Virus record (IMG/VR): IMGVR_UViG_3300041409_000136 | Location: 1-42,153 of that record | Length of the DNA stretch: 42,153 nt | Reading direction: 5' to 3' (one strand) | Origin: a virus | Shown here: positions 1 through 42,153 of the stretch, piece after piece | Position numbering within the stretch: position 1 is the stretch's first letter | How the letters are laid out: each line of letters starts with the position of its first letter | Made by a program: the position numbers and the translations under genes | The notes under the pieces: model-generated | Databases searched by the model: none | Seen by the model: only the letters and a program-made list of their open reading frames with translations | Told to the model about the DNA's origin: nothing

Positions 1-2
1 GG

Positions 3-119
3 TACCGGCTTTACGACACCACCAATGGCCCGCGCGTGCTTCTCATGTCTCGTATCAATTGGGTGGCGTTGCAGTACGAGATGCCATCCGTTCTGTGGAG
101 GGAGCTACATAGCCAATGA
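3..119 (+). CDS. C-terminal end of a hypothetical protein (cut by window start)
   Basis: An open frame enters from the left edge and ends at TGA 117-119. Its last residues read ...WRELHSQ. The stop overlaps the ATG of the next gene in an ATGA junction, the usual sign of translational coupling in this operon. Only 38 codons are visible. An internal ATG at 45 could be a start of a very short protein, but a continuation from upstream is more likely. I recognise no domain. Confidence 0.5.
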   Translation, partial: YRLYDTTNGPRVLLMSRINWVALQYEMPSVLWRELHSQ

Positions 120-451
120 AGGACCCCCATATCCATGTGGAGAAAGACGTCTTCTTTCCGCAAGCCATGGTTCAGAAGGTAGTAAGTGAGACGACGGGCA
201 TTGTGGTGCCCCTCCCAAAGACCATTACAACGGGCTGTGGGCGCCGTAGACCGTTCGGAAAGACGTCTGCGACCCCTGACATGGTGACGTGTCTAGCATG
301 CCGTGAGTACGCTCGTGAGCTTTTTGGGCATGCTGCGCACATGGCCCGCTCAGTCCTCATGATGGACGATGTCGACATGACGCCTTACACACGGGCAGTC
401 ATCGAAAGAGAAGTCCCCTACTATGAGGGAATGCGAAGGAAGTATTCATAA
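116..451 (+). CDS. Hypothetical small zinc-binding early protein
   Basis: A 111-residue protein whose start is fixed by an ATGA overlap with the preceding frame and a GGAGGGAGC ribosome site upstream. It contains TGCGRRR and, about 25 residues later, TCLACREYA. This arrangement of a lone Cys followed by a CxxC pair is common in small actinophage proteins that probably bind zinc. A His-rich stretch follows. No enzymatic motif is visible. It lies at the head of the visible early gene string, so a host-takeover or regulatory role is possible, but that is inference only. Confidence 0.7.
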   Translation: MKDPHIHVEKDVFFPQAMVQKVVSETTGIVVPLPKTITTGCGRRRPFGKTSATPDMVTCLACREYARELFGHAAHMARSVLMMDDVDMTPYTRAVIEREVPYYEGMRRKYS

Positions 452-475
452 TCTAGTAGAAGGGATCCCCCACGT

Positions 476-778
476 ATGGGTATGCATCATCTCCGTTATG
501 CCCTGAGCAAGATGCGTGATGACGATATTCTCACGGTTCGTCAAGTCAGGAAGTTGATCGCGAGACGCAAAGGAGGTGATATCGAAAAAATGGAATACGT
601 ACATGGGGAAAAGCATTACAAATCGAAACTCAACGAAGACGACGTGCGTACCATCCGGAAAAGAGCGGCGGAAGATGATTCCTGGGGATCACGTAGGCGC
701 CTGGCGGAAGAGTATGAAGTACATGAAACTACCATTCTCGCTATCATAAACCGCACCTCGTGGAAGCACGTTGACTAG
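476..778 (+). CDS. Small helix-turn-helix DNA-binding protein, possible dual start
   Basis: The C-terminal half (about residues 52-100) reads like the small HTH often found in phage HNH-linked and regulatory proteins: KLNEDDVRTIRKRA, then RRLAEEYEVHETTILAIINR ending in TSWKHVD. Here LAEEYEVHETTI is the helix-turn-helix core and the tail is the conserved W-x-HV type. This suggests sequence-specific DNA binding. The first ATG (476) has a modest site (GAAGGGAT). A near-perfect ribosome site AGGAGGTGAT lies inside the frame at 571-580, followed by an in-frame ATG at 590. A 62-residue form holding just the HTH could therefore be made instead or in addition. It is the only recognisable HTH protein in the window. 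Confidence 0.7.
   Translation: MGMHHLRYALSKMRDDDILTVRQVRKLIARRKGGDIEKMEYVHGEKHYKSKLNEDDVRTIRKRAAEDDSWGSRRRLAEEYEVHETTILAIINRTSWKHVD
571..592 (+). promoter_or_regulatory. Strong internal ribosome binding site with ATG start
   Basis: AGGAGGTGAT is a near-complete match to the anti-Shine-Dalgarno complement. It is followed after 9 nt by ATG at 590, in frame with the gene that opens at 476. It is by eye the best ribosome site in the early region, which makes the shorter product a serious candidate for the main start. Confidence 0.6.
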
Positions 779-830
779 TCGGTAGGTTGGCGGACCATTA
801 GGGGGAATGGTGCGCTTTCCTACCAACTAG
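775..830 (+). terminator. Nested hairpin after the HTH gene
   Basis: The outer stem is CTAGT-c-GGTAGG (775-786) with CCTACC-a-ACTAG (819-830). The inner stem is ACCATT (794-799) with AATGGT (806-811). There is no T-run, so either a U-tract-poor terminator or an RNA-processing/stability hairpin is possible. The interior shares a 22-base word with the hairpin at 2689-2732 in inverted orientation. Confidence 0.5.
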
Positions 831-841
831 AAAGGATCCCA

Positions 842-1189
842 ATGTACGCATTAACCAAATACGACGTGCCAAGAGCAGGAATCAAACCATTAGGATTCGC
901 ATGGTTCGAGCTGTACGCCCGCGATGCTAGCGGGGGATTCTGGTCCACCGTTCTCATGGGTCACGAAGCATGGCAGGCTACCCCCCACAAAGGCAAAGCC
1001 GTAAATGGGTCTACCGAATGGCGCCAAGATCACATGGCATTGTTCGTACTCGCTACTCTCTACCCTGATCGCTTCCAATGGTGGACGGCCGAACTACCCG
1101 ATGAACTGACAGAGGATGGGTTCGTCAGTAGATCGATATTCGACTACTTCCCCCAATGGACACACCTGCTGGCAAGTGTCCACCCCTAA
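842..1189 (+). CDS. Hypothetical protein
   Basis: A 115-residue acidic protein rich in Trp and Phe, with AAAGGA seven bases before the ATG. I recognise no domain. It has no signal peptide and no membrane segment. It begins just after the nested hairpin, so it probably belongs to a new or attenuated transcript. Codon 4 and codon 19 are TTA, the leucine codon that is rare in Streptomyces. The 3' end overlaps the longest possible version of the next frame, but not the start preferred here for that gene. Confidence 0.7.
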   Translation: MYALTKYDVPRAGIKPLGFAWFELYARDASGGFWSTVLMGHEAWQATPHKGKAVNGSTEWRQDHMALFVLATLYPDRFQWWTAELPDELTEDGFVSRSIFDYFPQWTHLLASVHP

Positions 1190-1227
1190 TATCCATCCGG
1201 GGGCCGTACAGGGAGCGAGCAAGACCA

Positions 1228-1437
1228 ATGGTATACACGAACCATTGGAGTACCTACTATGACGAGCCGTCCACCCTTTACTCGTCTGTCTGCGCTATGG
1301 ACGGATGTGGGTGGGAATCTCCCTGGGATACCAGTGAGCGGCATATACGCGGTTTACAGATCAAGCACCATACGCAAACTGGACACGCTAAATTCTGGGA
1401 TCAGTGGATTCATCGTGTCCTTCTGGAATTGCTTTAG
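1228..1437 (+). CDS. Small zinc-finger-like hypothetical protein
   Basis: A 69-residue protein starting at the ATG of MVYTNHW, behind GGGAG. An upstream ATG at 1156 would add 24 residues that overlap the previous gene and look non-coding. The core has two Cys (CAMDGCGWES) and, about 20 residues on, IKHHTQTGHAKFW. This C-x4-C ... H-x5-H pattern resembles the short treble-clef proteins common in Streptomyces phages, in which a Cys pair and a terminal His pair hold one zinc. Function unknown. Confidence 0.65.
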   Translation: MVYTNHWSTYYDEPSTLYSSVCAMDGCGWESPWDTSERHIRGLQIKHHTQTGHAKFWDQWIHRVLLELL

Positions 1438-1522
1438 GTAGCAAAATGGCCTACCACCCCCACCCCTCCGAAGGGTGGTCGGCCGTCTTGTTCCCTAAAG
1501 CAGGGAACGGTACGGCACCATC

Positions 1523-1684
1523 ATGCACGCGCACTATTTGGCCCACCTTCACTACCTCAGCTACAAAGCGGAAATGCTTGGCTACATTCTGGCATCTCGC
1601 CTACCATGGATCGCGAGATCTACACCCCCTCCAGTGCTTCCCCCACACGACGACACAGACGACCACGTGGCGAATGCCGCGTAA
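1523..1684 (+). CDS. Small hypothetical protein (53 aa)
   Basis: A 53-residue frame beginning MHAHYLAHLHYLSYKAEMLG and followed by a Pro-rich then acidic tail (STPPPVLPPHDDTDD). The Tyr/His-rich amphipathic N-terminus and acidic end look like a real peptide rather than a shadow, and it fills the gap between two genes on the same strand. The ribosome site is weak (GGGAACGG at long spacing). Function unknown. A longer frame in another phase (1404-1787) runs across the region but looks non-coding. Confidence 0.45.
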   Translation: MHAHYLAHLHYLSYKAEMLGYILASRLPWIARSTPPPVLPPHDDTDDHVANAA

Positions 1685-1705
1685 CGGACATCAGGAGACA
1701 GTGAT

Positions 1706-2677
1706 ATGGTTGCAAGGACAGCACGGACAGCACGGACAGCAAAGCCCCAGACCCACGAGAACACTCCGGATCACACTCCGGACGTAGTAGATATAGACAC
1801 AGCTCAGGCGACGCCTGAGCCGACAGAAGAGGAGCCGACCCCCACCATGACCGCTGTAACAGAAGAGTCTGAGGCTGCCGCTCAGGGCGCCACGGACGCC
1901 ACGGACGACGAGGGTACCGACGAGAACGACGAGAACGGTTCAGAGGAGGAAGAGGAGGACGGGGAAGAGGAGGCGAATACGCCTACCGATCTGAGCCAGC
2001 ACCCAAACAGCACTGTGAGGGAGGTTTGGGCAACTCTCCAGTCAAATACCGCCGCGTATCAGGCTGCAATCAATGAGCTTACCGAGAAGCGGCCCCCTAC
2101 TCCCGATGAGCTGACGTCGCTTATCGACGCGTCCGACGAAGAGGACATTGTCAGTCTGCGCGATGCGCTGGCCGAGATCCGCGCTCAGGTAGCTCAGCGG
2201 AAGAAAGAGCTTGATGAGGCAATGCTCGCCACTCTGACTATTGCCTCTCCTGATGAGGCTCAGCAGCTCACGGATAGAGTGAATGGGAAGAAGCTTCTTG
2301 TTACCGAAGCGCTTGATCTTCTGGTCAAGCTGGCGACCGTTCTCAAATTCGCCGATGTTCCGGTAGCGGTTGCTGAATTCAGGCGATCCATGCCCAACCT
2401 GTCGGGCAATGCTTCCTCCTCCAATCTCAAGTCGGTCAATGCTGGCAAGCGCTTCCTTGCCCGTATCGCTGCCATCACCGTCACTAAGCCCGATGGCGTC
2501 GTGATGACGTACAAGACAATCGGGCAGGCTAGCGTATATGCACAGAATGCCTCCACAGAGGAAATCGGCGAAGCTTGGAAGCATGAGGCGCGCGTGAAGA
2601 AGTGGCAGGACATCAAGGAGCCTGTCACCTTCGAACTGCGTGAGGTCACGTACACGATTACCCCCCTCCCCCACTAG
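1706..2677 (+). CDS. Acidic, coiled-coil hypothetical protein (323 aa)
   Basis: The ATG at 1706 follows AGGAGACAG with good spacing. Residues 1-95 are low complexity: Ala/Thr/Arg first, then a strongly acidic run of Glu/Asp. Residues 110-185 are Ala/Leu/Glu-rich and predicted coiled coil (DALAEIRAQVAQRKKELDEA). A small folded C-terminal domain (about 245-320, VTYTITPLPH at the end) shows alternating hydrophobic strands. The build (disordered acidic arm, coil, small domain) suggests a protein-protein or DNA-mimic role, but I recognise no family. It is the largest gene left of the replication operon. Confidence 0.7.
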   Translation: MVARTARTARTAKPQTHENTPDHTPDVVDIDTAQATPEPTEEEPTPTMTAVTEESEAAAQGATDATDDEGTDENDENGSEEEEEDGEEEANTPTDLSQHPNSTVREVWATLQSNTAAYQAAINELTEKRPPTPDELTSLIDASDEEDIVSLRDALAEIRAQVAQRKKELDEAMLATLTIASPDEAQQLTDRVNGKKLLVTEALDLLVKLATVLKFADVPVAVAEFRRSMPNLSGNASSSNLKSVNAGKRFLARIAAITVTKPDGVVMTYKTIGQASVYAQNASTEEIGEAWKHEARVKKWQDIKEPVTFELREVTYTITPLPH

Positions 2678-2688
2678 TCAGCGGTAAT

Positions 2689-2732
2689 GGGAATGGTGCG
2701 CTCTGTGATTCGGGAGCGAGCGCACCATTCCC
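2689..2732 (+). terminator. Perfect 15-bp hairpin after the 323-aa gene
   Basis: GGGAATGGTGCGCTC (2689-2703) pairs with GAGCGCACCATTCCC (2718-2732) around a 14-nt loop. No T-run follows, so it could be a terminator of the GC-rich actinobacterial type or a processing hairpin. Only 5 nt later a tRNA-like element begins. Confidence 0.6.
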
Positions 2733-2737
2733 CCTAA

Positions 2738-2780
2738 TGGGATTCTGGCATGGGGTGGTTCGATTCCACCAATCCCACGA
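2738..2780 (+). ncRNA. Minimal tRNA-like element (acceptor plus T-arm only)
   Basis: TGGGATT (2738-2744) pairs perfectly with AATCCCA (2771-2777). Between them is a 9-nt linker, then a T-arm with a perfect 5-bp stem GGTGG/CCACC and the canonical 7-nt loop TTCGATT. The anticodon arm and a D-stem are absent. CGA follows where a tRNA would have CCA. It is either the scar of a deleted tRNA or a selected mini-helix RNA. Twelve intact pairs and a canonical T-loop argue against simple decay. Confidence 0.5.
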
Positions 2781-2824
2781 CTTGTTATTGCCCCTACTAC
2801 ATGACCGCGATTTAGGGACGGGCT

Positions 2825-3181
2825 ATGCCCCAAATTCTGATCAAACCAAATCCCAATGAGGATTTCTATATTTACTGGTCTACAGATGCAGAGATGCCCC
2901 TGCTTTGGGGGACACAAGAGCGAATCACAGAGGAAATGGTACGCGATGCACAAGAACGCGCTAAGAAGGAAGTCACGGCATATCTACATAAGGCCATACC
3001 GCGCGCCTCCACATTCGGTAGTTCGACTCCACAATATTCTGTGTGGAACAGGTCTCGGTGGATTCGCGTGCATGGGAATCGACGCATCCTGAAGGTGAAC
3101 ATTCCACGGTACGTAAAGCTGTTGGAGGCTGAACGCAATACAGAGGCGGATGCACTGCTAGAACCATGGGCACGCGACTGA
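2825..3181 (+). CDS. Hypothetical protein
   Basis: A 118-residue protein with AGGGACGGG just before the ATG. It has a charged helical middle (EEMVRDAQERAKKEV) and a Trp/Arg-rich segment (YSVWNRSRWIRVHG). No family recognised, no Cys clusters, no membrane segment. It stands alone between the tRNA-like element and a 530-base non-coding stretch. Confidence 0.65.
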   Translation: MPQILIKPNPNEDFYIYWSTDAEMPLLWGTQERITEEMVRDAQERAKKEVTAYLHKAIPRASTFGSSTPQYSVWNRSRWIRVHGNRRILKVNIPRYVKLLEAERNTEADALLEPWARD

Positions 3182-3261
3182 GGAATATGTCCGCATGGTT
3201 TGCCTCGCGCCGATTGCCAATAGCAATTGCAGAGTGATTAGATCCTCTGGCTATGCGGAAT

Positions 3262-3305
3262 GGGGTGGTTCCGGTTGGACCCCCGTATGTTGCCGGAACC
3301 ACCCC
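3262..3305 (+). terminator. Perfect 13-bp hairpin
   Basis: GGGGTGGTTCCGG (3262-3274) pairs with CCGGAACCACCCC (3293-3305) around an 18-nt loop, about 80 nt after the stop of the gene at 2825-3181. It resembles the other long stem hairpins of this region and is not followed by a T-run. It probably ends transcription before the regulatory stretch that follows. Confidence 0.55.
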
Positions 3306-3710
3306 CACATACCCCTAGACAGCTCTGAGAGGCACGGTAACAAGATCAGCACTCCCCCGGACACATCCGTCCAACCCCGGATAGTTCGGCCGTCTACGGG
3401 CATCCTAGGACGTGACTTAATTGTTACCGTTTATGCCTGTTAATGCCCCTCTGTGGGCGTAGTGTGGCGTATGTCCGTTTCGCCAATGACCGGTTTGTCT
3501 GGTAATTGAGCTGGTATCCTAATTAGTGTTGTCCATCATCACCTATCCAGCGCAAATGCGTTAAGGCGTCATGCTCTGAGCTGCAAAAACGTCTGCCGTA
3601 CTTTCGTTCCCTGTCGTGATCTTGTCGTCTGATTCATGGCGCTAGCTGCACAAACATGTACCCCTCTGTGTTCGTCCTTGTCGTGATCTTGTTGTCAGGA
3701 GAAAAGCACC
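3306..3710 (+). promoter_or_regulatory. Long non-coding leader before the 68-aa gene
   Basis: This is about 400 bases without a credible gene. It lies between a terminator-like hairpin and a gene with a good ribosome site (CAGGAGAAAAG), so a promoter is expected here. TTGTCT at 3495-3500 with TAATTA near 3520 is the best hexamer pair I can see, but the spacing (19) is poor and I would not rely on it. The 3' part holds two imperfect direct repeats (listed separately). An origin or operator function is also possible. Confidence 0.35.
3579..3697 (+). repeat. Two imperfect tandem repeats of about 50 bases in the leader
   Basis: Copy 1 (3579-3629) and copy 2 (3644-3697) both start AGCTGCA-AAAC and both end in a near-identical block around TGTCGTGATCTTGT. 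Between these the two copies are looser. The period is about 65-67 bases. Copy 2 ends in the ribosome site of the gene at 3711. Duplicated leader sites of this sort may be operators or regulatory RNA elements. Confidence 0.6.
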
Positions 3711-3917
3711 GTGAATCCCGCTGTCCAGTGGCTCGAAGTCGTATATGACGCACATCAATTCGTGCCCAACATTGCATCGCCTAGTCGCTACCGCCGCAAT
3801 TTCTTCTCCATTAAGTACGATCACCATCCCCTATGCGACTGCACACCATTAGCTAGTGACGACCCCGAAGTGAACTTTCCTAGTGATTTTCTCCTAGACA
3901 CAGACCCCCGCTATTAG
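3711..3917 (+). CDS. Small hypothetical protein (68 aa)
   Basis: A GTG start behind CAGGAGAAAAG. The protein is 68 residues, acidic toward the end (SDFLLDTDPRY), with a central His/Cys patch (KYDHHPLCDCTP) that could bind a metal. No family recognised. It is the first gene downstream of the duplicated leader and shares a transcript with the basic protein at 3936 (18-nt gap). Confidence 0.6.
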   Translation: MNPAVQWLEVVYDAHQFVPNIASPSRYRRNFFSIKYDHHPLCDCTPLASDDPEVNFPSDFLLDTDPRY

Positions 3918-3935
3918 GAAGGATAGGACACGACC

Positions 3936-4277
3936 ATGGGCAAGAAGCGCGCAACATTCAGCTCGCGTAGCCAGGATCGTAAGGCAGACAGGATCATCGC
4001 TCAGAAGACTGCAGAGGGACGCAACAGGCGTCTACGGCAGAATGGTGAGCCAACCCCGTACGAGACGGCTAAGGCCCAATCTACGGCTCGCCGCATGGCA
4101 CGTATCGATGCAGCCAAAGCGGCGAACACGTACAAGCCACCGACTTTCAATGAACGGGGTTTCATTGTCGACGTGGTGGACGGCCATACCGTCCTACGTG
4201 ACCCCGATAATTGGGCTAAGCGGCGGAAGGCAAGATTCGCTGCCGTAGCCAGCGGGCGGGCAGAGACAACCGTCTAA
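3936..4277 (+). CDS. Basic hypothetical protein (113 aa)
   Basis: The ATG follows AGGAAGGATAGGA. The protein is very basic, with Arg/Lys/Ala-rich helical sequence across residues 1-70 (RKADRIIAQKTAEGRNRRLR; STARRMARIDAAKAAN). A short C-terminal portion carries GFIVDVVDGHTVLRD. The composition suggests nucleic-acid binding, but no fold can be named. The gene is followed by a structured non-coding region. Confidence 0.65.
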   Translation: MGKKRATFSSRSQDRKADRIIAQKTAEGRNRRLRQNGEPTPYETAKAQSTARRMARIDAAKAANTYKPPTFNERGFIVDVVDGHTVLRDPDNWAKRRKARFAAVASGRAETTV

Positions 4278-4287
4278 ACACAAGATT

Positions 4288-4368
4288 CCTAATCCGAGAG
4301 CATGGTGTCTGGGGAGATCCTAGGACACGGTTTGGGAACGCCGTCATGAAACAAATTCTCGGATTAGG
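4288..4368 (+). ncRNA. Structured RNA candidate closed by a 12-bp stem
   Basis: CCTAATCCGAGA (4288-4299) pairs perfectly with TCTCGGATTAGG (4357-4368). The 57-nt interior can form GTGTC/GACAC (4305-4309 with 4324-4328) or, mutually exclusively at its edge, ACGG/CCGT (4327-4330 with 4341-4344). This gives a branched RNA with a possible switch. A nine-codon ORF (4346-4372, MKQILGLG then stop) runs through the 3' half of the closing stem. It is followed 4 nt later by a tRNA-like element and then by a terminator, so the whole of 4288-4538 could be one small transcript. Confidence 0.45.
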
Positions 4369-4372
4369 CTAA

Positions 4373-4428
4373 GGGGAGCTAGGAACACTGGCACGGTAAA
4401 GGATGGTTCAAATCCGTCATCCCCACGA
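4373..4428 (+). ncRNA. tRNA-like element without anticodon arm
   Basis: GGGGA (4373-4377) pairs with TCCCC (4420-4424). The T-arm is GATGG/CCGTC with one G-T pair and the 7-nt loop TTCAAAT (4402-4418). The 24-nt linker has no room for both D and anticodon arms. ACGA follows, as in the element at 2738. Its acceptor is weaker (5 bp). It may be a degraded tRNA or a second copy of the mini tRNA-like design. Confidence 0.4.
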
Positions 4429-4490
4429 AATGGTCCTGGTTAGCCTTTTCCTAATTGGTTGATCAGGGCAAGTCCTCTGGCAGGAGGGCG

Positions 4491-4538
4491 ACAGGGCGGA
4501 CCATAGAGGCTGCCACACCATATGGTCCGCCCTGTTTT
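4491..4538 (+). terminator. Intrinsic terminator
   Basis: ACAGGGCGGACCATA (4491-4505) pairs perfectly with TATGGTCCGCCCTGT (4521-4535), and TTTT (4535-4538) follows. This is the clearest rho-independent terminator in the left arm. It separates the structured RNA region from the secreted-protein gene. Confidence 0.8.
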
Positions 4539-4567
4539 CATGTAGTCGAGTAGAAAGCATCCTCACA

Positions 4568-5035
4568 GTGAATTTTAAGTCAGGTATCATCGCCGGTCTG
4601 ATTGCTGGCACTCTTGCCGTAGCAGGGGGAATTGTAGCCGCTAGTGCTGAGGTAGATCCAGACATTCGTTTTACCAGCGTTCGATACAACCCCTGGGGTG
4701 CCGACACTGCTGCCAATGTGAATCAGGAATGGTTTGTCCTTAAGAATTACGGTTCCTCAGTTGCTGATCTCTCCGAACTGAATTATGTGGTGGAGGATGC
4801 ACAGGGTACTGAATTCCATTTCACGAGCCACCCCGTCATCCTTGCCCCCGGACAGTCCGTGACTGTGCATTCCGGCCAGGGTACCGACTCCCCCGGACAT
4901 ACTTATTGGGATCTCGGCTATCACGTGTGGGGCAATAGCGCTGACAGTGCCACCCTGTACCAGGGTGATCCTGACAATGGCGGTTTCCGTGAGGACCGTG
5001 TGCGTTGGTCACGCGACACCATTGTCGCTAGCTAA
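4568..5035 (+). CDS. Secreted lamin-tail domain (LTD) protein
   Basis: A 155-residue protein with a clear signal peptide: short basic start, hydrophobic IIAGLIAGTLAVAGGIVA, and a likely cut after ASA at about residue 28. The mature part matches the bacterial lamin-tail (LTD) beta-sandwich. EWFVLKNYGSSVADLSEL (the E-W/V-L-N-G-x2-D-L-S motif) is followed by HPVILAPGQSVTVHSGQGTD (the LAPG-s-v-t-V-H-x-G-x-G motif) and a WGNSADSATLY strand. LTDs bind DNA, glycans or proteins at cell surfaces in other bacterial contexts. The phage protein would be exported by a lysogen or an infected cell. The start is GTG with a weak ribosome site. It sits alone between a terminator and a hairpin-tRNA pair, as cargo (moron) genes often do. 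Confidence 0.75.
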   Translation: MNFKSGIIAGLIAGTLAVAGGIVAASAEVDPDIRFTSVRYNPWGADTAANVNQEWFVLKNYGSSVADLSELNYVVEDAQGTEFHFTSHPVILAPGQSVTVHSGQGTDSPGHTYWDLGYHVWGNSADSATLYQGDPDNGGFREDRVRWSRDTIVAS

Positions 5036-5044
5036 TTAGAGCTT

Positions 5045-5087
5045 GGATGGTGCGCTATGGGAATCAGGGGTCTGTAGCGCACCATCC
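5045..5087 (+). terminator. Perfect 13-bp hairpin just before the tRNA
   Basis: GGATGGTGCGCTA (5045-5057) pairs with TAGCGCACCATCC (5075-5087) around a 17-nt loop. No T-run. It lies 9 nt after the LTD gene stop and 7 nt before the tRNA. It shares the core ATGGTGCGCT with the hairpin at 2689. Besides termination, a tRNA 5'-leader or processing role is possible. Confidence 0.55.
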
Positions 5088-5094
5088 GAGGTAC

Positions 5095-5167
5095 GCGGAT
5101 ATATCCCAATGGTAGAGGAAGCGGATTTAAGTCCCGCCTAGTGAGGGTTCGAATCCCTCTGTCCGCA
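5095..5167 (+). tRNA. tRNA with anticodon UAA (predicted tRNA-Leu, TTA codon)
   Basis: A 73-nt cloverleaf: acceptor GCGGATA (5095-5101) with TGTCCGC (5160-5166, one G-T pair), discriminator A 5167. The D-arm is TCC/GGA with GGTAGA in the loop. The anticodon stem is GCGGA/CCCGC, its loop-closing pair A-C mismatched. The loop is TTTAAGT with anticodon TAA at 5128-5130. The variable loop has 5 nt, and the T-arm is GAGGG/CCCTC with TTCGAAT. No CCA is encoded. UAA predicts leucine, and A73 agrees with leucine identity. However, bacterial tRNA-Leu normally has a long variable arm, which is missing here. In Streptomyces the matching host tRNA is the developmentally regulated bldA product. Confidence 0.85.
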
Positions 5168-5208
5168 CGTCCTTTTTGGGCTAACCATCTCATCCCTGTG
5201 AGGCTGAA

Positions 5209-5457
5209 ATGAACTATCCTGAAAACCTCCCCCTATATCACACAGCTCTCATCGATCCAGAATTCACCACCGTGTTGGGTATTGCTCGTCATGGTCGGCT
5301 CGAATTCGCCTTTCCGCGCGGATGCCGATACAAGGACATCAAGGACATGGCAGATTGCTGTCACGGCTATGTCTACATGGCCGATGTCCGCACCACGTAC
5401 GAACTGCTGGGACCCAACAGGTACTACGACACTTCACCCAAAGTAGTAAGGTTGTAA
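5209..5457 (+). CDS. Small hypothetical protein (82 aa)
   Basis: The ATG follows GTGAGGCTGAA. The 82-residue protein has a hydrophobic/aromatic composition (YPENLPLYHTALIDPEF; GYVYMADVRTTYELLG) and a Cys pair (MADCCHG). No domain recognised. It lies 9 nt upstream of the helicase and is the first gene of the long replication operon after the tRNA, so translation of the helicase may be coupled to it. Confidence 0.65.
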   Translation: MNYPENLPLYHTALIDPEFTTVLGIARHGRLEFAFPRGCRYKDIKDMADCCHGYVYMADVRTTYELLGPNRYYDTSPKVVRL

Positions 5458-5466
5458 CCAAACCGA

Positions 5467-7065
5467 ATGCCTACCCCATTCAATCATCAGCTAACAGTCG
5501 CAGATCAAATTGCCGTAACAGGTAGCGCGATAATATTGGCTGATGAGATGGGGCTAGGCAAAACGCTAACGGCGATCCTAGCCATTCAGAAAGCCGGTAT
5601 CGCCCGCTCGCTTTTCGTGGCGCCGAAAGAGATCATCGCTAACCTTTCCCTTGAAATTCCATTATGGACCGATATACCGGTTTTCGATCTCAGGGGAAAG
5701 AGTCGCATTGAACGCCAAGCCATTTGCCAGATTCTCGACAGTGTCAGCAAGTTCATTTTGCTCGTCAATCTGGAAACGTGGTCACGCGACAAATCGATGA
5801 TTGAGCATCTGTCCAGGCTGCGATTTGAGGCGTTGGTCATTGATGAAGCTCACCATATCAACAACTCAGAAACGTCCGCATACAGAGGAGTACGTGAACT
5901 AAGGTACGCCATCAATCAATGTCCTAAATGCCAGTCTGCCTACCGTGCGCAATTCCTCTGCATCCGCAAGGATTGTGAAAGTCGCCACAAGCTCAACAAT
6001 TTTCGATACTGTCTCACGTGCGGATTCCAGCAGCGCCAAGTCTCTATACCCCCATGCCGGACATGTCGATTTCAGGTCCGTGAGGATCTAGATAATGCCA
6101 TGTCGGTACGGCATCTCATTGCTATGACGGGCTCGACTCTCGTCAATCAGGCTACGGACGTATGGACCCTGCTACACCTAGTGGACCGCCACGAGTTCCC
6201 AAGTCAGAAAGGATATATCAAGGCATTCTGCGAACCATCCCCCGATGGTAAGCCACAATTCCGAGAGCACGGCGAGAGAGATCTACGGCTTCAATTGGGG
6301 TCGCGATACATCAGGCGCACCAAGGAAGATGCCGGAATCGTATTACCCCCTCAGTCGATTGAGGTACTTGAGTACGACATCGACGAGAAGCGCTATCCCG
6401 ACCAATACCGGATTTACCGTCAGATTAAAAAGTCCTTTGCAATACAGCTTGAAGAACAGACGGTTAGCATTCCGGAGGTAGTCACTCAGCTTATGCGATT
6501 GCGGCAGGCCATTACATGGCCCGCTGGAATCGTAATCCGTGATCCAGATACACAGGAAATAATTGCACAGTGCAATGTAGAGGAGAGTCAAAAACTTGAT
6601 ATCTGTGAATCGCTACTACGTAACTACATGGCACAGGGCGAAAGATGCATTGCGTTCTCTCATTTTAAGGCGCCTCTACATGAGCTACAGAGGCGACTTG
6701 GAAATACGACTGTTGTCTATGACGGATCTACATCTGACAAAATCAGAACAGCTATCAAGAAGGACTTTGCCCCCCATAATTCAAATCCAGAATGGCAAGC
6801 TGTCCTCTGCAATTATCGAAGCGCTGGCGAGGGACTGTCCTTTACCGGTGCGACACAAACTATTGTCATTGATGAAGATTGGTCCCCCGCCAAGAATGGA
6901 CAAGCGTACGGTCGTACTCACCGTTTGGGACAACACGAGAGAACACGCGTACACATTCCACGTATCTCCAAAACGGTAGACACATGGATGGCAAGCCTAA
7001 ATGCCTCTAAGGTTTTTGGGCTAGACGACGCATTAGCGTCACTTCGGGAAACAGCTAACAGCTAA
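5467..7065 (+). CDS. SNF2-family (superfamily 2) DNA helicase/ATPase with zinc-ribbon insertion
   Basis: A 532-residue SWI2/SNF2-type ATPase that uses ATP to translocate on or remodel duplex DNA and probably serves phage replication or recombination. Helicase motif I is DEMGLGKT (residues 26-33), motif II is DEAH (126-129), and motif III is TGS (about 221-223). Near the C-terminus are the SNF2 signatures AGEGLSFTGA and YGRTHRLGQ (motifs V and VI). Between motifs II and III is an insertion with eight cysteines (152/155, 165/170, 182/185, 197/200), the layout of two zinc ribbons. The length is close to the minimal phage SNF2 helicases. The ATG is 9 nt after the previous stop with no strong ribosome site, suggesting coupling. 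Confidence 0.92.
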   Translation: MPTPFNHQLTVADQIAVTGSAIILADEMGLGKTLTAILAIQKAGIARSLFVAPKEIIANLSLEIPLWTDIPVFDLRGKSRIERQAICQILDSVSKFILLVNLETWSRDKSMIEHLSRLRFEALVIDEAHHINNSETSAYRGVRELRYAINQCPKCQSAYRAQFLCIRKDCESRHKLNNFRYCLTCGFQQRQVSIPPCRTCRFQVREDLDNAMSVRHLIAMTGSTLVNQATDVWTLLHLVDRHEFPSQKGYIKAFCEPSPDGKPQFREHGERDLRLQLGSRYIRRTKEDAGIVLPPQSIEVLEYDIDEKRYPDQYRIYRQIKKSFAIQLEEQTVSIPEVVTQLMRLRQAITWPAGIVIRDPDTQEIIAQCNVEESQKLDICESLLRNYMAQGERCIAFSHFKAPLHELQRRLGNTTVVYDGSTSDKIRTAIKKDFAPHNSNPEWQAVLCNYRSAGEGLSFTGATQTIVIDEDWSPAKNGQAYGRTHRLGQHERTRVHIPRISKTVDTWMASLNASKVFGLDDALASLRETANS

Positions 7066-7079
7066 CAGGAGACAGAGCA

Positions 7080-7490
7080 ATGGATCGCCTCACAGCAGCA
7101 AACCTGATTAACAACATGCATTACCGCCCTGGGTGGCGTTTCAAGGCGTCAACCCCCACTTCGGATTTCCCATCCCCCCTTAGCCTCTACGGACTACCCG
7201 ACAGAGGCAGCATGCTTATTCAGGTATGGGTGAAGGTGCAGGACTCCAGTAAGAGATACGCTCCCGATTATCTCCGCACGATAGAAGGAGAGCTAATCAA
7301 GTACGTGCGTTTCGCGCACTGTCAGACGCCGCTCGATCTCTATAGGGAGGTATTCGAAAGCGTCATCATGGATTTGGAGAGGCATGAGGCGCGCGAATTC
7401 TTTCGGGTTGGCGATGACTACAGCGCACCATTCCATCCGCACACCACCGAAGGGAAAATCAATCACGACCAATACGGGAGGGCAGAGTAG
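7080..7490 (+). CDS. Conserved phage hypothetical protein (136 aa)
   Basis: The ATG follows AGGAGACAGAGCA. The N-terminus LINNMHYRPGWRFKA and the C-terminal block REFFRVGDDYSAPFHPHTTEG look like the conserved actinobacterial/actinophage family in which a His-Glu helix precedes a DPHxxF/PFHPH-type ending. I know of no established function. A metal-site role for the conserved HEAREFF and PFHPH stretch is possible but unproven. It lies between the helicase and the ParB-like gene in the same operon. Confidence 0.7.
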   Translation: MDRLTAANLINNMHYRPGWRFKASTPTSDFPSPLSLYGLPDRGSMLIQVWVKVQDSSKRYAPDYLRTIEGELIKYVRFAHCQTPLDLYREVFESVIMDLERHEAREFFRVGDDYSAPFHPHTTEGKINHDQYGRAE

Positions 7491-7493
7491 GTC

Positions 7494-7847
7494 ATGGACC
7501 CCTACCCCCACAAGAGTAGTGAGTATCGGAAAGACAAGCTCGTCGCGCATTGCAGACGTGTAGCTGGTAACGGTGAACGTGTGTGGATCTTCCGTCCGGG
7601 GGGATTACCACATACAGAGACACAGGCACTCCAGATTATCGAGATGTGCGAAATATTGCAGGTTCCGGTTACCGACCTAGGATCATCCGAGCTTTTCCAT
7701 TCAATGGCCCGCATGATGCTCCAAATCAAAACGGGGCTGATGAGAGTAGAGGCGATGGTTGATGTCGGCTTGCTGCAAACACAAGACCCATCGAACGGGA
7801 GGCAGACCGTACAGCCTGCCAGAGAGGCGAACACGAATCTCCGTTGA
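7494..7847 (+). CDS. Hypothetical protein (117 aa)
   Basis: The ATG is 4 nt after the previous stop and uses the GGGAGGGCAGAG stretch as ribosome site. A basic N-terminus (SSEYRKDKLVAHCRRVAGNG) is followed by a helix-rich middle (TQALQIIEMCEILQVPVTDL; SMARMMLQIKTGLMRVEAMV). No known domain. The last 86 bases overlap the start of the next frame. Confidence 0.65.
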   Translation: MDPYPHKSSEYRKDKLVAHCRRVAGNGERVWIFRPGGLPHTETQALQIIEMCEILQVPVTDLGSSELFHSMARMMLQIKTGLMRVEAMVDVGLLQTQDPSNGRQTVQPAREANTNLR

Positions 7848-7977
7848 TGTAGAGGAGGGATACAACGCGGCGCGTCACACATGGGAGGTGTGCGACAGGG
7901 GTCTATTTGACGACCCCCGCAAGAAGGTGCGCAAGCGCCAACTAGAAAACGAAATATACAAGCTAGAGGAAAGTTGA
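7762..7977 (+). CDS. Small basic hypothetical protein (71 aa)
   Basis: An overlapping frame that continues past the stop of the previous gene to 7977. The part beyond the overlap (VEEGYNAARHTWEVCDRGLF, then charged helix to NEIYKLEES) looks like real protein. The overlapped part is basic and of doubtful quality, so the true start is uncertain: ATG 7762 or TTG 7759. No ATG or GTG start lies nearer the convincing region. The stop overlaps the ribosome site of the ParB-like gene. Confidence 0.5.
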   Translation: MSACCKHKTHRTGGRPYSLPERRTRISVDVEEGYNAARHTWEVCDRGLFDDPRKKVRKRQLENEIYKLEES

Positions 7978-7982
7978 AATTC

Positions 7983-8882
7983 ATGACAGAGGATTTGGCC
8001 ACCACTACCAAGGAATTGATGGTACGCCTTGACGAGAATGGCGTTCCATACATCCGCGACGGAAATGTGGTCACCTGGTACGAGAGGATTGGCCCGGCAA
8101 GAGCTGAGCAGATTCTTAAAACCTACAAAGTGGATTATCGCAAATACCGTGAGTCCTACGGGCAGGGTTTGGCCCGCGATATGGTCAACGGGTATTGGAA
8201 TTTCGACGGTTCACCCGTCCGCATCGATATCAACGGCAATTTGTTCGACGGCTCACACCGGCAACATGCCATCGTTCTCAGCGGAACGACTCAACTGTTC
8301 CTTATGATTGCTGGCTTGCCTGTGGAGGCGTACAACACGGCCGATACGGGGCTAGCACGCAATTATGGGGACACCCTACGTCGACGCGGTTTCCAGAACG
8401 CTAACGCGCGTACAGCGCTTGTGAAGTTGATCCGGCGTTGGGAGGACGGCCGTTCGCTGGACGATACTCAGCGATATACACCGTCCGAACTTGACGAGAC
8501 GCACGATAAATACGTGGACACCATTAGCCGCGCGGTTGCTAAGACGATGAGCACTCAGCGCAAAGTCGACATGCCGGGAGCCCTCGTATCCTTCTCATGG
8601 TGGAAACTATCGCAACTCGATATTGCGGATGCCCAAACGTTCCTTATCGGGCTAGCAGAGGGTGAGAACATTCGTCGCGGCATGCCCGTCTATACGCTAC
8701 GGGAACGGCTGAACAGAGAGAGGGATACCAAGCTCACGCGCATGCAATTTATGCACCTGGTGTTTGAGGCATGGAATGCATTCCGCACAGTCCTTCCCAA
8801 TGGGGAGCGTGAGCAGATCCATAGGCTCACCATTCCCGCCGGTATTACGATCCCTCGTATCAAGCTGATTGAGCCGAAATGA
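7983..8882 (+). CDS. ParB-like domain protein
   Basis: A 299-residue protein. The ATG at 7983 is preferred over a TTG at 7974 because GAGGAAAG (7966-7973) is then correctly spaced. Residues about 60-105 (RDMVNGYWNFDGSPVRID, then GNLFDGSHRQHAIVLSG) carry the D-G-x-H-R signature of ParB/Srx-type folds. In plasmid ParB and ParB-like phage proteins this loop binds nucleotide. The helical C-terminal half (LVKLIRRWEDG; FLIGLAEGENIRRGMPVYTL) matches the large actinophage family of such proteins. It may act as a nuclease-like or DNA-organising factor in replication, but the exact activity is not established. Confidence 0.7.
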   Translation: MTEDLATTTKELMVRLDENGVPYIRDGNVVTWYERIGPARAEQILKTYKVDYRKYRESYGQGLARDMVNGYWNFDGSPVRIDINGNLFDGSHRQHAIVLSGTTQLFLMIAGLPVEAYNTADTGLARNYGDTLRRRGFQNANARTALVKLIRRWEDGRSLDDTQRYTPSELDETHDKYVDTISRAVAKTMSTQRKVDMPGALVSFSWWKLSQLDIADAQTFLIGLAEGENIRRGMPVYTLRERLNRERDTKLTRMQFMHLVFEAWNAFRTVLPNGEREQIHRLTIPAGITIPRIKLIEPK

Positions 8883-9241
8883 GCCTTCCCAGAAAACTAG
8901 ACCATTGCCCACGTACTCCAGAATGCATGGCAAAGGCTGTATGGATCGATGACGACACGGGTTCTCTGTTCAGAATGGATGGTAAGCACCAAGCATTTGT
9001 GCCACACCTCTGCACAGTGCGAGGATCCGAGAAACCGAAAATGGTCTATCTCGCAGAGTGGTACAACACGCGCACGCAGCGAACCCGATGGGTAGGACCC
9101 GCGCGCATGCGTTCATCTGTCGAGAAGCCACCTGGTGACGGAATCGTGCGACGTCCGTCTAGGTCGCAATCCGCAGACCCGCAATGGGTGCTTCGGGACA
9201 CATACGTGATGGAGGGCGATTGGTGTCGCCTAGATAAGTAA
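8879..9241 (+). CDS. Hypothetical protein (120 aa)
   Basis: It starts in an ATGA overlap with the ParB-like gene. The N-terminus contains two Cys (DHCPRTPECMAK) and the protein is rich in Arg and Trp. The middle (YLAEWYNTRTQRTRWVGP) is strand-like. No family recognised. It is followed by an 80-nt gap containing an imperfect inverted repeat. Confidence 0.6.
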   Translation: MSLPRKLDHCPRTPECMAKAVWIDDDTGSLFRMDGKHQAFVPHLCTVRGSEKPKMVYLAEWYNTRTQRTRWVGPARMRSSVEKPPGDGIVRRPSRSQSADPQWVLRDTYVMEGDWCRLDK

Positions 9242-9247
9242 CAGGTA

Positions 9248-9292
9248 GCCTCATGCCGGGATTTCGCCGTACGCAGCAATGCAGCATGAGGC
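9248..9292 (+). repeat. Inverted repeat between genes
   Basis: GCCTCATGC (9248-9256) pairs with GCATGAGGC (9284-9292) across a 27-nt loop. It lies just upstream of the ribosome site of the gene at 9324. It may be a weak terminator or an operator. No T-run. Confidence 0.3.
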
Positions 9293-9323
9293 GCGTCACA
9301 CTCAGAGAAGGGAACAGAGGTAA

Positions 9324-9680
9324 ATGGACCCCGTAGTAAAAGCTAAATGGACGGCCGCACTTCGCTCAGGGAATTACCAGCAGGGTACAGAATACCTGCA
9401 AATGAGGGTAGATGGTGAATCATACTACTGTTGTCTTGGCGTGCTTTGTGAGCTTGCCATTGAAGCGCGAATCTCCGTATCGGCTACCGAACATACTTCC
9501 TCCACACGTGGTGGCTATTCCTACGTTCTCTATAATAACGGCAACGTTGGTCTGCCCCCCGGTACTGTCCTAGCGTGGGCAAGACTAGAAGAGAAGGACA
9601 TGCAGGACCTAATTGAGATGAACGACAATAAGGGCACATCCTTTCACGGGATCGCCAAACACATTGACGAAAATCTCTGA
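9324..9680 (+). CDS. Conserved actinophage protein, paralogue of the gene at 16806
   Basis: A 118-residue protein with AGAGGTAA before the ATG. Its opening (PVVKAKWTAALRSGNYQQG) followed by YYCCLGVLCELAIEA, and later LPPGTVLAWARL and MNDNKGTSFHGIAKHIDE, form a family seen often in actinobacterial phages. The consensus is VK..W..ALRSG.Y.QG, CCLGVLC.LA, then P..V..W. A second copy is encoded at 16806-17195 (W.ALRSGEYEQG, CPLGVLCDLAV, LPRSVRQWAAL, LLNDYYHCNFSEIADMIEE). Function unknown. The Cys-Leu-Gly-Val-Leu-Cys core may bind metal or form a small compact fold. Confidence 0.75.
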   Translation: MDPVVKAKWTAALRSGNYQQGTEYLQMRVDGESYYCCLGVLCELAIEARISVSATEHTSSTRGGYSYVLYNNGNVGLPPGTVLAWARLEEKDMQDLIEMNDNKGTSFHGIAKHIDENL

Positions 9681-9692
9681 TGGGTGAATGCA

Positions 9693-9800
9693 ATGTTAAA
9701 AAATTGGCGTTGCTGGTGTGGAAATTCCAATCCATTCATACGCATTAAGTGTAAGTGCGGACGGTACAAGCCTGTAGTTGTGGACGGCGGAAAGAAGTAA
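9693..9800 (+). CDS. Tiny zinc-knuckle protein (35 aa)
   Basis: A 35-residue frame with CWC in its first ten residues and CKC about 11 residues later, i.e. two CxC pairs suited to bind one zinc. It has a basic, glycine-ending tail (VVVDGGKK). An in-frame GTG at 9684 gives an alternative start with the previous stop 4 nt upstream. Its 3' end provides the ribosome site of the next gene. Such tiny zinc proteins recur through this operon. Confidence 0.5.
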   Translation: MLKNWRCWCGNSNPFIRIKCKCGRYKPVVVDGGKK

Positions 9801-9802
9801 GA

Positions 9803-10111
9803 ATGCCTAATGAGGAAATCTTTGTTGTCGGTACGGGAGAACGGCCAGTCGATTACCTAGCTAGCGCTGTACGCGTCCAGCGAAGCAATCCAAAAGAAGC
9901 TCCCGCTGTAATGGATCTCATTGCGCTTGCAAGTATCGTGGTGAAGTTGGAACATGACGTTGCCGTTCTGAGACTCGAAATTGCGAGCCTGTCAGCAGCT
10001 ATCAGTATCTTAAAGAACAAGTACGAACGTGCCATTAGATACCGCGAAGCGATGAGCATCATTCAGGCAATCCAAGAATATGATCCTGATGAAGATGATG
10101 ATGAGGTGTGA
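9803..10111 (+). CDS. Coiled-coil hypothetical protein (102 aa)
   Basis: The ATG at 9803 is chosen over an upstream ATG (9755) that would overlap the zinc-knuckle gene and add Cys-Arg-rich shadow sequence. The GGAAAGAAG stretch serves as ribosome site. Residues about 35-85 are a long amphipathic helix (LASIVVKLEHDVAVLRLEIA, then SLSAAISILKNKYERAIRYR). The tail is very acidic (YDPDEDDDEV). Probably a dimeric coiled coil. Function unknown. It overlaps or abuts the next gene. Confidence 0.65.
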   Translation: MPNEEIFVVGTGERPVDYLASAVRVQRSNPKEAPAVMDLIALASIVVKLEHDVAVLRLEIASLSAAISILKNKYERAIRYREAMSIIQAIQEYDPDEDDDEV

Positions 10112-10113
10112 CA

Positions 10114-10359
10114 ATGACAGTAATTGATCCAGTGGTTATTACCTTCCTTGGACGCGCGATGCGTGAGGATGCACGCTCTAAGGCCACGGGCATTGCACCC
10201 ACTAGGCGCGCATTCCATGCCGGATGCCGTGAGACGTGCCTACAGGTCATCGCCGAAATGACCGGCAACACCGTGGCGAATATCAGACGGGGTGTCTTAG
10301 GTGTCAGCCACGATTCCAGCATTGAGTACGCACGTGTCGTGGGTGAGCTGACCGAATGA
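10114..10359 (+). CDS. Small hypothetical protein (81 aa)
   Basis: The ATG at 10114 is 2 nt after the previous stop and uses GATGAGGTG as ribosome site. A GTG at 10108 in a GTGA overlap is an alternative. The protein is helical and basic (FLGRAMREDARSKATG; RETCLQVIAEMTGNTVANIR). The segment around EMTGNTVANIRRGVLG resembles a short helix-turn-helix, but too weakly to claim one. No family recognised. Confidence 0.55.
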   Translation: MTVIDPVVITFLGRAMREDARSKATGIAPTRRAFHAGCRETCLQVIAEMTGNTVANIRRGVLGVSHDSSIEYARVVGELTE

Positions 10360-10526
10360 ATAAGCCCGTCGTTGCGATACTTCTCATCTTGTCCGGTATC
10401 TGCACGGCTATTAGCGCATTCCTGCTGTGGAACCTGACAGGTGCGTTGCTCACCATTGCCATTGAATGCACGCTTGCTGCATTAGTCCTCGTGGGAGAAA
10501 CAAAGGACAATGGCACGCGGCCATAA
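10356..10526 (+). CDS. Small membrane protein (56 aa)
   Basis: It starts in an ATGA overlap with the previous gene and runs 56 residues to TAA at 10526. Two hydrophobic segments are evident: VVAILLILSGICTAISAFLL and, after WNLTG, ALLTIAIECTLAALVLV. It therefore most likely forms a helical hairpin in the membrane. The charged C-terminus (GETKDNGTRP) overlaps the next gene. The role is unknown. Possibilities include an early membrane effector such as superinfection exclusion. Confidence 0.65.
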   Translation: MNKPVVAILLILSGICTAISAFLLWNLTGALLTIAIECTLAALVLVGETKDNGTRP

Positions 10527-10932
10527 GAATCAGTACGTCGATTTCAGTCGCAAGCCCAAACCAGGTTCATCCAAGAAACCATCAGTTTTGGATCCAGAAC
10601 CTAGGGAACGAATTGCGGCGCGTTTCGTAATACTAGGCGTCGCGACGCGTGCGGAATGGACACGCGAAGATTATGTCAACATGCTAGAACATTTGGCCCT
10701 AGATGATGATTGTTTTCTACCAGAAATTGTCACGCTAATACACGAACATGAAGGACGGTTTGCCATGACCCCCACAGCTCACACAGTAACAGTCACCTTT
10801 GATAATGCGATTGCCGCTCGTGCCTTTGCAGATTCCGTTAGGGAGGGTGGAACGGTTGTTGTCATTGATGAGTCCAGTAGCGAGGGTGTTGACACCTATT
10901 ACCCTGCTACTGTCGCTGACACGAATGAGTAA
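10510..10932 (+). CDS. Hypothetical protein (140 aa)
   Basis: It overlaps the end of the membrane-protein gene by 17 bases. AAAGGAC precedes the ATG closely. The basic, Ser/Pro/Lys-rich N-terminus (RKPKPGSSKKPSV) is probably disordered. It is followed by a helical part (TREDYVNMLEHLALDDDCFL) and a C-terminal beta part (TAHTVTVTFDNAIAARAFAD, then VVVIDESS). The C-terminal portion looks like a small alpha/beta domain. Function unknown. It overlaps the next gene by 8 bases. Confidence 0.65.
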   Translation: MARGHKNQYVDFSRKPKPGSSKKPSVLDPEPRERIAARFVILGVATRAEWTREDYVNMLEHLALDDDCFLPEIVTLIHEHEGRFAMTPTAHTVTVTFDNAIAARAFADSVREGGTVVVIDESSSEGVDTYYPATVADTNE

Positions 10933-11152
10933 CGCTCTCGCATACATTGATGGAGGCGGATTCTTCGAATTGCGTATCCATCGCTCACCGGAGGACAGCA
11001 ACTATCTTGCCACCATTGTCAAAGCGGACGGTACCTATTCCGGCTTCGACGACAACGCGCTAGGCGCCCTGCTTAAGGCGATCCAGCGGGAGCAAAGGAC
11101 TAGCGGCCACACCATTACCGAGACTCACGAGGTGACGGATGGGAAAACATGA
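10925..11152 (+). CDS. Small hypothetical protein (75 aa)
   Basis: The start at ATG 10925 overlaps the previous stop by 8 bases. A longer version from 10799 would be entirely overlapped shadow. The protein reads ALAYIDGGGFFELRIHRS, then YLATIVKADGTYSGFDDNAL and a charged helix (GALLKAIQREQRTSG), a small alpha/beta fold with no name. Its 3' end overlaps the gene at 11139 by 14 bases. Confidence 0.6.
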   Translation: MSNALAYIDGGGFFELRIHRSPEDSNYLATIVKADGTYSGFDDNALGALLKAIQREQRTSGHTITETHEVTDGKT

Positions 11153-11576
11153 CGATACTGAACCATTTGAAATCCCCCGGAATCGTGCGGCATGGAAGTT
11201 GGGGCTTACCATTGGGGTCACTCTGTGGCTAGCCGTAATGGTGATAAGCGTTCCCCTCGTGGCAGGCAAGCTCAGTAAGGTCACACTGCAAGCCGTGAAG
11301 ACGCGCACCATGTACGCCACCAAGCAAATGCCTCCAACGACCGCTACGGCGACCGTACGGGCGACGCGCACAGTTCATGGTCCCATTACCCGCGTCACGA
11401 TTCCGGGGGCTGTACGGACGATTACAGCCACGCGCACCATTACCGTGCCAGCCCCCGTACGCACACGCACGATTCGCGCGACTGCTACGGTCACGGCCAC
11501 CGTGCGCATGCATATTCCAGCCCCCACAGTCACAGTTACCGAGACAGAAATTATGGTGGATGTCAATGGCAATTGA
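11139..11576 (+). CDS. Single-pass membrane protein with Thr/Arg/Val repeat region
   Basis: The ATG follows GAGGTGACGG. A short charged N-terminus is followed by a hydrophobic helix (LGLTIGVTLWLAVMVISVPL, about residues 20-43), then about 100 residues of repeated T-R-T-x and VTVPAPVRT-like units (ATRTITVPAPVRTRTIRAT; PAPTVTVTETE). These Pro/Val/Thr repeats are common in surface-anchored actinobacterial and actinophage proteins and probably form an extended stalk outside the membrane. No catalytic domain is attached. Role unknown. It may alter the cell surface. Confidence 0.7.
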   Translation: MGKHDDTEPFEIPRNRAAWKLGLTIGVTLWLAVMVISVPLVAGKLSKVTLQAVKTRTMYATKQMPPTTATATVRATRTVHGPITRVTIPGAVRTITATRTITVPAPVRTRTIRATATVTATVRMHIPAPTVTVTETEIMVDVNGN

Positions 11577-11832
11577 GAATCAAAATATTCGGACGCTTCG
11601 CATTGGCTATAGTGCCGACCGAAGTTGTATCGAATGTGGCCTATCGAAAGAGCAGCACAGAACCTACAGCTACCAAATCAAAGTCAGCGAATGGTTAGAC
11701 GGCCGTCCCTTAGGTGGCGGGCATTTTGAATTTTGGCTTTGTACACCCTGTTTCGTACGCTTGATACCGGATGATGCTCGCAAGGGAATGTATCGCCTTT
11801 TCTACAGTGAGGACCCTCCGGATGCGAGTTAA
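11566..11832 (+). CDS. Small zinc-binding protein (88 aa)
   Basis: The start at ATG 11566 overlaps the end of the membrane protein. An in-frame ATG at 11560 is equally possible. Two Cys pairs, CIECGLSKEQH and CTPCF about 38 residues apart, indicate a zinc ribbon. The middle (YQIKVSEWLDGRPLGGGHFE) is strand-like. It ends at TAA, immediately followed in the same frame by the GTG of the exonuclease, so readthrough would fuse the two. It may be a partner of the nuclease, though only position supports that. Confidence 0.65.
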   Translation: MAIENQNIRTLRIGYSADRSCIECGLSKEQHRTYSYQIKVSEWLDGRPLGGGHFEFWLCTPCFVRLIPDDARKGMYRLFYSEDPPDAS

Positions 11833-12714
11833 GTGGACGTTAGCAATTCCGAAGTAGAGACAGAGCAAACATGTCAGCAGCGCCATTACTACGGATTCGC
11901 ATTGGGGCTGATGAAAAACCCACTTTCGAAACCGCTACAGATTGGCCTGTATGGTCACAGCGTATTGGAGGAATATTACAGACACCTCGAACAGGGAGCA
12001 CCATCGGAACACGCCTTTGAGCTGACCATTGCTTACCTGAACCGCACCCGGCCGGAGATTGCTACCGAAGTCTGGGAAATCGTCACAACGCGTTTTGCAG
12101 AATATTACAGCGCGTGCGTTGACGATTTCCTAGACTTCGAAATTATCCATGTGGAGGAACAGCACAGAATCAAGCTATTTGAGGGAGTGGACTTCAGATT
12201 TACTCCCGACCTTTTGGTTCGATTGCGGAACGACTTGGGAGTGTACCTCGCCACGGGGGCATGGGTGGAATTTCCAGAAGACAGCTACATATTGATTGAC
12301 CATAAATGGTCGGCGCGGTTCTTCACAGTGCCAGAAGTGTTGATGAATGCTCAGCTTCCCAAATATATGTACGGTCTGCGACAACTTGGCTACAACGTCA
12401 CGGGGGCAATGTTTAACCAGCTCTGCTACACCCCCAATACGAAAATACCGTTTGCACGTGCTTGGATTAGCCCAGCAGAAGTAAGAATTCAGAACATCAT
12501 GGATGAGCATACGAAAGCGGCTAGACGCATCGCGGCGAACAAATACTTGCCAGTCGCAGAGTACGGGATTGCGGCGGAAAGGTCATTCAGCAAGTTCAAT
12601 TGCAGTGGGTGTGCTTTCCGTGTCCCATGTTCAATTGAATTGAACGGAGGGGATGCATCCGGAATTCTTGCTTCACAGTTTCAGGCTAACCCGTACGTTA
12701 CGAACGATAGGTAG
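11833..12714 (+). CDS. Cas4/RecB-like PD-(D/E)XK exonuclease with Fe-S cluster signature
   Basis: A 293-residue nuclease of the PDDEXK superfamily. Active-site elements: H42 and E46 (GHSVLEEYY), D126 (FTPDLLVRL), D156-H-K158 (ILIDHKWS), and the Q174-x3-Y178 helix (QLPKYMYGL). C14 near the N-terminus and C257, C260, C266 near the C-terminus are spaced as in the [4Fe-4S] clusters of Cas4 and AddB-type nucleases. Expected to degrade DNA ends and yield single strands for recombination. The downstream OB-fold-like protein, polymerase and resolvase fit such a module. GTG is the only reasonable start, since a stop directly precedes it in frame and C14 is needed. Confidence 0.88.
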   Translation: MDVSNSEVETEQTCQQRHYYGFALGLMKNPLSKPLQIGLYGHSVLEEYYRHLEQGAPSEHAFELTIAYLNRTRPEIATEVWEIVTTRFAEYYSACVDDFLDFEIIHVEEQHRIKLFEGVDFRFTPDLLVRLRNDLGVYLATGAWVEFPEDSYILIDHKWSARFFTVPEVLMNAQLPKYMYGLRQLGYNVTGAMFNQLCYTPNTKIPFARAWISPAEVRIQNIMDEHTKAARRIAANKYLPVAEYGIAAERSFSKFNCSGCAFRVPCSIELNGGDASGILASQFQANPYVTNDR

Positions 12715-12716
12715 AA

Positions 12717-13175
12717 ATGACGACACCAAATGTTGACGCTAATGACCTGTTAATGGGTGCTGGTGTACCATCCGTCAAATTCAAAGCTGTTGGCGATACA
12801 GTTACCGGCGAGATTATCCGAAAGCCTTCAGTCCAGCAAATGAGGGACTTTAAAGACAACTCCCCTCTATTCTGGGACGATGGCAATCCGAAGTTGCAGA
12901 TTATCATTACTCTTGCTACCGACGATATTGATCCGACAGTTGACAATGATGATGGCGTCCGCAATCTCTACGCCAAAGCTCAAATGCAAGCAGCGATCGG
13001 AAGTGCCGTGCGCAAAGCAGGAGCTAAGCGGCTAGAGCAAGGTGGAAGGCTCACGATCACATTTGTTCGGGAAGTTGAGAACCCAAACAAGAAGATGAAT
13101 GCACAGAAGGTATTCTCCGCTTCATACATTCCTCCTTCTGCTAATGGCACAACGGATTCCAACCTGGAAGTCTAA
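12717..13175 (+). CDS. Putative ssDNA-binding (OB-fold type) protein
   Basis: A 152-residue protein starting 2 nt after the exonuclease. The opening DLLMGAGVPSVKFKAVGDTV, the strand VTGEIIRKPSVQQ, then FWDDGNPKLQIIITLATD and AQMQAAIGSAVRKAGAKRLEQG match an actinophage family usually placed beside the Cas4/RecB-like exonuclease. Alternating strands and the positive patch suggest an OB-fold that binds single-stranded DNA. This is inference from family context. The Pro/Asn/Ser-rich tail (PPSANGTTDSNLEV) is acidic-ended, as in SSB proteins, where it recruits partners. Confidence 0.7.
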   Translation: MTTPNVDANDLLMGAGVPSVKFKAVGDTVTGEIIRKPSVQQMRDFKDNSPLFWDDGNPKLQIIITLATDDIDPTVDNDDGVRNLYAKAQMQAAIGSAVRKAGAKRLEQGGRLTITFVREVENPNKKMNAQKVFSASYIPPSANGTTDSNLEV

Positions 13176-13296
13176 TTAATTAGATTGGGCCGGAATCGCG
13201 ATTTGCTTGACGCGATGGTGTGGTGGGTTTCCGGGGGCGGGCGATGTGGTACCCCGCACAAATTGGTTGGCATTCTATCGAAAAGGGGTGGAGTAA

Positions 13297-13446
13297 ATGC
13301 TTGAATTTATATTCATGCTTCTAGCCGTGATCTGTCTCGGCTTAGCGGCATTCGGAGTAAATTTCACTTCCCGATTCAGCATCGGGTGGCTAGGGCTATT
13401 CTTCTGGGCGTTAACTGTTCTCATCGCCGCATGGCCTAACCTCTAA
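13297..13446 (+). CDS. Small membrane protein (49 aa)
   Basis: The ATG follows AAAAGGGGTGGAG at ideal spacing, the best evidence for this short gene. Two hydrophobic segments (FIFMLLAVICLGLAAFGV and GWLGLFFWALTVLIAAW) flank the polar turn NFTSRFSI. This type of two-helix protein is common in phages of Streptomyces. Function unknown. The 121 bases before it contain no gene I can support and may hold a promoter. Confidence 0.7.
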   Translation: MLEFIFMLLAVICLGLAAFGVNFTSRFSIGWLGLFFWALTVLIAAWPNL

Positions 13447-13468
13447 CAGATGCCGGAGGTATCGACAT

Positions 13469-13699
13469 ATGATCTGTAAGTACTGCCGTGCCAGCGCGGA
13501 TTTACGACGTTTCATTTCCGATTCTAGAATCACGTATGAAGCGCGCCAAATGGCGAAATCGCTAACATCCCATTTTGATAATGCCTGCCCGCGTGGTACG
13601 TGGTGTGATAACCAGCAGAGAACACAAGAGGTAGCGTCGTCTCATCTTCTCAAAGATCTTGAATATAAGGTAGCTGATGAATCTGATTCCGGTAATTGA
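13469..13699 (+). CDS. Small zinc-binding protein (76 aa)
   Basis: GGAGG precedes the ATG. CKYC occurs at residues 3-6, a second Cys-containing segment (HFDNACPRGTWC) about 35 residues later. The fold is thus likely a single zinc site with a helical middle (YEARQMAKSLTSH). Family unknown. Its end overlaps the next gene by 23 bases. Confidence 0.65.
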   Translation: MICKYCRASADLRRFISDSRITYEARQMAKSLTSHFDNACPRGTWCDNQQRTQEVASSHLLKDLEYKVADESDSGN

Positions 13700-14045
13700 T
13701 CTGTTTGGAGCCAAGGATGATGAATCCATATTCTTCCAATTGGGCAGACTGCAGGATCATTCATTTGAGATGATGGTGTGGGCATCATACGAATATGAGG
13801 CATCTTCAAGAGCTGTAGCCGATTGGGCGCGCCATACCAAGACGCCCCTGCTATTGACTGACATCAGTATGCATCACGGTGGGCTCGACCTTGAAATCTT
13901 CTACGATGTTCATCTGTTGATCCTTGTTCCGCTACGTGAGGATTCGACGTATCAGAAGCGTGTCAAGGACCTTACGGAATACTGGAAAGAGGTTACATTT
14001 AGTTATAGCAAGGATCTTGCATACGATGTGATACATGTTTCCTGA
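13677..14045 (+). CDS. Hypothetical protein preceding DNA polymerase (122 aa)
   Basis: A mixed alpha/beta protein (FFQLGRLQDHSFEMMVWASY; LEIFYDVHLLILVPL) with no motif I can name. It overlaps the upstream zinc-protein gene by 23 bases and the polymerase gene by 11, so it is translated as part of the polymerase cluster. A polymerase accessory role is possible, but only position supports it. Confidence 0.6.
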   Translation: MNLIPVIDLFGAKDDESIFFQLGRLQDHSFEMMVWASYEYEASSRAVADWARHTKTPLLLTDISMHHGGLDLEIFYDVHLLILVPLREDSTYQKRVKDLTEYWKEVTFSYSKDLAYDVIHVS

Positions 14046-15735
14046 GAATGCAATGCATTCTCCGGTTCTTGTGATAGATACAGAATCCAACGGCTACGAT
14101 TTCAGACATGATTCCCGTGCGCGATTGATGGGGATCGCCATTGCGTACAAGATTCACGGAGATATCCAAGCTGAGTATTGGGCAATCGATGAGCTGACAG
14201 AGGAATGGCGAAACGTCATCCTCACCCATCCGAGATTGGTCTTTCATAACGCCAAGTACGATTTGGTGGCGCTAGCATGCGCGGGCATCGATGTCATGAG
14301 CCGACCATTTTACGACACAATGCTGATGGGACATTGGGTCGACGAGAACATGCCATCAAAATCGCTCGATTGGATGTCCAAGCGCTACGGGGGAAAGCCA
14401 AAGCTCAAAAGCAAGGAAATGGCAGGCATCATAAAGAAAGAGGGATGGGGAGCGATCCCCCTCCCGATGATGCGGGAGTACTCCGCTAATGACGCCTTCA
14501 TCACGTATGAGCTATGGGAGAAGCTGTATCCCATATTCTGCCGTGAGGGGTACGACGGGCGACTGTGGGACTATGAGCAGAGATTTGTACGGCTCATCAT
14601 CAAAATGGAAAGCTATGGCGTACGCATTGATGAGAAGATTTGCACCTCTGAAATTGTAGAGGGCACAAACCGCATGAATGAAATCACGCGGGAACTGAAC
14701 GTCAACGTTGGGAGTCGGGAGCATCTCGAAATCCTGTTGTTGGACATCCTGAAACTCAAGCCGTACAAGCTCAGCACCAAGACTGGCAAGCCATCATTTG
14801 ATAAAGAAAGCATGGATCACTATGAGTCAGAACTTGAGTCTAGAGATGACCCTACGGCTAGACGTGTACTTGAATACCGAGGATGGCAAAAGGCAGTCTC
14901 TTCTTACTTCCAGTCCTACCTATCGCTACGATCCAAATCTGGGGACGTTCACCCTTCTTTCAAATTACATGGAACGCGGACCGGAAGACTTAGTTGCGAA
15001 AAGCCAAATCTACAGCAAATGCCTAGAAAGAGCGCTCGACGTTGGTCTGCAAATGCTAAGAGAGTCATTGTCCCAAGGAATGGATGGCGTCTCTATGAGG
15101 CTGACTATGCAAATCTTGAATTCCGACTAGGCGCCATTTATAGCAGCGAGCCAAATATGGTCCGTCCCTTGCAACAGGGAGCGAAACCGTTCGATGCCAT
15201 GGCTGAACTATTGCATGGTCCGCACTGGACGCCTGAGCAACGGCAAGACTGCAAGACCGAAACCTACATGACGTCGTACGGTGCGGGTCCCGACAAGATT
15301 GCAACGGTACTCAGAATCCTTCCAGAGGAGGCTAGGAGGCGCCGTACTCGATTCTGGGCAGCGTACCCCGGACTCCAGAGGATTACCCACAAAGCTCAGG
15401 CCAACGCGACTGAGCGCGGCTACGCGCCTCTGTGGACCGGCCGTAGGCGACACCTCCCATGGAAGCGTGAGACGCACAAGGCTTTCAATTCGATCATTCA
15501 AGGTGGGGCTGCGGAACTAGTTAAGCGGATCATGTTAAGGCTCGACATGGTCTTGGATTGGTCCGAATGCCGGATGTTGCTTCAAGTCCATGACTCTGTC
15601 GTTTTCGAGATCCGCATGGGTCGCGAGGACTATTGGCTTCCCATCATTAGAGCTGTCATGGAAGATGTGGGGTCGCTACATGACAGCTTCAAATTGGTTC
15701 CCTTCCCCGTCGACATTAAGGCATGGGGGCAATGA
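14035..15735 (+). CDS. Family A DNA polymerase (PolA-type) with 3'-5' exonuclease domain
   Basis: A 566-residue replicative polymerase. The N-terminal proofreading domain has DTE (D15, E17), FHNAKYD (N72, D76) and Y149-x3-D153. The C-terminal polymerase domain has motif A as DYANLEFR (D357, steric gate E362), motif B as R403-x3-K407-x3-Y411-x3-Y415-G and motif C as VHD (H519, D520). There is no 5'-3' exonuclease domain, as usual for phage enzymes. Position 411 corresponds to E. coli Pol I F762 and is Tyr, as in T7 polymerase, a residue known to reduce discrimination against dideoxynucleotides. The start at 14035 overlaps the previous gene. M7 (14053) is an alternative. Confidence 0.95.
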   Translation: MFPENAMHSPVLVIDTESNGYDFRHDSRARLMGIAIAYKIHGDIQAEYWAIDELTEEWRNVILTHPRLVFHNAKYDLVALACAGIDVMSRPFYDTMLMGHWVDENMPSKSLDWMSKRYGGKPKLKSKEMAGIIKKEGWGAIPLPMMREYSANDAFITYELWEKLYPIFCREGYDGRLWDYEQRFVRLIIKMESYGVRIDEKICTSEIVEGTNRMNEITRELNVNVGSREHLEILLLDILKLKPYKLSTKTGKPSFDKESMDHYESELESRDDPTARRVLEYRGWQKAVSSYFQSYLSLRSKSGDVHPSFKLHGTRTGRLSCEKPNLQQMPRKSARRWSANAKRVIVPRNGWRLYEADYANLEFRLGAIYSSEPNMVRPLQQGAKPFDAMAELLHGPHWTPEQRQDCKTETYMTSYGAGPDKIATVLRILPEEARRRRTRFWAAYPGLQRITHKAQANATERGYAPLWTGRRRHLPWKRETHKAFNSIIQGGAAELVKRIMLRLDMVLDWSECRMLLQVHDSVVFEIRMGREDYWLPIIRAVMEDVGSLHDSFKLVPFPVDIKAWGQ

Positions 15736-15736
15736 C

Positions 15737-15994
15737 ATGGGTACTCGGCATTTCTGTGATGTGTGCGACAAACTAATTCCACATGCGCATTCTTATTACA
15801 CTTTCGACACGCATGAGACTACGCTCAGAACCATTCAAAACGAAGGATCTTTCTATACCGGCGGGATACTAGGCGAAAAGAGAATGTACCTTAACATCCG
15901 CCAAGAATTGACAATGGTGTGCAGTAGATGCATTAAGCGTGCAGTCACTGCGCTATTCAATCTTTCGAGAGATGAGAATGATCCGACTGAATAA
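15737..15994 (+). CDS. Small zinc-finger protein (85 aa)
   Basis: It starts 1 nt after the polymerase stop (an earlier ATG at 15590 would lie inside the polymerase). The protein opens HFCDVCDKLIPHAH and later has VCSRCIKRAV, two CxxC pairs about 65 residues apart, as in zinc ribbons. The middle is polar with strands. Proximity suggests a polymerase-associated factor, but nothing in the sequence proves it. Overlaps the next gene by about 17 bases. Confidence 0.65.
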   Translation: MGTRHFCDVCDKLIPHAHSYYTFDTHETTLRTIQNEGSFYTGGILGEKRMYLNIRQELTMVCSRCIKRAVTALFNLSRDENDPTE

Positions 15995-16160
15995 ATGGAA
16001 GCGATGGTTCCGCCGCGCACCACCCCAACCCCGATGCGCTTGGTGTAATAATCGACAGATCAGCAAGTTACAACCATTGATGCTTGACCCTCGCAACACG
16101 ATCTACATATGTACGGATGCACGTGAATGCAATGAACGGAATTGGAGGAAGTTGAGATGA
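15978..16160 (+). CDS. Small basic zinc-binding protein (60 aa)
   Basis: Probable start at ATG 15978 (15972 also in frame). It begins with a very basic, Trp-rich stretch (RLNKWKRWFRRAPPQPR), then CAWC, and about 25 residues later a C-x6-C pair (ICTDARECNERNW). The basic arm plus zinc site suggests nucleic-acid binding. The stop overlaps the next ATG (ATGA). Confidence 0.6.
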   Translation: MIRLNKWKRWFRRAPPQPRCAWCNNRQISKLQPLMLDPRNTIYICTDARECNERNWRKLR

Positions 16161-16255
16161 GCAAGCAGAAGCAAGAGCAGAAGCGGAAGCCAACCAAAAG
16201 GCAATTACCTCCTATCGACAAGCGCTCACCTAGCGGCAAGCCCCATGTTAATTGA
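16157..16255 (+). CDS. Tiny basic peptide (32 aa)
   Basis: A 32-residue frame in an ATGA overlap with the previous gene. It is Lys/Gln/Arg-rich (SKQKQEQKRKPTKRQ) and then Pro/Ser-rich. Its end overlaps the resolvase start by 11 bases. It could be a real peptide or a coupling device that carries ribosomes to the resolvase. Function unknown. Confidence 0.45.
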   Translation: MSKQKQEQKRKPTKRQLPPIDKRSPSGKPHVN

Positions 16256-16718
16256 TGATCTGCCATTTCATCGGGTAGCGTACCTCGCCATTGATCCGGG
16301 GCTGACCACAGGTTGGGCAGCATTCGATGTCAGCGGAGAACTAATCGGCATGGGACAAGTGCATGGCATAGATCAATTCGACGACAAGCTAGGTAACTTC
16401 TCCCGCCTACTTGCCATCATCTGTGAAGACTTCTTGCTCAATCCAAATGTCCCCCAGGGTGGTTCACGCGGACCTGCACAACAGGTGATTGCCCTCGTGC
16501 GTCGATACAGTCGATACGCGAAAGTGAAGCTCGTGATGCAAGCCTCACGCATTCTCAAAGTTGGCTACGCATGGGCATGCATCAGACAACTTCCCAAATC
16601 GCGCCATGCCGAGAGTCACCAATTCGATGCCGTAGCGCATGGGGTGTACTACCTACAAAGGAATGGCATTCGGAGGAGTAGCCTAGATGATCCTAATATG
16701 GGGAACAGTGAACAGTAG
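16245..16718 (+). CDS. RuvC-like Holliday junction resolvase
   Basis: A 157-residue RNase H-fold resolvase. The first strand YLAIDPGLTTGWAAFD carries the catalytic Asp (D17). The acidic CEDF at 60-63 and the C-terminal helix HAESHQFDAVAHGVYYL (D128, with H121, E123, H125 and H132 nearby) complete the set of metal-binding residues. Such small phage RuvC-like enzymes cut branched DNA before packaging. The gene closes the replication/recombination module behind polymerase, exonuclease and helicase. No strong ribosome site is seen, and the overlap with the basic peptide suggests coupling. Confidence 0.85.
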   Translation: MLIDDLPFHRVAYLAIDPGLTTGWAAFDVSGELIGMGQVHGIDQFDDKLGNFSRLLAIICEDFLLNPNVPQGGSRGPAQQVIALVRRYSRYAKVKLVMQASRILKVGYAWACIRQLPKSRHAESHQFDAVAHGVYYLQRNGIRRSSLDDPNMGNSEQ

Positions 16719-16719
16719 C

Positions 16720-16809
16720 ATGTGGGTAAAGGCGGGAGTATTTTCTGATAATGAGAGCTGGGTTTGGGTCGTCACCTGCACAAATCTAGATTGGTACTAC
16801 GGGATATGA
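16720..16809 (+). CDS. Tiny hypothetical peptide (29 aa)
   Basis: A 29-residue Trp-rich frame (MWVKAGVFSDNESWVWVV) whose TGA overlaps the ATG of the next gene (ATGA at 16806). This overlap, the same coupling device used elsewhere in the operon, supports both this frame and the downstream start. Function unknown. Confidence 0.45.
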   Translation: MWVKAGVFSDNESWVWVVTCTNLDWYYGI

Positions 16810-17195
16810 GTCCAGAAGTCAAAACCAAATGGCTCACGGCACTCCGTTCGGGAGAATACGAGCAAGGGTATGGGAATCTTCGAAGGGATCACAACAATCA
16901 CAAGCGCTTCTGTCCGCTAGGTGTTCTTTGCGACCTTGCCGTAAAAGAAGGCATAACTACTGAATCATCAGTGAATGAGAAAACACGCAATGGTGACTAC
17001 ATCATCACACTGTACGACTACGACAATATAGAGTCGGTGTTACCACGAAGCGTAAGGCAATGGGCAGCACTCGATTTTGCAGACCCAATATTAAAGCAAC
17101 CCCTTCTTCATCGTACGGGAACCATTACCCTACTCAATGATTACTACCATTGCAACTTCTCAGAAATAGCTGACATGATAGAGGAGCAACTCTAA
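16806..17195 (+). CDS. Conserved actinophage protein, paralogue of the gene at 9324
   Basis: A 129-residue member of the same family as the protein at 9324-9680. It contains SPEVKTKWLTALRSGEYEQG, RFCPLGVLCDLAVKEG, then LPRSVRQWAALD and a final TITLLNDYYHCNFSEIADMI. The ATG at 16806 is chosen because it aligns with the paralogue's start and overlaps the preceding stop. An upstream TTG (16764) would add unrelated residues. The two copies are diverged, so this is an old duplication or a double acquisition. Function unknown. Confidence 0.75.
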   Translation: MSPEVKTKWLTALRSGEYEQGYGNLRRDHNNHKRFCPLGVLCDLAVKEGITTESSVNEKTRNGDYIITLYDYDNIESVLPRSVRQWAALDFADPILKQPLLHRTGTITLLNDYYHCNFSEIADMIEEQL

Positions 17196-17443
17196 TGGCA
17201 TGCAATCCCCATTACTGGATTCCCATGAGCGCGAAACCTGGTTACCTGAAATGCACACAATGCCCAGCACGCAAGAAGGCGCCACAAGGACAGCGAAACA
17301 ATGTCGTCCTCCACACGCGAGGGTCAATAGGCAATAGAGGCGACAGAGCATTAGGACAGGGCAAAGAGTCCCTAGGATGCTGCACTGTCCTCGTAAGCGT
17401 TCTCCTGATAGCCGCTAGCCTCCTGTGTTGGTCGCTGGCCTGA
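17195..17443 (+). CDS. Small protein with zinc motif and C-terminal membrane segment
   Basis: It starts at an overlapping TAATG with the previous gene. CNPHYWIPM and CTQCPARKKAP suggest a zinc knuckle in the first 30 residues. Residues about 60-82 (CCTVLVSVLLIAASLLCWSL) form a C-terminal transmembrane anchor. It is the last gene of the long early operon. A bidirectional terminator follows 7 nt after the stop. Function unknown. Confidence 0.6.
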   Translation: MACNPHYWIPMSAKPGYLKCTQCPARKKAPQGQRNNVVLHTRGSIGNRGDRALGQGKESLGCCTVLVSVLLIAASLLCWSLA

Positions 17444-17450
17444 GAACAGA

Positions 17451-17484
17451 AAAGCCCCGTACCTAGATCCTGGTACGGGGCTTT
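17451..17484. terminator. Bidirectional intrinsic terminator
   Basis: AAAGCCCCGTACC (17451-17463) pairs with GGTACGGGGCTTT (17472-17484) around an 8-nt loop. The A-rich/T-rich flanks serve both directions. It separates the rightward early operon from the leftward two-gene DUF397 island. Confidence 0.8.
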
Positions 17485-17497
17485 CTGACGTCCTAGC

Positions 17498-17686
17498 TCA
17501 GCTCAGGTCACCAGACCTGATCCTACCGAATAGCTCGGTCATGGCCTTACGGCTGAATGAGAGGGGAGGCTGATTCTTGTTCTTGCTGTCTCGCACTAGT
17601 ACGACTGCGTCGTCAGCTTTCAGCTCGACACAATTGCTGTTGCCGGTACTAGTCGAGCCCTTGCGCCAACCATCCTTGTCGTGCAT
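17498..17686 (-). CDS. DUF397 domain protein
   Basis: A 62-residue protein matching the actinobacterial DUF397 family over its whole length. It has GWRKGSTSTGNSNCVELKA, then the strand VVLVRDSKN, then LSFSRKAMTELFGRIRSGDL (the family's W-x-K-S-S...NCVEV...V.VRDSK...L.F...W..F...G). DUF397 proteins are normally encoded beside XRE-type regulators in Streptomyces and relatives and are thought to modulate them. Here there is no XRE neighbour. The gene is transcribed opposite to the early operon and toward the shared terminator, as lysogeny-expressed cargo often is. It points strongly to an actinobacterial host and to transfer from a host genome. Confidence 0.88.
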   Translation of the reverse strand: MHDKDGWRKGSTSTGNSNCVELKADDAVVLVRDSKNKNQPPLSFSRKAMTELFGRIRSGDLS

Positions 17687-17715
17687 TCCGTACCCCGATC
17701 GTTGATCGCTGCATT

Positions 17716-17931
17716 TTACTTGTAATACCTAGCGGGTAGCTCTTCAGAAGCGCGCCTGATATCACGGGCAATATCTTTTGCCCATGCCATGGTGTAAGCA
17801 CGCTTCCTTTCGTCTGTGGTCTCGATTGGCTCGATTTCGTCTGCGTTCTGCGATGCCTCCCATATTCCCCATAAGCCATCAGGGAGCTGACTGATCTTGT
17901 AAAAGCCAATTCGCTCGACATGATCCGCCAT
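17716..17931 (-). CDS. Hypothetical protein upstream of DUF397 (71 aa)
   Basis: The ATG follows GGGAG with good spacing. The protein reads RIGFYKISQLPDGLWGIWEA, then acidic residues and a helix (RAYTMAWAKDIARDIRRASE). The N-terminal part looks like a small beta unit. I recognise no family and no HTH, so it is not an obvious XRE partner for DUF397. It shares a leftward transcript with DUF397 (29-nt gap) and diverges from the integrase, so the promoters of both lie in 17932-18058. Confidence 0.7.
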   Translation of the reverse strand: MADHVERIGFYKISQLPDGLWGIWEASQNADEIEPIETTDERKRAYTMAWAKDIARDIRRASEELPARYYK

Positions 17932-18058
17932 GGGTAGCGCTCCCTCGCACTGGACGTGGCCTGAGCTTCCATTCTACGAACCACGCAAATGGTACGACTC
18001 ATTTGTTATCGGATCGTGATGTTTAAACCGGACAAACAGGGATAAGGGTACACTTACT
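17932..18058. promoter_or_regulatory. Divergent promoter region between DUF397 island and integrase
   Basis: This intergenic stretch separates the leftward two-gene unit from the rightward integrase, so it must hold at least one promoter each way if both units are transcribed. I cannot pick convincing -35/-10 hexamers by eye. GTTTAAAC (18020-18027) is a palindrome and a possible operator half-site. Confidence 0.35.
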
Positions 18059-19222
18059 ATGCCTATCAACGATTCTTGGCACAAAAGCGACACACGTCCC
18101 ACAGACCACAGGTGTACCACCCACAACAAGGTTCCCACCAAGACACACGGCAAAGGCAAAAGGTGGGAAGTCAGGGAAGGAAGTATCAGGGAATTCTATG
18201 ACAAGCTCTCAGAGGCACGAGCGCGGCTAAAGAAAATACGAGGCGAAAGCGACGCGACGCCTACACTAGCCAGCGACATCACATTAAATGAATTCGCCTC
18301 ACAATGGTACGCGCATTACCGTGTCAACTTCTCATCGCGGGAGAGACTAGAAATAGATCTACGCTTGCATATCATTCCACTATTAGGAGATTACACGCTA
18401 CGGGAATTGGAAGCTAAACCGGCCATACTAGAACTGTGGCTAACCACAATAGAGCAATGCTCAGCTCCGGAAACAGCCCGAAACAGATACATACTTCTCA
18501 AGCAGATATTTCAATCCGCACGCTCCCACAAGCTCATCGCCCACAATCCATTAGACAATATCAAAGCTCCAAAGGTGCCACACAAGTTAATCATCCCCAA
18601 AACGGAAGAACAAGTTCGTAACCTCATCGCTGCACTTCCCGAAAGGTATCGCCTTATGGCGAATCTCGGAGCGGAAGCGGGAATGAGGCAAGGAGAGATA
18701 TTCGGAATCTGTGGGGAGGATATTACCCCCACACATGTCAACGTGGTTCGTCTCGTGAAACCATCACGTACACACGGCGGAAACGTATTCGCGCTACCAA
18801 AGGGAGACAAGACGCGACAGGTTCCAATAAATGAATCTCTCTATGCGAAATTCCAGCAGCACCAAAAGATGTTCGACGCGACCCCTATTACGCTGCCATG
18901 GGGAAACCCCAATGGTAAGCCAACCACCCATGACCTTCTGTTCGTCAGTCCCACAGGCTTATCGTGGAGAAGTGCAAACTTCAACGACAGAATATGGAAA
19001 CCAGCATTACGGGAGGTTAATATCAAGCCAGACAGAGACAGTGGTATGCATGCGTTACGTCACTTCTTTGCATGTGTCGCACTCTTCTACGGAGTCGATA
19101 TCAAAACACTCTCAGTGTTCCTAGGCCACAGCAGTCCGATAGTTACACTCAAATACTATGCCCACCTAATGCCAGGAGGGTCCGACGCGATGAGAGCAGC
19201 AATAGGCCATGTCTTCAAATGA
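18059..19222 (+). CDS. int: Tyrosine-family integrase
   Basis: A 387-residue phage integrase that recombines attP with a chromosomal attB. It has an N-terminal DNA-binding arm (Lys/Arg/His-rich, residues 1-65), a SAM-like core-binding domain (about 72-160) and a catalytic domain. Catalytic residues: R210 (GMRQGEI), a Lys in PKGDKTRQ (248-253), H331-x2-R334 (HALRH), H357 (LGHSSP) and nucleophile Y367 (LKYYAHL). The length is typical of actinophage integrases. At least seven codons are TTA (for example in ITLNEF, PLLGD, NPLDN, PALRE, GLSW, HALRH), notable for a Streptomyces-type host. It ends by overlapping a small zinc-knuckle gene. Confidence 0.95.
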   Translation: MPINDSWHKSDTRPTDHRCTTHNKVPTKTHGKGKRWEVREGSIREFYDKLSEARARLKKIRGESDATPTLASDITLNEFASQWYAHYRVNFSSRERLEIDLRLHIIPLLGDYTLRELEAKPAILELWLTTIEQCSAPETARNRYILLKQIFQSARSHKLIAHNPLDNIKAPKVPHKLIIPKTEEQVRNLIAALPERYRLMANLGAEAGMRQGEIFGICGEDITPTHVNVVRLVKPSRTHGGNVFALPKGDKTRQVPINESLYAKFQQHQKMFDATPITLPWGNPNGKPTTHDLLFVSPTGLSWRSANFNDRIWKPALREVNIKPDRDSGMHALRHFFACVALFYGVDIKTLSVFLGHSSPIVTLKYYAHLMPGGSDAMRAAIGHVFK

Positions 19223-19343
19223 CACATGTAGGCATCTCAACACTACAATCACCAAAAAGAAACGGCGCCTTATCGAAACGTGTGATGACTGTGGTCGGAT
19301 ATTATCCCGCGCGCGTGAAGTAGACGACACCCCCCCTCTGTAA
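19209..19343 (+). CDS. Small zinc-knuckle protein after integrase (44 aa)
   Basis: The frame opens at ATG 19209 inside the end of the integrase and runs 44 residues to TAA 19343, just before a strong terminator. It has CRHLN near the start, a very basic centre (TITKKKRRLIE), CDDCGRIL, then an acidic end. C-x-H plus CxxC can bind one zinc. The coherent composition and the terminator 6 nt downstream make it a credible gene. Its position suggests a directionality factor or a small regulator linked to integrase, but that is inference. Confidence 0.65.
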   Translation: MSSNDTCRHLNTTITKKKRRLIETCDDCGRILSRAREVDDTPPL

Positions 19344-19349
19344 TACGCC

Positions 19350-19390
19350 AATAGCCCGTATGCCAGGACATTAGGCATACGGGCTATTTT
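19350..19390 (+). terminator. Intrinsic terminator after the integrase unit
   Basis: AATAGCCCGTATGCC (19350-19364) pairs perfectly over 15 bp with GGCATACGGGCTATT (19374-19388) around a 9-nt loop, followed by TTTTT. This is a strong rho-independent terminator for the plus strand and a usable one for the minus strand. Confidence 0.9.
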
Positions 19391-19749
19391 TGTGTCCCTA
19401 GGTCCTCAGAGTGACGGCCCTGAGATGCCCGCTGGGAGCTTTTGATCTTAGGTCCGGTGTGATGGGATCCCCCCTCTAAACGATCATCTTAGAATGGCTC
19501 ACAGCGCATTCATGCAGGTCAGAGCGTTACGACCCTGGGTCGACACGGTCGAGCTGGGTGTCGGCTCACTTGCCGGGTTTCTTGCCCCCACCTTTGGGTT
19601 TCTTGTGCTTGGGTGGTGGCGTCTTGCTACCCCGTTCCGCCACTATGAAACCTATTCACTTTCAGGTACGTTCCATAACCAAGACAGGCTGCCTATAGAC
19701 CGCTAGGGTCGGGTATGTCCATGATCCTGCACTTGGCGAGGGAGGTTTC
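19391..19749. other. Intergenic stretch downstream of integrase, possible attP region
   Basis: About 360 bases with no convincing gene apart from a tiny minus-strand Lys/Pro-rich frame (19566-19643). Part of it (about 19530-19640) looks more GC-rich than the phage around it, as expected if it carries the 3' end of a host gene used as attachment core. attP usually lies beside the integrase, and this is the larger of the two flanking gaps. No direct proof can be had without the host sequence. Confidence 0.3.
19566..19643 (-). CDS. Tiny Lys/Pro/Gly-rich frame (25 aa)
   Basis: A minus-strand frame from GTG 19643 to TGA 19566: ERGSKTPPPKHKKPKGGGKK then PGK. The composition is coherent and basic. 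It could be a real small protein, or the 3' end of a longer host gene captured at the attachment core. There is only AGG as a possible ribosome site. Listed with low confidence. Confidence 0.3.
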   Translation of the reverse strand: MAERGSKTPPPKHKKPKGGGKKPGK

Positions 19750-19827
19750 ATGAGAAGTCCCGATCACGACGACGATGCCGAGCTGGAAGAGTATGACCTC
19801 GGCGATGACCCGCATGTCTTCCGCTAG
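19750..19827 (+). CDS. Tiny acidic peptide (25 aa)
   Basis: The ATG follows GAGGGAGG with good spacing, and the frame is strongly acidic (DHDDDAELEEYDLGDD). It ends 26 nt before a terminator that could end its own transcript. The good ribosome site is the main support. Function unknown. Confidence 0.35.
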   Translation: MRSPDHDDDAELEEYDLGDDPHVFR

Positions 19828-19853
19828 GAAGTAGCGGCAACAAGGGCAAGACG

Positions 19854-19883
19854 AGCCCCTCGATCTTTTGATCGAGGGGCTTT
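19854..19883. terminator. Bidirectional terminator at the convergence point
   Basis: AGCCCCTCGATC (19854-19865) pairs with GATCGAGGGGCT (19870-19881) around TTTT, followed by TT. Further GGCAA/TTGCC pairing is possible outside. It lies between rightward genes and the end of the leftward late operon and would stop both. Confidence 0.8.
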
Positions 19884-19934
19884 GCCATGTAAGGGGAACG
19901 AATGGATTGGAACGTTACCGAATGCGAATCGGAT

Positions 19935-20159
19935 TCAGGGAGTAGGCTTCCTGGGAGCAATCACGTTCATAATGTAGGCAACGACCGAAGCCACGAAAGC
20001 GGCTAATGCCGCAGCGCCGAGCTTTTTGGGGTCAAGTCCATCGCCATTATTCAGCGCGGCCATGACTGCGTCATATGCTGCGATGAGACCAGTAGCAATA
20101 AGACCCTGAACAAATGTGCGTAATGCGCGAATGAATGCTTCCCAATTCTTGCTGTCCAT
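19935..20159 (-). CDS. Holin (two-helix)
   Basis: A 74-residue protein with two hydrophobic helices, FVQGLIATGLIAAYDAVMAAL and LGAAALAAFVASVVAYIMNV, separated by a short polar loop with NNGDG. It has a charged N-terminus and a Lys/Pro/Arg-rich C-terminus (APRKPTP). This is the usual design of small holins in Streptomyces phages, which form membrane lesions that release the endolysin. It is the last gene of the late operon, 12 nt after the endolysin, and ends before the convergence terminator. Confidence 0.8.
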   Translation of the reverse strand: MDSKNWEAFIRALRTFVQGLIATGLIAAYDAVMAALNNGDGLDPKKLGAAALAAFVASVVAYIMNVIAPRKPTP

Positions 20160-20171
20160 TGGAATCCCTTC

Positions 20172-20912
20172 CTAAGCGAACGTAGCTGTCCATGTGGCTT
20201 TGCCCACCATTCCGTCCACCACTAGCCCCCGTGATGTTTGGAAATCACTGCATATGGATTTGGAGTGCGGACCGTACGCGCCATCAATGACAATGGTGTA
20301 TCCAAGAGTCCGCATGCGCTTCTGCCAGCGGAAGACATCATTGCCTTCAACGACCGGAGGATACGCCAGGACCCTACCGGGCCATGCGGCCACGTCGGTA
20401 CCCGGTCTTGGCGCTCCATGCCTTAGCCACGCGTACAGAGCCTTACCGGGGCAGTCTGTGGAGTAGCCATCGCGATGTCCCTTGACCTCGGTACCAGCAG
20501 GACCCTCGCGTCGGATGTAGTCGATAGCGTCACAGATTCCATGCAGCATGTCATCCGAAGGAATGGTGAGCCCGCTATTGCCCACAAGTCCAAGTACTGC
20601 GTAGTGCCCACCATTGAGGCCAGGACCATTAGCGGCGGGTAAGTGGTGCAAGCCACGTGCCACGAACACAGCGCGGTGAGGACACACCACAAATGAGTAC
20701 CCGATGTCTAGCCAACCATTCCCGTCCATGTGGCCGCTTTGAATACCCCGCATCGATTTGTAGCAAAGCCCGTGATCAGTCCTGCATGCCGGATCGACAT
20801 GTCCGCCTGTGTAATGAACCTTTACACCCCTAACGCCATGAGGCATTACAGTGTAGGCCCCTGTTGCTGGCCGCGCTCTCCAAACATTTCGCGTCACTAG
20901 CTGAATGGTCAC
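20172..20912 (-). CDS. Endolysin: N-acetylmuramoyl-L-alanine amidase with peptidoglycan-binding domain
   Basis: A 246-residue lysin. The N-terminal amidase_2/PGRP domain cleaves the bond between MurNAc and the stem peptide. Zinc ligands are H33 (KVHYTGG), H146 (KGHRDG) and C154 (STDCPGK), with supporting Tyr at about 72. Residues about 188-246 form a PG_binding_1 domain (VFRWQKRMRTLGY, then DGAYGPHS, and DGMVGKATW). The start chosen is GTG 20912, where AAGGAG is well placed and the GTGA overlaps the upstream stop. A longer reading from 20969 would overlap the coiled-coil gene. No signal peptide, so export depends on the holin. Confidence 0.93.
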   Translation of the reverse strand: MTIQLVTRNVWRARPATGAYTVMPHGVRGVKVHYTGGHVDPACRTDHGLCYKSMRGIQSGHMDGNGWLDIGYSFVVCPHRAVFVARGLHHLPAANGPGLNGGHYAVLGLVGNSGLTIPSDDMLHGICDAIDYIRREGPAGTEVKGHRDGYSTDCPGKALYAWLRHGAPRPGTDVAAWPGRVLAYPPVVEGNDVFRWQKRMRTLGYTIVIDGAYGPHSKSICSDFQTSRGLVVDGMVGKATWTATFA

Positions 20913-21181
20913 CTGGTCTCCTTTTCCAATCCCGCCACTCTTGCCTCCAAAGATCGGACCCGCTTCCAAAGTTCTAGATTCTCATCCCGCACTTCTTTCA
21001 ATTCCTGACGAAGCGACTTGTTATCAGTCTTGAGAAGCGAATTAAGTTCCGTAAGAGTCTTTGCGACGCTATCTGTGTAATCAATCTGTGTCGTCTTACG
21101 TTTGGTCAAGTAGGTGAGTACTGCCCCTATGCTCCCACCACCTAGTACCCCGCTCAGCAGTACAGCAATTGCATTATTCAA
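20909..21181 (-). CDS. Membrane-anchored coiled-coil protein of the lysis cassette (90 aa)
   Basis: A TTG start directly after the previous stop. An N-terminal hydrophobic helix (NAIAVLLSGVLGGGSIGAVL) is followed by a basic patch (TKRKTT) and a long heptad-type coiled coil (LNSLLKTDNKSLRQELKEVR; ELWKRVRSLEARVAGLEKE). Such one-helix plus coil proteins sit next to endolysins in many actinophages. They might act as an antiholin, a second holin component or a spanin-like factor, but the host type lacks a classic outer membrane, so the role is open. Coupled to the endolysin by a GTGA overlap. Confidence 0.65.
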   Translation of the reverse strand: MNNAIAVLLSGVLGGGSIGAVLTYLTKRKTTQIDYTDSVAKTLTELNSLLKTDNKSLRQELKEVRDENLELWKRVRSLEARVAGLEKETR

Positions 21182-21182
21182 T

Positions 21183-21608
21183 TCACAGTCTCGCTATCAA
21201 GTCAACGCTACGAACGTACGTACCTCCCGCAACGGTCAGATACGATATTGCAGCGATGAACCCAGACCAACCACCTATGACGATTAGCGCTAGACCGTAA
21301 ACAAGTGCGGCCGTCCCCACGAGCCTAAGCCCAAAGATCATGATCGGCGCTTGCCGAATAATGATTTCATTATTCTCATTCTGCACCGTAGTCACAATGC
21401 CTATCAGCCATGCAGTACACCCAACCAACAGCATTACAGCCCAAAGGAATTCGGACCACTTTGGCAAGATCTGCAATGGACGGCTGTACGCAATGTTAGT
21501 CAGCAAAAATATGCCCGTTGGAATTCCGAGCATCACGAACATTATATCCATGGGGAAAGTGCGTATACCAATGGGCAGCCGATGCCAAATCCTTGATTGG
21601 AGTCCCAT
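21183..21608 (-). CDS. Multi-pass membrane protein of the lysis region (141 aa)
   Basis: About four hydrophobic segments: IMFVMLGIPTGIFLLTNIAY, EFLWAVMLLVGCTAWLIGIV, FGLRLVGTAALVYGLALIVI and GFIAAISYLTVAGGTYV. Short loops lie between. No enzymatic motif. It lies between the tail-tip genes and the coiled-coil membrane protein, so a role in lysis timing or membrane disruption is likely, but a tail-linked function cannot be excluded. Similar four-helix proteins are common beside lysis genes in Streptomyces phages. Confidence 0.65.
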   Translation of the reverse strand: MGLQSRIWHRLPIGIRTFPMDIMFVMLGIPTGIFLLTNIAYSRPLQILPKWSEFLWAVMLLVGCTAWLIGIVTTVQNENNEIIIRQAPIMIFGLRLVGTAALVYGLALIVIGGWSGFIAAISYLTVAGGTYVRSVDLIARL

Positions 21609-21609
21609 G

Positions 21610-22230
21610 TCACGCTATAGGTCTCGCTCGAATAAACGAATGTTGTTTGGTAGTGACTGTGCCTGATCCTGCACGCCACCTAAGAATCACAGTCCCTCCA
21701 ACGCTACCCGTAACTATTCTGCCCTCTATTTGTGTGGCCGTACCAGGAGTAGTGACATATATGAATAGAGTATCAGTGTGTTGGAAAAAACGCATATTAA
21801 TAGCCCCCTCCTCTCCTTGCGTCGGATGACTCGACCTGTAATCCATAATGGTACCCGCTGGTACAGTCCAGGCCCCCATTATAAAATGGAGTCCACTAAC
21901 TGTGCCAGTAGCACAAATGTACGAATCAAATAAATAGGTAGTATTGGCCACCAAAGGAAGTTGCATATGTAGGTCGTCGTGAAGAACGTTAGTGGAATAT
22001 GCCTCATCCGCTGGCTTCATGGCGACAACGTCTAGCGCACCGATTTGCACCCATTTGCCTGATTCGTACCGCAAGAACTGATGAATATCCGTATCGTATA
22101 TATGCCATCCCTCCTCTACCGTAATAGTCGGACGGGTAGCCGTTGTGCATCGGATGATGCACTGACTCATGAGGTATGAATCTAAATCCGCTGTGGAAAG
22201 AATACCAGCAGCAAATACTTTGAATGGCAT
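21610..22230 (-). CDS. Tail-tip/fibre-like protein, third of three paralogues
   Basis: A 206-residue protein sharing the N-terminal module of its two upstream neighbours: MPFKVFAAGILSTADLDSYL, QCIIRCTTATRP, EEGWHIYDTD, YESGKW. The C-terminal half is a beta-sandwich-like region (AWTVPAGTIMDYRSSHP, then VILRWRAGSGTVT). It is closer to the first paralogue (22879) than to the second (22231). The position at the end of the tail genes and the shared anchor with variable distal part suggest receptor-binding or tail-surface proteins. No enzyme motif. Confidence 0.7.
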   Translation of the reverse strand: MPFKVFAAGILSTADLDSYLMSQCIIRCTTATRPTITVEEGWHIYDTDIHQFLRYESGKWVQIGALDVVAMKPADEAYSTNVLHDDLHMQLPLVANTTYLFDSYICATGTVSGLHFIMGAWTVPAGTIMDYRSSHPTQGEEGAINMRFFQHTDTLFIYVTTPGTATQIEGRIVTGSVGGTVILRWRAGSGTVTTKQHSFIRARPIA

Positions 22231-22872
22231 TTAAAGCTTCCTAAAAGATACCCACGTTCCTGCTTTTAGCGTTATCTGATTCGCTCCCGACTGACCTCTC
22301 CATCCAAAATGAAACAGCGCTGGATCAGTAGTCGTTCGCACAATGGATTTTATTTCTAATGTTGTCCCGTTAGGGGTAGTGAGATTGGAGAAGCCTAGGA
22401 CTTGATTTGTTAAATCAACATTTCTAAAATCCGTTGTACTCTCCTCTGGATTAGCATTATTCCCTGAGCCCATACCAATGCCCTCATTTGTTACGCCAAC
22501 AGCAATTGGCATTAGGTTGATGGGCTGAAAGGTATCGGCCACAACGGTACCGGTCGATTTGATATAGGTACGAATATAATATGTGGAATTCTTGTCAAGC
22601 GTGAACTTAAGTTCGTCATCTTTAATGATTGTTGAATCCGTTACGGTATCAACTGTCTTCATTACAGTTGTTTCCACGAAAGAACGTTGTACCGACCAAA
22701 CCCCAGATTTGTAAGTAAGCAGACTTTTAGTATCCATTTCGTAAATAAACCACCCCTCAGCAGGAGAAGCCGGTCTAGTGGTGGACGTACACCTAATGAT
22801 TACTTGAGTCATCAGGTAAGTATTCACGTCAGATGAAGTGAATACCTCCGTGCCAAACGTTTTGATAGGCAT
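22231..22872 (-). CDS. Tail-tip/fibre-like protein, second of three paralogues
   Basis: A 213-residue protein with the common N-terminal module (MPIKTFGTEVFTSSDVNTYL, QVIIRCTSTTRPASPAEGWF, YKSGVW). It has a more diverged distal part rich in Thr/Ser/Asn (PNGTTLEIKSIVRTTTD; FHFGWRGQSGANQITLKAG). The stop of this gene directly abuts the third paralogue and the start is 6 nt after the first. The anchor is conserved while the distal domain has drifted or been replaced, as expected for host-contact proteins. Confidence 0.7.
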   Translation of the reverse strand: MPIKTFGTEVFTSSDVNTYLMTQVIIRCTSTTRPASPAEGWFIYEMDTKSLLTYKSGVWSVQRSFVETTVMKTVDTVTDSTIIKDDELKFTLDKNSTYYIRTYIKSTGTVVADTFQPINLMPIAVGVTNEGIGMGSGNNANPEESTTDFRNVDLTNQVLGFSNLTTPNGTTLEIKSIVRTTTDPALFHFGWRGQSGANQITLKAGTWVSFRKL

Positions 22873-22878
22873 GTGATA

Positions 22879-23502
22879 CTAGCCGATCGGTTGAAGCATC
22901 ATGAACGAGAACTTGCGCATGGTGACAGTGCCAGAGGGAGCGCGCCATTGCAAACGCAAATTCCCTGCTGTACTTCCCACAATTACTAGACCCTGAAAAG
23001 GTGTCACGGTAGTTGCATTTAACGACGCGACATTGATTGTATCCGAATTAGTAAAGAATCGCTTATTGATGTTGCCAGCAGTTGTGCCGTTAGAGCTAGC
23101 CAAATGATTTGATGAATACCGCATAGATGCGCCCGCTGGCACAGTCCATTGAAATATAATGTTAAAGCCAGCCGTAGGATTGTTATGAATCAATAGACCC
23201 TCCAACCAATACTTCCCATTAGCTGCGACGGGTAGCACCAAATCAGCATCATCATGGAACGTGGTAAGAGATGAAGCCTCGTCAGCGGGTTTAACAACCC
23301 ATGTCACCAATTCCGTTTCAGGTTGCCATACCCCCGATTTAAATACCATGAATCTTTGCGTATCAGTTTCGTAAATGTGCCAACCTTCAGTAGGCGACGC
23401 CGGACGTGTTATAGACGTACAGCGAATAATAGCCTGTTGCATCAAATTGGTATTGACATCCGCTGACGTCAATACCTCCAATCCGAAATCCTTAAAAGGC
23501 AT
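22879..23502 (-). CDS. Tail-tip/fibre-like protein, first of three paralogues
   Basis: A 207-residue protein beginning MPFKDFGLEVLTSADVNTNL, followed by QAIIRCTSITRPASPTEGWH and FKSGVW. The distal domain holds FQWTVPAGASMRYSSNH and LRLQWRAPSGTVTMRKFSF, clearly homologous to the third paralogue. The shared W-T-V-P-A-G and W-R-A-x-S-G-T-V-T strands point to one beta-sandwich fold. Together the three genes make a tandem array after the minor tail protein. Confidence 0.7.
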   Translation of the reverse strand: MPFKDFGLEVLTSADVNTNLMQQAIIRCTSITRPASPTEGWHIYETDTQRFMVFKSGVWQPETELVTWVVKPADEASSLTTFHDDADLVLPVAANGKYWLEGLLIHNNPTAGFNIIFQWTVPAGASMRYSSNHLASSNGTTAGNINKRFFTNSDTINVASLNATTVTPFQGLVIVGSTAGNLRLQWRAPSGTVTMRKFSFMMLQPIG

Positions 23503-23513
23503 CTAATACCAGC

Positions 23514-24737
23514 CTAGAATGAAAGGGTATTTTGGTTCAGTACTCCAGTCGTCGCGCTGTCCAGATTAAAGAAATTCGCAACGTATCGGGTAGCGCTTTG
23601 TAATGTCCACGTAGTTATCCATCTCTCCTGACTAATAGAGTGATGAATCCCCCTGATGAACACATCCCGCGTAACCGGCGAACCACCCCCAGGGGGTTGA
23701 CGAATAATCTGAATCCGGTCACCAATTTCACGAGTAAGAACCTGGGGAAATAGGGACGTAGGATTCCCTTGGGGGTATAACGTGAGACTTTCAAATCTAA
23801 GTTCAGGGTCCTTGCTAGTGTAAACAATCCATTGTCCGTAATTGCGCGCTGTAATATCGTCCTGCAACATTAGGCCAGATCTGTCAAATGTTCTATACAA
23901 GAATTCAGTAACGCTAGGCGTGTCCTCAACGATTTGAACGTTACCACCATTGCGCGTGATAATAGCCTCATTCCACAGCGTTCCATCATCTGTGCTGAGA
24001 TTGACCTCAACAAATGACAGAGGTGTAGTGTTCCCAAACGTTGCTTGTACTGTGGTGCTTCTGGCATCCGTAGACAGCGCATGTCGATTACGAAACACGA
24101 CTTTACCAGACGCATCCATATATATTTCGCCCGCTTCGGATTCGACGGCTGTTTGCAACTCTTCAAGCACGTTCCCTGATAACGGAGTCGCTTGCAAGGT
24201 TGAATTGCCAACAGCAATTGTCCTATCAGCGACAGGCCAGCCTGCAGAATCTAGAATACGGGTAACTCGTGCCCCTGTATTATCTCCCTCTCCGAATGTG
24301 GAAATTACCGGCTTACCGTCGACAAGCGTTATGGTTGGCGCTCGCTTCCTATTCGCCAGAACTTTAAAACCATCCGTGAGAGGTACAGTCACCTCACTAT
24401 AAATATCAGCTAGCCATGCCAATCCGAATTCATCTGTGTAGCCACGAAACAGGGGGTAAGTCACGCTATTCCAAATTGCCTGTAGGCGACATGGCCGCAT
24501 CGCTGTGACCCTAGTCTTCCCCCCAGACACATATGGCCCGCTGAGATTGGTAGGGTCGAATCTCCGGTCACGGTTGTCTAACCTGATGGTGGCGTGACCA
24601 GGTTCGTACCTGATGACCGGAGATTCGACTCTAGAGCTTCCGCGTGCTGTCTCAGCGGATTGCACAAGCCATTGAGTAACATCCGTCCATGTGGGGCTGA
24701 CAAACATAATCTCAGCCTTAAGAGTCGGAATGGTCAT
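23514..24737 (-). CDS. Minor tail protein (tail-tip/baseplate)
   Basis: A 407-residue protein starting in an ATGA overlap with the tape measure gene, the standard place of the distal tail or tail-associated protein. The N-terminal part (MFVSPTWTDVTQWLVQSAET, YEPGHATIRLDNRDRRFDPT) is typical of actinophage minor tail proteins that follow the tape measure. The C-terminal part contains EIGDRIQIIRQPPGGGSP and DVFIRGIHHSISQERW, like the gp27/Tal-type hub domain. It probably forms the hub at the tail end to which the three paralogues attach. No hydrolase motif seen. Confidence 0.85.
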   Translation of the reverse strand: MTIPTLKAEIMFVSPTWTDVTQWLVQSAETARGSSRVESPVIRYEPGHATIRLDNRDRRFDPTNLSGPYVSGGKTRVTAMRPCRLQAIWNSVTYPLFRGYTDEFGLAWLADIYSEVTVPLTDGFKVLANRKRAPTITLVDGKPVISTFGEGDNTGARVTRILDSAGWPVADRTIAVGNSTLQATPLSGNVLEELQTAVESEAGEIYMDASGKVVFRNRHALSTDARSTTVQATFGNTTPLSFVEVNLSTDDGTLWNEAIITRNGGNVQIVEDTPSVTEFLYRTFDRSGLMLQDDITARNYGQWIVYTSKDPELRFESLTLYPQGNPTSLFPQVLTREIGDRIQIIRQPPGGGSPVTRDVFIRGIHHSISQERWITTWTLQSATRYVANFFNLDSATTGVLNQNTLSF

Positions 24738-27700
24738 GCTGGCAGTACTCCCCCGCGTCGCTTGTACTCACGTAGGCCAGCAGCGAAATCTTGCCCCTTC
24801 TGATACATGTCCCTATCGTCAGCAAAGGTAAGATTCAAGTTCTGAATCACTACCCCTCCTGAATTAGATCCATTGCCTACCATTGCTGCATTGGATGCCT
24901 GAGCATTCCACGTGGTTTGACCAACAGGGGCAACGCCACCAATTGCCAGCGCGGGTGCTGTGGGCTGGAAGGTTGATGTCATTGTTGCTTCCATCGCCTT
25001 ATCGACAATGCCACTCTGCGACCGAATGCCTTTAGCAAAGTCTTGCATCAAGGCAACGCCGGAATAGGTCGTGTACCCCTTGCCGGAAAACGGTCCCCAC
25101 TTTGCCGGACTGAAGGGGAATGCAGATCTGATACGTCCGAGGATATCGCCAACGGTCCGCATGACATTATTGAACATGGACCAAAGACCATTGATCAGAC
25201 CTTGTATGATGTTGCGGCCAGAGTTGTACAGCATCGCACCGGTATTACCTAATGCACCCATGATGGCATTGGGCAATCCGCGTACCCAATTGACCAGCTC
25301 ATTAAACTTCCCAATCGCCGCATCTCGTGCCCTGCCAAACCAATCCGCCATCATGCCAGGCACGTTAGCGAACCATCGGATAATGTCACCAACCCATTGC
25401 ACGAGCTTGCGGAACCACTCCGTAATCCCATTCACAATGTCCGGAATAATGGAATGCCCCACGAGTCGATCCCACAGCATGAGGAAGGCGCCGACCACCT
25501 TAGTAACCACATCCGCTACAATCGGAATCATTCTCTCGGCAACAGGTAGCAGCTTCTCTGAAAGCGCTAAGGCAATCTCTGTGAATTTAAGGGCAAGGGG
25601 AAGAAGCTTGATTAGCAACTCTCCTATTTTGGGAACCAGCGGAATAACGGCTTTGAAAATCTCTACCACCATCTTTGCCATTTCGCCGCCCTGCTGAGTG
25701 CCTATCTTCAGGACGTTCGTAAGAACCGGCAAAATCTGCACAGCAAGCTGTGTAAGCACTGGCAGCAAAGGTAGTAAGGCAGGCAACAATTGGACCCATT
25801 GCGCAATCACGTTAAGAAGCGGTGGCGAAATGTCAATCAGTGATTTTACCAGTCGCGTCCCTATGAGCTGAAACATTTGCGATATGGCAGGCAAGAGCGG
25901 TTCAATTGCCTTAAGGAACAGACCCAACGCGTTAACTAGGAATTGACCAACAACATTCACAAGCTGTCCGACAACGGGAAGCAACGGACCGATTGCTTTC
26001 ATCAGGTCATTAAGAATCGCAAAGCCAAGATTGATGATGACTGGAATCAATGGCATGACAGCTTGCAATAAGCCACCGAGACCATTTACCAGTATGATCA
26101 AACCCGGAGTGGCTAGCTTGATACCGGCTGCCAAGCTTTGAGCGAATACCGCCGCGAGATTGCCAATGATGGGAAGCAACGGTGACACTGCAACAAGGAT
26201 GCCGCTAAAGGCTTCACCCAAAGGCTTAAGAGCGGGGGCCAGTGCTGCGATACCCCTAGACAATGCTCCTAGGAATGCTGCAATGCCGGGCATGAGGGCA
26301 GCGATAGCGGGTCCGAATGCTGTAAAGAATACTGACAGATTCGAGAATACTTGCCCTAGTGCAGCACCCAAAGGCTTAAGAGCGGGAGCCAGCGATTGAA
26401 TGCCTTGACCAAACGCGCTAACGAATTGCAGGAAACCCGGAATCATTGCCTGCAATCCGTCACCCAAAGACTTGACCACAGTTAACAGAACCGGCCCCAT
26501 TATTTCGGCTAGCTTTCCAATGGCAGGGGCAACCTTGCCTATCACAGTCAGGACTGCTGTAAGCACTGGTATGAATGCCTGCCCGATGGCGCGCAACGTC
26601 GTAAAGACTGAGACGAGGGCATTGGCACCTTCAGTCGAATTGACCCACTTGTTCATACCGTCAAGTACTTGACCAATGATGCCAAGAGCGCCACTCCCAG
26701 CAGCGGACATTGCCTTGAATACACCATTGAGAATTCCGCCGAGATCCTTAGCAATGGCGCCAAGTTGCTTGAAGACAAGAAGCGCATTATTCATCCATTG
26801 CATAGCCTGCCCAGATTCCGAAATCTTGGTCAACCATGCGCCGAACTTCACTCCCGCATCTGCTATGCCGGGAACTAGCGTCCCAATGAAAGTAGCACCC
26901 ACACTTGCGAGATTTAGAAATCCCGCCGCGATTGGCTGAATGTCCGAGCGTAATGATCGAAGCGAAAGGCGGACCGTACCAAGAATATCGGATAGCTGGT
27001 TAATGGTTTTGGTAGAGGACCCAAAGGTCACAAATTCTTTAGCCCAATTCCCCATTTCCCCAGCGAGCGTTTTGACATACGGTCCCAGGGGTTGAAGGGC
27101 GGTAGCGAAAGCTTGGATACTGCCAACCAAAGGTTGAAAGAATGCGTCTTGTGCTGCCTGTTGGAAAGCGTGAAATTGCGGAGCGGCATCGCGCAACTCT
27201 GTTGCCACAGCACGCGCCGCAGGACTCAACTTTTCAATTGCCTTTGCAAACTTCTCAGGATTACCTGACAGTGCAGCCTTAAACGCATCCCCAACGCCAA
27301 CTAGCGCCAACTTCAGTGTCCCCATAATGGCGACACCTCCCGCTATGGCACCTGGTAGCGCGGCCACGATCCCCACAGCGGGAGCTAACGCAGCTAGCAG
27401 ACTCGCAGTACTCGATACCGCCGAGATGCCTGCTAGCGCGAAGGAACCTAGCGCAGCTCCCGCAAGACCGGCTTTAGCGCCCATTGAGACCATGCCGCTA
27501 GCCATACCGCCTAGCTGACCACCAAGACTTCCTAGGTGGCCAGACAGGAAATGACTTGTACTACCTAGACGACTGAAGGCGGAATCAGTCTTGGTCGAGT
27601 TGTTCCCTACGTCGTCTAGCTTTCGCTGCGTTTGCTCAGCTTCCTTGACAATCTCTTTGAATGCGTAAGTAGTTTTCGTTACACCCTTTTCCACATCAGC

Positions 27701-27742
27701 ATCTACAGTAAGCTTCACCTGCAAATCTCGAATCGTGGCCAT
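24734..27742 (-). CDS. Tail tape measure protein
   Basis: A 1002-residue protein, the longest in the window. The N-terminal part (LQVKLTVDADVEKGVTKTTY, coiled coil up to about 60) leads into Gly/Ala-rich hydrophobic segments. A long middle of Leu/Pro/Ile/Val repeats of the LxPALKPLGxA and VxPLLPIIGNLA type follows. The C-terminus has FPFSPAKWGPFSGKGYTTYS, a very common tape-measure ending. It fixes tail length and is expected to give a tail of roughly 150 nm at about 0.15 nm per residue (rule of thumb). It lies directly after the frameshifted chaperone pair, 1 nt from its stop. Confidence 0.95.
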   Translation of the reverse strand: MATIRDLQVKLTVDADVEKGVTKTTYAFKEIVKEAEQTQRKLDDVGNNSTKTDSAFSRLGSTSHFLSGHLGSLGGQLGGMASGMVSMGAKAGLAGAALGSFALAGISAVSSTASLLAALAPAVGIVAALPGAIAGGVAIMGTLKLALVGVGDAFKAALSGNPEKFAKAIEKLSPAARAVATELRDAAPQFHAFQQAAQDAFFQPLVGSIQAFATALQPLGPYVKTLAGEMGNWAKEFVTFGSSTKTINQLSDILGTVRLSLRSLRSDIQPIAAGFLNLASVGATFIGTLVPGIADAGVKFGAWLTKISESGQAMQWMNNALLVFKQLGAIAKDLGGILNGVFKAMSAAGSGALGIIGQVLDGMNKWVNSTEGANALVSVFTTLRAIGQAFIPVLTAVLTVIGKVAPAIGKLAEIMGPVLLTVVKSLGDGLQAMIPGFLQFVSAFGQGIQSLAPALKPLGAALGQVFSNLSVFFTAFGPAIAALMPGIAAFLGALSRGIAALAPALKPLGEAFSGILVAVSPLLPIIGNLAAVFAQSLAAGIKLATPGLIILVNGLGGLLQAVMPLIPVIINLGFAILNDLMKAIGPLLPVVGQLVNVVGQFLVNALGLFLKAIEPLLPAISQMFQLIGTRLVKSLIDISPPLLNVIAQWVQLLPALLPLLPVLTQLAVQILPVLTNVLKIGTQQGGEMAKMVVEIFKAVIPLVPKIGELLIKLLPLALKFTEIALALSEKLLPVAERMIPIVADVVTKVVGAFLMLWDRLVGHSIIPDIVNGITEWFRKLVQWVGDIIRWFANVPGMMADWFGRARDAAIGKFNELVNWVRGLPNAIMGALGNTGAMLYNSGRNIIQGLINGLWSMFNNVMRTVGDILGRIRSAFPFSPAKWGPFSGKGYTTYSGVALMQDFAKGIRSQSGIVDKAMEATMTSTFQPTAPALAIGGVAPVGQTTWNAQASNAAMVGNGSNSGGVVIQNLNLTFADDRDMYQKGQDFAAGLREYKRRGGVLPA

Positions 27743-28365
27743 CTATATTTCCTCCGTTGTCCAGACAGGCATGAAATCCTTTGGGGAATGACTCTTGTCT
27801 TTTGACGTGCTAAAGACAGACACAATTGCATTGATCAATTGCGCCACGTAGTAGTCTCCACGTTCCATGCCTAATGGCCCAACGATCCTTTCGTATGCAG
27901 ACCATTCCGTCAGCTCATGACTACTGATTCGAGCAAGCAACTCTTCAACGGGACATCCGAAAGCAAGTGCTAGTCGGAAGTAGAATTGCCGCTCTGGTCG
28001 TCCTCTAAATTTTCAGTGAGCTTATCGACATCATTCGGACTCATGCCGTTAAGCCGTAGTGCGCTATCGAATAGCCGATCCAAAGCCTTAGCTGACTTCT
28101 GCCCTAAATGGATGACGTCACTAGGTTCAAAGAGTGGCTCGCCATTCTCATTAATAGCGCACAGAGCAACGAGACGCGCACGGAAATTGCGCTTGTTGAG
28201 CTGCGCAGTATTGCCAACCTGCTTAACGCTCGCCGCTTCAAATGCATCCCGTTCGGCACCGGTTAATCCCTTTAGCCGAACGGAACCATTCCATTCAGGG
28301 ACATAGACATCTTCAAATTGCCTATCGTCCGTCTGCCAAATTGCGTCCTTCGAAAGTAAACCCAT
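27743..28365 (-). CDS. Tail assembly chaperone G-T fusion made by -1 frameshift
   Basis: Reading from ATG 28365 for 120 codons and slipping -1 at A_AAT_TTA (28012-28006) continues, without any stop, into the downstream frame to 27743. This gives a 207-residue product. The joined part reads RGRPERQFYFRLALAFGCPV, then EELLARISSHELTEWSAYER, the very typical T domain of siphophage tail chaperones. That domain is split if only the separate small frame (27743-27940, starting TTG) is considered. The fusion is expected at a few to some tens of percent of the G level and helps recruit the tape measure to tail tube protein. The layout matches the lambda G/GT system. Confidence 0.88.
27970..28365 (-). 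CDS. Tail assembly chaperone G (zero-frame product)
   Basis: A 131-residue protein between the major tail protein and the tape measure gene. It reads VYVPEWNGSVRLKGLTGAER, RARLVALCAINENGEPLFEP and SAKALDRLFDSALRLNGM. The W-x-G-x-V-x-L/L-T-G-x-E-R-D and the helical C-part are typical of the G-type tail chaperone in HK97-like siphophages. The slippery heptamer falls at codons 118-120, just 11 codons before the zero-frame stop, as usual for these frameshift pairs. Confidence 0.88.
   Translation of the reverse strand: MGLLSKDAIWQTDDRQFEDVYVPEWNGSVRLKGLTGAERDAFEAASVKQVGNTAQLNKRNFRARLVALCAINENGEPLFEPSDVIHLGQKSAKALDRLFDSALRLNGMSPNDVDKLTENLEDDQSGNSTSD
28006..28012 (-). promoter_or_regulatory. Programmed -1 frameshift site (A_AAT_TTA)
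   Basis: On the minus strand the codons GAA AAT TTA contain the canonical X_XXY_YYZ heptamer A_AAT_TTA. After slippage the P and A sites re-pair on AAA and TTT. The -1 frame is open from here to 27743 and encodes the conserved T domain. No obvious downstream pseudoknot is seen by eye. Confidence 0.85.
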
Positions 28366-28385
28366 GGGTCGCCACCAATCAGAAT

Positions 28386-28871
28386 TTAGGCCGGGATAGT
28401 TACATTCTCAGCAGGCTCGCTAGTAATAGCGAACATGACCGTCAGGCTACCGGCATCATCACCAGTACCCATCTCTTTAGGAACAGACGAAACCCGTACG
28501 GGAAACACGTCCATTTTTCGTCCAGCAACATCGCCGCCATCCATGCGCAAAATGAATCCAATAGCATCACGCGGAAACAGGGTGCGAGCATCGGCGCCAC
28601 TAGGATCCGCATAGAATTTGATAGACGAGTCATCCGCAGAAGTACGGCCAGGAATTTTGGAAGTGAATCGCGAGTTGAGGTCTGGTACGTCAATAAGTTC
28701 GGATGTAACCTGCCATCCGGAAACTTCTGCAATCTCACGGGATAAGTCCGTACCTGCATTGATCTCTGGACGCGAGACGGCCAACTTGTTAGCAACGGTG
28801 GCCGTAAATACGTAGCGGGTAGTACCAGTAGGGAAGAAACGACTAGTAGCAGCAATAAGCGGTGCAGGCAT
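28386..28871 (-). CDS. Major tail protein (tail tube)
   Basis: A 161-residue protein directly upstream (in transcription) of the tail chaperone, the constant place of the tube protein. It reads FFPTGTTRYVFTATVANKLA, then INAGTDLSREIAEVSGWQVT, then IPGRTSADDSSIKFYADPSG and IGFILRMDGGDVAGRKMDVF, ending in PVRVSSVPKEMGTGDDAGSL. These are familiar blocks of the phage tube protein with a gpV/lambda-like beta barrel in actinophages. High expression is expected. Confidence 0.88.
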   Translation of the reverse strand: MPAPLIAATSRFFPTGTTRYVFTATVANKLAVSRPEINAGTDLSREIAEVSGWQVTSELIDVPDLNSRFTSKIPGRTSADDSSIKFYADPSGADARTLFPRDAIGFILRMDGGDVAGRKMDVFPVRVSSVPKEMGTGDDAGSLTVMFAITSEPAENVTIPA

Positions 28872-29075
28872 TTACTTTCCCTCCCCCTTCTCGGTTATGA
28901 CACGCGAACGCCTAGGTAACGTCGGTTGTTTTTCCTCTACCGACGATTCAGTTTCTGGCGTCTCGTCATAAATGAGCCAGCCACTCATGGCATGGTGAGG
29001 AAACGAGACCGCTGGAATTTCAACAATGCGCTTACCGTCGTCGATAAGTGGGTGATAGACCTTAACCATTTCCAT
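28872..29075 (-). CDS. Small hypothetical structural-region protein (67 aa)
   Basis: The stop abuts the start of the major tail gene and the start overlaps the preceding stop. It reads KVYHPLIDDGKRIVEIPAVS, HHAMSGWLIYDE and an acidic then basic tail. V-Y-H-P ... H-x-x-S-G-W resembles small proteins located beside head-tail genes in several actinophages, function unknown. The 93-residue protein at 35200 has a comparable size and layout. Confidence 0.65.
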   Translation of the reverse strand: MEMVKVYHPLIDDGKRIVEIPAVSFPHHAMSGWLIYDETPETESSVEEKQPTLPRRSRVITEKGEGK

Positions 29076-29578
29076 CAGGTGTTACCGCCAAAGACCACAA
29101 CGTCATAAGTAACCGACGTACCAGCAGCCGAATTAGCAACCTGTAGAATGTCACCGGTACCGGCGGTAACCGCATAGCCCGTTGTGTCAGGCGCGATTAG
29201 CATAATCATTCCGCCAGGACGAACAATCATCGTAGGCGTAGTGCCACCCATCATTGTTGAGATGGGATTGGTACCAGCACCAACTAGGACGTTGTTCGTA
29301 TTACCGGCATCCGCCGAAATGATGAGTCCCCTAATACGAGCAAGCGTAAAGATGGCTCCAAATGGATCCGTCAGCACGCCCGCAAGGTCAAGCGGGTCTG
29401 TACCCGATGGCGCGATGGTTCGCTGCGAATGCCATAGACGGTTAGCTTGACTGGAAGCGACACCATCAGCCAACAGGAACTGCTTGTTATACGCTAACGG
29501 CGCGCTAACAGTAGTCAGAGCTAATGGATTAGTGAGGCTTGCGGTTAGCTGCAACAGTAACCGGGTATCGAGCGGCAT
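29075..29578 (-). CDS. Virion-structural candidate (167 aa)
   Basis: A 167-residue beta-rich protein: LLQLTASLTNPLALTTVSAP, WHSQRTIAPSGTDPLDLAGV, ARIRGLIISADAGNTNNVLV and GMIMLIAPDTTGYAVTAGTG. The pattern resembles decoration or minor tube proteins seen between the neck and tail genes in Streptomyces phages. It lies between the gp10-like protein and the 67-aa protein, each junction overlapping by a base. No enzymatic motif. Confidence 0.6.
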   Translation of the reverse strand: MPLDTRLLLQLTASLTNPLALTTVSAPLAYNKQFLLADGVASSQANRLWHSQRTIAPSGTDPLDLAGVLTDPFGAIFTLARIRGLIISADAGNTNNVLVGAGTNPISTMMGGTTPTMIVRPGGMIMLIAPDTTGYAVTAGTGDILQVANSAAGTSVTYDVVVFGGNT

Positions 29579-30036
29579 TAAATTCCCTCCCTAACGTACT
29601 TGTGATCACGGGCAACCTTATCGACGACTTTGCCAATATCCTCGTCAGTGCCCTTTAGCCATGGCTCAGCAGCGGGCCATAGGAATGGACGTGCGCGATT
29701 CTCAGCCCATGTCCAACTCTCCCTAGGTCCCTGGCCGTATACAGGATGACGGAAATCCCCTAGACGACCTTTATGTTCCAATGGCCTACCATGGGGGGCA
29801 GCCTCCTTGCGGACCTTAATTGCTACTCCCGCTGACCGCGCACTAATCGAAACCGATAACCTAATGGCCCCCGGAATTCGCGTAGACCAAGCGGCATTTT
29901 CCTTAGCTGCAAGTAATGGCTTCTGTGCCGCAGCCCTTAGCCCAATACGCAGATCGCGCCTAACATCCTTGGGAAGCTTGTCATTATCTCGAATGAAAGC
30001 ACGCAACTCATGGGTTCCCGCCCCGATTTTTCTCAT
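29578..30036 (-). CDS. HK97 gp10-like neck/tail-completion protein
   Basis: A 152-residue protein in the usual position after the adaptor. It contains IGAGTHELRAFIRDNDKLPK, RRDLRIGLRAAAQKPLLAAK, then IRLSVSISARSAGVAIKVRK and GRPLEHKGRLGDFRHPVYGQ, with a final RARPFLWPAAEPW helix. The FRHPVYG and G-x2-FLxPA motifs are characteristic of the HK97 gp10 family that closes the head-tail interface. Overlaps the tail-terminator gene by 4 bases. Confidence 0.82.
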   Translation of the reverse strand: MRKIGAGTHELRAFIRDNDKLPKDVRRDLRIGLRAAAQKPLLAAKENAAWSTRIPGAIRLSVSISARSAGVAIKVRKEAAPHGRPLEHKGRLGDFRHPVYGQGPRESWTWAENRARPFLWPAAEPWLKGTDEDIGKVVDKVARDHKYVREGI

Positions 30037-30500
30037 CTAGTGAATGCCTCAATCTGCACAATGAAACGGACAGTACAGACAGCCCCCCGCGACGTCATTT
30101 CCCTAGCAACCGAATCACTATGGATACGAGCGCGCATGACAATTCCGCCGAGTGTCTGATCAACAATCAATTGGTCATTAAGAATGTCGATCATTTTGAA
30201 AGCGCGATCGGTCACGTCCGGCATACTCTTTTCATGGCCACGCCAAGCGGAAACGATATTGGTAATTTCGTAGCTTTCCCGATCGGGACTAGTCGCCAAT
30301 TGCTCACGAGTACGTGTACTGGATACCGACTGATCACCGGGAAACCCGGTAAATCCAATGCATACCAAATCGGGACGCGCATCCAAAGGAGGGATCGGAT
30401 CACCGTCGATAACCTCTACATTTTCGTCACCCCCGAAAGCTGTCCTAGCTAAGAGCACGAGAGCTTTTAAAGCCAGCGGAATAGTCGAGTTAGCTCTCAT
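30033..30500 (-). CDS. Probable tail terminator protein
   Basis: A 155-residue protein between the head-tail adaptor and the gp10-like protein. It has VLLARTAFGGDENVEVIDGD, the strand YEITNIVSAWRGH, then FKMIDILNDQLIVDQTLGGI and VMRARIHSDS. The I-x3-W-x-G strand followed by a helix (F-x3-D-x-L-x-D) and a T-L-G-G-x-V strand is the usual profile of tail terminators, which cap the tube and join it to the neck. Assignment rests on position and this pattern. Confidence 0.7.
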   Translation of the reverse strand: MRANSTIPLALKALVLLARTAFGGDENVEVIDGDPIPPLDARPDLVCIGFTGFPGDQSVSSTRTREQLATSPDRESYEITNIVSAWRGHEKSMPDVTDRAFKMIDILNDQLIVDQTLGGIVMRARIHSDSVAREMTSRGAVCTVRFIVQIEAFTR

Positions 30501-31339
30501 ACCAACGGGCTCCTCTGGGAACGCTTATCAAGTCCCAGAAGCTGACGAACCGAGAATGGTAGGGCGAACGGTATGCCGTTGACTGCTTGGTCCTCTTGCG
30601 CCATTGGGGGCCGACCACCCCCCGGATTCAGTTGTGAGATGCGCCAAAGGTTGCCCACTAGCTCTTTAGTGGCGAGGACGAAATTAGGGGGAACCGGGGT
30701 ACGGCCAGCACGGTACGTAATGCGGGTCTTTCCTATGAACCTGTCGGTATGCTTGATAATCCCGGATTTAGGCTTGTCGAGAATCCAACCCTGCACGTTG
30801 GTCGCCTCATCGCCCTGCACCATGGCAATAGGTCCTGGCAGCGTTTCAACAGCCGTAATCGAGATAATGGGGTATTGATCCAATACCAGGTATTTCACAT
30901 CGGTCTGCCTATTGATCTCGACAACCGTCGTTGGAGATACAGGTCCCATACGATCGGTCACCATTTGGCACGCTGCAGAAATGAAGCCTCGCAATGCCTC
31001 ATCGTAAGTAGTGGCCTGCAAGTCAAGACGCAAATGATTCTTGGTATCTGTCAGGCTGATGAAGTCGCCATTATCGGCCGGTACCACATCGAAGCTATCC
31101 GCAAATGCCGACGCGTTAGCACCGGTTGCTACCCATCGAATACGGTGACGTCCGGGTTGAATTGTCACGTAGTCATATGAATACGTACCTAAGCTTGTTG
31201 GCAGAATGGTGCCAGCAAGAAAGCTAGTGCCATCAGGCAATGTCACTGTCAACGTGAGTGTGCCAGCATTCGCTAAGACACCAGCAGAATCCCTGATAGT
31301 GACGGAGAGGGGCACCACGTCACCTAAGTCAATGGCCAC
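30497..31339 (-). CDS. Head-tail adaptor (gp6-like) with N-terminal Ig-like domain
   Basis: A 280-residue protein. Residues 1-90 form a beta-sandwich (LTLTVTLPDGTSF, LGTYSYDYVTIQPGRHRIRW), probably an Ig-like extra. Residues about 93-280 match the HK97 gp6/SPP1 gp15-type adaptor: DTKNHLRLDLQATTYDEALR, a helix AACQMVTDRMGP, the YPIISITAVE strand and the late helix ATKELVGNLWR. The adaptor ring sits under the portal. It starts exactly where the repeat protein gene ends and overlaps the tail terminator gene by 4. Confidence 0.85.
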   Translation of the reverse strand: MAIDLGDVVPLSVTIRDSAGVLANAGTLTLTVTLPDGTSFLAGTILPTSLGTYSYDYVTIQPGRHRIRWVATGANASAFADSFDVVPADNGDFISLTDTKNHLRLDLQATTYDEALRGFISAACQMVTDRMGPVSPTTVVEINRQTDVKYLVLDQYPIISITAVETLPGPIAMVQGDEATNVQGWILDKPKSGIIKHTDRFIGKTRITYRAGRTPVPPNFVLATKELVGNLWRISQLNPGGGRPPMAQEDQAVNGIPFALPFSVRQLLGLDKRSQRSPLV

Positions 31340-32442
31340 TACCTTCCCCCCATTCCAGTACCCTTGCGATTACCTAACGACGTGCTAGGTCCGGACTTCT
31401 GTTTCCCACCCATTACGCTAGATACCTTTGGCTTCCCATCCATTGCGCTAGATGCAGGCTTGCGGTTTACCTCAATCACGCCAGTACGGCTAACGCGCAT
31501 TGCCATACGTCCAGCTACCGTTCCTGGTATCGACACAATGAGTGCGTCTACAGCGGATGCAGAATCACTCAAGACAACGGGCTTGCTTGCACCGACTGAA
31601 TCAGAGGCGATACCAGCATCGGTAAATGTCAGCGATACAAAGGAAGCGAGCGCATCATTAGCTAAACCGCTGTCCGTCAAATCAACAGCAATGGTCCGCG
31701 TAATGCTGTCTGTTCCCGATGCCGAATCAGCAAGCGCAATCGGAACCGACAACGTAAGCGCTTCTGTTGCACTGCCCGCGTCGATAAGGGTTGTCGTGAC
31801 TGATACAGCTAGTGCATCGGTCGCGCTGCCAGCATCCGCAAGAGAAAGTGTTGTATTGACTGCCAGTGCATCGGATGCGCTGCCCGATTCTGGCAATTGC
31901 GGGGTTGCACCTGCAAGACCACCGACAAGCGAGTCACTTGCACTGCCACTATCAGCTAATGCAATCGTCGCATTCGCCGTAATGGATTCGGTACTAGATC
32001 CTGAATCCAGTAAAGCCGATGCCACCGACTTGGTAATGGTCTCGGTACTAGATCCGGAATCAGCTAATGCAATTGGAGTGGTAACCGTCAGCGCTTCAGT
32101 ACTAGATCCTGACTCCGACAATGCAGCCGTAGCAGTGACAGCTAGACTTTGGGTACTGGATCCTGAATCCGGCAATATAGCCGTAGCGCTGACAGCCAAC
32201 GAATCCGTTGCACTGCCCGTATCAGCCAACGGAGTCGAGCTAGACACGGTCAGAGCATCGCTAGACGACCCTGTATCGGCCGTAGGCGCCGACACAGACA
32301 CAGTCAGGGCATCTGTACCGGATCCACTATCAGCAGTCGGTACGGTGGTCGTGAGGCTTAGAGCTTCACTTCCAGACCCTGAATCCGAAAGAGCTATGGA
32401 AGTTGGAGCACTGACCGATTGGGGGACTAGTAATATCGGCAC
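31339..32442 (-). CDS. Repeat protein of the head-tail region (approximately 18-residue DSGS repeats)
   Basis: A 367-residue protein if it starts at GTG 32442, which follows AGTGGGGG. A TTG at 32472 would overlap the SGNH gene and add 10 residues. About 16 repeats of 18 residues (consensus ADSGSxTDALTVSxTxxL) fill the protein from about residue 19 to 310. The C-terminal 57 residues are basic (RKPASSAMDGKPKVSSVMGG). Acidic, Ser/Thr-rich repeats with regularly spaced hydrophobics suggest an extended beta-rod fibre. The related unit DSALGSDALGVSV opens the protein at 34580. It probably forms a virion fibre, inferred from position only. Confidence 0.7.
   Translation of the reverse strand: MPILLVPQSVSAPTSIALSDSGSGSEALSLTTTVPTADSGSGTDALTVSVSAPTADTGSSSDALTVSSSTPLADTGSATDSLAVSATAILPDSGSSTQSLAVTATAALSESGSSTEALTVTTPIALADSGSSTETITKSVASALLDSGSSTESITANATIALADSGSASDSLVGGLAGATPQLPESGSASDALAVNTTLSLADAGSATDALAVSVTTTLIDAGSATEALTLSVPIALADSASGTDSITRTIAVDLTDSGLANDALASFVSLTFTDAGIASDSVGASKPVVLSDSASAVDALIVSIPGTVAGRMAMRVSRTGVIEVNRKPASSAMDGKPKVSSVMGGKQKSGPSTSLGNRKGTGMGGR
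31515..32390 (-). repeat. Sixteen approximately 54-base tandem repeats
   Basis: The repeat units encode the 18-residue pattern described for the overlapping gene. Neighbouring units differ by many silent and coding changes but keep GATTCAGG-type sequence for DSG, and blocks such as GTACTAGATCCTGA recur on the plus strand. The periodicity keeps an antisense frame open for 386 codons. Copy number is expected to vary between related phages. Confidence 0.75.
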
Positions 32443-32452
32443 CGGTCCCCCA

Positions 32453-34180
32453 CTAGAAGAGTTGCATCCCAATCATTGGAATATTGTCAGCCTGCACTGC
32501 CCCCGTAGCCGCAACATCAGCTAATGCAGTAGTGCCCTGAGATGCCAGCGAATAGCCAACGCCAACAGAACTAACGCCAGTCGTTTGATTCAAGTTCGGC
32601 ATCATCAAATCCGAAGGTCCGGCAAGCGTAAGAAACGTCTGACCAGTACCAGCGGTAATACACTTGACGGATATCCAATACAACCCCGGATCCAATGTCA
32701 GGTTAATTGAACCAGTGCCATTAGCAGGATTCGGTGCCAATGCATTAGCCACAAGTGGAACGCTGAAAGCTCCCGCTGTGGACGGCTCAGTTACCAAACA
32801 TTGTGGATAGCCCGTCCAACCGACGTCATCGTAAACACCCCATCGAATCGTGGCCGCTACCGTACCCGCCGCGACTGTGGCCACAGCAATACGCACATAG
32901 CGCTCGCGACCCTGACTTACAATCCATGGAAGCCAGTATTGAGTCTGTACGACCATGGCACCCGCTGTGCCCTGCTGTTTGTGCTCCGAGGTGTAATACG
33001 TAGCGTTTCGACGTGGCCGAACAATTGGTCCCTGTCGTGGCGATGGAACATTGAAATTCGCTGCCGTACCCTGCCCACCTACCGGACGAAACCTCTTCAT
33101 TGCGGTTAGGCAGGCATCGGCACACTTTGCAGCGCCAAGCTCGTTTGGGTGCAGACCATCCCAATAGTACGCAACCGTTTTATTGAGCGCTGAATCTAGA
33201 TCGGCGATTTGAACCATGGTGTCAAACTCAGCAACGATGCTGCCTATTGCGGTGTTCAGATCTACTACGTTCTGATCTTTCGCCGCTTCAGTGCCGGTCC
33301 ATGACGAGTACAGCGCATAACCAGCAGTCGTCAGACGAGCAACATTGCAAACGATAATGGGGGGTGGTGTCTTGGATTCAATCCACCAACAGTCAAACGA
33401 AACCGAACCACCCGAATCAAGCTGAGTGACAGTCCCGATAATCGTCTGTCCTGCATTGGCTGATGTAAGGGTGGTGATTCGCTTTACCATTTTGCTGTGC
33501 GTAAACAGTGCCCCAGAAACAACGCCAGATGTTGACGTAGTACCAGTAATGCCAGCAGTACCAGACCATGTAACCGTTCCGCCGTTGGTCGAGTTACCAT
33601 CCAGACAAATGGAGATCGGCGCACCATCGTAATCCGATGGGATCGCAATAGTGAACGTGGCATTGGTGAGAGCAGTAGCATTGTGCGTGCTATTTCCAAA
33701 TGACCAGTCGGCAGTACCCACACCTACCGTGAAACCCGCACCATACGTGACCGTAGCATCTGTATTGTCAAACACGCGGGCAGCACGCCACAGTGAAATA
33801 GCTGAACGCAGCACGTGACTAAACGTTGTATTGAGTTGCGCGAAAGTGGTTGTTGCTCCCGAATTGCCTAGGTCATTGATCCCATAACACATCAGCAGCG
33901 CGCCACCATCAGCGGTATATGGCGCGCCACGTGATGTGTTCTTTCCGTTCTCCTGAAAGATCCGACCAAACCCGCCGGTCTTACGACCCTGCAAAACTAA
34001 CTGTGCTCCCGAAACAGCACGGTTACGCCAATTCGTATATTCAATGTCCAATGACGAACGGAAAATGGCATCTAATCGTCCGGTCTGATCAACGGCACCA
34101 CCCGTGAACTGTAAGTACGAGTGACCGAACGTATTCCACATGTCTGGTACTGGATATGACGGTCTCTGTGCTAAAGGCAT
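32453..34180 (-). CDS. SGNH/GDSL-type hydrolase, virion-associated
   Basis: A 575-residue protein. Block I is FGHSYLQF (Ser nucleophile), block III is GINDLGN (the GxND motif), and block V is WDGLHPNELGA (D-x2-H, catalytic His). This is the set of an SGNH esterase. The catalytic domain covers about residues 1-365, interrupted by a beta insertion (about 150-260). Residues 400-575 are a beta-sandwich (VQTQYWLPWIVSQGRERYVR, YWISVKCIT). Such enzymes de-acylate surface polysaccharides. It lies between capsid and adaptor genes rather than with the tail tip, which is unusual. Confidence 0.82.
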   Translation of the reverse strand: MPLAQRPSYPVPDMWNTFGHSYLQFTGGAVDQTGRLDAIFRSSLDIEYTNWRNRAVSGAQLVLQGRKTGGFGRIFQENGKNTSRGAPYTADGGALLMCYGINDLGNSGATTTFAQLNTTFSHVLRSAISLWRAARVFDNTDATVTYGAGFTVGVGTADWSFGNSTHNATALTNATFTIAIPSDYDGAPISICLDGNSTNGGTVTWSGTAGITGTTSTSGVVSGALFTHSKMVKRITTLTSANAGQTIIGTVTQLDSGGSVSFDCWWIESKTPPPIIVCNVARLTTAGYALYSSWTGTEAAKDQNVVDLNTAIGSIVAEFDTMVQIADLDSALNKTVAYYWDGLHPNELGAAKCADACLTAMKRFRPVGGQGTAANFNVPSPRQGPIVRPRRNATYYTSEHKQQGTAGAMVVQTQYWLPWIVSQGRERYVRIAVATVAAGTVAATIRWGVYDDVGWTGYPQCLVTEPSTAGAFSVPLVANALAPNPANGTGSINLTLDPGLYWISVKCITAGTGQTFLTLAGPSDLMMPNLNQTTGVSSVGVGYSLASQGTTALADVAATGAVQADNIPMIGMQLF

Positions 34181-34184
34181 CTCG

Positions 34185-34568
34185 TCAACTCGCAGTCGCT
34201 AAGTGGGTAAGGACTGTTCCCCCCGCAACTTGCCCTAGCATTGAGATAGCTTGCGTCGTGAGGTGAAAAGGAACTTCCCAGCGGTCATCAGGGTCTAGAT
34301 AGAAATGAAACAAGGTAGCCGTAGGCGCCGTACCATCGAATCGCAGAAAGACCCGTCCAATTGCATTGCTCACCATTACTACGCCTACACGGCCAGCATC
34401 CGCAGCAACTTGATTGGTAACAGCAGTAGTCGCCACAGTCCATGAATTAGTTGTACTAGCCGTAGCTCTGGCTTCGCGCACCACTTGCTGATGATCGCCA
34501 CCAGTGATAGCGAAAGTGTCAATATTGGTGCCAGATCCAGCGGTAATAGGAACAGCGCTATCCGGCAT
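34185..34568 (-). CDS. Beta-rich virion protein candidate (127 aa)
   Basis: A 127-residue protein. The central portion ATTAVTNQVAADAGRVGVVM, then SNAIGRVFLRFDG and FHFYLDPDDRWEVPF, resembles the small phage structural proteins in which R-x-G-x-x-x-x-N-x-G/R-x-x-LRF strands form a jelly-roll. These are seen as decoration or head proteins. It lies 4 nt after the start side of the SGNH gene in the extra structural block. No enzyme motif. Confidence 0.6.
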   Translation of the reverse strand: MPDSAVPITAGSGTNIDTFAITGGDHQQVVREARATASTTNSWTVATTAVTNQVAADAGRVGVVMVSNAIGRVFLRFDGTAPTATLFHFYLDPDDRWEVPFHLTTQAISMLGQVAGGTVLTHLATAS

Positions 34569-34579
34569 TGGAACCTACC

Positions 34580-35200
34580 TCATGTAAACGTAATCGTGGC
34601 CGTAGCCGACCACGTCTGACCGCTGGCTTTCGTACCCTGTGCAATACCAGCAACACGATTGAACAGTAACGTGCCTACGACCGCGCTAGCTGCAACTGTG
34701 GGAGCACTCACATCAATACCAAATTCATTCCACGCGAAGTTACCATCAGCAGTGCCAAAAGATGCGGAGAACGACAATTGTCGAGTGCCCAAAGTCGCGG
34801 CGCCTGTAACAGGCTGAAACCATCGATTGGCAGCACCTGCAACCGCAGCCAAATCCACATCGGTATAAGCCTGAGCCGTAGTGCTGTTACCTACCCCAAT
34901 GCGCGTACTAGTTGCTCCCGCTAATGCCTGTGTCGTACCTGTTGCGGTAAGCAGACTCATAAGACGAGTCCAACCCGCATTCGTAATCAGATTGCCCTTA
35001 ACCTGAGTAACGCTGTATGGCTCGTAACCATACTCTGCGAAATCATCGGCGGTAGGTTGTCGATTGAGGTATCTCGTTAGCCCAGCAGTCTTATACTCGT
35101 CGAATCGCTCAATCGTCCACAACGTCGTACCAAATGCGCCCTCATGCAGCGTTGTACCCACAGACACACCTAGGGCATCGCTGCCTAATGCGCTATCCAT
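34580..35200 (-). CDS. Virion-structural candidate with N-terminal repeat unit (206 aa)
   Basis: A 206-residue protein opening with DSALGSDALGVSVGTTL, one unit of the type repeated in the 31339 gene. It continues LTRYLNRQPTADDFAEYGYE and GNLITNAGWTRLMSLLTATG, then STRIGVGNSTTAQAYTDVDL, then RWFQPVTGAATLGTRQLSFS and FAWNEFGIDVS. N-x-G-W ... R-I-G-V-G-x-x-x-x ... F-x-W-x-E-x-G is the signature of phage virion proteins with a beta-sandwich/TNF-like domain. Probably part of a head-surface or tail-adjacent fibre. Confidence 0.65.
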   Translation of the reverse strand: MDSALGSDALGVSVGTTLHEGAFGTTLWTIERFDEYKTAGLTRYLNRQPTADDFAEYGYEPYSVTQVKGNLITNAGWTRLMSLLTATGTTQALAGATSTRIGVGNSTTAQAYTDVDLAAVAGAANRWFQPVTGAATLGTRQLSFSASFGTADGNFAWNEFGIDVSAPTVAASAVVGTLLFNRVAGIAQGTKASGQTWSATATITFT

Positions 35201-35481
35201 TACACATCCTTGACGACAATAACGGGCTTCTTAACGGGAGGTACGGGCACATCGCGTCTTTCCCCAGGGGCAGCACTCGTCGATTCAACAACCTTGCCAG
35301 TAGCCTTTGCCTGCCTTTTCGCTTGCTCAGCTACATACACGTCAACAGATTCGAACAGTTCAGCAGTCGCCTTACTGTAGGCAGGGTCATCGGTAGAGAT
35401 GACAACCCCCGCAGCAATTACGCGCGTCATGCCATCTTGCTCAATAGCAAAAGGGGTCCTGCATCGCTTCAATTCAGCCAT
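35200..35481 (-). CDS. Small structural-region protein (93 aa)
   Basis: Start at ATG 35481 (with AGGGGGTG upstream) rather than 35553, which would overlap the previous gene with shadow sequence. It reads ELKRCRTPFAIEQDGMTRVI then AAGVVISTDDPAYSKATAEL and FESVDVYVAEQ, then a Lys/Pro/Val tail. The V-I-x-x-G-x-x-I-x-x-x-D-P ... F-E-x-V-D/E block recurs in small proteins next to capsid genes of many actinophages. Function unknown. Confidence 0.65.
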   Translation of the reverse strand: MAELKRCRTPFAIEQDGMTRVIAAGVVISTDDPAYSKATAELFESVDVYVAEQAKRQAKATGKVVESTSAAPGERRDVPVPPVKKPVIVVKDV

Positions 35482-35498
35482 TTCCAATTCACCCCCTA

Positions 35499-35906
35499 TT
35501 AGTGGATAGCGGGCAGACGCCGCGCTCCCATAAGTACAGCAGTAGCGCCCCACGTTCCGCCGGTAGCACCTGTTGCAACCGTGGCGACTAGACGCACATA
35601 ACGCTGTCCACCGTTATAACCAAGCTCGAAAACTTTGTCGTCATCGGTCGCAAGAATGGTGGGCGATGTTCCCTGCACAACGGAGGGATCAGCAGTAGTA
35701 AAGAGCGAGTTATCTGCGCTTTCCTGAACTACGAATGTAATGGTTCCGTCAGTCAATGTCCCCGTGTGAATCGAGAACATCAGGGACCGGAACATGTTGT
35801 TTTGATATGCCCTGTCAACGGTAAGACCGTTGTAGGTACCGGTAGGACGTAACGCGACTGCTAAAGCCGGACGAGCAACGACGGTTGAATACGCGCTTTG
35901 GCGCAT
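35499..35906 (-). CDS. Head decoration-like protein (135 aa)
   Basis: A good ribosome site (AGAAAGGAAATC) precedes the ATG. The beta-rich sequence has LRPTGTYNGLTVDRAYQNNM, then FRSLMFSIHTGTLTDGTITF, VVQESADNSLFTTAD and RYVRLVATVATGATGGTWGA. The V-Q-E-S-x-D-x-x-x-F-T and Y-V-R-L motifs occur in small phage virion proteins that coat heads or tails. It directly follows the major capsid gene and its hairpin, the usual place of a decoration protein. Confidence 0.65.
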   Translation of the reverse strand: MRQSAYSTVVARPALAVALRPTGTYNGLTVDRAYQNNMFRSLMFSIHTGTLTDGTITFVVQESADNSLFTTADPSVVQGTSPTILATDDDKVFELGYNGGQRYVRLVATVATGATGGTWGATAVLMGARRLPAIH

Positions 35907-35934
35907 GCTGGATTTCCTTTCTGTGAAGAATGGC

Positions 35935-35971
35935 GCCTAGGGGGTAGCATCGGGACCACTACCCCCTAGGC
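35935..35971 (-). terminator. Perfect 13-bp hairpin after the capsid gene
   Basis: GCCTAGGGGGTAG (35935-35947) pairs with CTACCCCCTAGGC (35959-35971) around an 11-nt loop, 15 nt downstream of the capsid stop. No T-run. Similar hairpins after capsid genes act as attenuators or 3'-end stabilisers, allowing high capsid expression relative to later genes. Confidence 0.65.
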
Positions 35972-35986
35972 AAGGATTCAGGTTTC

Positions 35987-37561
35987 TTAGAGAACCTTAT
36001 TCATTCTAAATCCGCCATCATTCACACTGTCCGCACCGACGCGGTAATACGCGTACCAACCGCGCTGTCCAGTCGGACGCCGGTTAGTGCCGACAAGGTG
36101 GGGAATGAATTCAACGGTCATGCCGATACGGTCCGCAATGACGTAATTCTGGAAATCACCATAGATAAGGTTACGAGATCCAGTTGTAGTGGTGCTGACC
36201 ATATTCTCAGCTTCATACGTGCCACGTGAAAGGAGCTGAGCAGGAACATCAGAGGGCAACTGCACCCACATGCCCGCGCCACCCGCAGTGTCAAACTGTC
36301 GAATGACGTTGTAAATGGCACGGTGTGCAAGCCACGTAGCGCCACCACGGTAACGAGCGGGCAGTGCATTATCCAGACCGTAAACCGACGTGAGCGGTAG
36401 AGTTGCGGCGGGTCCCTGCGTAAGCTCAGCAACAGTAGCCGTAAGGGCAGTCACAATTCCCCATGGCTCGCCAATGCCGCTTCCGTTAATGAACTTGTTC
36501 GCTTCAAGTTCTTCACGACCGAAGGCCAGCAGACGCGCGACTTCAGTGGTTACATTCGCCTCATCCTGTAAAGCCTCAATGGAGATAGGCACAAATCCCT
36601 GAGCCTTATACAGCGCCACAGTAGGCTGAGCGAATGCGGGAGCATTATCCCCCGCTTCCGTCGCCTCAGCAGCGAAGCCCCACGTAATGGAGCCAGCGGA
36701 AACGCCATTCCAAATGTCACCAGTAGCAACGACGGAACGGGCAACCTGTCGAATCTGATTCAGCGAACCATTAGCCGTAATGATCACGGTGGGATCGAGC
36801 TGGAAAGGAACCAGATAGCCACCCGCAGCATCCGTCAGTGACATAGCACGCTCTAAAGCGCGCTTCTCATCATCCGAAATCATGTGCGCGCGATTCGTGG
36901 CAACCTTAGACCACGCACGCAGATATTCAGGTGAGGAAGTAGCCAGCACCATACGGGCAATACGGGAGTGCTTGTCGTCGAAGTGCTCGACAATGTCAGT
37001 ACCAGCAGAACGAACCCTATCGTTCGCACCACTCATCTTCTCAATAGCAGAAAGCGCACGTGCGCGTAATTCCGTCGCAACCTGACTTTCGCTACGGTCA
37101 AACGTCCGTACCTCGGAGAGGTCCCAAGGATTGCGGAAACGGTGCTCCTCAATTGAATCAGGATTCAGAATGGGGTCGCGGTCGTAGCCAGCATCACGCG
37201 ACGTTGGCGTACCATTCTCAATACGGCCAATCTGACTAGCAAACGTAGTGCGGATCTTCTCAAGATCAGCAGCACGCTCTAAAGCCTTACGGTGATTATC
37301 GAGTTCCTCAAATTCCTCACGCAGAGCCATCCAAGACTTCTCGTCTTCCTCCGTAAGTTCCTTCTTCGCACTCAGGCGAGTAACTTCATCCTGAATGTCC
37401 TTCATGCGATTAGTGGCCTGCTTATGCGTAAACTGTGCAGGCAAACGCGCGGGAATGTCTTCGCTCTCGCTAGCGCCAAGCTGGGGCCAAATCGGTCCGC
37501 GCTTGGACACGCCTAAAGCAAGTAGCCCCGTCTTGGGGTGAATCGGTAATTTAGCGCTCAT
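35987..37561 (-). CDS. Major capsid protein, HK97 fold with N-terminal delta (scaffold) domain
   Basis: A 524-residue capsid precursor. Residues about 45-110 form a coiled-coil scaffold (TNRMKDIQDEVTRLSAKKEL, then KSWMALREEFEELDNHRKAL), expected to be cut off by the protease encoded next door. The C-terminal part matches phage capsid gp5: ALERAMSLTDAAGGYLVPFQ, then FAAEATEAGDNAPAFAQPTV, PISIEALQDEANVTTEVARL and KFINGSGIGEPWGIVT, ending FRMNKVL. The start overlaps the protease gene by 11. The delta domain replaces a separate scaffold gene. Confidence 0.94.
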   Translation of the reverse strand: MSAKLPIHPKTGLLALGVSKRGPIWPQLGASESEDIPARLPAQFTHKQATNRMKDIQDEVTRLSAKKELTEEDEKSWMALREEFEELDNHRKALERAADLEKIRTTFASQIGRIENGTPTSRDAGYDRDPILNPDSIEEHRFRNPWDLSEVRTFDRSESQVATELRARALSAIEKMSGANDRVRSAGTDIVEHFDDKHSRIARMVLATSSPEYLRAWSKVATNRAHMISDDEKRALERAMSLTDAAGGYLVPFQLDPTVIITANGSLNQIRQVARSVVATGDIWNGVSAGSITWGFAAEATEAGDNAPAFAQPTVALYKAQGFVPISIEALQDEANVTTEVARLLAFGREELEANKFINGSGIGEPWGIVTALTATVAELTQGPAATLPLTSVYGLDNALPARYRGGATWLAHRAIYNVIRQFDTAGGAGMWVQLPSDVPAQLLSRGTYEAENMVSTTTTGSRNLIYGDFQNYVIADRIGMTVEFIPHLVGTNRRPTGQRGWYAYYRVGADSVNDGGFRMNKVL

Positions 37562-38522
37562 AACGGTCCGCTCCCTTCATGATGAGTCCCATGTAATCCC
37601 GCATGAAATTCGCAGAAGCGCGAATACGTTCGGGGGATACTGTCGATTTCGACGGGTGCTCACCAGAGAGCGGCGCGTCTGTCTGTAGTACACGCTCAGG
37701 CACTACGGGCGTGTCATTGATGTCAGGGGACGGGTGGCTTTCCTCTACCGGCTCATCCCTAGTTTCAGGCTCCGATGGGTGGTCGTCTGTGACCGGCTCA
37801 TCTTCCTTTACGGGCAAGTGGCGGAACAACACGGCCTTAGCTACCTCGCCACGCAACTGCTCATTATTTAGCGTTCCATCTAGATTTGCATCTTCAAGCG
37901 AAAGACCCTCAGCTAGACTTTTGCGTACGTCGTGGCTGATCTCGCGATTGCCAAAGATGGTAACCGACAATTCCTTTGCACGTACGTCCACCGATGTACC
38001 GGCGTAAGCCGGGAACACTACCGGCCCAAGTTCCGCGCATTTCACTTCCACTAAGGTCCGTACGATTGGACCGCGATCCCCCGCGTCCCATAGCAGACTC
38101 ATTAGCTCGTCAGGCTTGATTAGCTTTCCGGCATTGTCTCGCCATTCATCGCGGATCACTTCAAACCGGAAACTCATTCCGTTGACGGACCCATTGGCTA
38201 TTGCATCACGTACGGGCTGAATCAGCCAATTGTCAGTGAGTCTTGCCTCAACTGCTAAGCCCTGCTCATCCTCGCTCAGAGACTCAATCGAGCCGATGGG
38301 AATCGAGCCGACTAGCGGATGTCTGCCATGATCGAATTGAAGGACTGGCGTGCGCTCCCGAATCGTCTTCCTGAAAGCACCCCTGCGAATCGTCTCTTGA
38401 AAAGTCCCTTCCCAAGAGTCAATCTCTGTCATCTGGTCAAATACGGCTGCATAGCCTGAAAGTTGCTGCCCGTCCCCCGTAGCCGATGCTGTAAAGGAAG
38501 CTGAGCGTTCTAGTAACGTCAT
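37551..38522 (-). CDS. Prohead protease (HK97 gp4-like, peptidase U35)
   Basis: A 323-residue protein overlapping the portal stop by 4 bases. It shows SGYAAVFDQ, the catalytic His in QFDHGRHPLVGS (H65) and the catalytic Ser in VNGMSFRF (S117), as in HK97-type prohead proteases that mature the capsid and then themselves. The catalytic domain ends near residue 190. The remaining 130 residues are an acidic, Pro/Glu/Ser-rich tail (PVTDDHPSEPETRDEPVEES), possibly a scaffold-like or cleaved extension. This is longer than the usual 200-residue enzyme. Confidence 0.93.
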   Translation of the reverse strand: MTLLERSASFTASATGDGQQLSGYAAVFDQMTEIDSWEGTFQETIRRGAFRKTIRERTPVLQFDHGRHPLVGSIPIGSIESLSEDEQGLAVEARLTDNWLIQPVRDAIANGSVNGMSFRFEVIRDEWRDNAGKLIKPDELMSLLWDAGDRGPIVRTLVEVKCAELGPVVFPAYAGTSVDVRAKELSVTIFGNREISHDVRKSLAEGLSLEDANLDGTLNNEQLRGEVAKAVLFRHLPVKEDEPVTDDHPSEPETRDEPVEESHPSPDINDTPVVPERVLQTDAPLSGEHPSKSTVSPERIRASANFMRDYMGLIMKGADRYER

Positions 38523-39898
38523 AATGGCTTCGCTCCCGCTTTGGGTGGTGGTGGCGCTATCGCTTGGGGGTTTTTGGTCAAAGGAGGCTGTAGCTGCACA
38601 GAGAACAGACCAGTGTGCTTAAGAAGCGAGAAGTCCTCTGACAGTACGGCTTGCACCACCGAATCAGCCTCATAACCAGACTGAATCAGCACGCTAATTG
38701 TGCTGGCCTTCACCTTATTGATTTCGGCTGCATCCTTAGCGTCTTCCCGCAGGAATGGAACATCCCTAGCGTCATACCACAGTCGAGCCGAATTCCCTAG
38801 CAGGGGGACATGCAAGATGTTCTGGAGACTTCCGCACGCGTTCTGCCAAAGGGGATGCATTGTCATATCGGCTAGCTCTTTTCGAGCTTCCCTAAAATTC
38901 CCCGAATTGAGCGAACTTCCTTGCAGTCCCTCAGAGAATCCAACAATCGTCACCGGTACACGGGCCGCCGCAGCAAGCCGTGTCTCTATCCGTCCTTGCG
39001 TAGACGTAAAGGCCATTTGCTCGAAATTGGCGCCCACCACAGAGACATCAGCGCCACCACCGAGAACCATAGTCTTATAGGCGTTGTCGACGCCCGCGTA
39101 TTCCGTCTTGAATGCTTCTCGGAACCTCAGAAAATCCTCGTGCTTTACGGCAGCATCCATACTCACCATGAGATTAGGTGTCGCACCATTCTCAAAGAAC
39201 TTTTGCTGATGGCGACCCATCATCTTGTCATTGACAACTTCTCGAATGACCGGCGTGATCCAAGACATTCCGCGATATGCAGCAAGTGGATCCGGATGGG
39301 GAGCAAAGTGCGCCATCTCGTCAAGCGCAATCGGAATAGGTTCATGCTGCGATGAGCCAATGCCAAGCTCTTGATACACGTAACCAACACGCTTATAACC
39401 CAGAATCGAACCGCGCATGTATCGCGGTTCCAACACGATATAGACCCAGTCAGGCCGTAGCCGTACCAGCTCACCATTCTGAATAGTGAGGTATGCATTA
39501 CCGGCCAAATCCGCATCTGTAATCATACGGGTAAGCAAATCTTGTGTGGTTCCGCCAATCCATGGCGTTTCCAGAATGCTCAAATCTCGCGTACCGAAAA
39601 GGCCGCTAGGTCGACCATTGTTCAACCGCTGGAATTGGAATCGAATACTGCTGAAAGCCAGCATCCGAACGGCCATAAGCGCAAAGATTGGGCCATTAGC
39701 GGCGTACACCTGTTGGGAATATGCCATCAAGTCATTTGGAATGCGCTCAGCGGGTTGACCGGCTAACGTCTGCTGATATCCCGCGTAGCCGTACCCGTTG
39801 TAGACACTTTGAAGCTGTGTGATGTAGCTTTCGAGATCGGTAACCGAACCACGCTTGGGGTTACGCCACGTCCCCCTAATTCGCTGTAGTAACCCCAT
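38519..39898 (-). CDS. Portal protein (HK97 family)
   Basis: A 459-residue portal that forms the packaging vertex ring. N-terminal part: QVYAANGPIFALMAVRMLAF, and LAGNAYLTIQNGELVRLRPD (the classic N-A-Y portal strand). The centre has GMSWITPVIREVVNDKMMGR and QQKFFENGATPNLMVSMD, then VPVTIVGFSEGLQGSSLNSG and FREARKELADMTMHPLWQNA (the wing and crown). The C-terminus is Pro-rich (PPPPKAGAKP). Lies between the 79-aa protein and the protease. Confidence 0.93.
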   Translation of the reverse strand: MGLLQRIRGTWRNPKRGSVTDLESYITQLQSVYNGYGYAGYQQTLAGQPAERIPNDLMAYSQQVYAANGPIFALMAVRMLAFSSIRFQFQRLNNGRPSGLFGTRDLSILETPWIGGTTQDLLTRMITDADLAGNAYLTIQNGELVRLRPDWVYIVLEPRYMRGSILGYKRVGYVYQELGIGSSQHEPIPIALDEMAHFAPHPDPLAAYRGMSWITPVIREVVNDKMMGRHQQKFFENGATPNLMVSMDAAVKHEDFLRFREAFKTEYAGVDNAYKTMVLGGGADVSVVGANFEQMAFTSTQGRIETRLAAAARVPVTIVGFSEGLQGSSLNSGNFREARKELADMTMHPLWQNACGSLQNILHVPLLGNSARLWYDARDVPFLREDAKDAAEINKVKASTISVLIQSGYEADSVVQAVLSEDFSLLKHTGLFSVQLQPPLTKNPQAIAPPPPKAGAKPL

Positions 39899-39907
39899 AC
39901 GTACTCC

Positions 39908-40147
39908 CTACTCGGTTAGGGGAATGTCCACCTTATGAGTTGCATACTCTGATCCCCCGCTATCGGCTATCCATCGCTGCCCAAGCTCATTCTCTGCGTA
40001 TATCGTGACACGAATCGTGTGGTATGCGAGCTGAATGCTTTCAACCCTGTTAACGTCAATTCCCCAGGAAGTGAGAGCATCCAAGACTGCCTTTCTCGGA
40101 ATGCAGTCCGGAAGTCCATCAATATGCACTAGAGACTCCCCACCCAT
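39908..40147 (-). CDS. Small hypothetical protein between terminase and portal (79 aa)
   Basis: It overlaps the end of the terminase gene by 19 bases. It reads SLVHIDGLPDCIPRKAVLDA, LTSWGIDVNRVESIQLAYHT and IRVTIYAENELGQRWIA, an alternating alpha/beta pattern like a ferredoxin-like (small RRM-type) fold. Small proteins of this sort stand between terminase and portal in many HK97-like actinophages. Function unknown. Confidence 0.7.
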   Translation of the reverse strand: MGGESLVHIDGLPDCIPRKAVLDALTSWGIDVNRVESIQLAYHTIRVTIYAENELGQRWIADSGGSEYATHKVDIPLTE

Positions 40148-41613
40148 GGCACCGGTGATTTATCATTCTCCCTGACTGAAAGTCCCCACGCTGCAACGCT
40201 AAGGGCCACAAGGGGGGAGATATCGACGCGCACCATTTTGCGCGACCATTTCCACGCTCCCTCAGCAGTATCCATCTTTACGGCGCCTGCTAAGGCAATT
40301 GCTAACGATGCCTGCCCAATATGCCTAATCTCGCTTGGATTCGCGTACACCGCATCATAGATACGGCCACATGATGCCGCATACTCGGATGAATTGGGCT
40401 TAAGGACGTCAATGCCAGCAGCTTGTAATTCAGGAATCAATGTACCGGCCGGGCTCGAATCTTGAATGACAACAGCGCATGGATTCCATCGCTTGTACAG
40501 GTCAATCATGCGTGGAACCATCCAATTGGTTCCCGGACGGTGATCCAGAATCTGATCCTGATTACGCGGAATCTCTACATGCAGCCTGCCATCCATCCGC
40601 CTACCAGCTACCGCGATACAGCCAAATGAACGATCCGGGGTAATGTCCAATCCGAATGCAACCGGATTATGCATTGGAATCTTCGAAGCGAGATCCGCGA
40701 CGTTATTCCAAGCTTCCTCTTCAATTACCATCCATTGATTGGGCATCTCGTCGACCCATTGGTTCAGGAACGCGCGACGAAATTCCCGCAATTCCATATC
40801 CTCATAGTTCGACTGAATTGCTTCTTCGGTAATGGTGTGCCCTAACGCGGGCATGCACCTCCACCAAGTTTTAGGATCGCTAGGATCATCCGCAATTGCA
40901 GCGGACCATTCAAAATACGCATACGTATTATTGGGGCCAGGATCTTCGACCTTCATGCGGCCAACGGTTACTTTGCTACGTAGGTATGCGGAATGCGCCG
41001 TGCCAGCAGTCGACACTACATATAGCTGTGGTTGTGGCCGCGTAATCATTGCAGGTCGCATCGCTTGCTCGACTCGATTGTCCGTCGACGAGAACGCCTC
41101 ATCAATTACACCGAGATCGACGACGTCACCGTGGCCAGCCTTTTCAGTTGGAGCTGTGAGCGCATGACGTGACCCATTACGCCATTTGATTTGCTCTGAG
41201 CCCATGCCGTAGCGCACGGTGTACATTGACCTAAAAGGCGACTCGTTTAGGATGCGTACGTGCTCCTCTTCCCATTTGAGACGTGCAGCCTTTTGCGTCT
41301 GTGCCGTATAGAGAATGGTCTGCCTACCATAGGCAAGAGCGCGATGCACCATCTTGGCTAAGAGAAGAGTTGTCTTTCCGCTCTGGCGAGGGACCGTAAT
41401 TACCACGGTCCGATACTGGAGTAATCCAGTCTCAGGATTTACTTCCTGTGAAACGTCTGCGATGTATTGCTGCCATGGCATTAGCGGCGTGCCCAATGTA
41501 CGGGCAATTTCGCCTACTACTTCGCCACGCGTTTCTCTAGTTGGATCTCTTTGAGTTGCCCATCTTGGCGGGCATGGTAGATCCGAACTTTTTGAATAGG
41601 TCGGTAAGCTCAT
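40129..41613 (-). CDS. Terminase large subunit (ATPase plus nuclease)
   Basis: A 494-residue packaging motor. Start ATG 41613, with GCGGAG upstream. A TTG at 41631 is possible but has a poorer context. The ATPase has Walker A VPRQSGKTT (about 75-83), Walker B GVIDEAFS (about 168-175) and coupling motif STAGTAHS (about 201-208). The nuclease has FGLDITPDRS (first Asp, about 323), VVIQDSSPAG (second acidic site) and the C-terminal VDISPLVALSVAAWG. Pairs with the small subunit at 41537. Confidence 0.95.
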   Translation of the reverse strand: MSLPTYSKSSDLPCPPRWATQRDPTRETRGEVVGEIARTLGTPLMPWQQYIADVSQEVNPETGLLQYRTVVITVPRQSGKTTLLLAKMVHRALAYGRQTILYTAQTQKAARLKWEEEHVRILNESPFRSMYTVRYGMGSEQIKWRNGSRHALTAPTEKAGHGDVVDLGVIDEAFSSTDNRVEQAMRPAMITRPQPQLYVVSTAGTAHSAYLRSKVTVGRMKVEDPGPNNTYAYFEWSAAIADDPSDPKTWWRCMPALGHTITEEAIQSNYEDMELREFRRAFLNQWVDEMPNQWMVIEEEAWNNVADLASKIPMHNPVAFGLDITPDRSFGCIAVAGRRMDGRLHVEIPRNQDQILDHRPGTNWMVPRMIDLYKRWNPCAVVIQDSSPAGTLIPELQAAGIDVLKPNSSEYAASCGRIYDAVYANPSEIRHIGQASLAIALAGAVKMDTAEGAWKWSRKMVRVDISPLVALSVAAWGLSVRENDKSPVPWVGSL

Positions 41614-41860
41614 GGTTATTCGACTCCGCAATCATGGTAATGAGTTCCCGCAACTCACGACCTACGGCAGCCGTCGCCATTCCCGCACCTCTGTCCAATT
41701 TCCTGGCTAAATTATATGCAATCTCCGCGTAGGTATTTCCAAGAGTTGAGTCATCTTCGATGGATTCAATGTATTTGCGCACCGATCTTTCGACCGGTCC
41801 AATCTGGGGATTACCGAGAATCTCTTGGACAATATCGTCCGTATCTCTCCTACTTGACAT
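41537..41860 (-). CDS. Probable terminase small subunit
   Basis: A 107-residue protein overlapping the large subunit start by 77 bases. It reads VERSVRKYIESIEDDSTLGN, then YAEIAYNLARKLDRGAGMAT and AAVGRELRELITMIAESNNH. Two helical segments with ARKLDRGAGMAxAAVxRELRELL are widely conserved in small proteins directly before actinophage large terminases, where they recognise the packaging site. Assignment is by family memory and position. No HTH is clear by eye. Confidence 0.65.
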   Translation of the reverse strand: MSSRRDTDDIVQEILGNPQIGPVERSVRKYIESIEDDSTLGNTYAEIAYNLARKLDRGAGMATAAVGRELRELITMIAESNNHELTDLFKKFGSTMPAKMGNSKRSN

Positions 41861-42095
41861 TCTCGATTAACCCCCTTAACTCAGGTGACATGGAATTGTA
41901 TACGTCTTTGAATCTGAGCTGGTCAACGTATCGGTTAATCTGCTTCTGCGCTTCCCTATACTCTCTTTTGCGTTGCACTTGCCGCATGTGGTCAGCGCGA
42001 CTACGACAATCTTCAGAGCAGAATCGCTTTAGCTGCAATTGACTATAAAATTCCTCGTCACACAATTCGCAGTTCTTCAATTGAACCCATTGCAT
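41850..42095 (-). CDS. Zinc-knuckle protein upstream of terminase (81 aa)
   Basis: The ATG at 42095 follows TTGGAGTGA. CELCDEEFYSQ, then RFCSEDCRSRADH give C-x2-C ... C-x3-C, a treble-clef zinc knuckle. A highly charged helix (MRQVQRKREYREAQKQINRY) follows. Such proteins in front of the terminase are frequently degenerate HNH-like or DNA-binding factors. No HNH catalytic triad is visible. It may bind the packaging (cos/pac) region. Overlaps the small terminase gene by 11 bases. Confidence 0.68.
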   Translation of the reverse strand: MQWVQLKNCELCDEEFYSQLQLKRFCSEDCRSRADHMRQVQRKREYREAQKQINRYVDQLRFKDVYNSMSPELRGLIENVK

Positions 42096-42101
42096 AATGA
42101 T

Positions 42102-42152
42102 TCACTCCAATGTCCATGATCGGACCGGCTTTCCCAAATACGGAAAAGATGC
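42102..42152 (-). CDS. C-terminal end of a gene cut by the window edge
   Basis: On the minus strand a frame enters from the right edge and ends at TGA 42102 (PYLGKPVRSWTLE). The stop lies within the ribosome site of the next gene (GGAGTGA), a common junction in this operon. Only 16 codons are visible and another frame is also open, so this is a tentative call. Confidence 0.3.
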   Translation of the reverse strand, partial: ASFPYLGKPVRSWTLE

Positions 42153-42153
42153 A

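Follow-up and report, generated by a model that had tools for sequence, protein, structure and literature searches.

Three open reading frames that we call early genes of the phage end in the same way: the stop codon is followed after 6–11 nt by a 12–16 bp stem and, 4–6 nt further, by the elbow domain of a tRNA, in identical order at 3/3 sites. The sites lie in the window, the term we use for the whole 42,153-nt stretch analyzed (positions 1 to 42,153 of IMGVR_UViG_3300041409_000136). They are probably copies of one gene-end cassette that would punctuate polycistronic early transcripts through RNase P cutting and leave a stem-protected 3′-end (probability ∼0.58). As part of this explanation, the cassette is most likely one member of a broader group of gene-end cassettes found in actinobacterial phages.

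A stem and a tRNA domain follow three early genes

Both strands of the window were scanned for 5-bp T-arms that have a TTCRANY loop and are combined with a good acceptor. Only three sites were found, at 2738–2777 and 4373–4424 (hereafter the minis) and at the tRNA-Leu (5095–5167); the same scan gave one extra T-arm match on the minus strand, with a poor acceptor. The recurrent module of a long stem followed by a tRNA or tRNA-like element, proposed in a first-pass annotation, is real, with stems and T-arm-plus-acceptor elements at three sites and rare occurrence in shuffled sequence. The start of the stem 6–11 nt past the stop of the preceding ORF, seen at all three sites, was absent from that annotation. 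The parts are as follows.

1706–2677, + strand: 323-aa ORF of unassigned function, without matches in Pfam or PHROG; its stop codon lies ahead of module 1
2689–2732, + strand: module 1 stem-loop, 15-bp perfect stem (arms 2689–2703 and 2718–2732), 11 nt after the stop
2738–2777, + strand: module 1 mini-tRNA-like element with acceptor, D-loop-like CTGGCA and T-arm
3936–4277, + strand: 113-aa basic ORF ahead of module 2
4288–4368, + strand: module 2 stem-loop, 12-bp perfect outer stem (arms 4288–4299 and 4357–4368), inner loop branched, 10 nt after the stop
4373–4424, + strand: module 2 mini-tRNA-like element with 5-bp acceptor, D-like hairpin GCTAG/CTGGC and T-arm
4568–5035, + strand: 155-aa lamin-tail-domain protein ahead of module 3 (Pfam LTD, 1.6e-12)
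5042–5090, + strand: module 3 stem-loop, outer stem 15/16 bp (arms 5042–5057 and 5075–5090), 6 nt after the stop
5095–5167, + strand: module 3 full tRNA-Leu(TAA), class I length (ARAGORN; Rfam 53.3 bits)

Stems 1 and 2 are perfect over 15 and 12 bp, as first described, whereas the third hairpin, earlier given as 13 bp at 5045–5087, is present but longer. The gaps between stem and element, 6 (or 5), 4 and 4 nt at sites 1, 2 and 3, are close to the 4–7 nt claimed. The core ATGGTGCGCT is indeed common to stems 1 and 3, and the loops of both align too. Further stems without a tRNA are present in the window at 3262, 4491 and elsewhere.

The acceptor/T-arm assignment of mini 1 was confirmed: the acceptor TGGGATT/AATCCCA has 7 bp (or 6 bp plus A73) and the T-arm a 5-bp T-stem with a TTCGATT loop, and both D-stem and anticodon arm are absent. 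A rival fold of mini 1 with a shifted T-stem exists and counts against punctuation. Mini 2 has the T-arm (GATGG/CCGTC) and D-like hairpin reported for it and no anticodon arm, but its acceptor, with only 5 contiguous pairs, is weaker than described, which likewise counts against punctuation.

Short 7-bp elements like mini 1 were observed once, vs. 0.02 per window in shuffled sequence, and the looser element class three times, vs. 0.17 (highest count 2 among 200 shuffles). Because 2.7% of intergenic positions in region 1–7847 lie 0–8 nt behind a long stem, the chance that all three elements would do so is ∼2e-5, intergenic placement being already granted. The fold energies of whole modules 1, 2 and 3 gave z = −3.6, −3.3 and −4.1.

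Class of the window elements

A tRNA was defined by the RF00005 model (curated cut-off of 29 bits, cloverleaf, 7-nt anticodon loop). Site 3 alone qualified (53.3 bits, anticodon TAA), so that the full tRNA previously placed there stands, as tRNA-Leu(TAA). Both minis failed the cut-off: 4361–4422 scored 12.5 bits and the 2738 element was unreported. ARAGORN detected neither mini, at 2738 or at 4373. As judged from their sequence and base pairing, mini 1 and the tRNA have the features of a candidate RNase P substrate (acceptor coaxial with the T-arm, G53–C61, TTCRANY T-loop), and mini 2 would have them with a shorter acceptor.

Two other identities were considered and rejected. For a tmRNA (tRNA-like domain plus tag-peptide frame), ARAGORN and Rfam were negative in the window, and neither the order of the parts nor the ARAGORN result fits a tmRNA or permuted tRNA. 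An attP was dropped because the integrase (18059–19222) is distant from the minis and because the 5′ acceptor strand would be missing from an attP.

Anticodon-less mini-tRNAs in other phages

Unannotated anticodon-less mini-tRNAs were found in Thermobifida phage P318 (three: A, B and C), in Shocker and in cluster A mycobacteriophages. The cluster A element occurs in ∼250 records, with 10 of its 16 pairs showing compensatory changes; the P318 minis also show compensatory changes, and therefore at least these minis are maintained. The element of Kykar, a cluster A phage, might have been a chance match when seen alone, an idea dropped when the same element appeared in hundreds of phages. These cassettes in unrelated actinophages, together with the strong covariation of the cluster A version, support the existence of a family of stem-plus-mini-tRNA RNAs, which the first-pass annotation had offered as one of two readings. 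Standard tRNA finders overlook such elements, as in P318, where tRNA genes go unmentioned in the published genome paper. Two placements count against punctuation: the Shocker mini is ∼50 nt away from a long hairpin, and the cluster A cassette sits behind promoter-like sequence and, by its position, may be located in a 5′ leader and not after a gene.

Covariance model R2 (cluster A element) found P318 element B (26 bits, E 7e-4), gave no window match at E ≤ 1, and had no match in 201 bacterial genomes, a search run without a positive control. With model R1 (P318 compact cloverleaf), window 2739–2777 was the best non-training match (21.2 bits, rough E 0.01), with two arms missing and several ordinary tRNAs scoring near it.

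Protein-pattern searches of viral contigs and blastn in phages yielded no close relative, and a bacterial helicase-neighborhood search no close prophage. The DNA pattern of mini 1 had no match in viral contigs; by blastn in phages, the hits to mini 1 were limited to segments of ordinary tRNAs and unrelated sequence, and no hit covered the greater part of the element. The hairpin-core search returned one unrelated contig (L004), about the chance level (estimate 1–3).

The window minis could instead be functionless remains of tRNA genes from which the middle was deleted, and the stems ordinary terminators or repeats. Site 1 aligns to site 3 across stem, loop and tRNA ends with ∼32 nt missing, and by this alignment looks like a duplicate whose tRNA was shortened; a 47-nt mini lies within the 25-tRNA array of L031, L178 has an isolated T-arm remnant, and prokaryotes commonly carry tRNA fragments (PMC9897764). 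Loss of function alone fits poorly, however, with T-arm pairing that is intact in both minis, and a complete acceptor in mini 1, when the rest is lost, at two sites that are each behind a stem, or with the maintenance of the cluster A and P318 minis. We regard this explanation as unlikely overall; decay alone may still account for the minis of the window, for which close relatives were not found. Decay and a functional family are not exclusive, because site 1 resembles a duplicate of site 3 minus ∼32 nt of tRNA, and the overall interpretation of the first-pass annotation is partly supported.

Long stems ahead of tRNAs in other phages

A long stem ending 3–6 nt before a tRNA is also present in L012 (13 bp), L013 (16 bp), L091 (16 bp), DS1 (13 bp), P318 (15 bp) and Gordonia phage MrWormie (19 bp), where the cassette lies between the major tail protein gene and the tail assembly chaperone genes. 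The L091 stem differs from that of L012 by pairing-preserving changes. Among the first-of-block tRNAs sampled, 6/37 were stem-preceded vs. 1% of control positions. The other 31 had no long stem, which counts against punctuation; the second L012 tRNA had none either.

The stems might serve the preceding genes as terminators or as operators for protein binding, with tRNAs inserted behind them by chance, gene ends tolerating insertion. Stems 1 and 3 hold the dispersed motif GAATGGTGCGC (18 copies with ≤1 mismatch vs. 1.3 expected), possibly with a function of its own, a point against punctuation; the L012 and L013 tRNA stems hold their own dispersed motif CTGTAGCG (34 and 31 copies), and the tRNA-less stems of the window agree with this view. 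The motifs, however, are absent from stem 2 and from the DS1, P318 and MrWormie stems, and no T-run follows any of the three window stems. Moreover, the 3–6 nt between stem and tRNA are too short for a tRNA promoter, and therefore a terminator would silence the tRNA. This makes the proposal quite improbable in our judgment.

Ribozymes and mini-tRNAs at gene junctions

In P318, eight sites in one operon, each 0–20 nt past a stop codon, hold five Hammerhead_II ribozymes and three mini-tRNAs, so that both kinds of element use its gene junctions. In Shocker, a hammerhead lies 2 nt past the end of a gene and a mini-tRNA is also present; in DS1, which has a stem-tRNA, a pistol ribozyme sits at a stop codon. 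The RNase P processing suggested in the first-pass annotation draws support from the equivalent post-stop places of mini-tRNAs and ribozymes in P318. In window 1–20000, no Rfam self-cleaving ribozyme was found, the tRNA being the sole match at E ≤ 1, which counts against punctuation.

A different role would be that of decoy or effector, with the minis as stable small RNAs occupying host acceptor/elbow enzymes, e.g., tRNA-cutting or tRNA-modifying defense proteins. The elbow and acceptor are retained and the anticodon is gone, so anticodon nucleases could not cut the minis; tRNA-aimed defenses are known, as are phage tRNAs evading them (PMC10264068, PMC11555353, PMC12851939), and the promoter-like sequence ahead of the cluster A cassette is as for an RNA gene. 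We consider this role very unlikely, since it leaves unexplained the fixed post-stop place, the adjoining upstream stem and the ribozymes at equal places in P318.

Proposed transcript punctuation by RNase P

Under transcript punctuation, the minis are plausible RNase P targets because they retain the acceptor plus T-arm, the part that RNase P recognizes. We infer that early transcripts run through the three sites and that the window elements act like those of P318. Host RNase P would then cut immediately 5′ of the acceptor/T-arm domain and release the upstream message with the stem-loop close to its new 3′-end, where it would block 3′–5′ exonucleases; the opposite side could be trimmed by RNase Z or another nuclease. 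A tRNA at the cassette position may drop its anticodon arm yet remain a cut signal.

We propose more tentatively, at a little under even odds, that (i) a stem combined with either a tRNA or an anticodon-less mini-tRNA, and hammerhead or pistol ribozymes, are interchangeable post-stop cutting devices by which actinobacterial phages divide the transcripts of early operons into single-gene protected messages; and (ii) mini-tRNAs constitute a structured RNA class so far undescribed, with one version present without annotation in ∼250 mycobacteriophage records. The reason phages retain tRNA genes is an old question, and a cut-signal role in phage mRNA would, if true, account for tRNAs and tRNA-like elements unable to decode. 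The cluster A version occurs in phages growing on M. smegmatis mc2 155, and therefore the idea is directly testable.

Comparison with known systems

Hammerhead type II (RF02276) and pistol (RF02679) ribozymes share post-stop places with these elements in P318, Shocker and DS1. They are self-cleaving, whereas the mini-tRNAs have no such fold. In the MALAT1-mascRNA system of animals, a stable triple helix immediately precedes a tRNA-like RNase P substrate, and the cut leaves a protected 3′-end. The phage cassette also places a stable RNA structure right before a tRNA-like domain, but this structure is a simple hairpin of phage origin, with no homology. If the punctuation reading is true, the stem and mini-tRNA together would make a compact equivalent, on the bacterial side, of the MALAT1 3′-end device.

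E. coli RNase P RNA cleaves hairpins made of acceptor plus T-arm, and other substrates include phage M3 RNA, C4 antisense RNA and some mRNAs (PMC11143913). The window elements likewise stack acceptor on T-arm, the tRNA part that suffices for cleavage (PMC11143913). Unlike the model substrates, these putative substrates are natural, lie at gene ends and have a stem ahead.

Phage tRNAs within mRNA operons (tRNA punctuation, RF00005) resemble the window sites in that a tRNA domain lies between same-strand ORFs with coding sequence close, and site 3 is a full tRNA. The window sites differ by the long upstream stem and, at two sites, by the missing anticodon arm and the absence of an Rfam hit above the cut-off. 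Packing is tight in L012, where the downstream ORF begins 1 nt past the tRNA and its stop is overlapped by the next tRNA, an arrangement that fits tRNAs excised from mRNA.

Three stem-plus-tRNA-like modules in the phage genome

The window is a complete virus record (42,153 bases, GC 51.7%) with siphovirus structural genes, a Pol I-type polymerase, a SNF2-like helicase and a tyrosine integrase; its terminase and helicase resemble those of phages of actinobacteria, with identity <40%. ARAGORN and Rfam found a single tRNA, Leu(TAA). The first-pass annotation had described a long stem followed by a tRNA or an anticodon-less tRNA-like element (mini-tRNA, here mini) at three sites, and this order stands:

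Modules of the window
Module 1: stop codon at 2677; 15-bp stem starting 11 nt past it and ending 6 nt before mini 1 (2738-2777)
Module 2: stop codon at 4277; 12-bp stem starting 10 nt past it and ending 4 nt before mini 2 (4373-4424)
Module 3: stop codon at 5035; 15/16-bp stem starting 6 nt past it and ending 4 nt before tRNA-Leu(TAA) (5095-5167)

Only 2.7% of the intergenic positions in 1-7847 lie 0-8 nt 3' of a long stem, so adjacency at all three sites has a probability of ~2e-5 by chance, a rough value, the stems having been chosen first. Folding of whole modules 1, 2 and 3 gave z = -3.6, -3.3 and -4.1. Both strands were scanned for an acceptor preceded by a T-arm (5-bp stem, TTCRANY loop); the scan returned the three sites of modules 1-3 and no further convincing site on either strand of the window. 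One short element with a 7-bp acceptor was observed vs. 0.02 per window in dinucleotide shuffles, and three elements of a looser class vs. 0.17 per window.

Mini 1 consists of an acceptor and a T-arm with a D-loop-like CTGGCA in between, and RNAfold favours a shifted T-stem fold, which calls for caution about the mini-tRNA fold. In mini 2 the acceptor is shorter and is accompanied by a D-like hairpin. Like the window tRNA, both minis terminate in A-C-G. Module 1 aligns with module 3 across stems and loops, and the two therefore look like duplicates of one cassette (stem-loop plus tRNA or mini-tRNA), with mini 1 resembling the tRNA minus ~32 nt. It is possible that the window minis are decayed former tRNAs, since no close relatives were found among viral contigs or, as prophages, in bacterial helicase neighbourhoods.

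Mini-tRNAs and ribozymes occupy equivalent gene-end places

A strict mini-tRNA scan returned seven elements in 2.04 Mb of viral loci and no element in the 1.26 Mb of bacterial loci scanned. Gene-end elements were found in Thermobifida phage P318 (L188), Microbacterium phage Shocker (L005) and Cellulosimicrobium phage DS1 (L006):

Mini-tRNAs and ribozymes in other phages
P318 46056-46112, minus: mini A
P318 43033-43087, minus: mini B
P318 43650-43714, minus: mini C
L188 8019-8096, 8727-8803, 9172-9249, 9585-9664 and 10469-10548, minus: P318 hammerhead type II ribozymes
L005 9274-9336: Shocker mini-tRNA-like element, 62-63 nt, in the gap after the AAA-ATPase gene
L005 1594-1677: Shocker hammerhead, 2 nt past gene 64
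L006 14514-14583: DS1 pistol ribozyme, beginning at the CDS end

The P318 minis (fold z of -3.9, -3.3 and -3.2 for A, B and C) form compact cloverleaves in which a 6-bp acceptor, a 4-bp D-arm and a normal T-arm are joined by a third arm that lacks a 7-nt anticodon loop; comparing A with B, one pair of the third arm is changed on both sides and another on one side only. In the published P318 genome paper, tRNA is mentioned only with reference to an RNA ligase. When a model built from A and B was used, window mini 1 scored highest among sequences not used in building it (21.2 bits, rough E 0.01), and the Shocker element was also ranked; these matches are weak, because ordinary tRNAs score nearly as high. 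A 47-nt mini-tRNA with D-arm and T-arm, and without an anticodon arm, lies at ~18200-18250 (minus) of L031, within the 25-tRNA array of a 119-kb phage.

The five Hammerhead_II ribozymes of P318, all over the Rfam cut-off, belong to one operon and lie 0-9 nt past stop codons. In the direction of transcription the devices are hammerhead, mini A, four hammerheads, mini C and mini B, located 0, 11, 9, 0, 5, 6, 16 and 20 nt after an ORF, two of these ORFs being unannotated and taken from the ORF list. Eight other loci searched contained no ribozyme. Of all the evidence, this sharing of gene ends speaks most strongly for a possible role of the mini-tRNAs, like the ribozymes, in transcript cutting. 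RNase P RNA cleaves hairpins composed of acceptor stem, T-stem and T-loop, and the substrates of RNase P include phage M3 RNA, C4 antisense RNA and some mRNAs (PMC11143913). RNase P would probably cut at the mini or tRNA, leaving an upstream message that ends a few nt past the stem.

The first-pass annotation had offered serial tRNA decay, or a stem-plus-mini-tRNA family for RNase P processing, as decoys or as 3'-end devices; with minis and ribozymes in equivalent places, processing is better supported than decay. We rate the cassette as a variant of known tRNA and tRNA-like punctuation. That interchangeable gene-end cutting devices constitute a system not described before is a real possibility; no description was found in searches of the open literature.

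Long stems precede some tRNAs in other phages

Loci L012, L013 and L091 were obtained through helicase-based relatives and by searching for the tRNA of the window. In L012 a gap of 3 nt separates the stem CTCGCTACAGGTG/CACCTGTAGCGAG from a homologous tRNA-Leu(TAA) downstream, and in L091 the stem CTCGCTACAAGGGTTA/TAACCCTTGTAGCGAG stands at an equal distance from the 5' half of this tRNA; between the two loci both stem strands have changed and pairing is kept. The L091 tRNA (~9960-10500, minus) is interrupted in the anticodon arm by a putative HNH-type ORF (10059-10439) and another complete tRNA-Leu(TAA), and its 3' half follows the insert.

Further stems before tRNAs
L013: 16-bp stem, 3 nt before tRNA-Ile
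DS1: 13-bp stem, 4 nt before tRNA-Leu
P318: 15-bp stem, 6 nt before an unannotated tRNA-Leu
Gordonia phage MrWormie: 19-bp perfect stem, 4 nt before tRNA-Asn

Counting distinct cases only, 6 of 37 first-of-block tRNAs were preceded, no more than 8 nt away, by a stem with 10 or more Watson-Crick pairs; among 3,156 control positions 3' of ORF stop codons the share was 1.0%. This is therefore a marked enrichment, though not a general rule. The MrWormie cassette separates the major tail protein gene from the tail assembly chaperone genes, a place where differing message levels are expected.

A maintained version in cluster A mycobacteriophages

Kykar carries an intergenic candidate mini (48361-48424). 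A 161-nt query comprising it and its upstream hairpin, which in cluster A ends ~5 nt before the mini, matched 395 Mycobacterium phage records, 251 of them with at least 80% coverage; cluster E phages have only the hairpin part in common. In an alignment of Kykar, Killigrew, SkiPole and Medusa built by hand to the structure, 10 of the 16 acceptor, third-arm and T-arm pairs show two-sided changes that keep pairing, the sole exception being one gap. When pairing was scored on a MAFFT alignment that had not been fitted to the structure, the paired fraction of cells was 95.7%, compared with 85.2% in shuffles (none of 500 reached it) and no more than 43% in slid controls; six pairs varied on both sides. 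There is almost no variation in the D-loop GCAGGTTCGC. The cluster A mini is a maintained RNA structure; no Rfam family matched it. The best match of the cluster A model in 0.84 Mb was P318 element B (26 bits, E 7e-4), and the window was not matched. A promoter-like sequence, read by eye, lies upstream, and the cluster A cassette may therefore be in a 5' leader. In SkiPole (L223 211-580) the ORF gp93 is flanked by a variant mini-tRNA on one side and by a leftover 3' half of the common version on the other, a layout resembling an exchange of gene cassettes at the T-loop.

Dispersed motifs and other stems

In modules 1 and 3 the stem consists of two copies of a motif, GGAATGGTGCGCT, in inverted orientation. 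The motif is dispersed in the window (e.g., at 804, 2690, 2719 and 7422); GAATGGTGCGC with at most one mismatch has 18 copies vs. 1.3 expected. L012 (34 copies) and L013 (31 copies) have their own dispersed motif, CTGTAGCG. These motifs are possibly operators or recombination signals. The hairpin core ATGGTGCGCTC recurs, at about chance level, between two structural genes of an unrelated phage contig (L004 3263-3315).

At 3262-3430 of the window, inside a several-hundred-base noncoding region that contains direct repeats, a 13-bp stem is followed by a 10-bp stem (ACGGTAACAA/TTGTTACCGT) enclosing 77 nt; Rfam gave no match, and the site could be another processing element. Stem-loops at 775-830 and 1430-1502 overlap stop codons with no tRNA behind them, and the former contains an inverted 22-nt copy of module 1 sequence.
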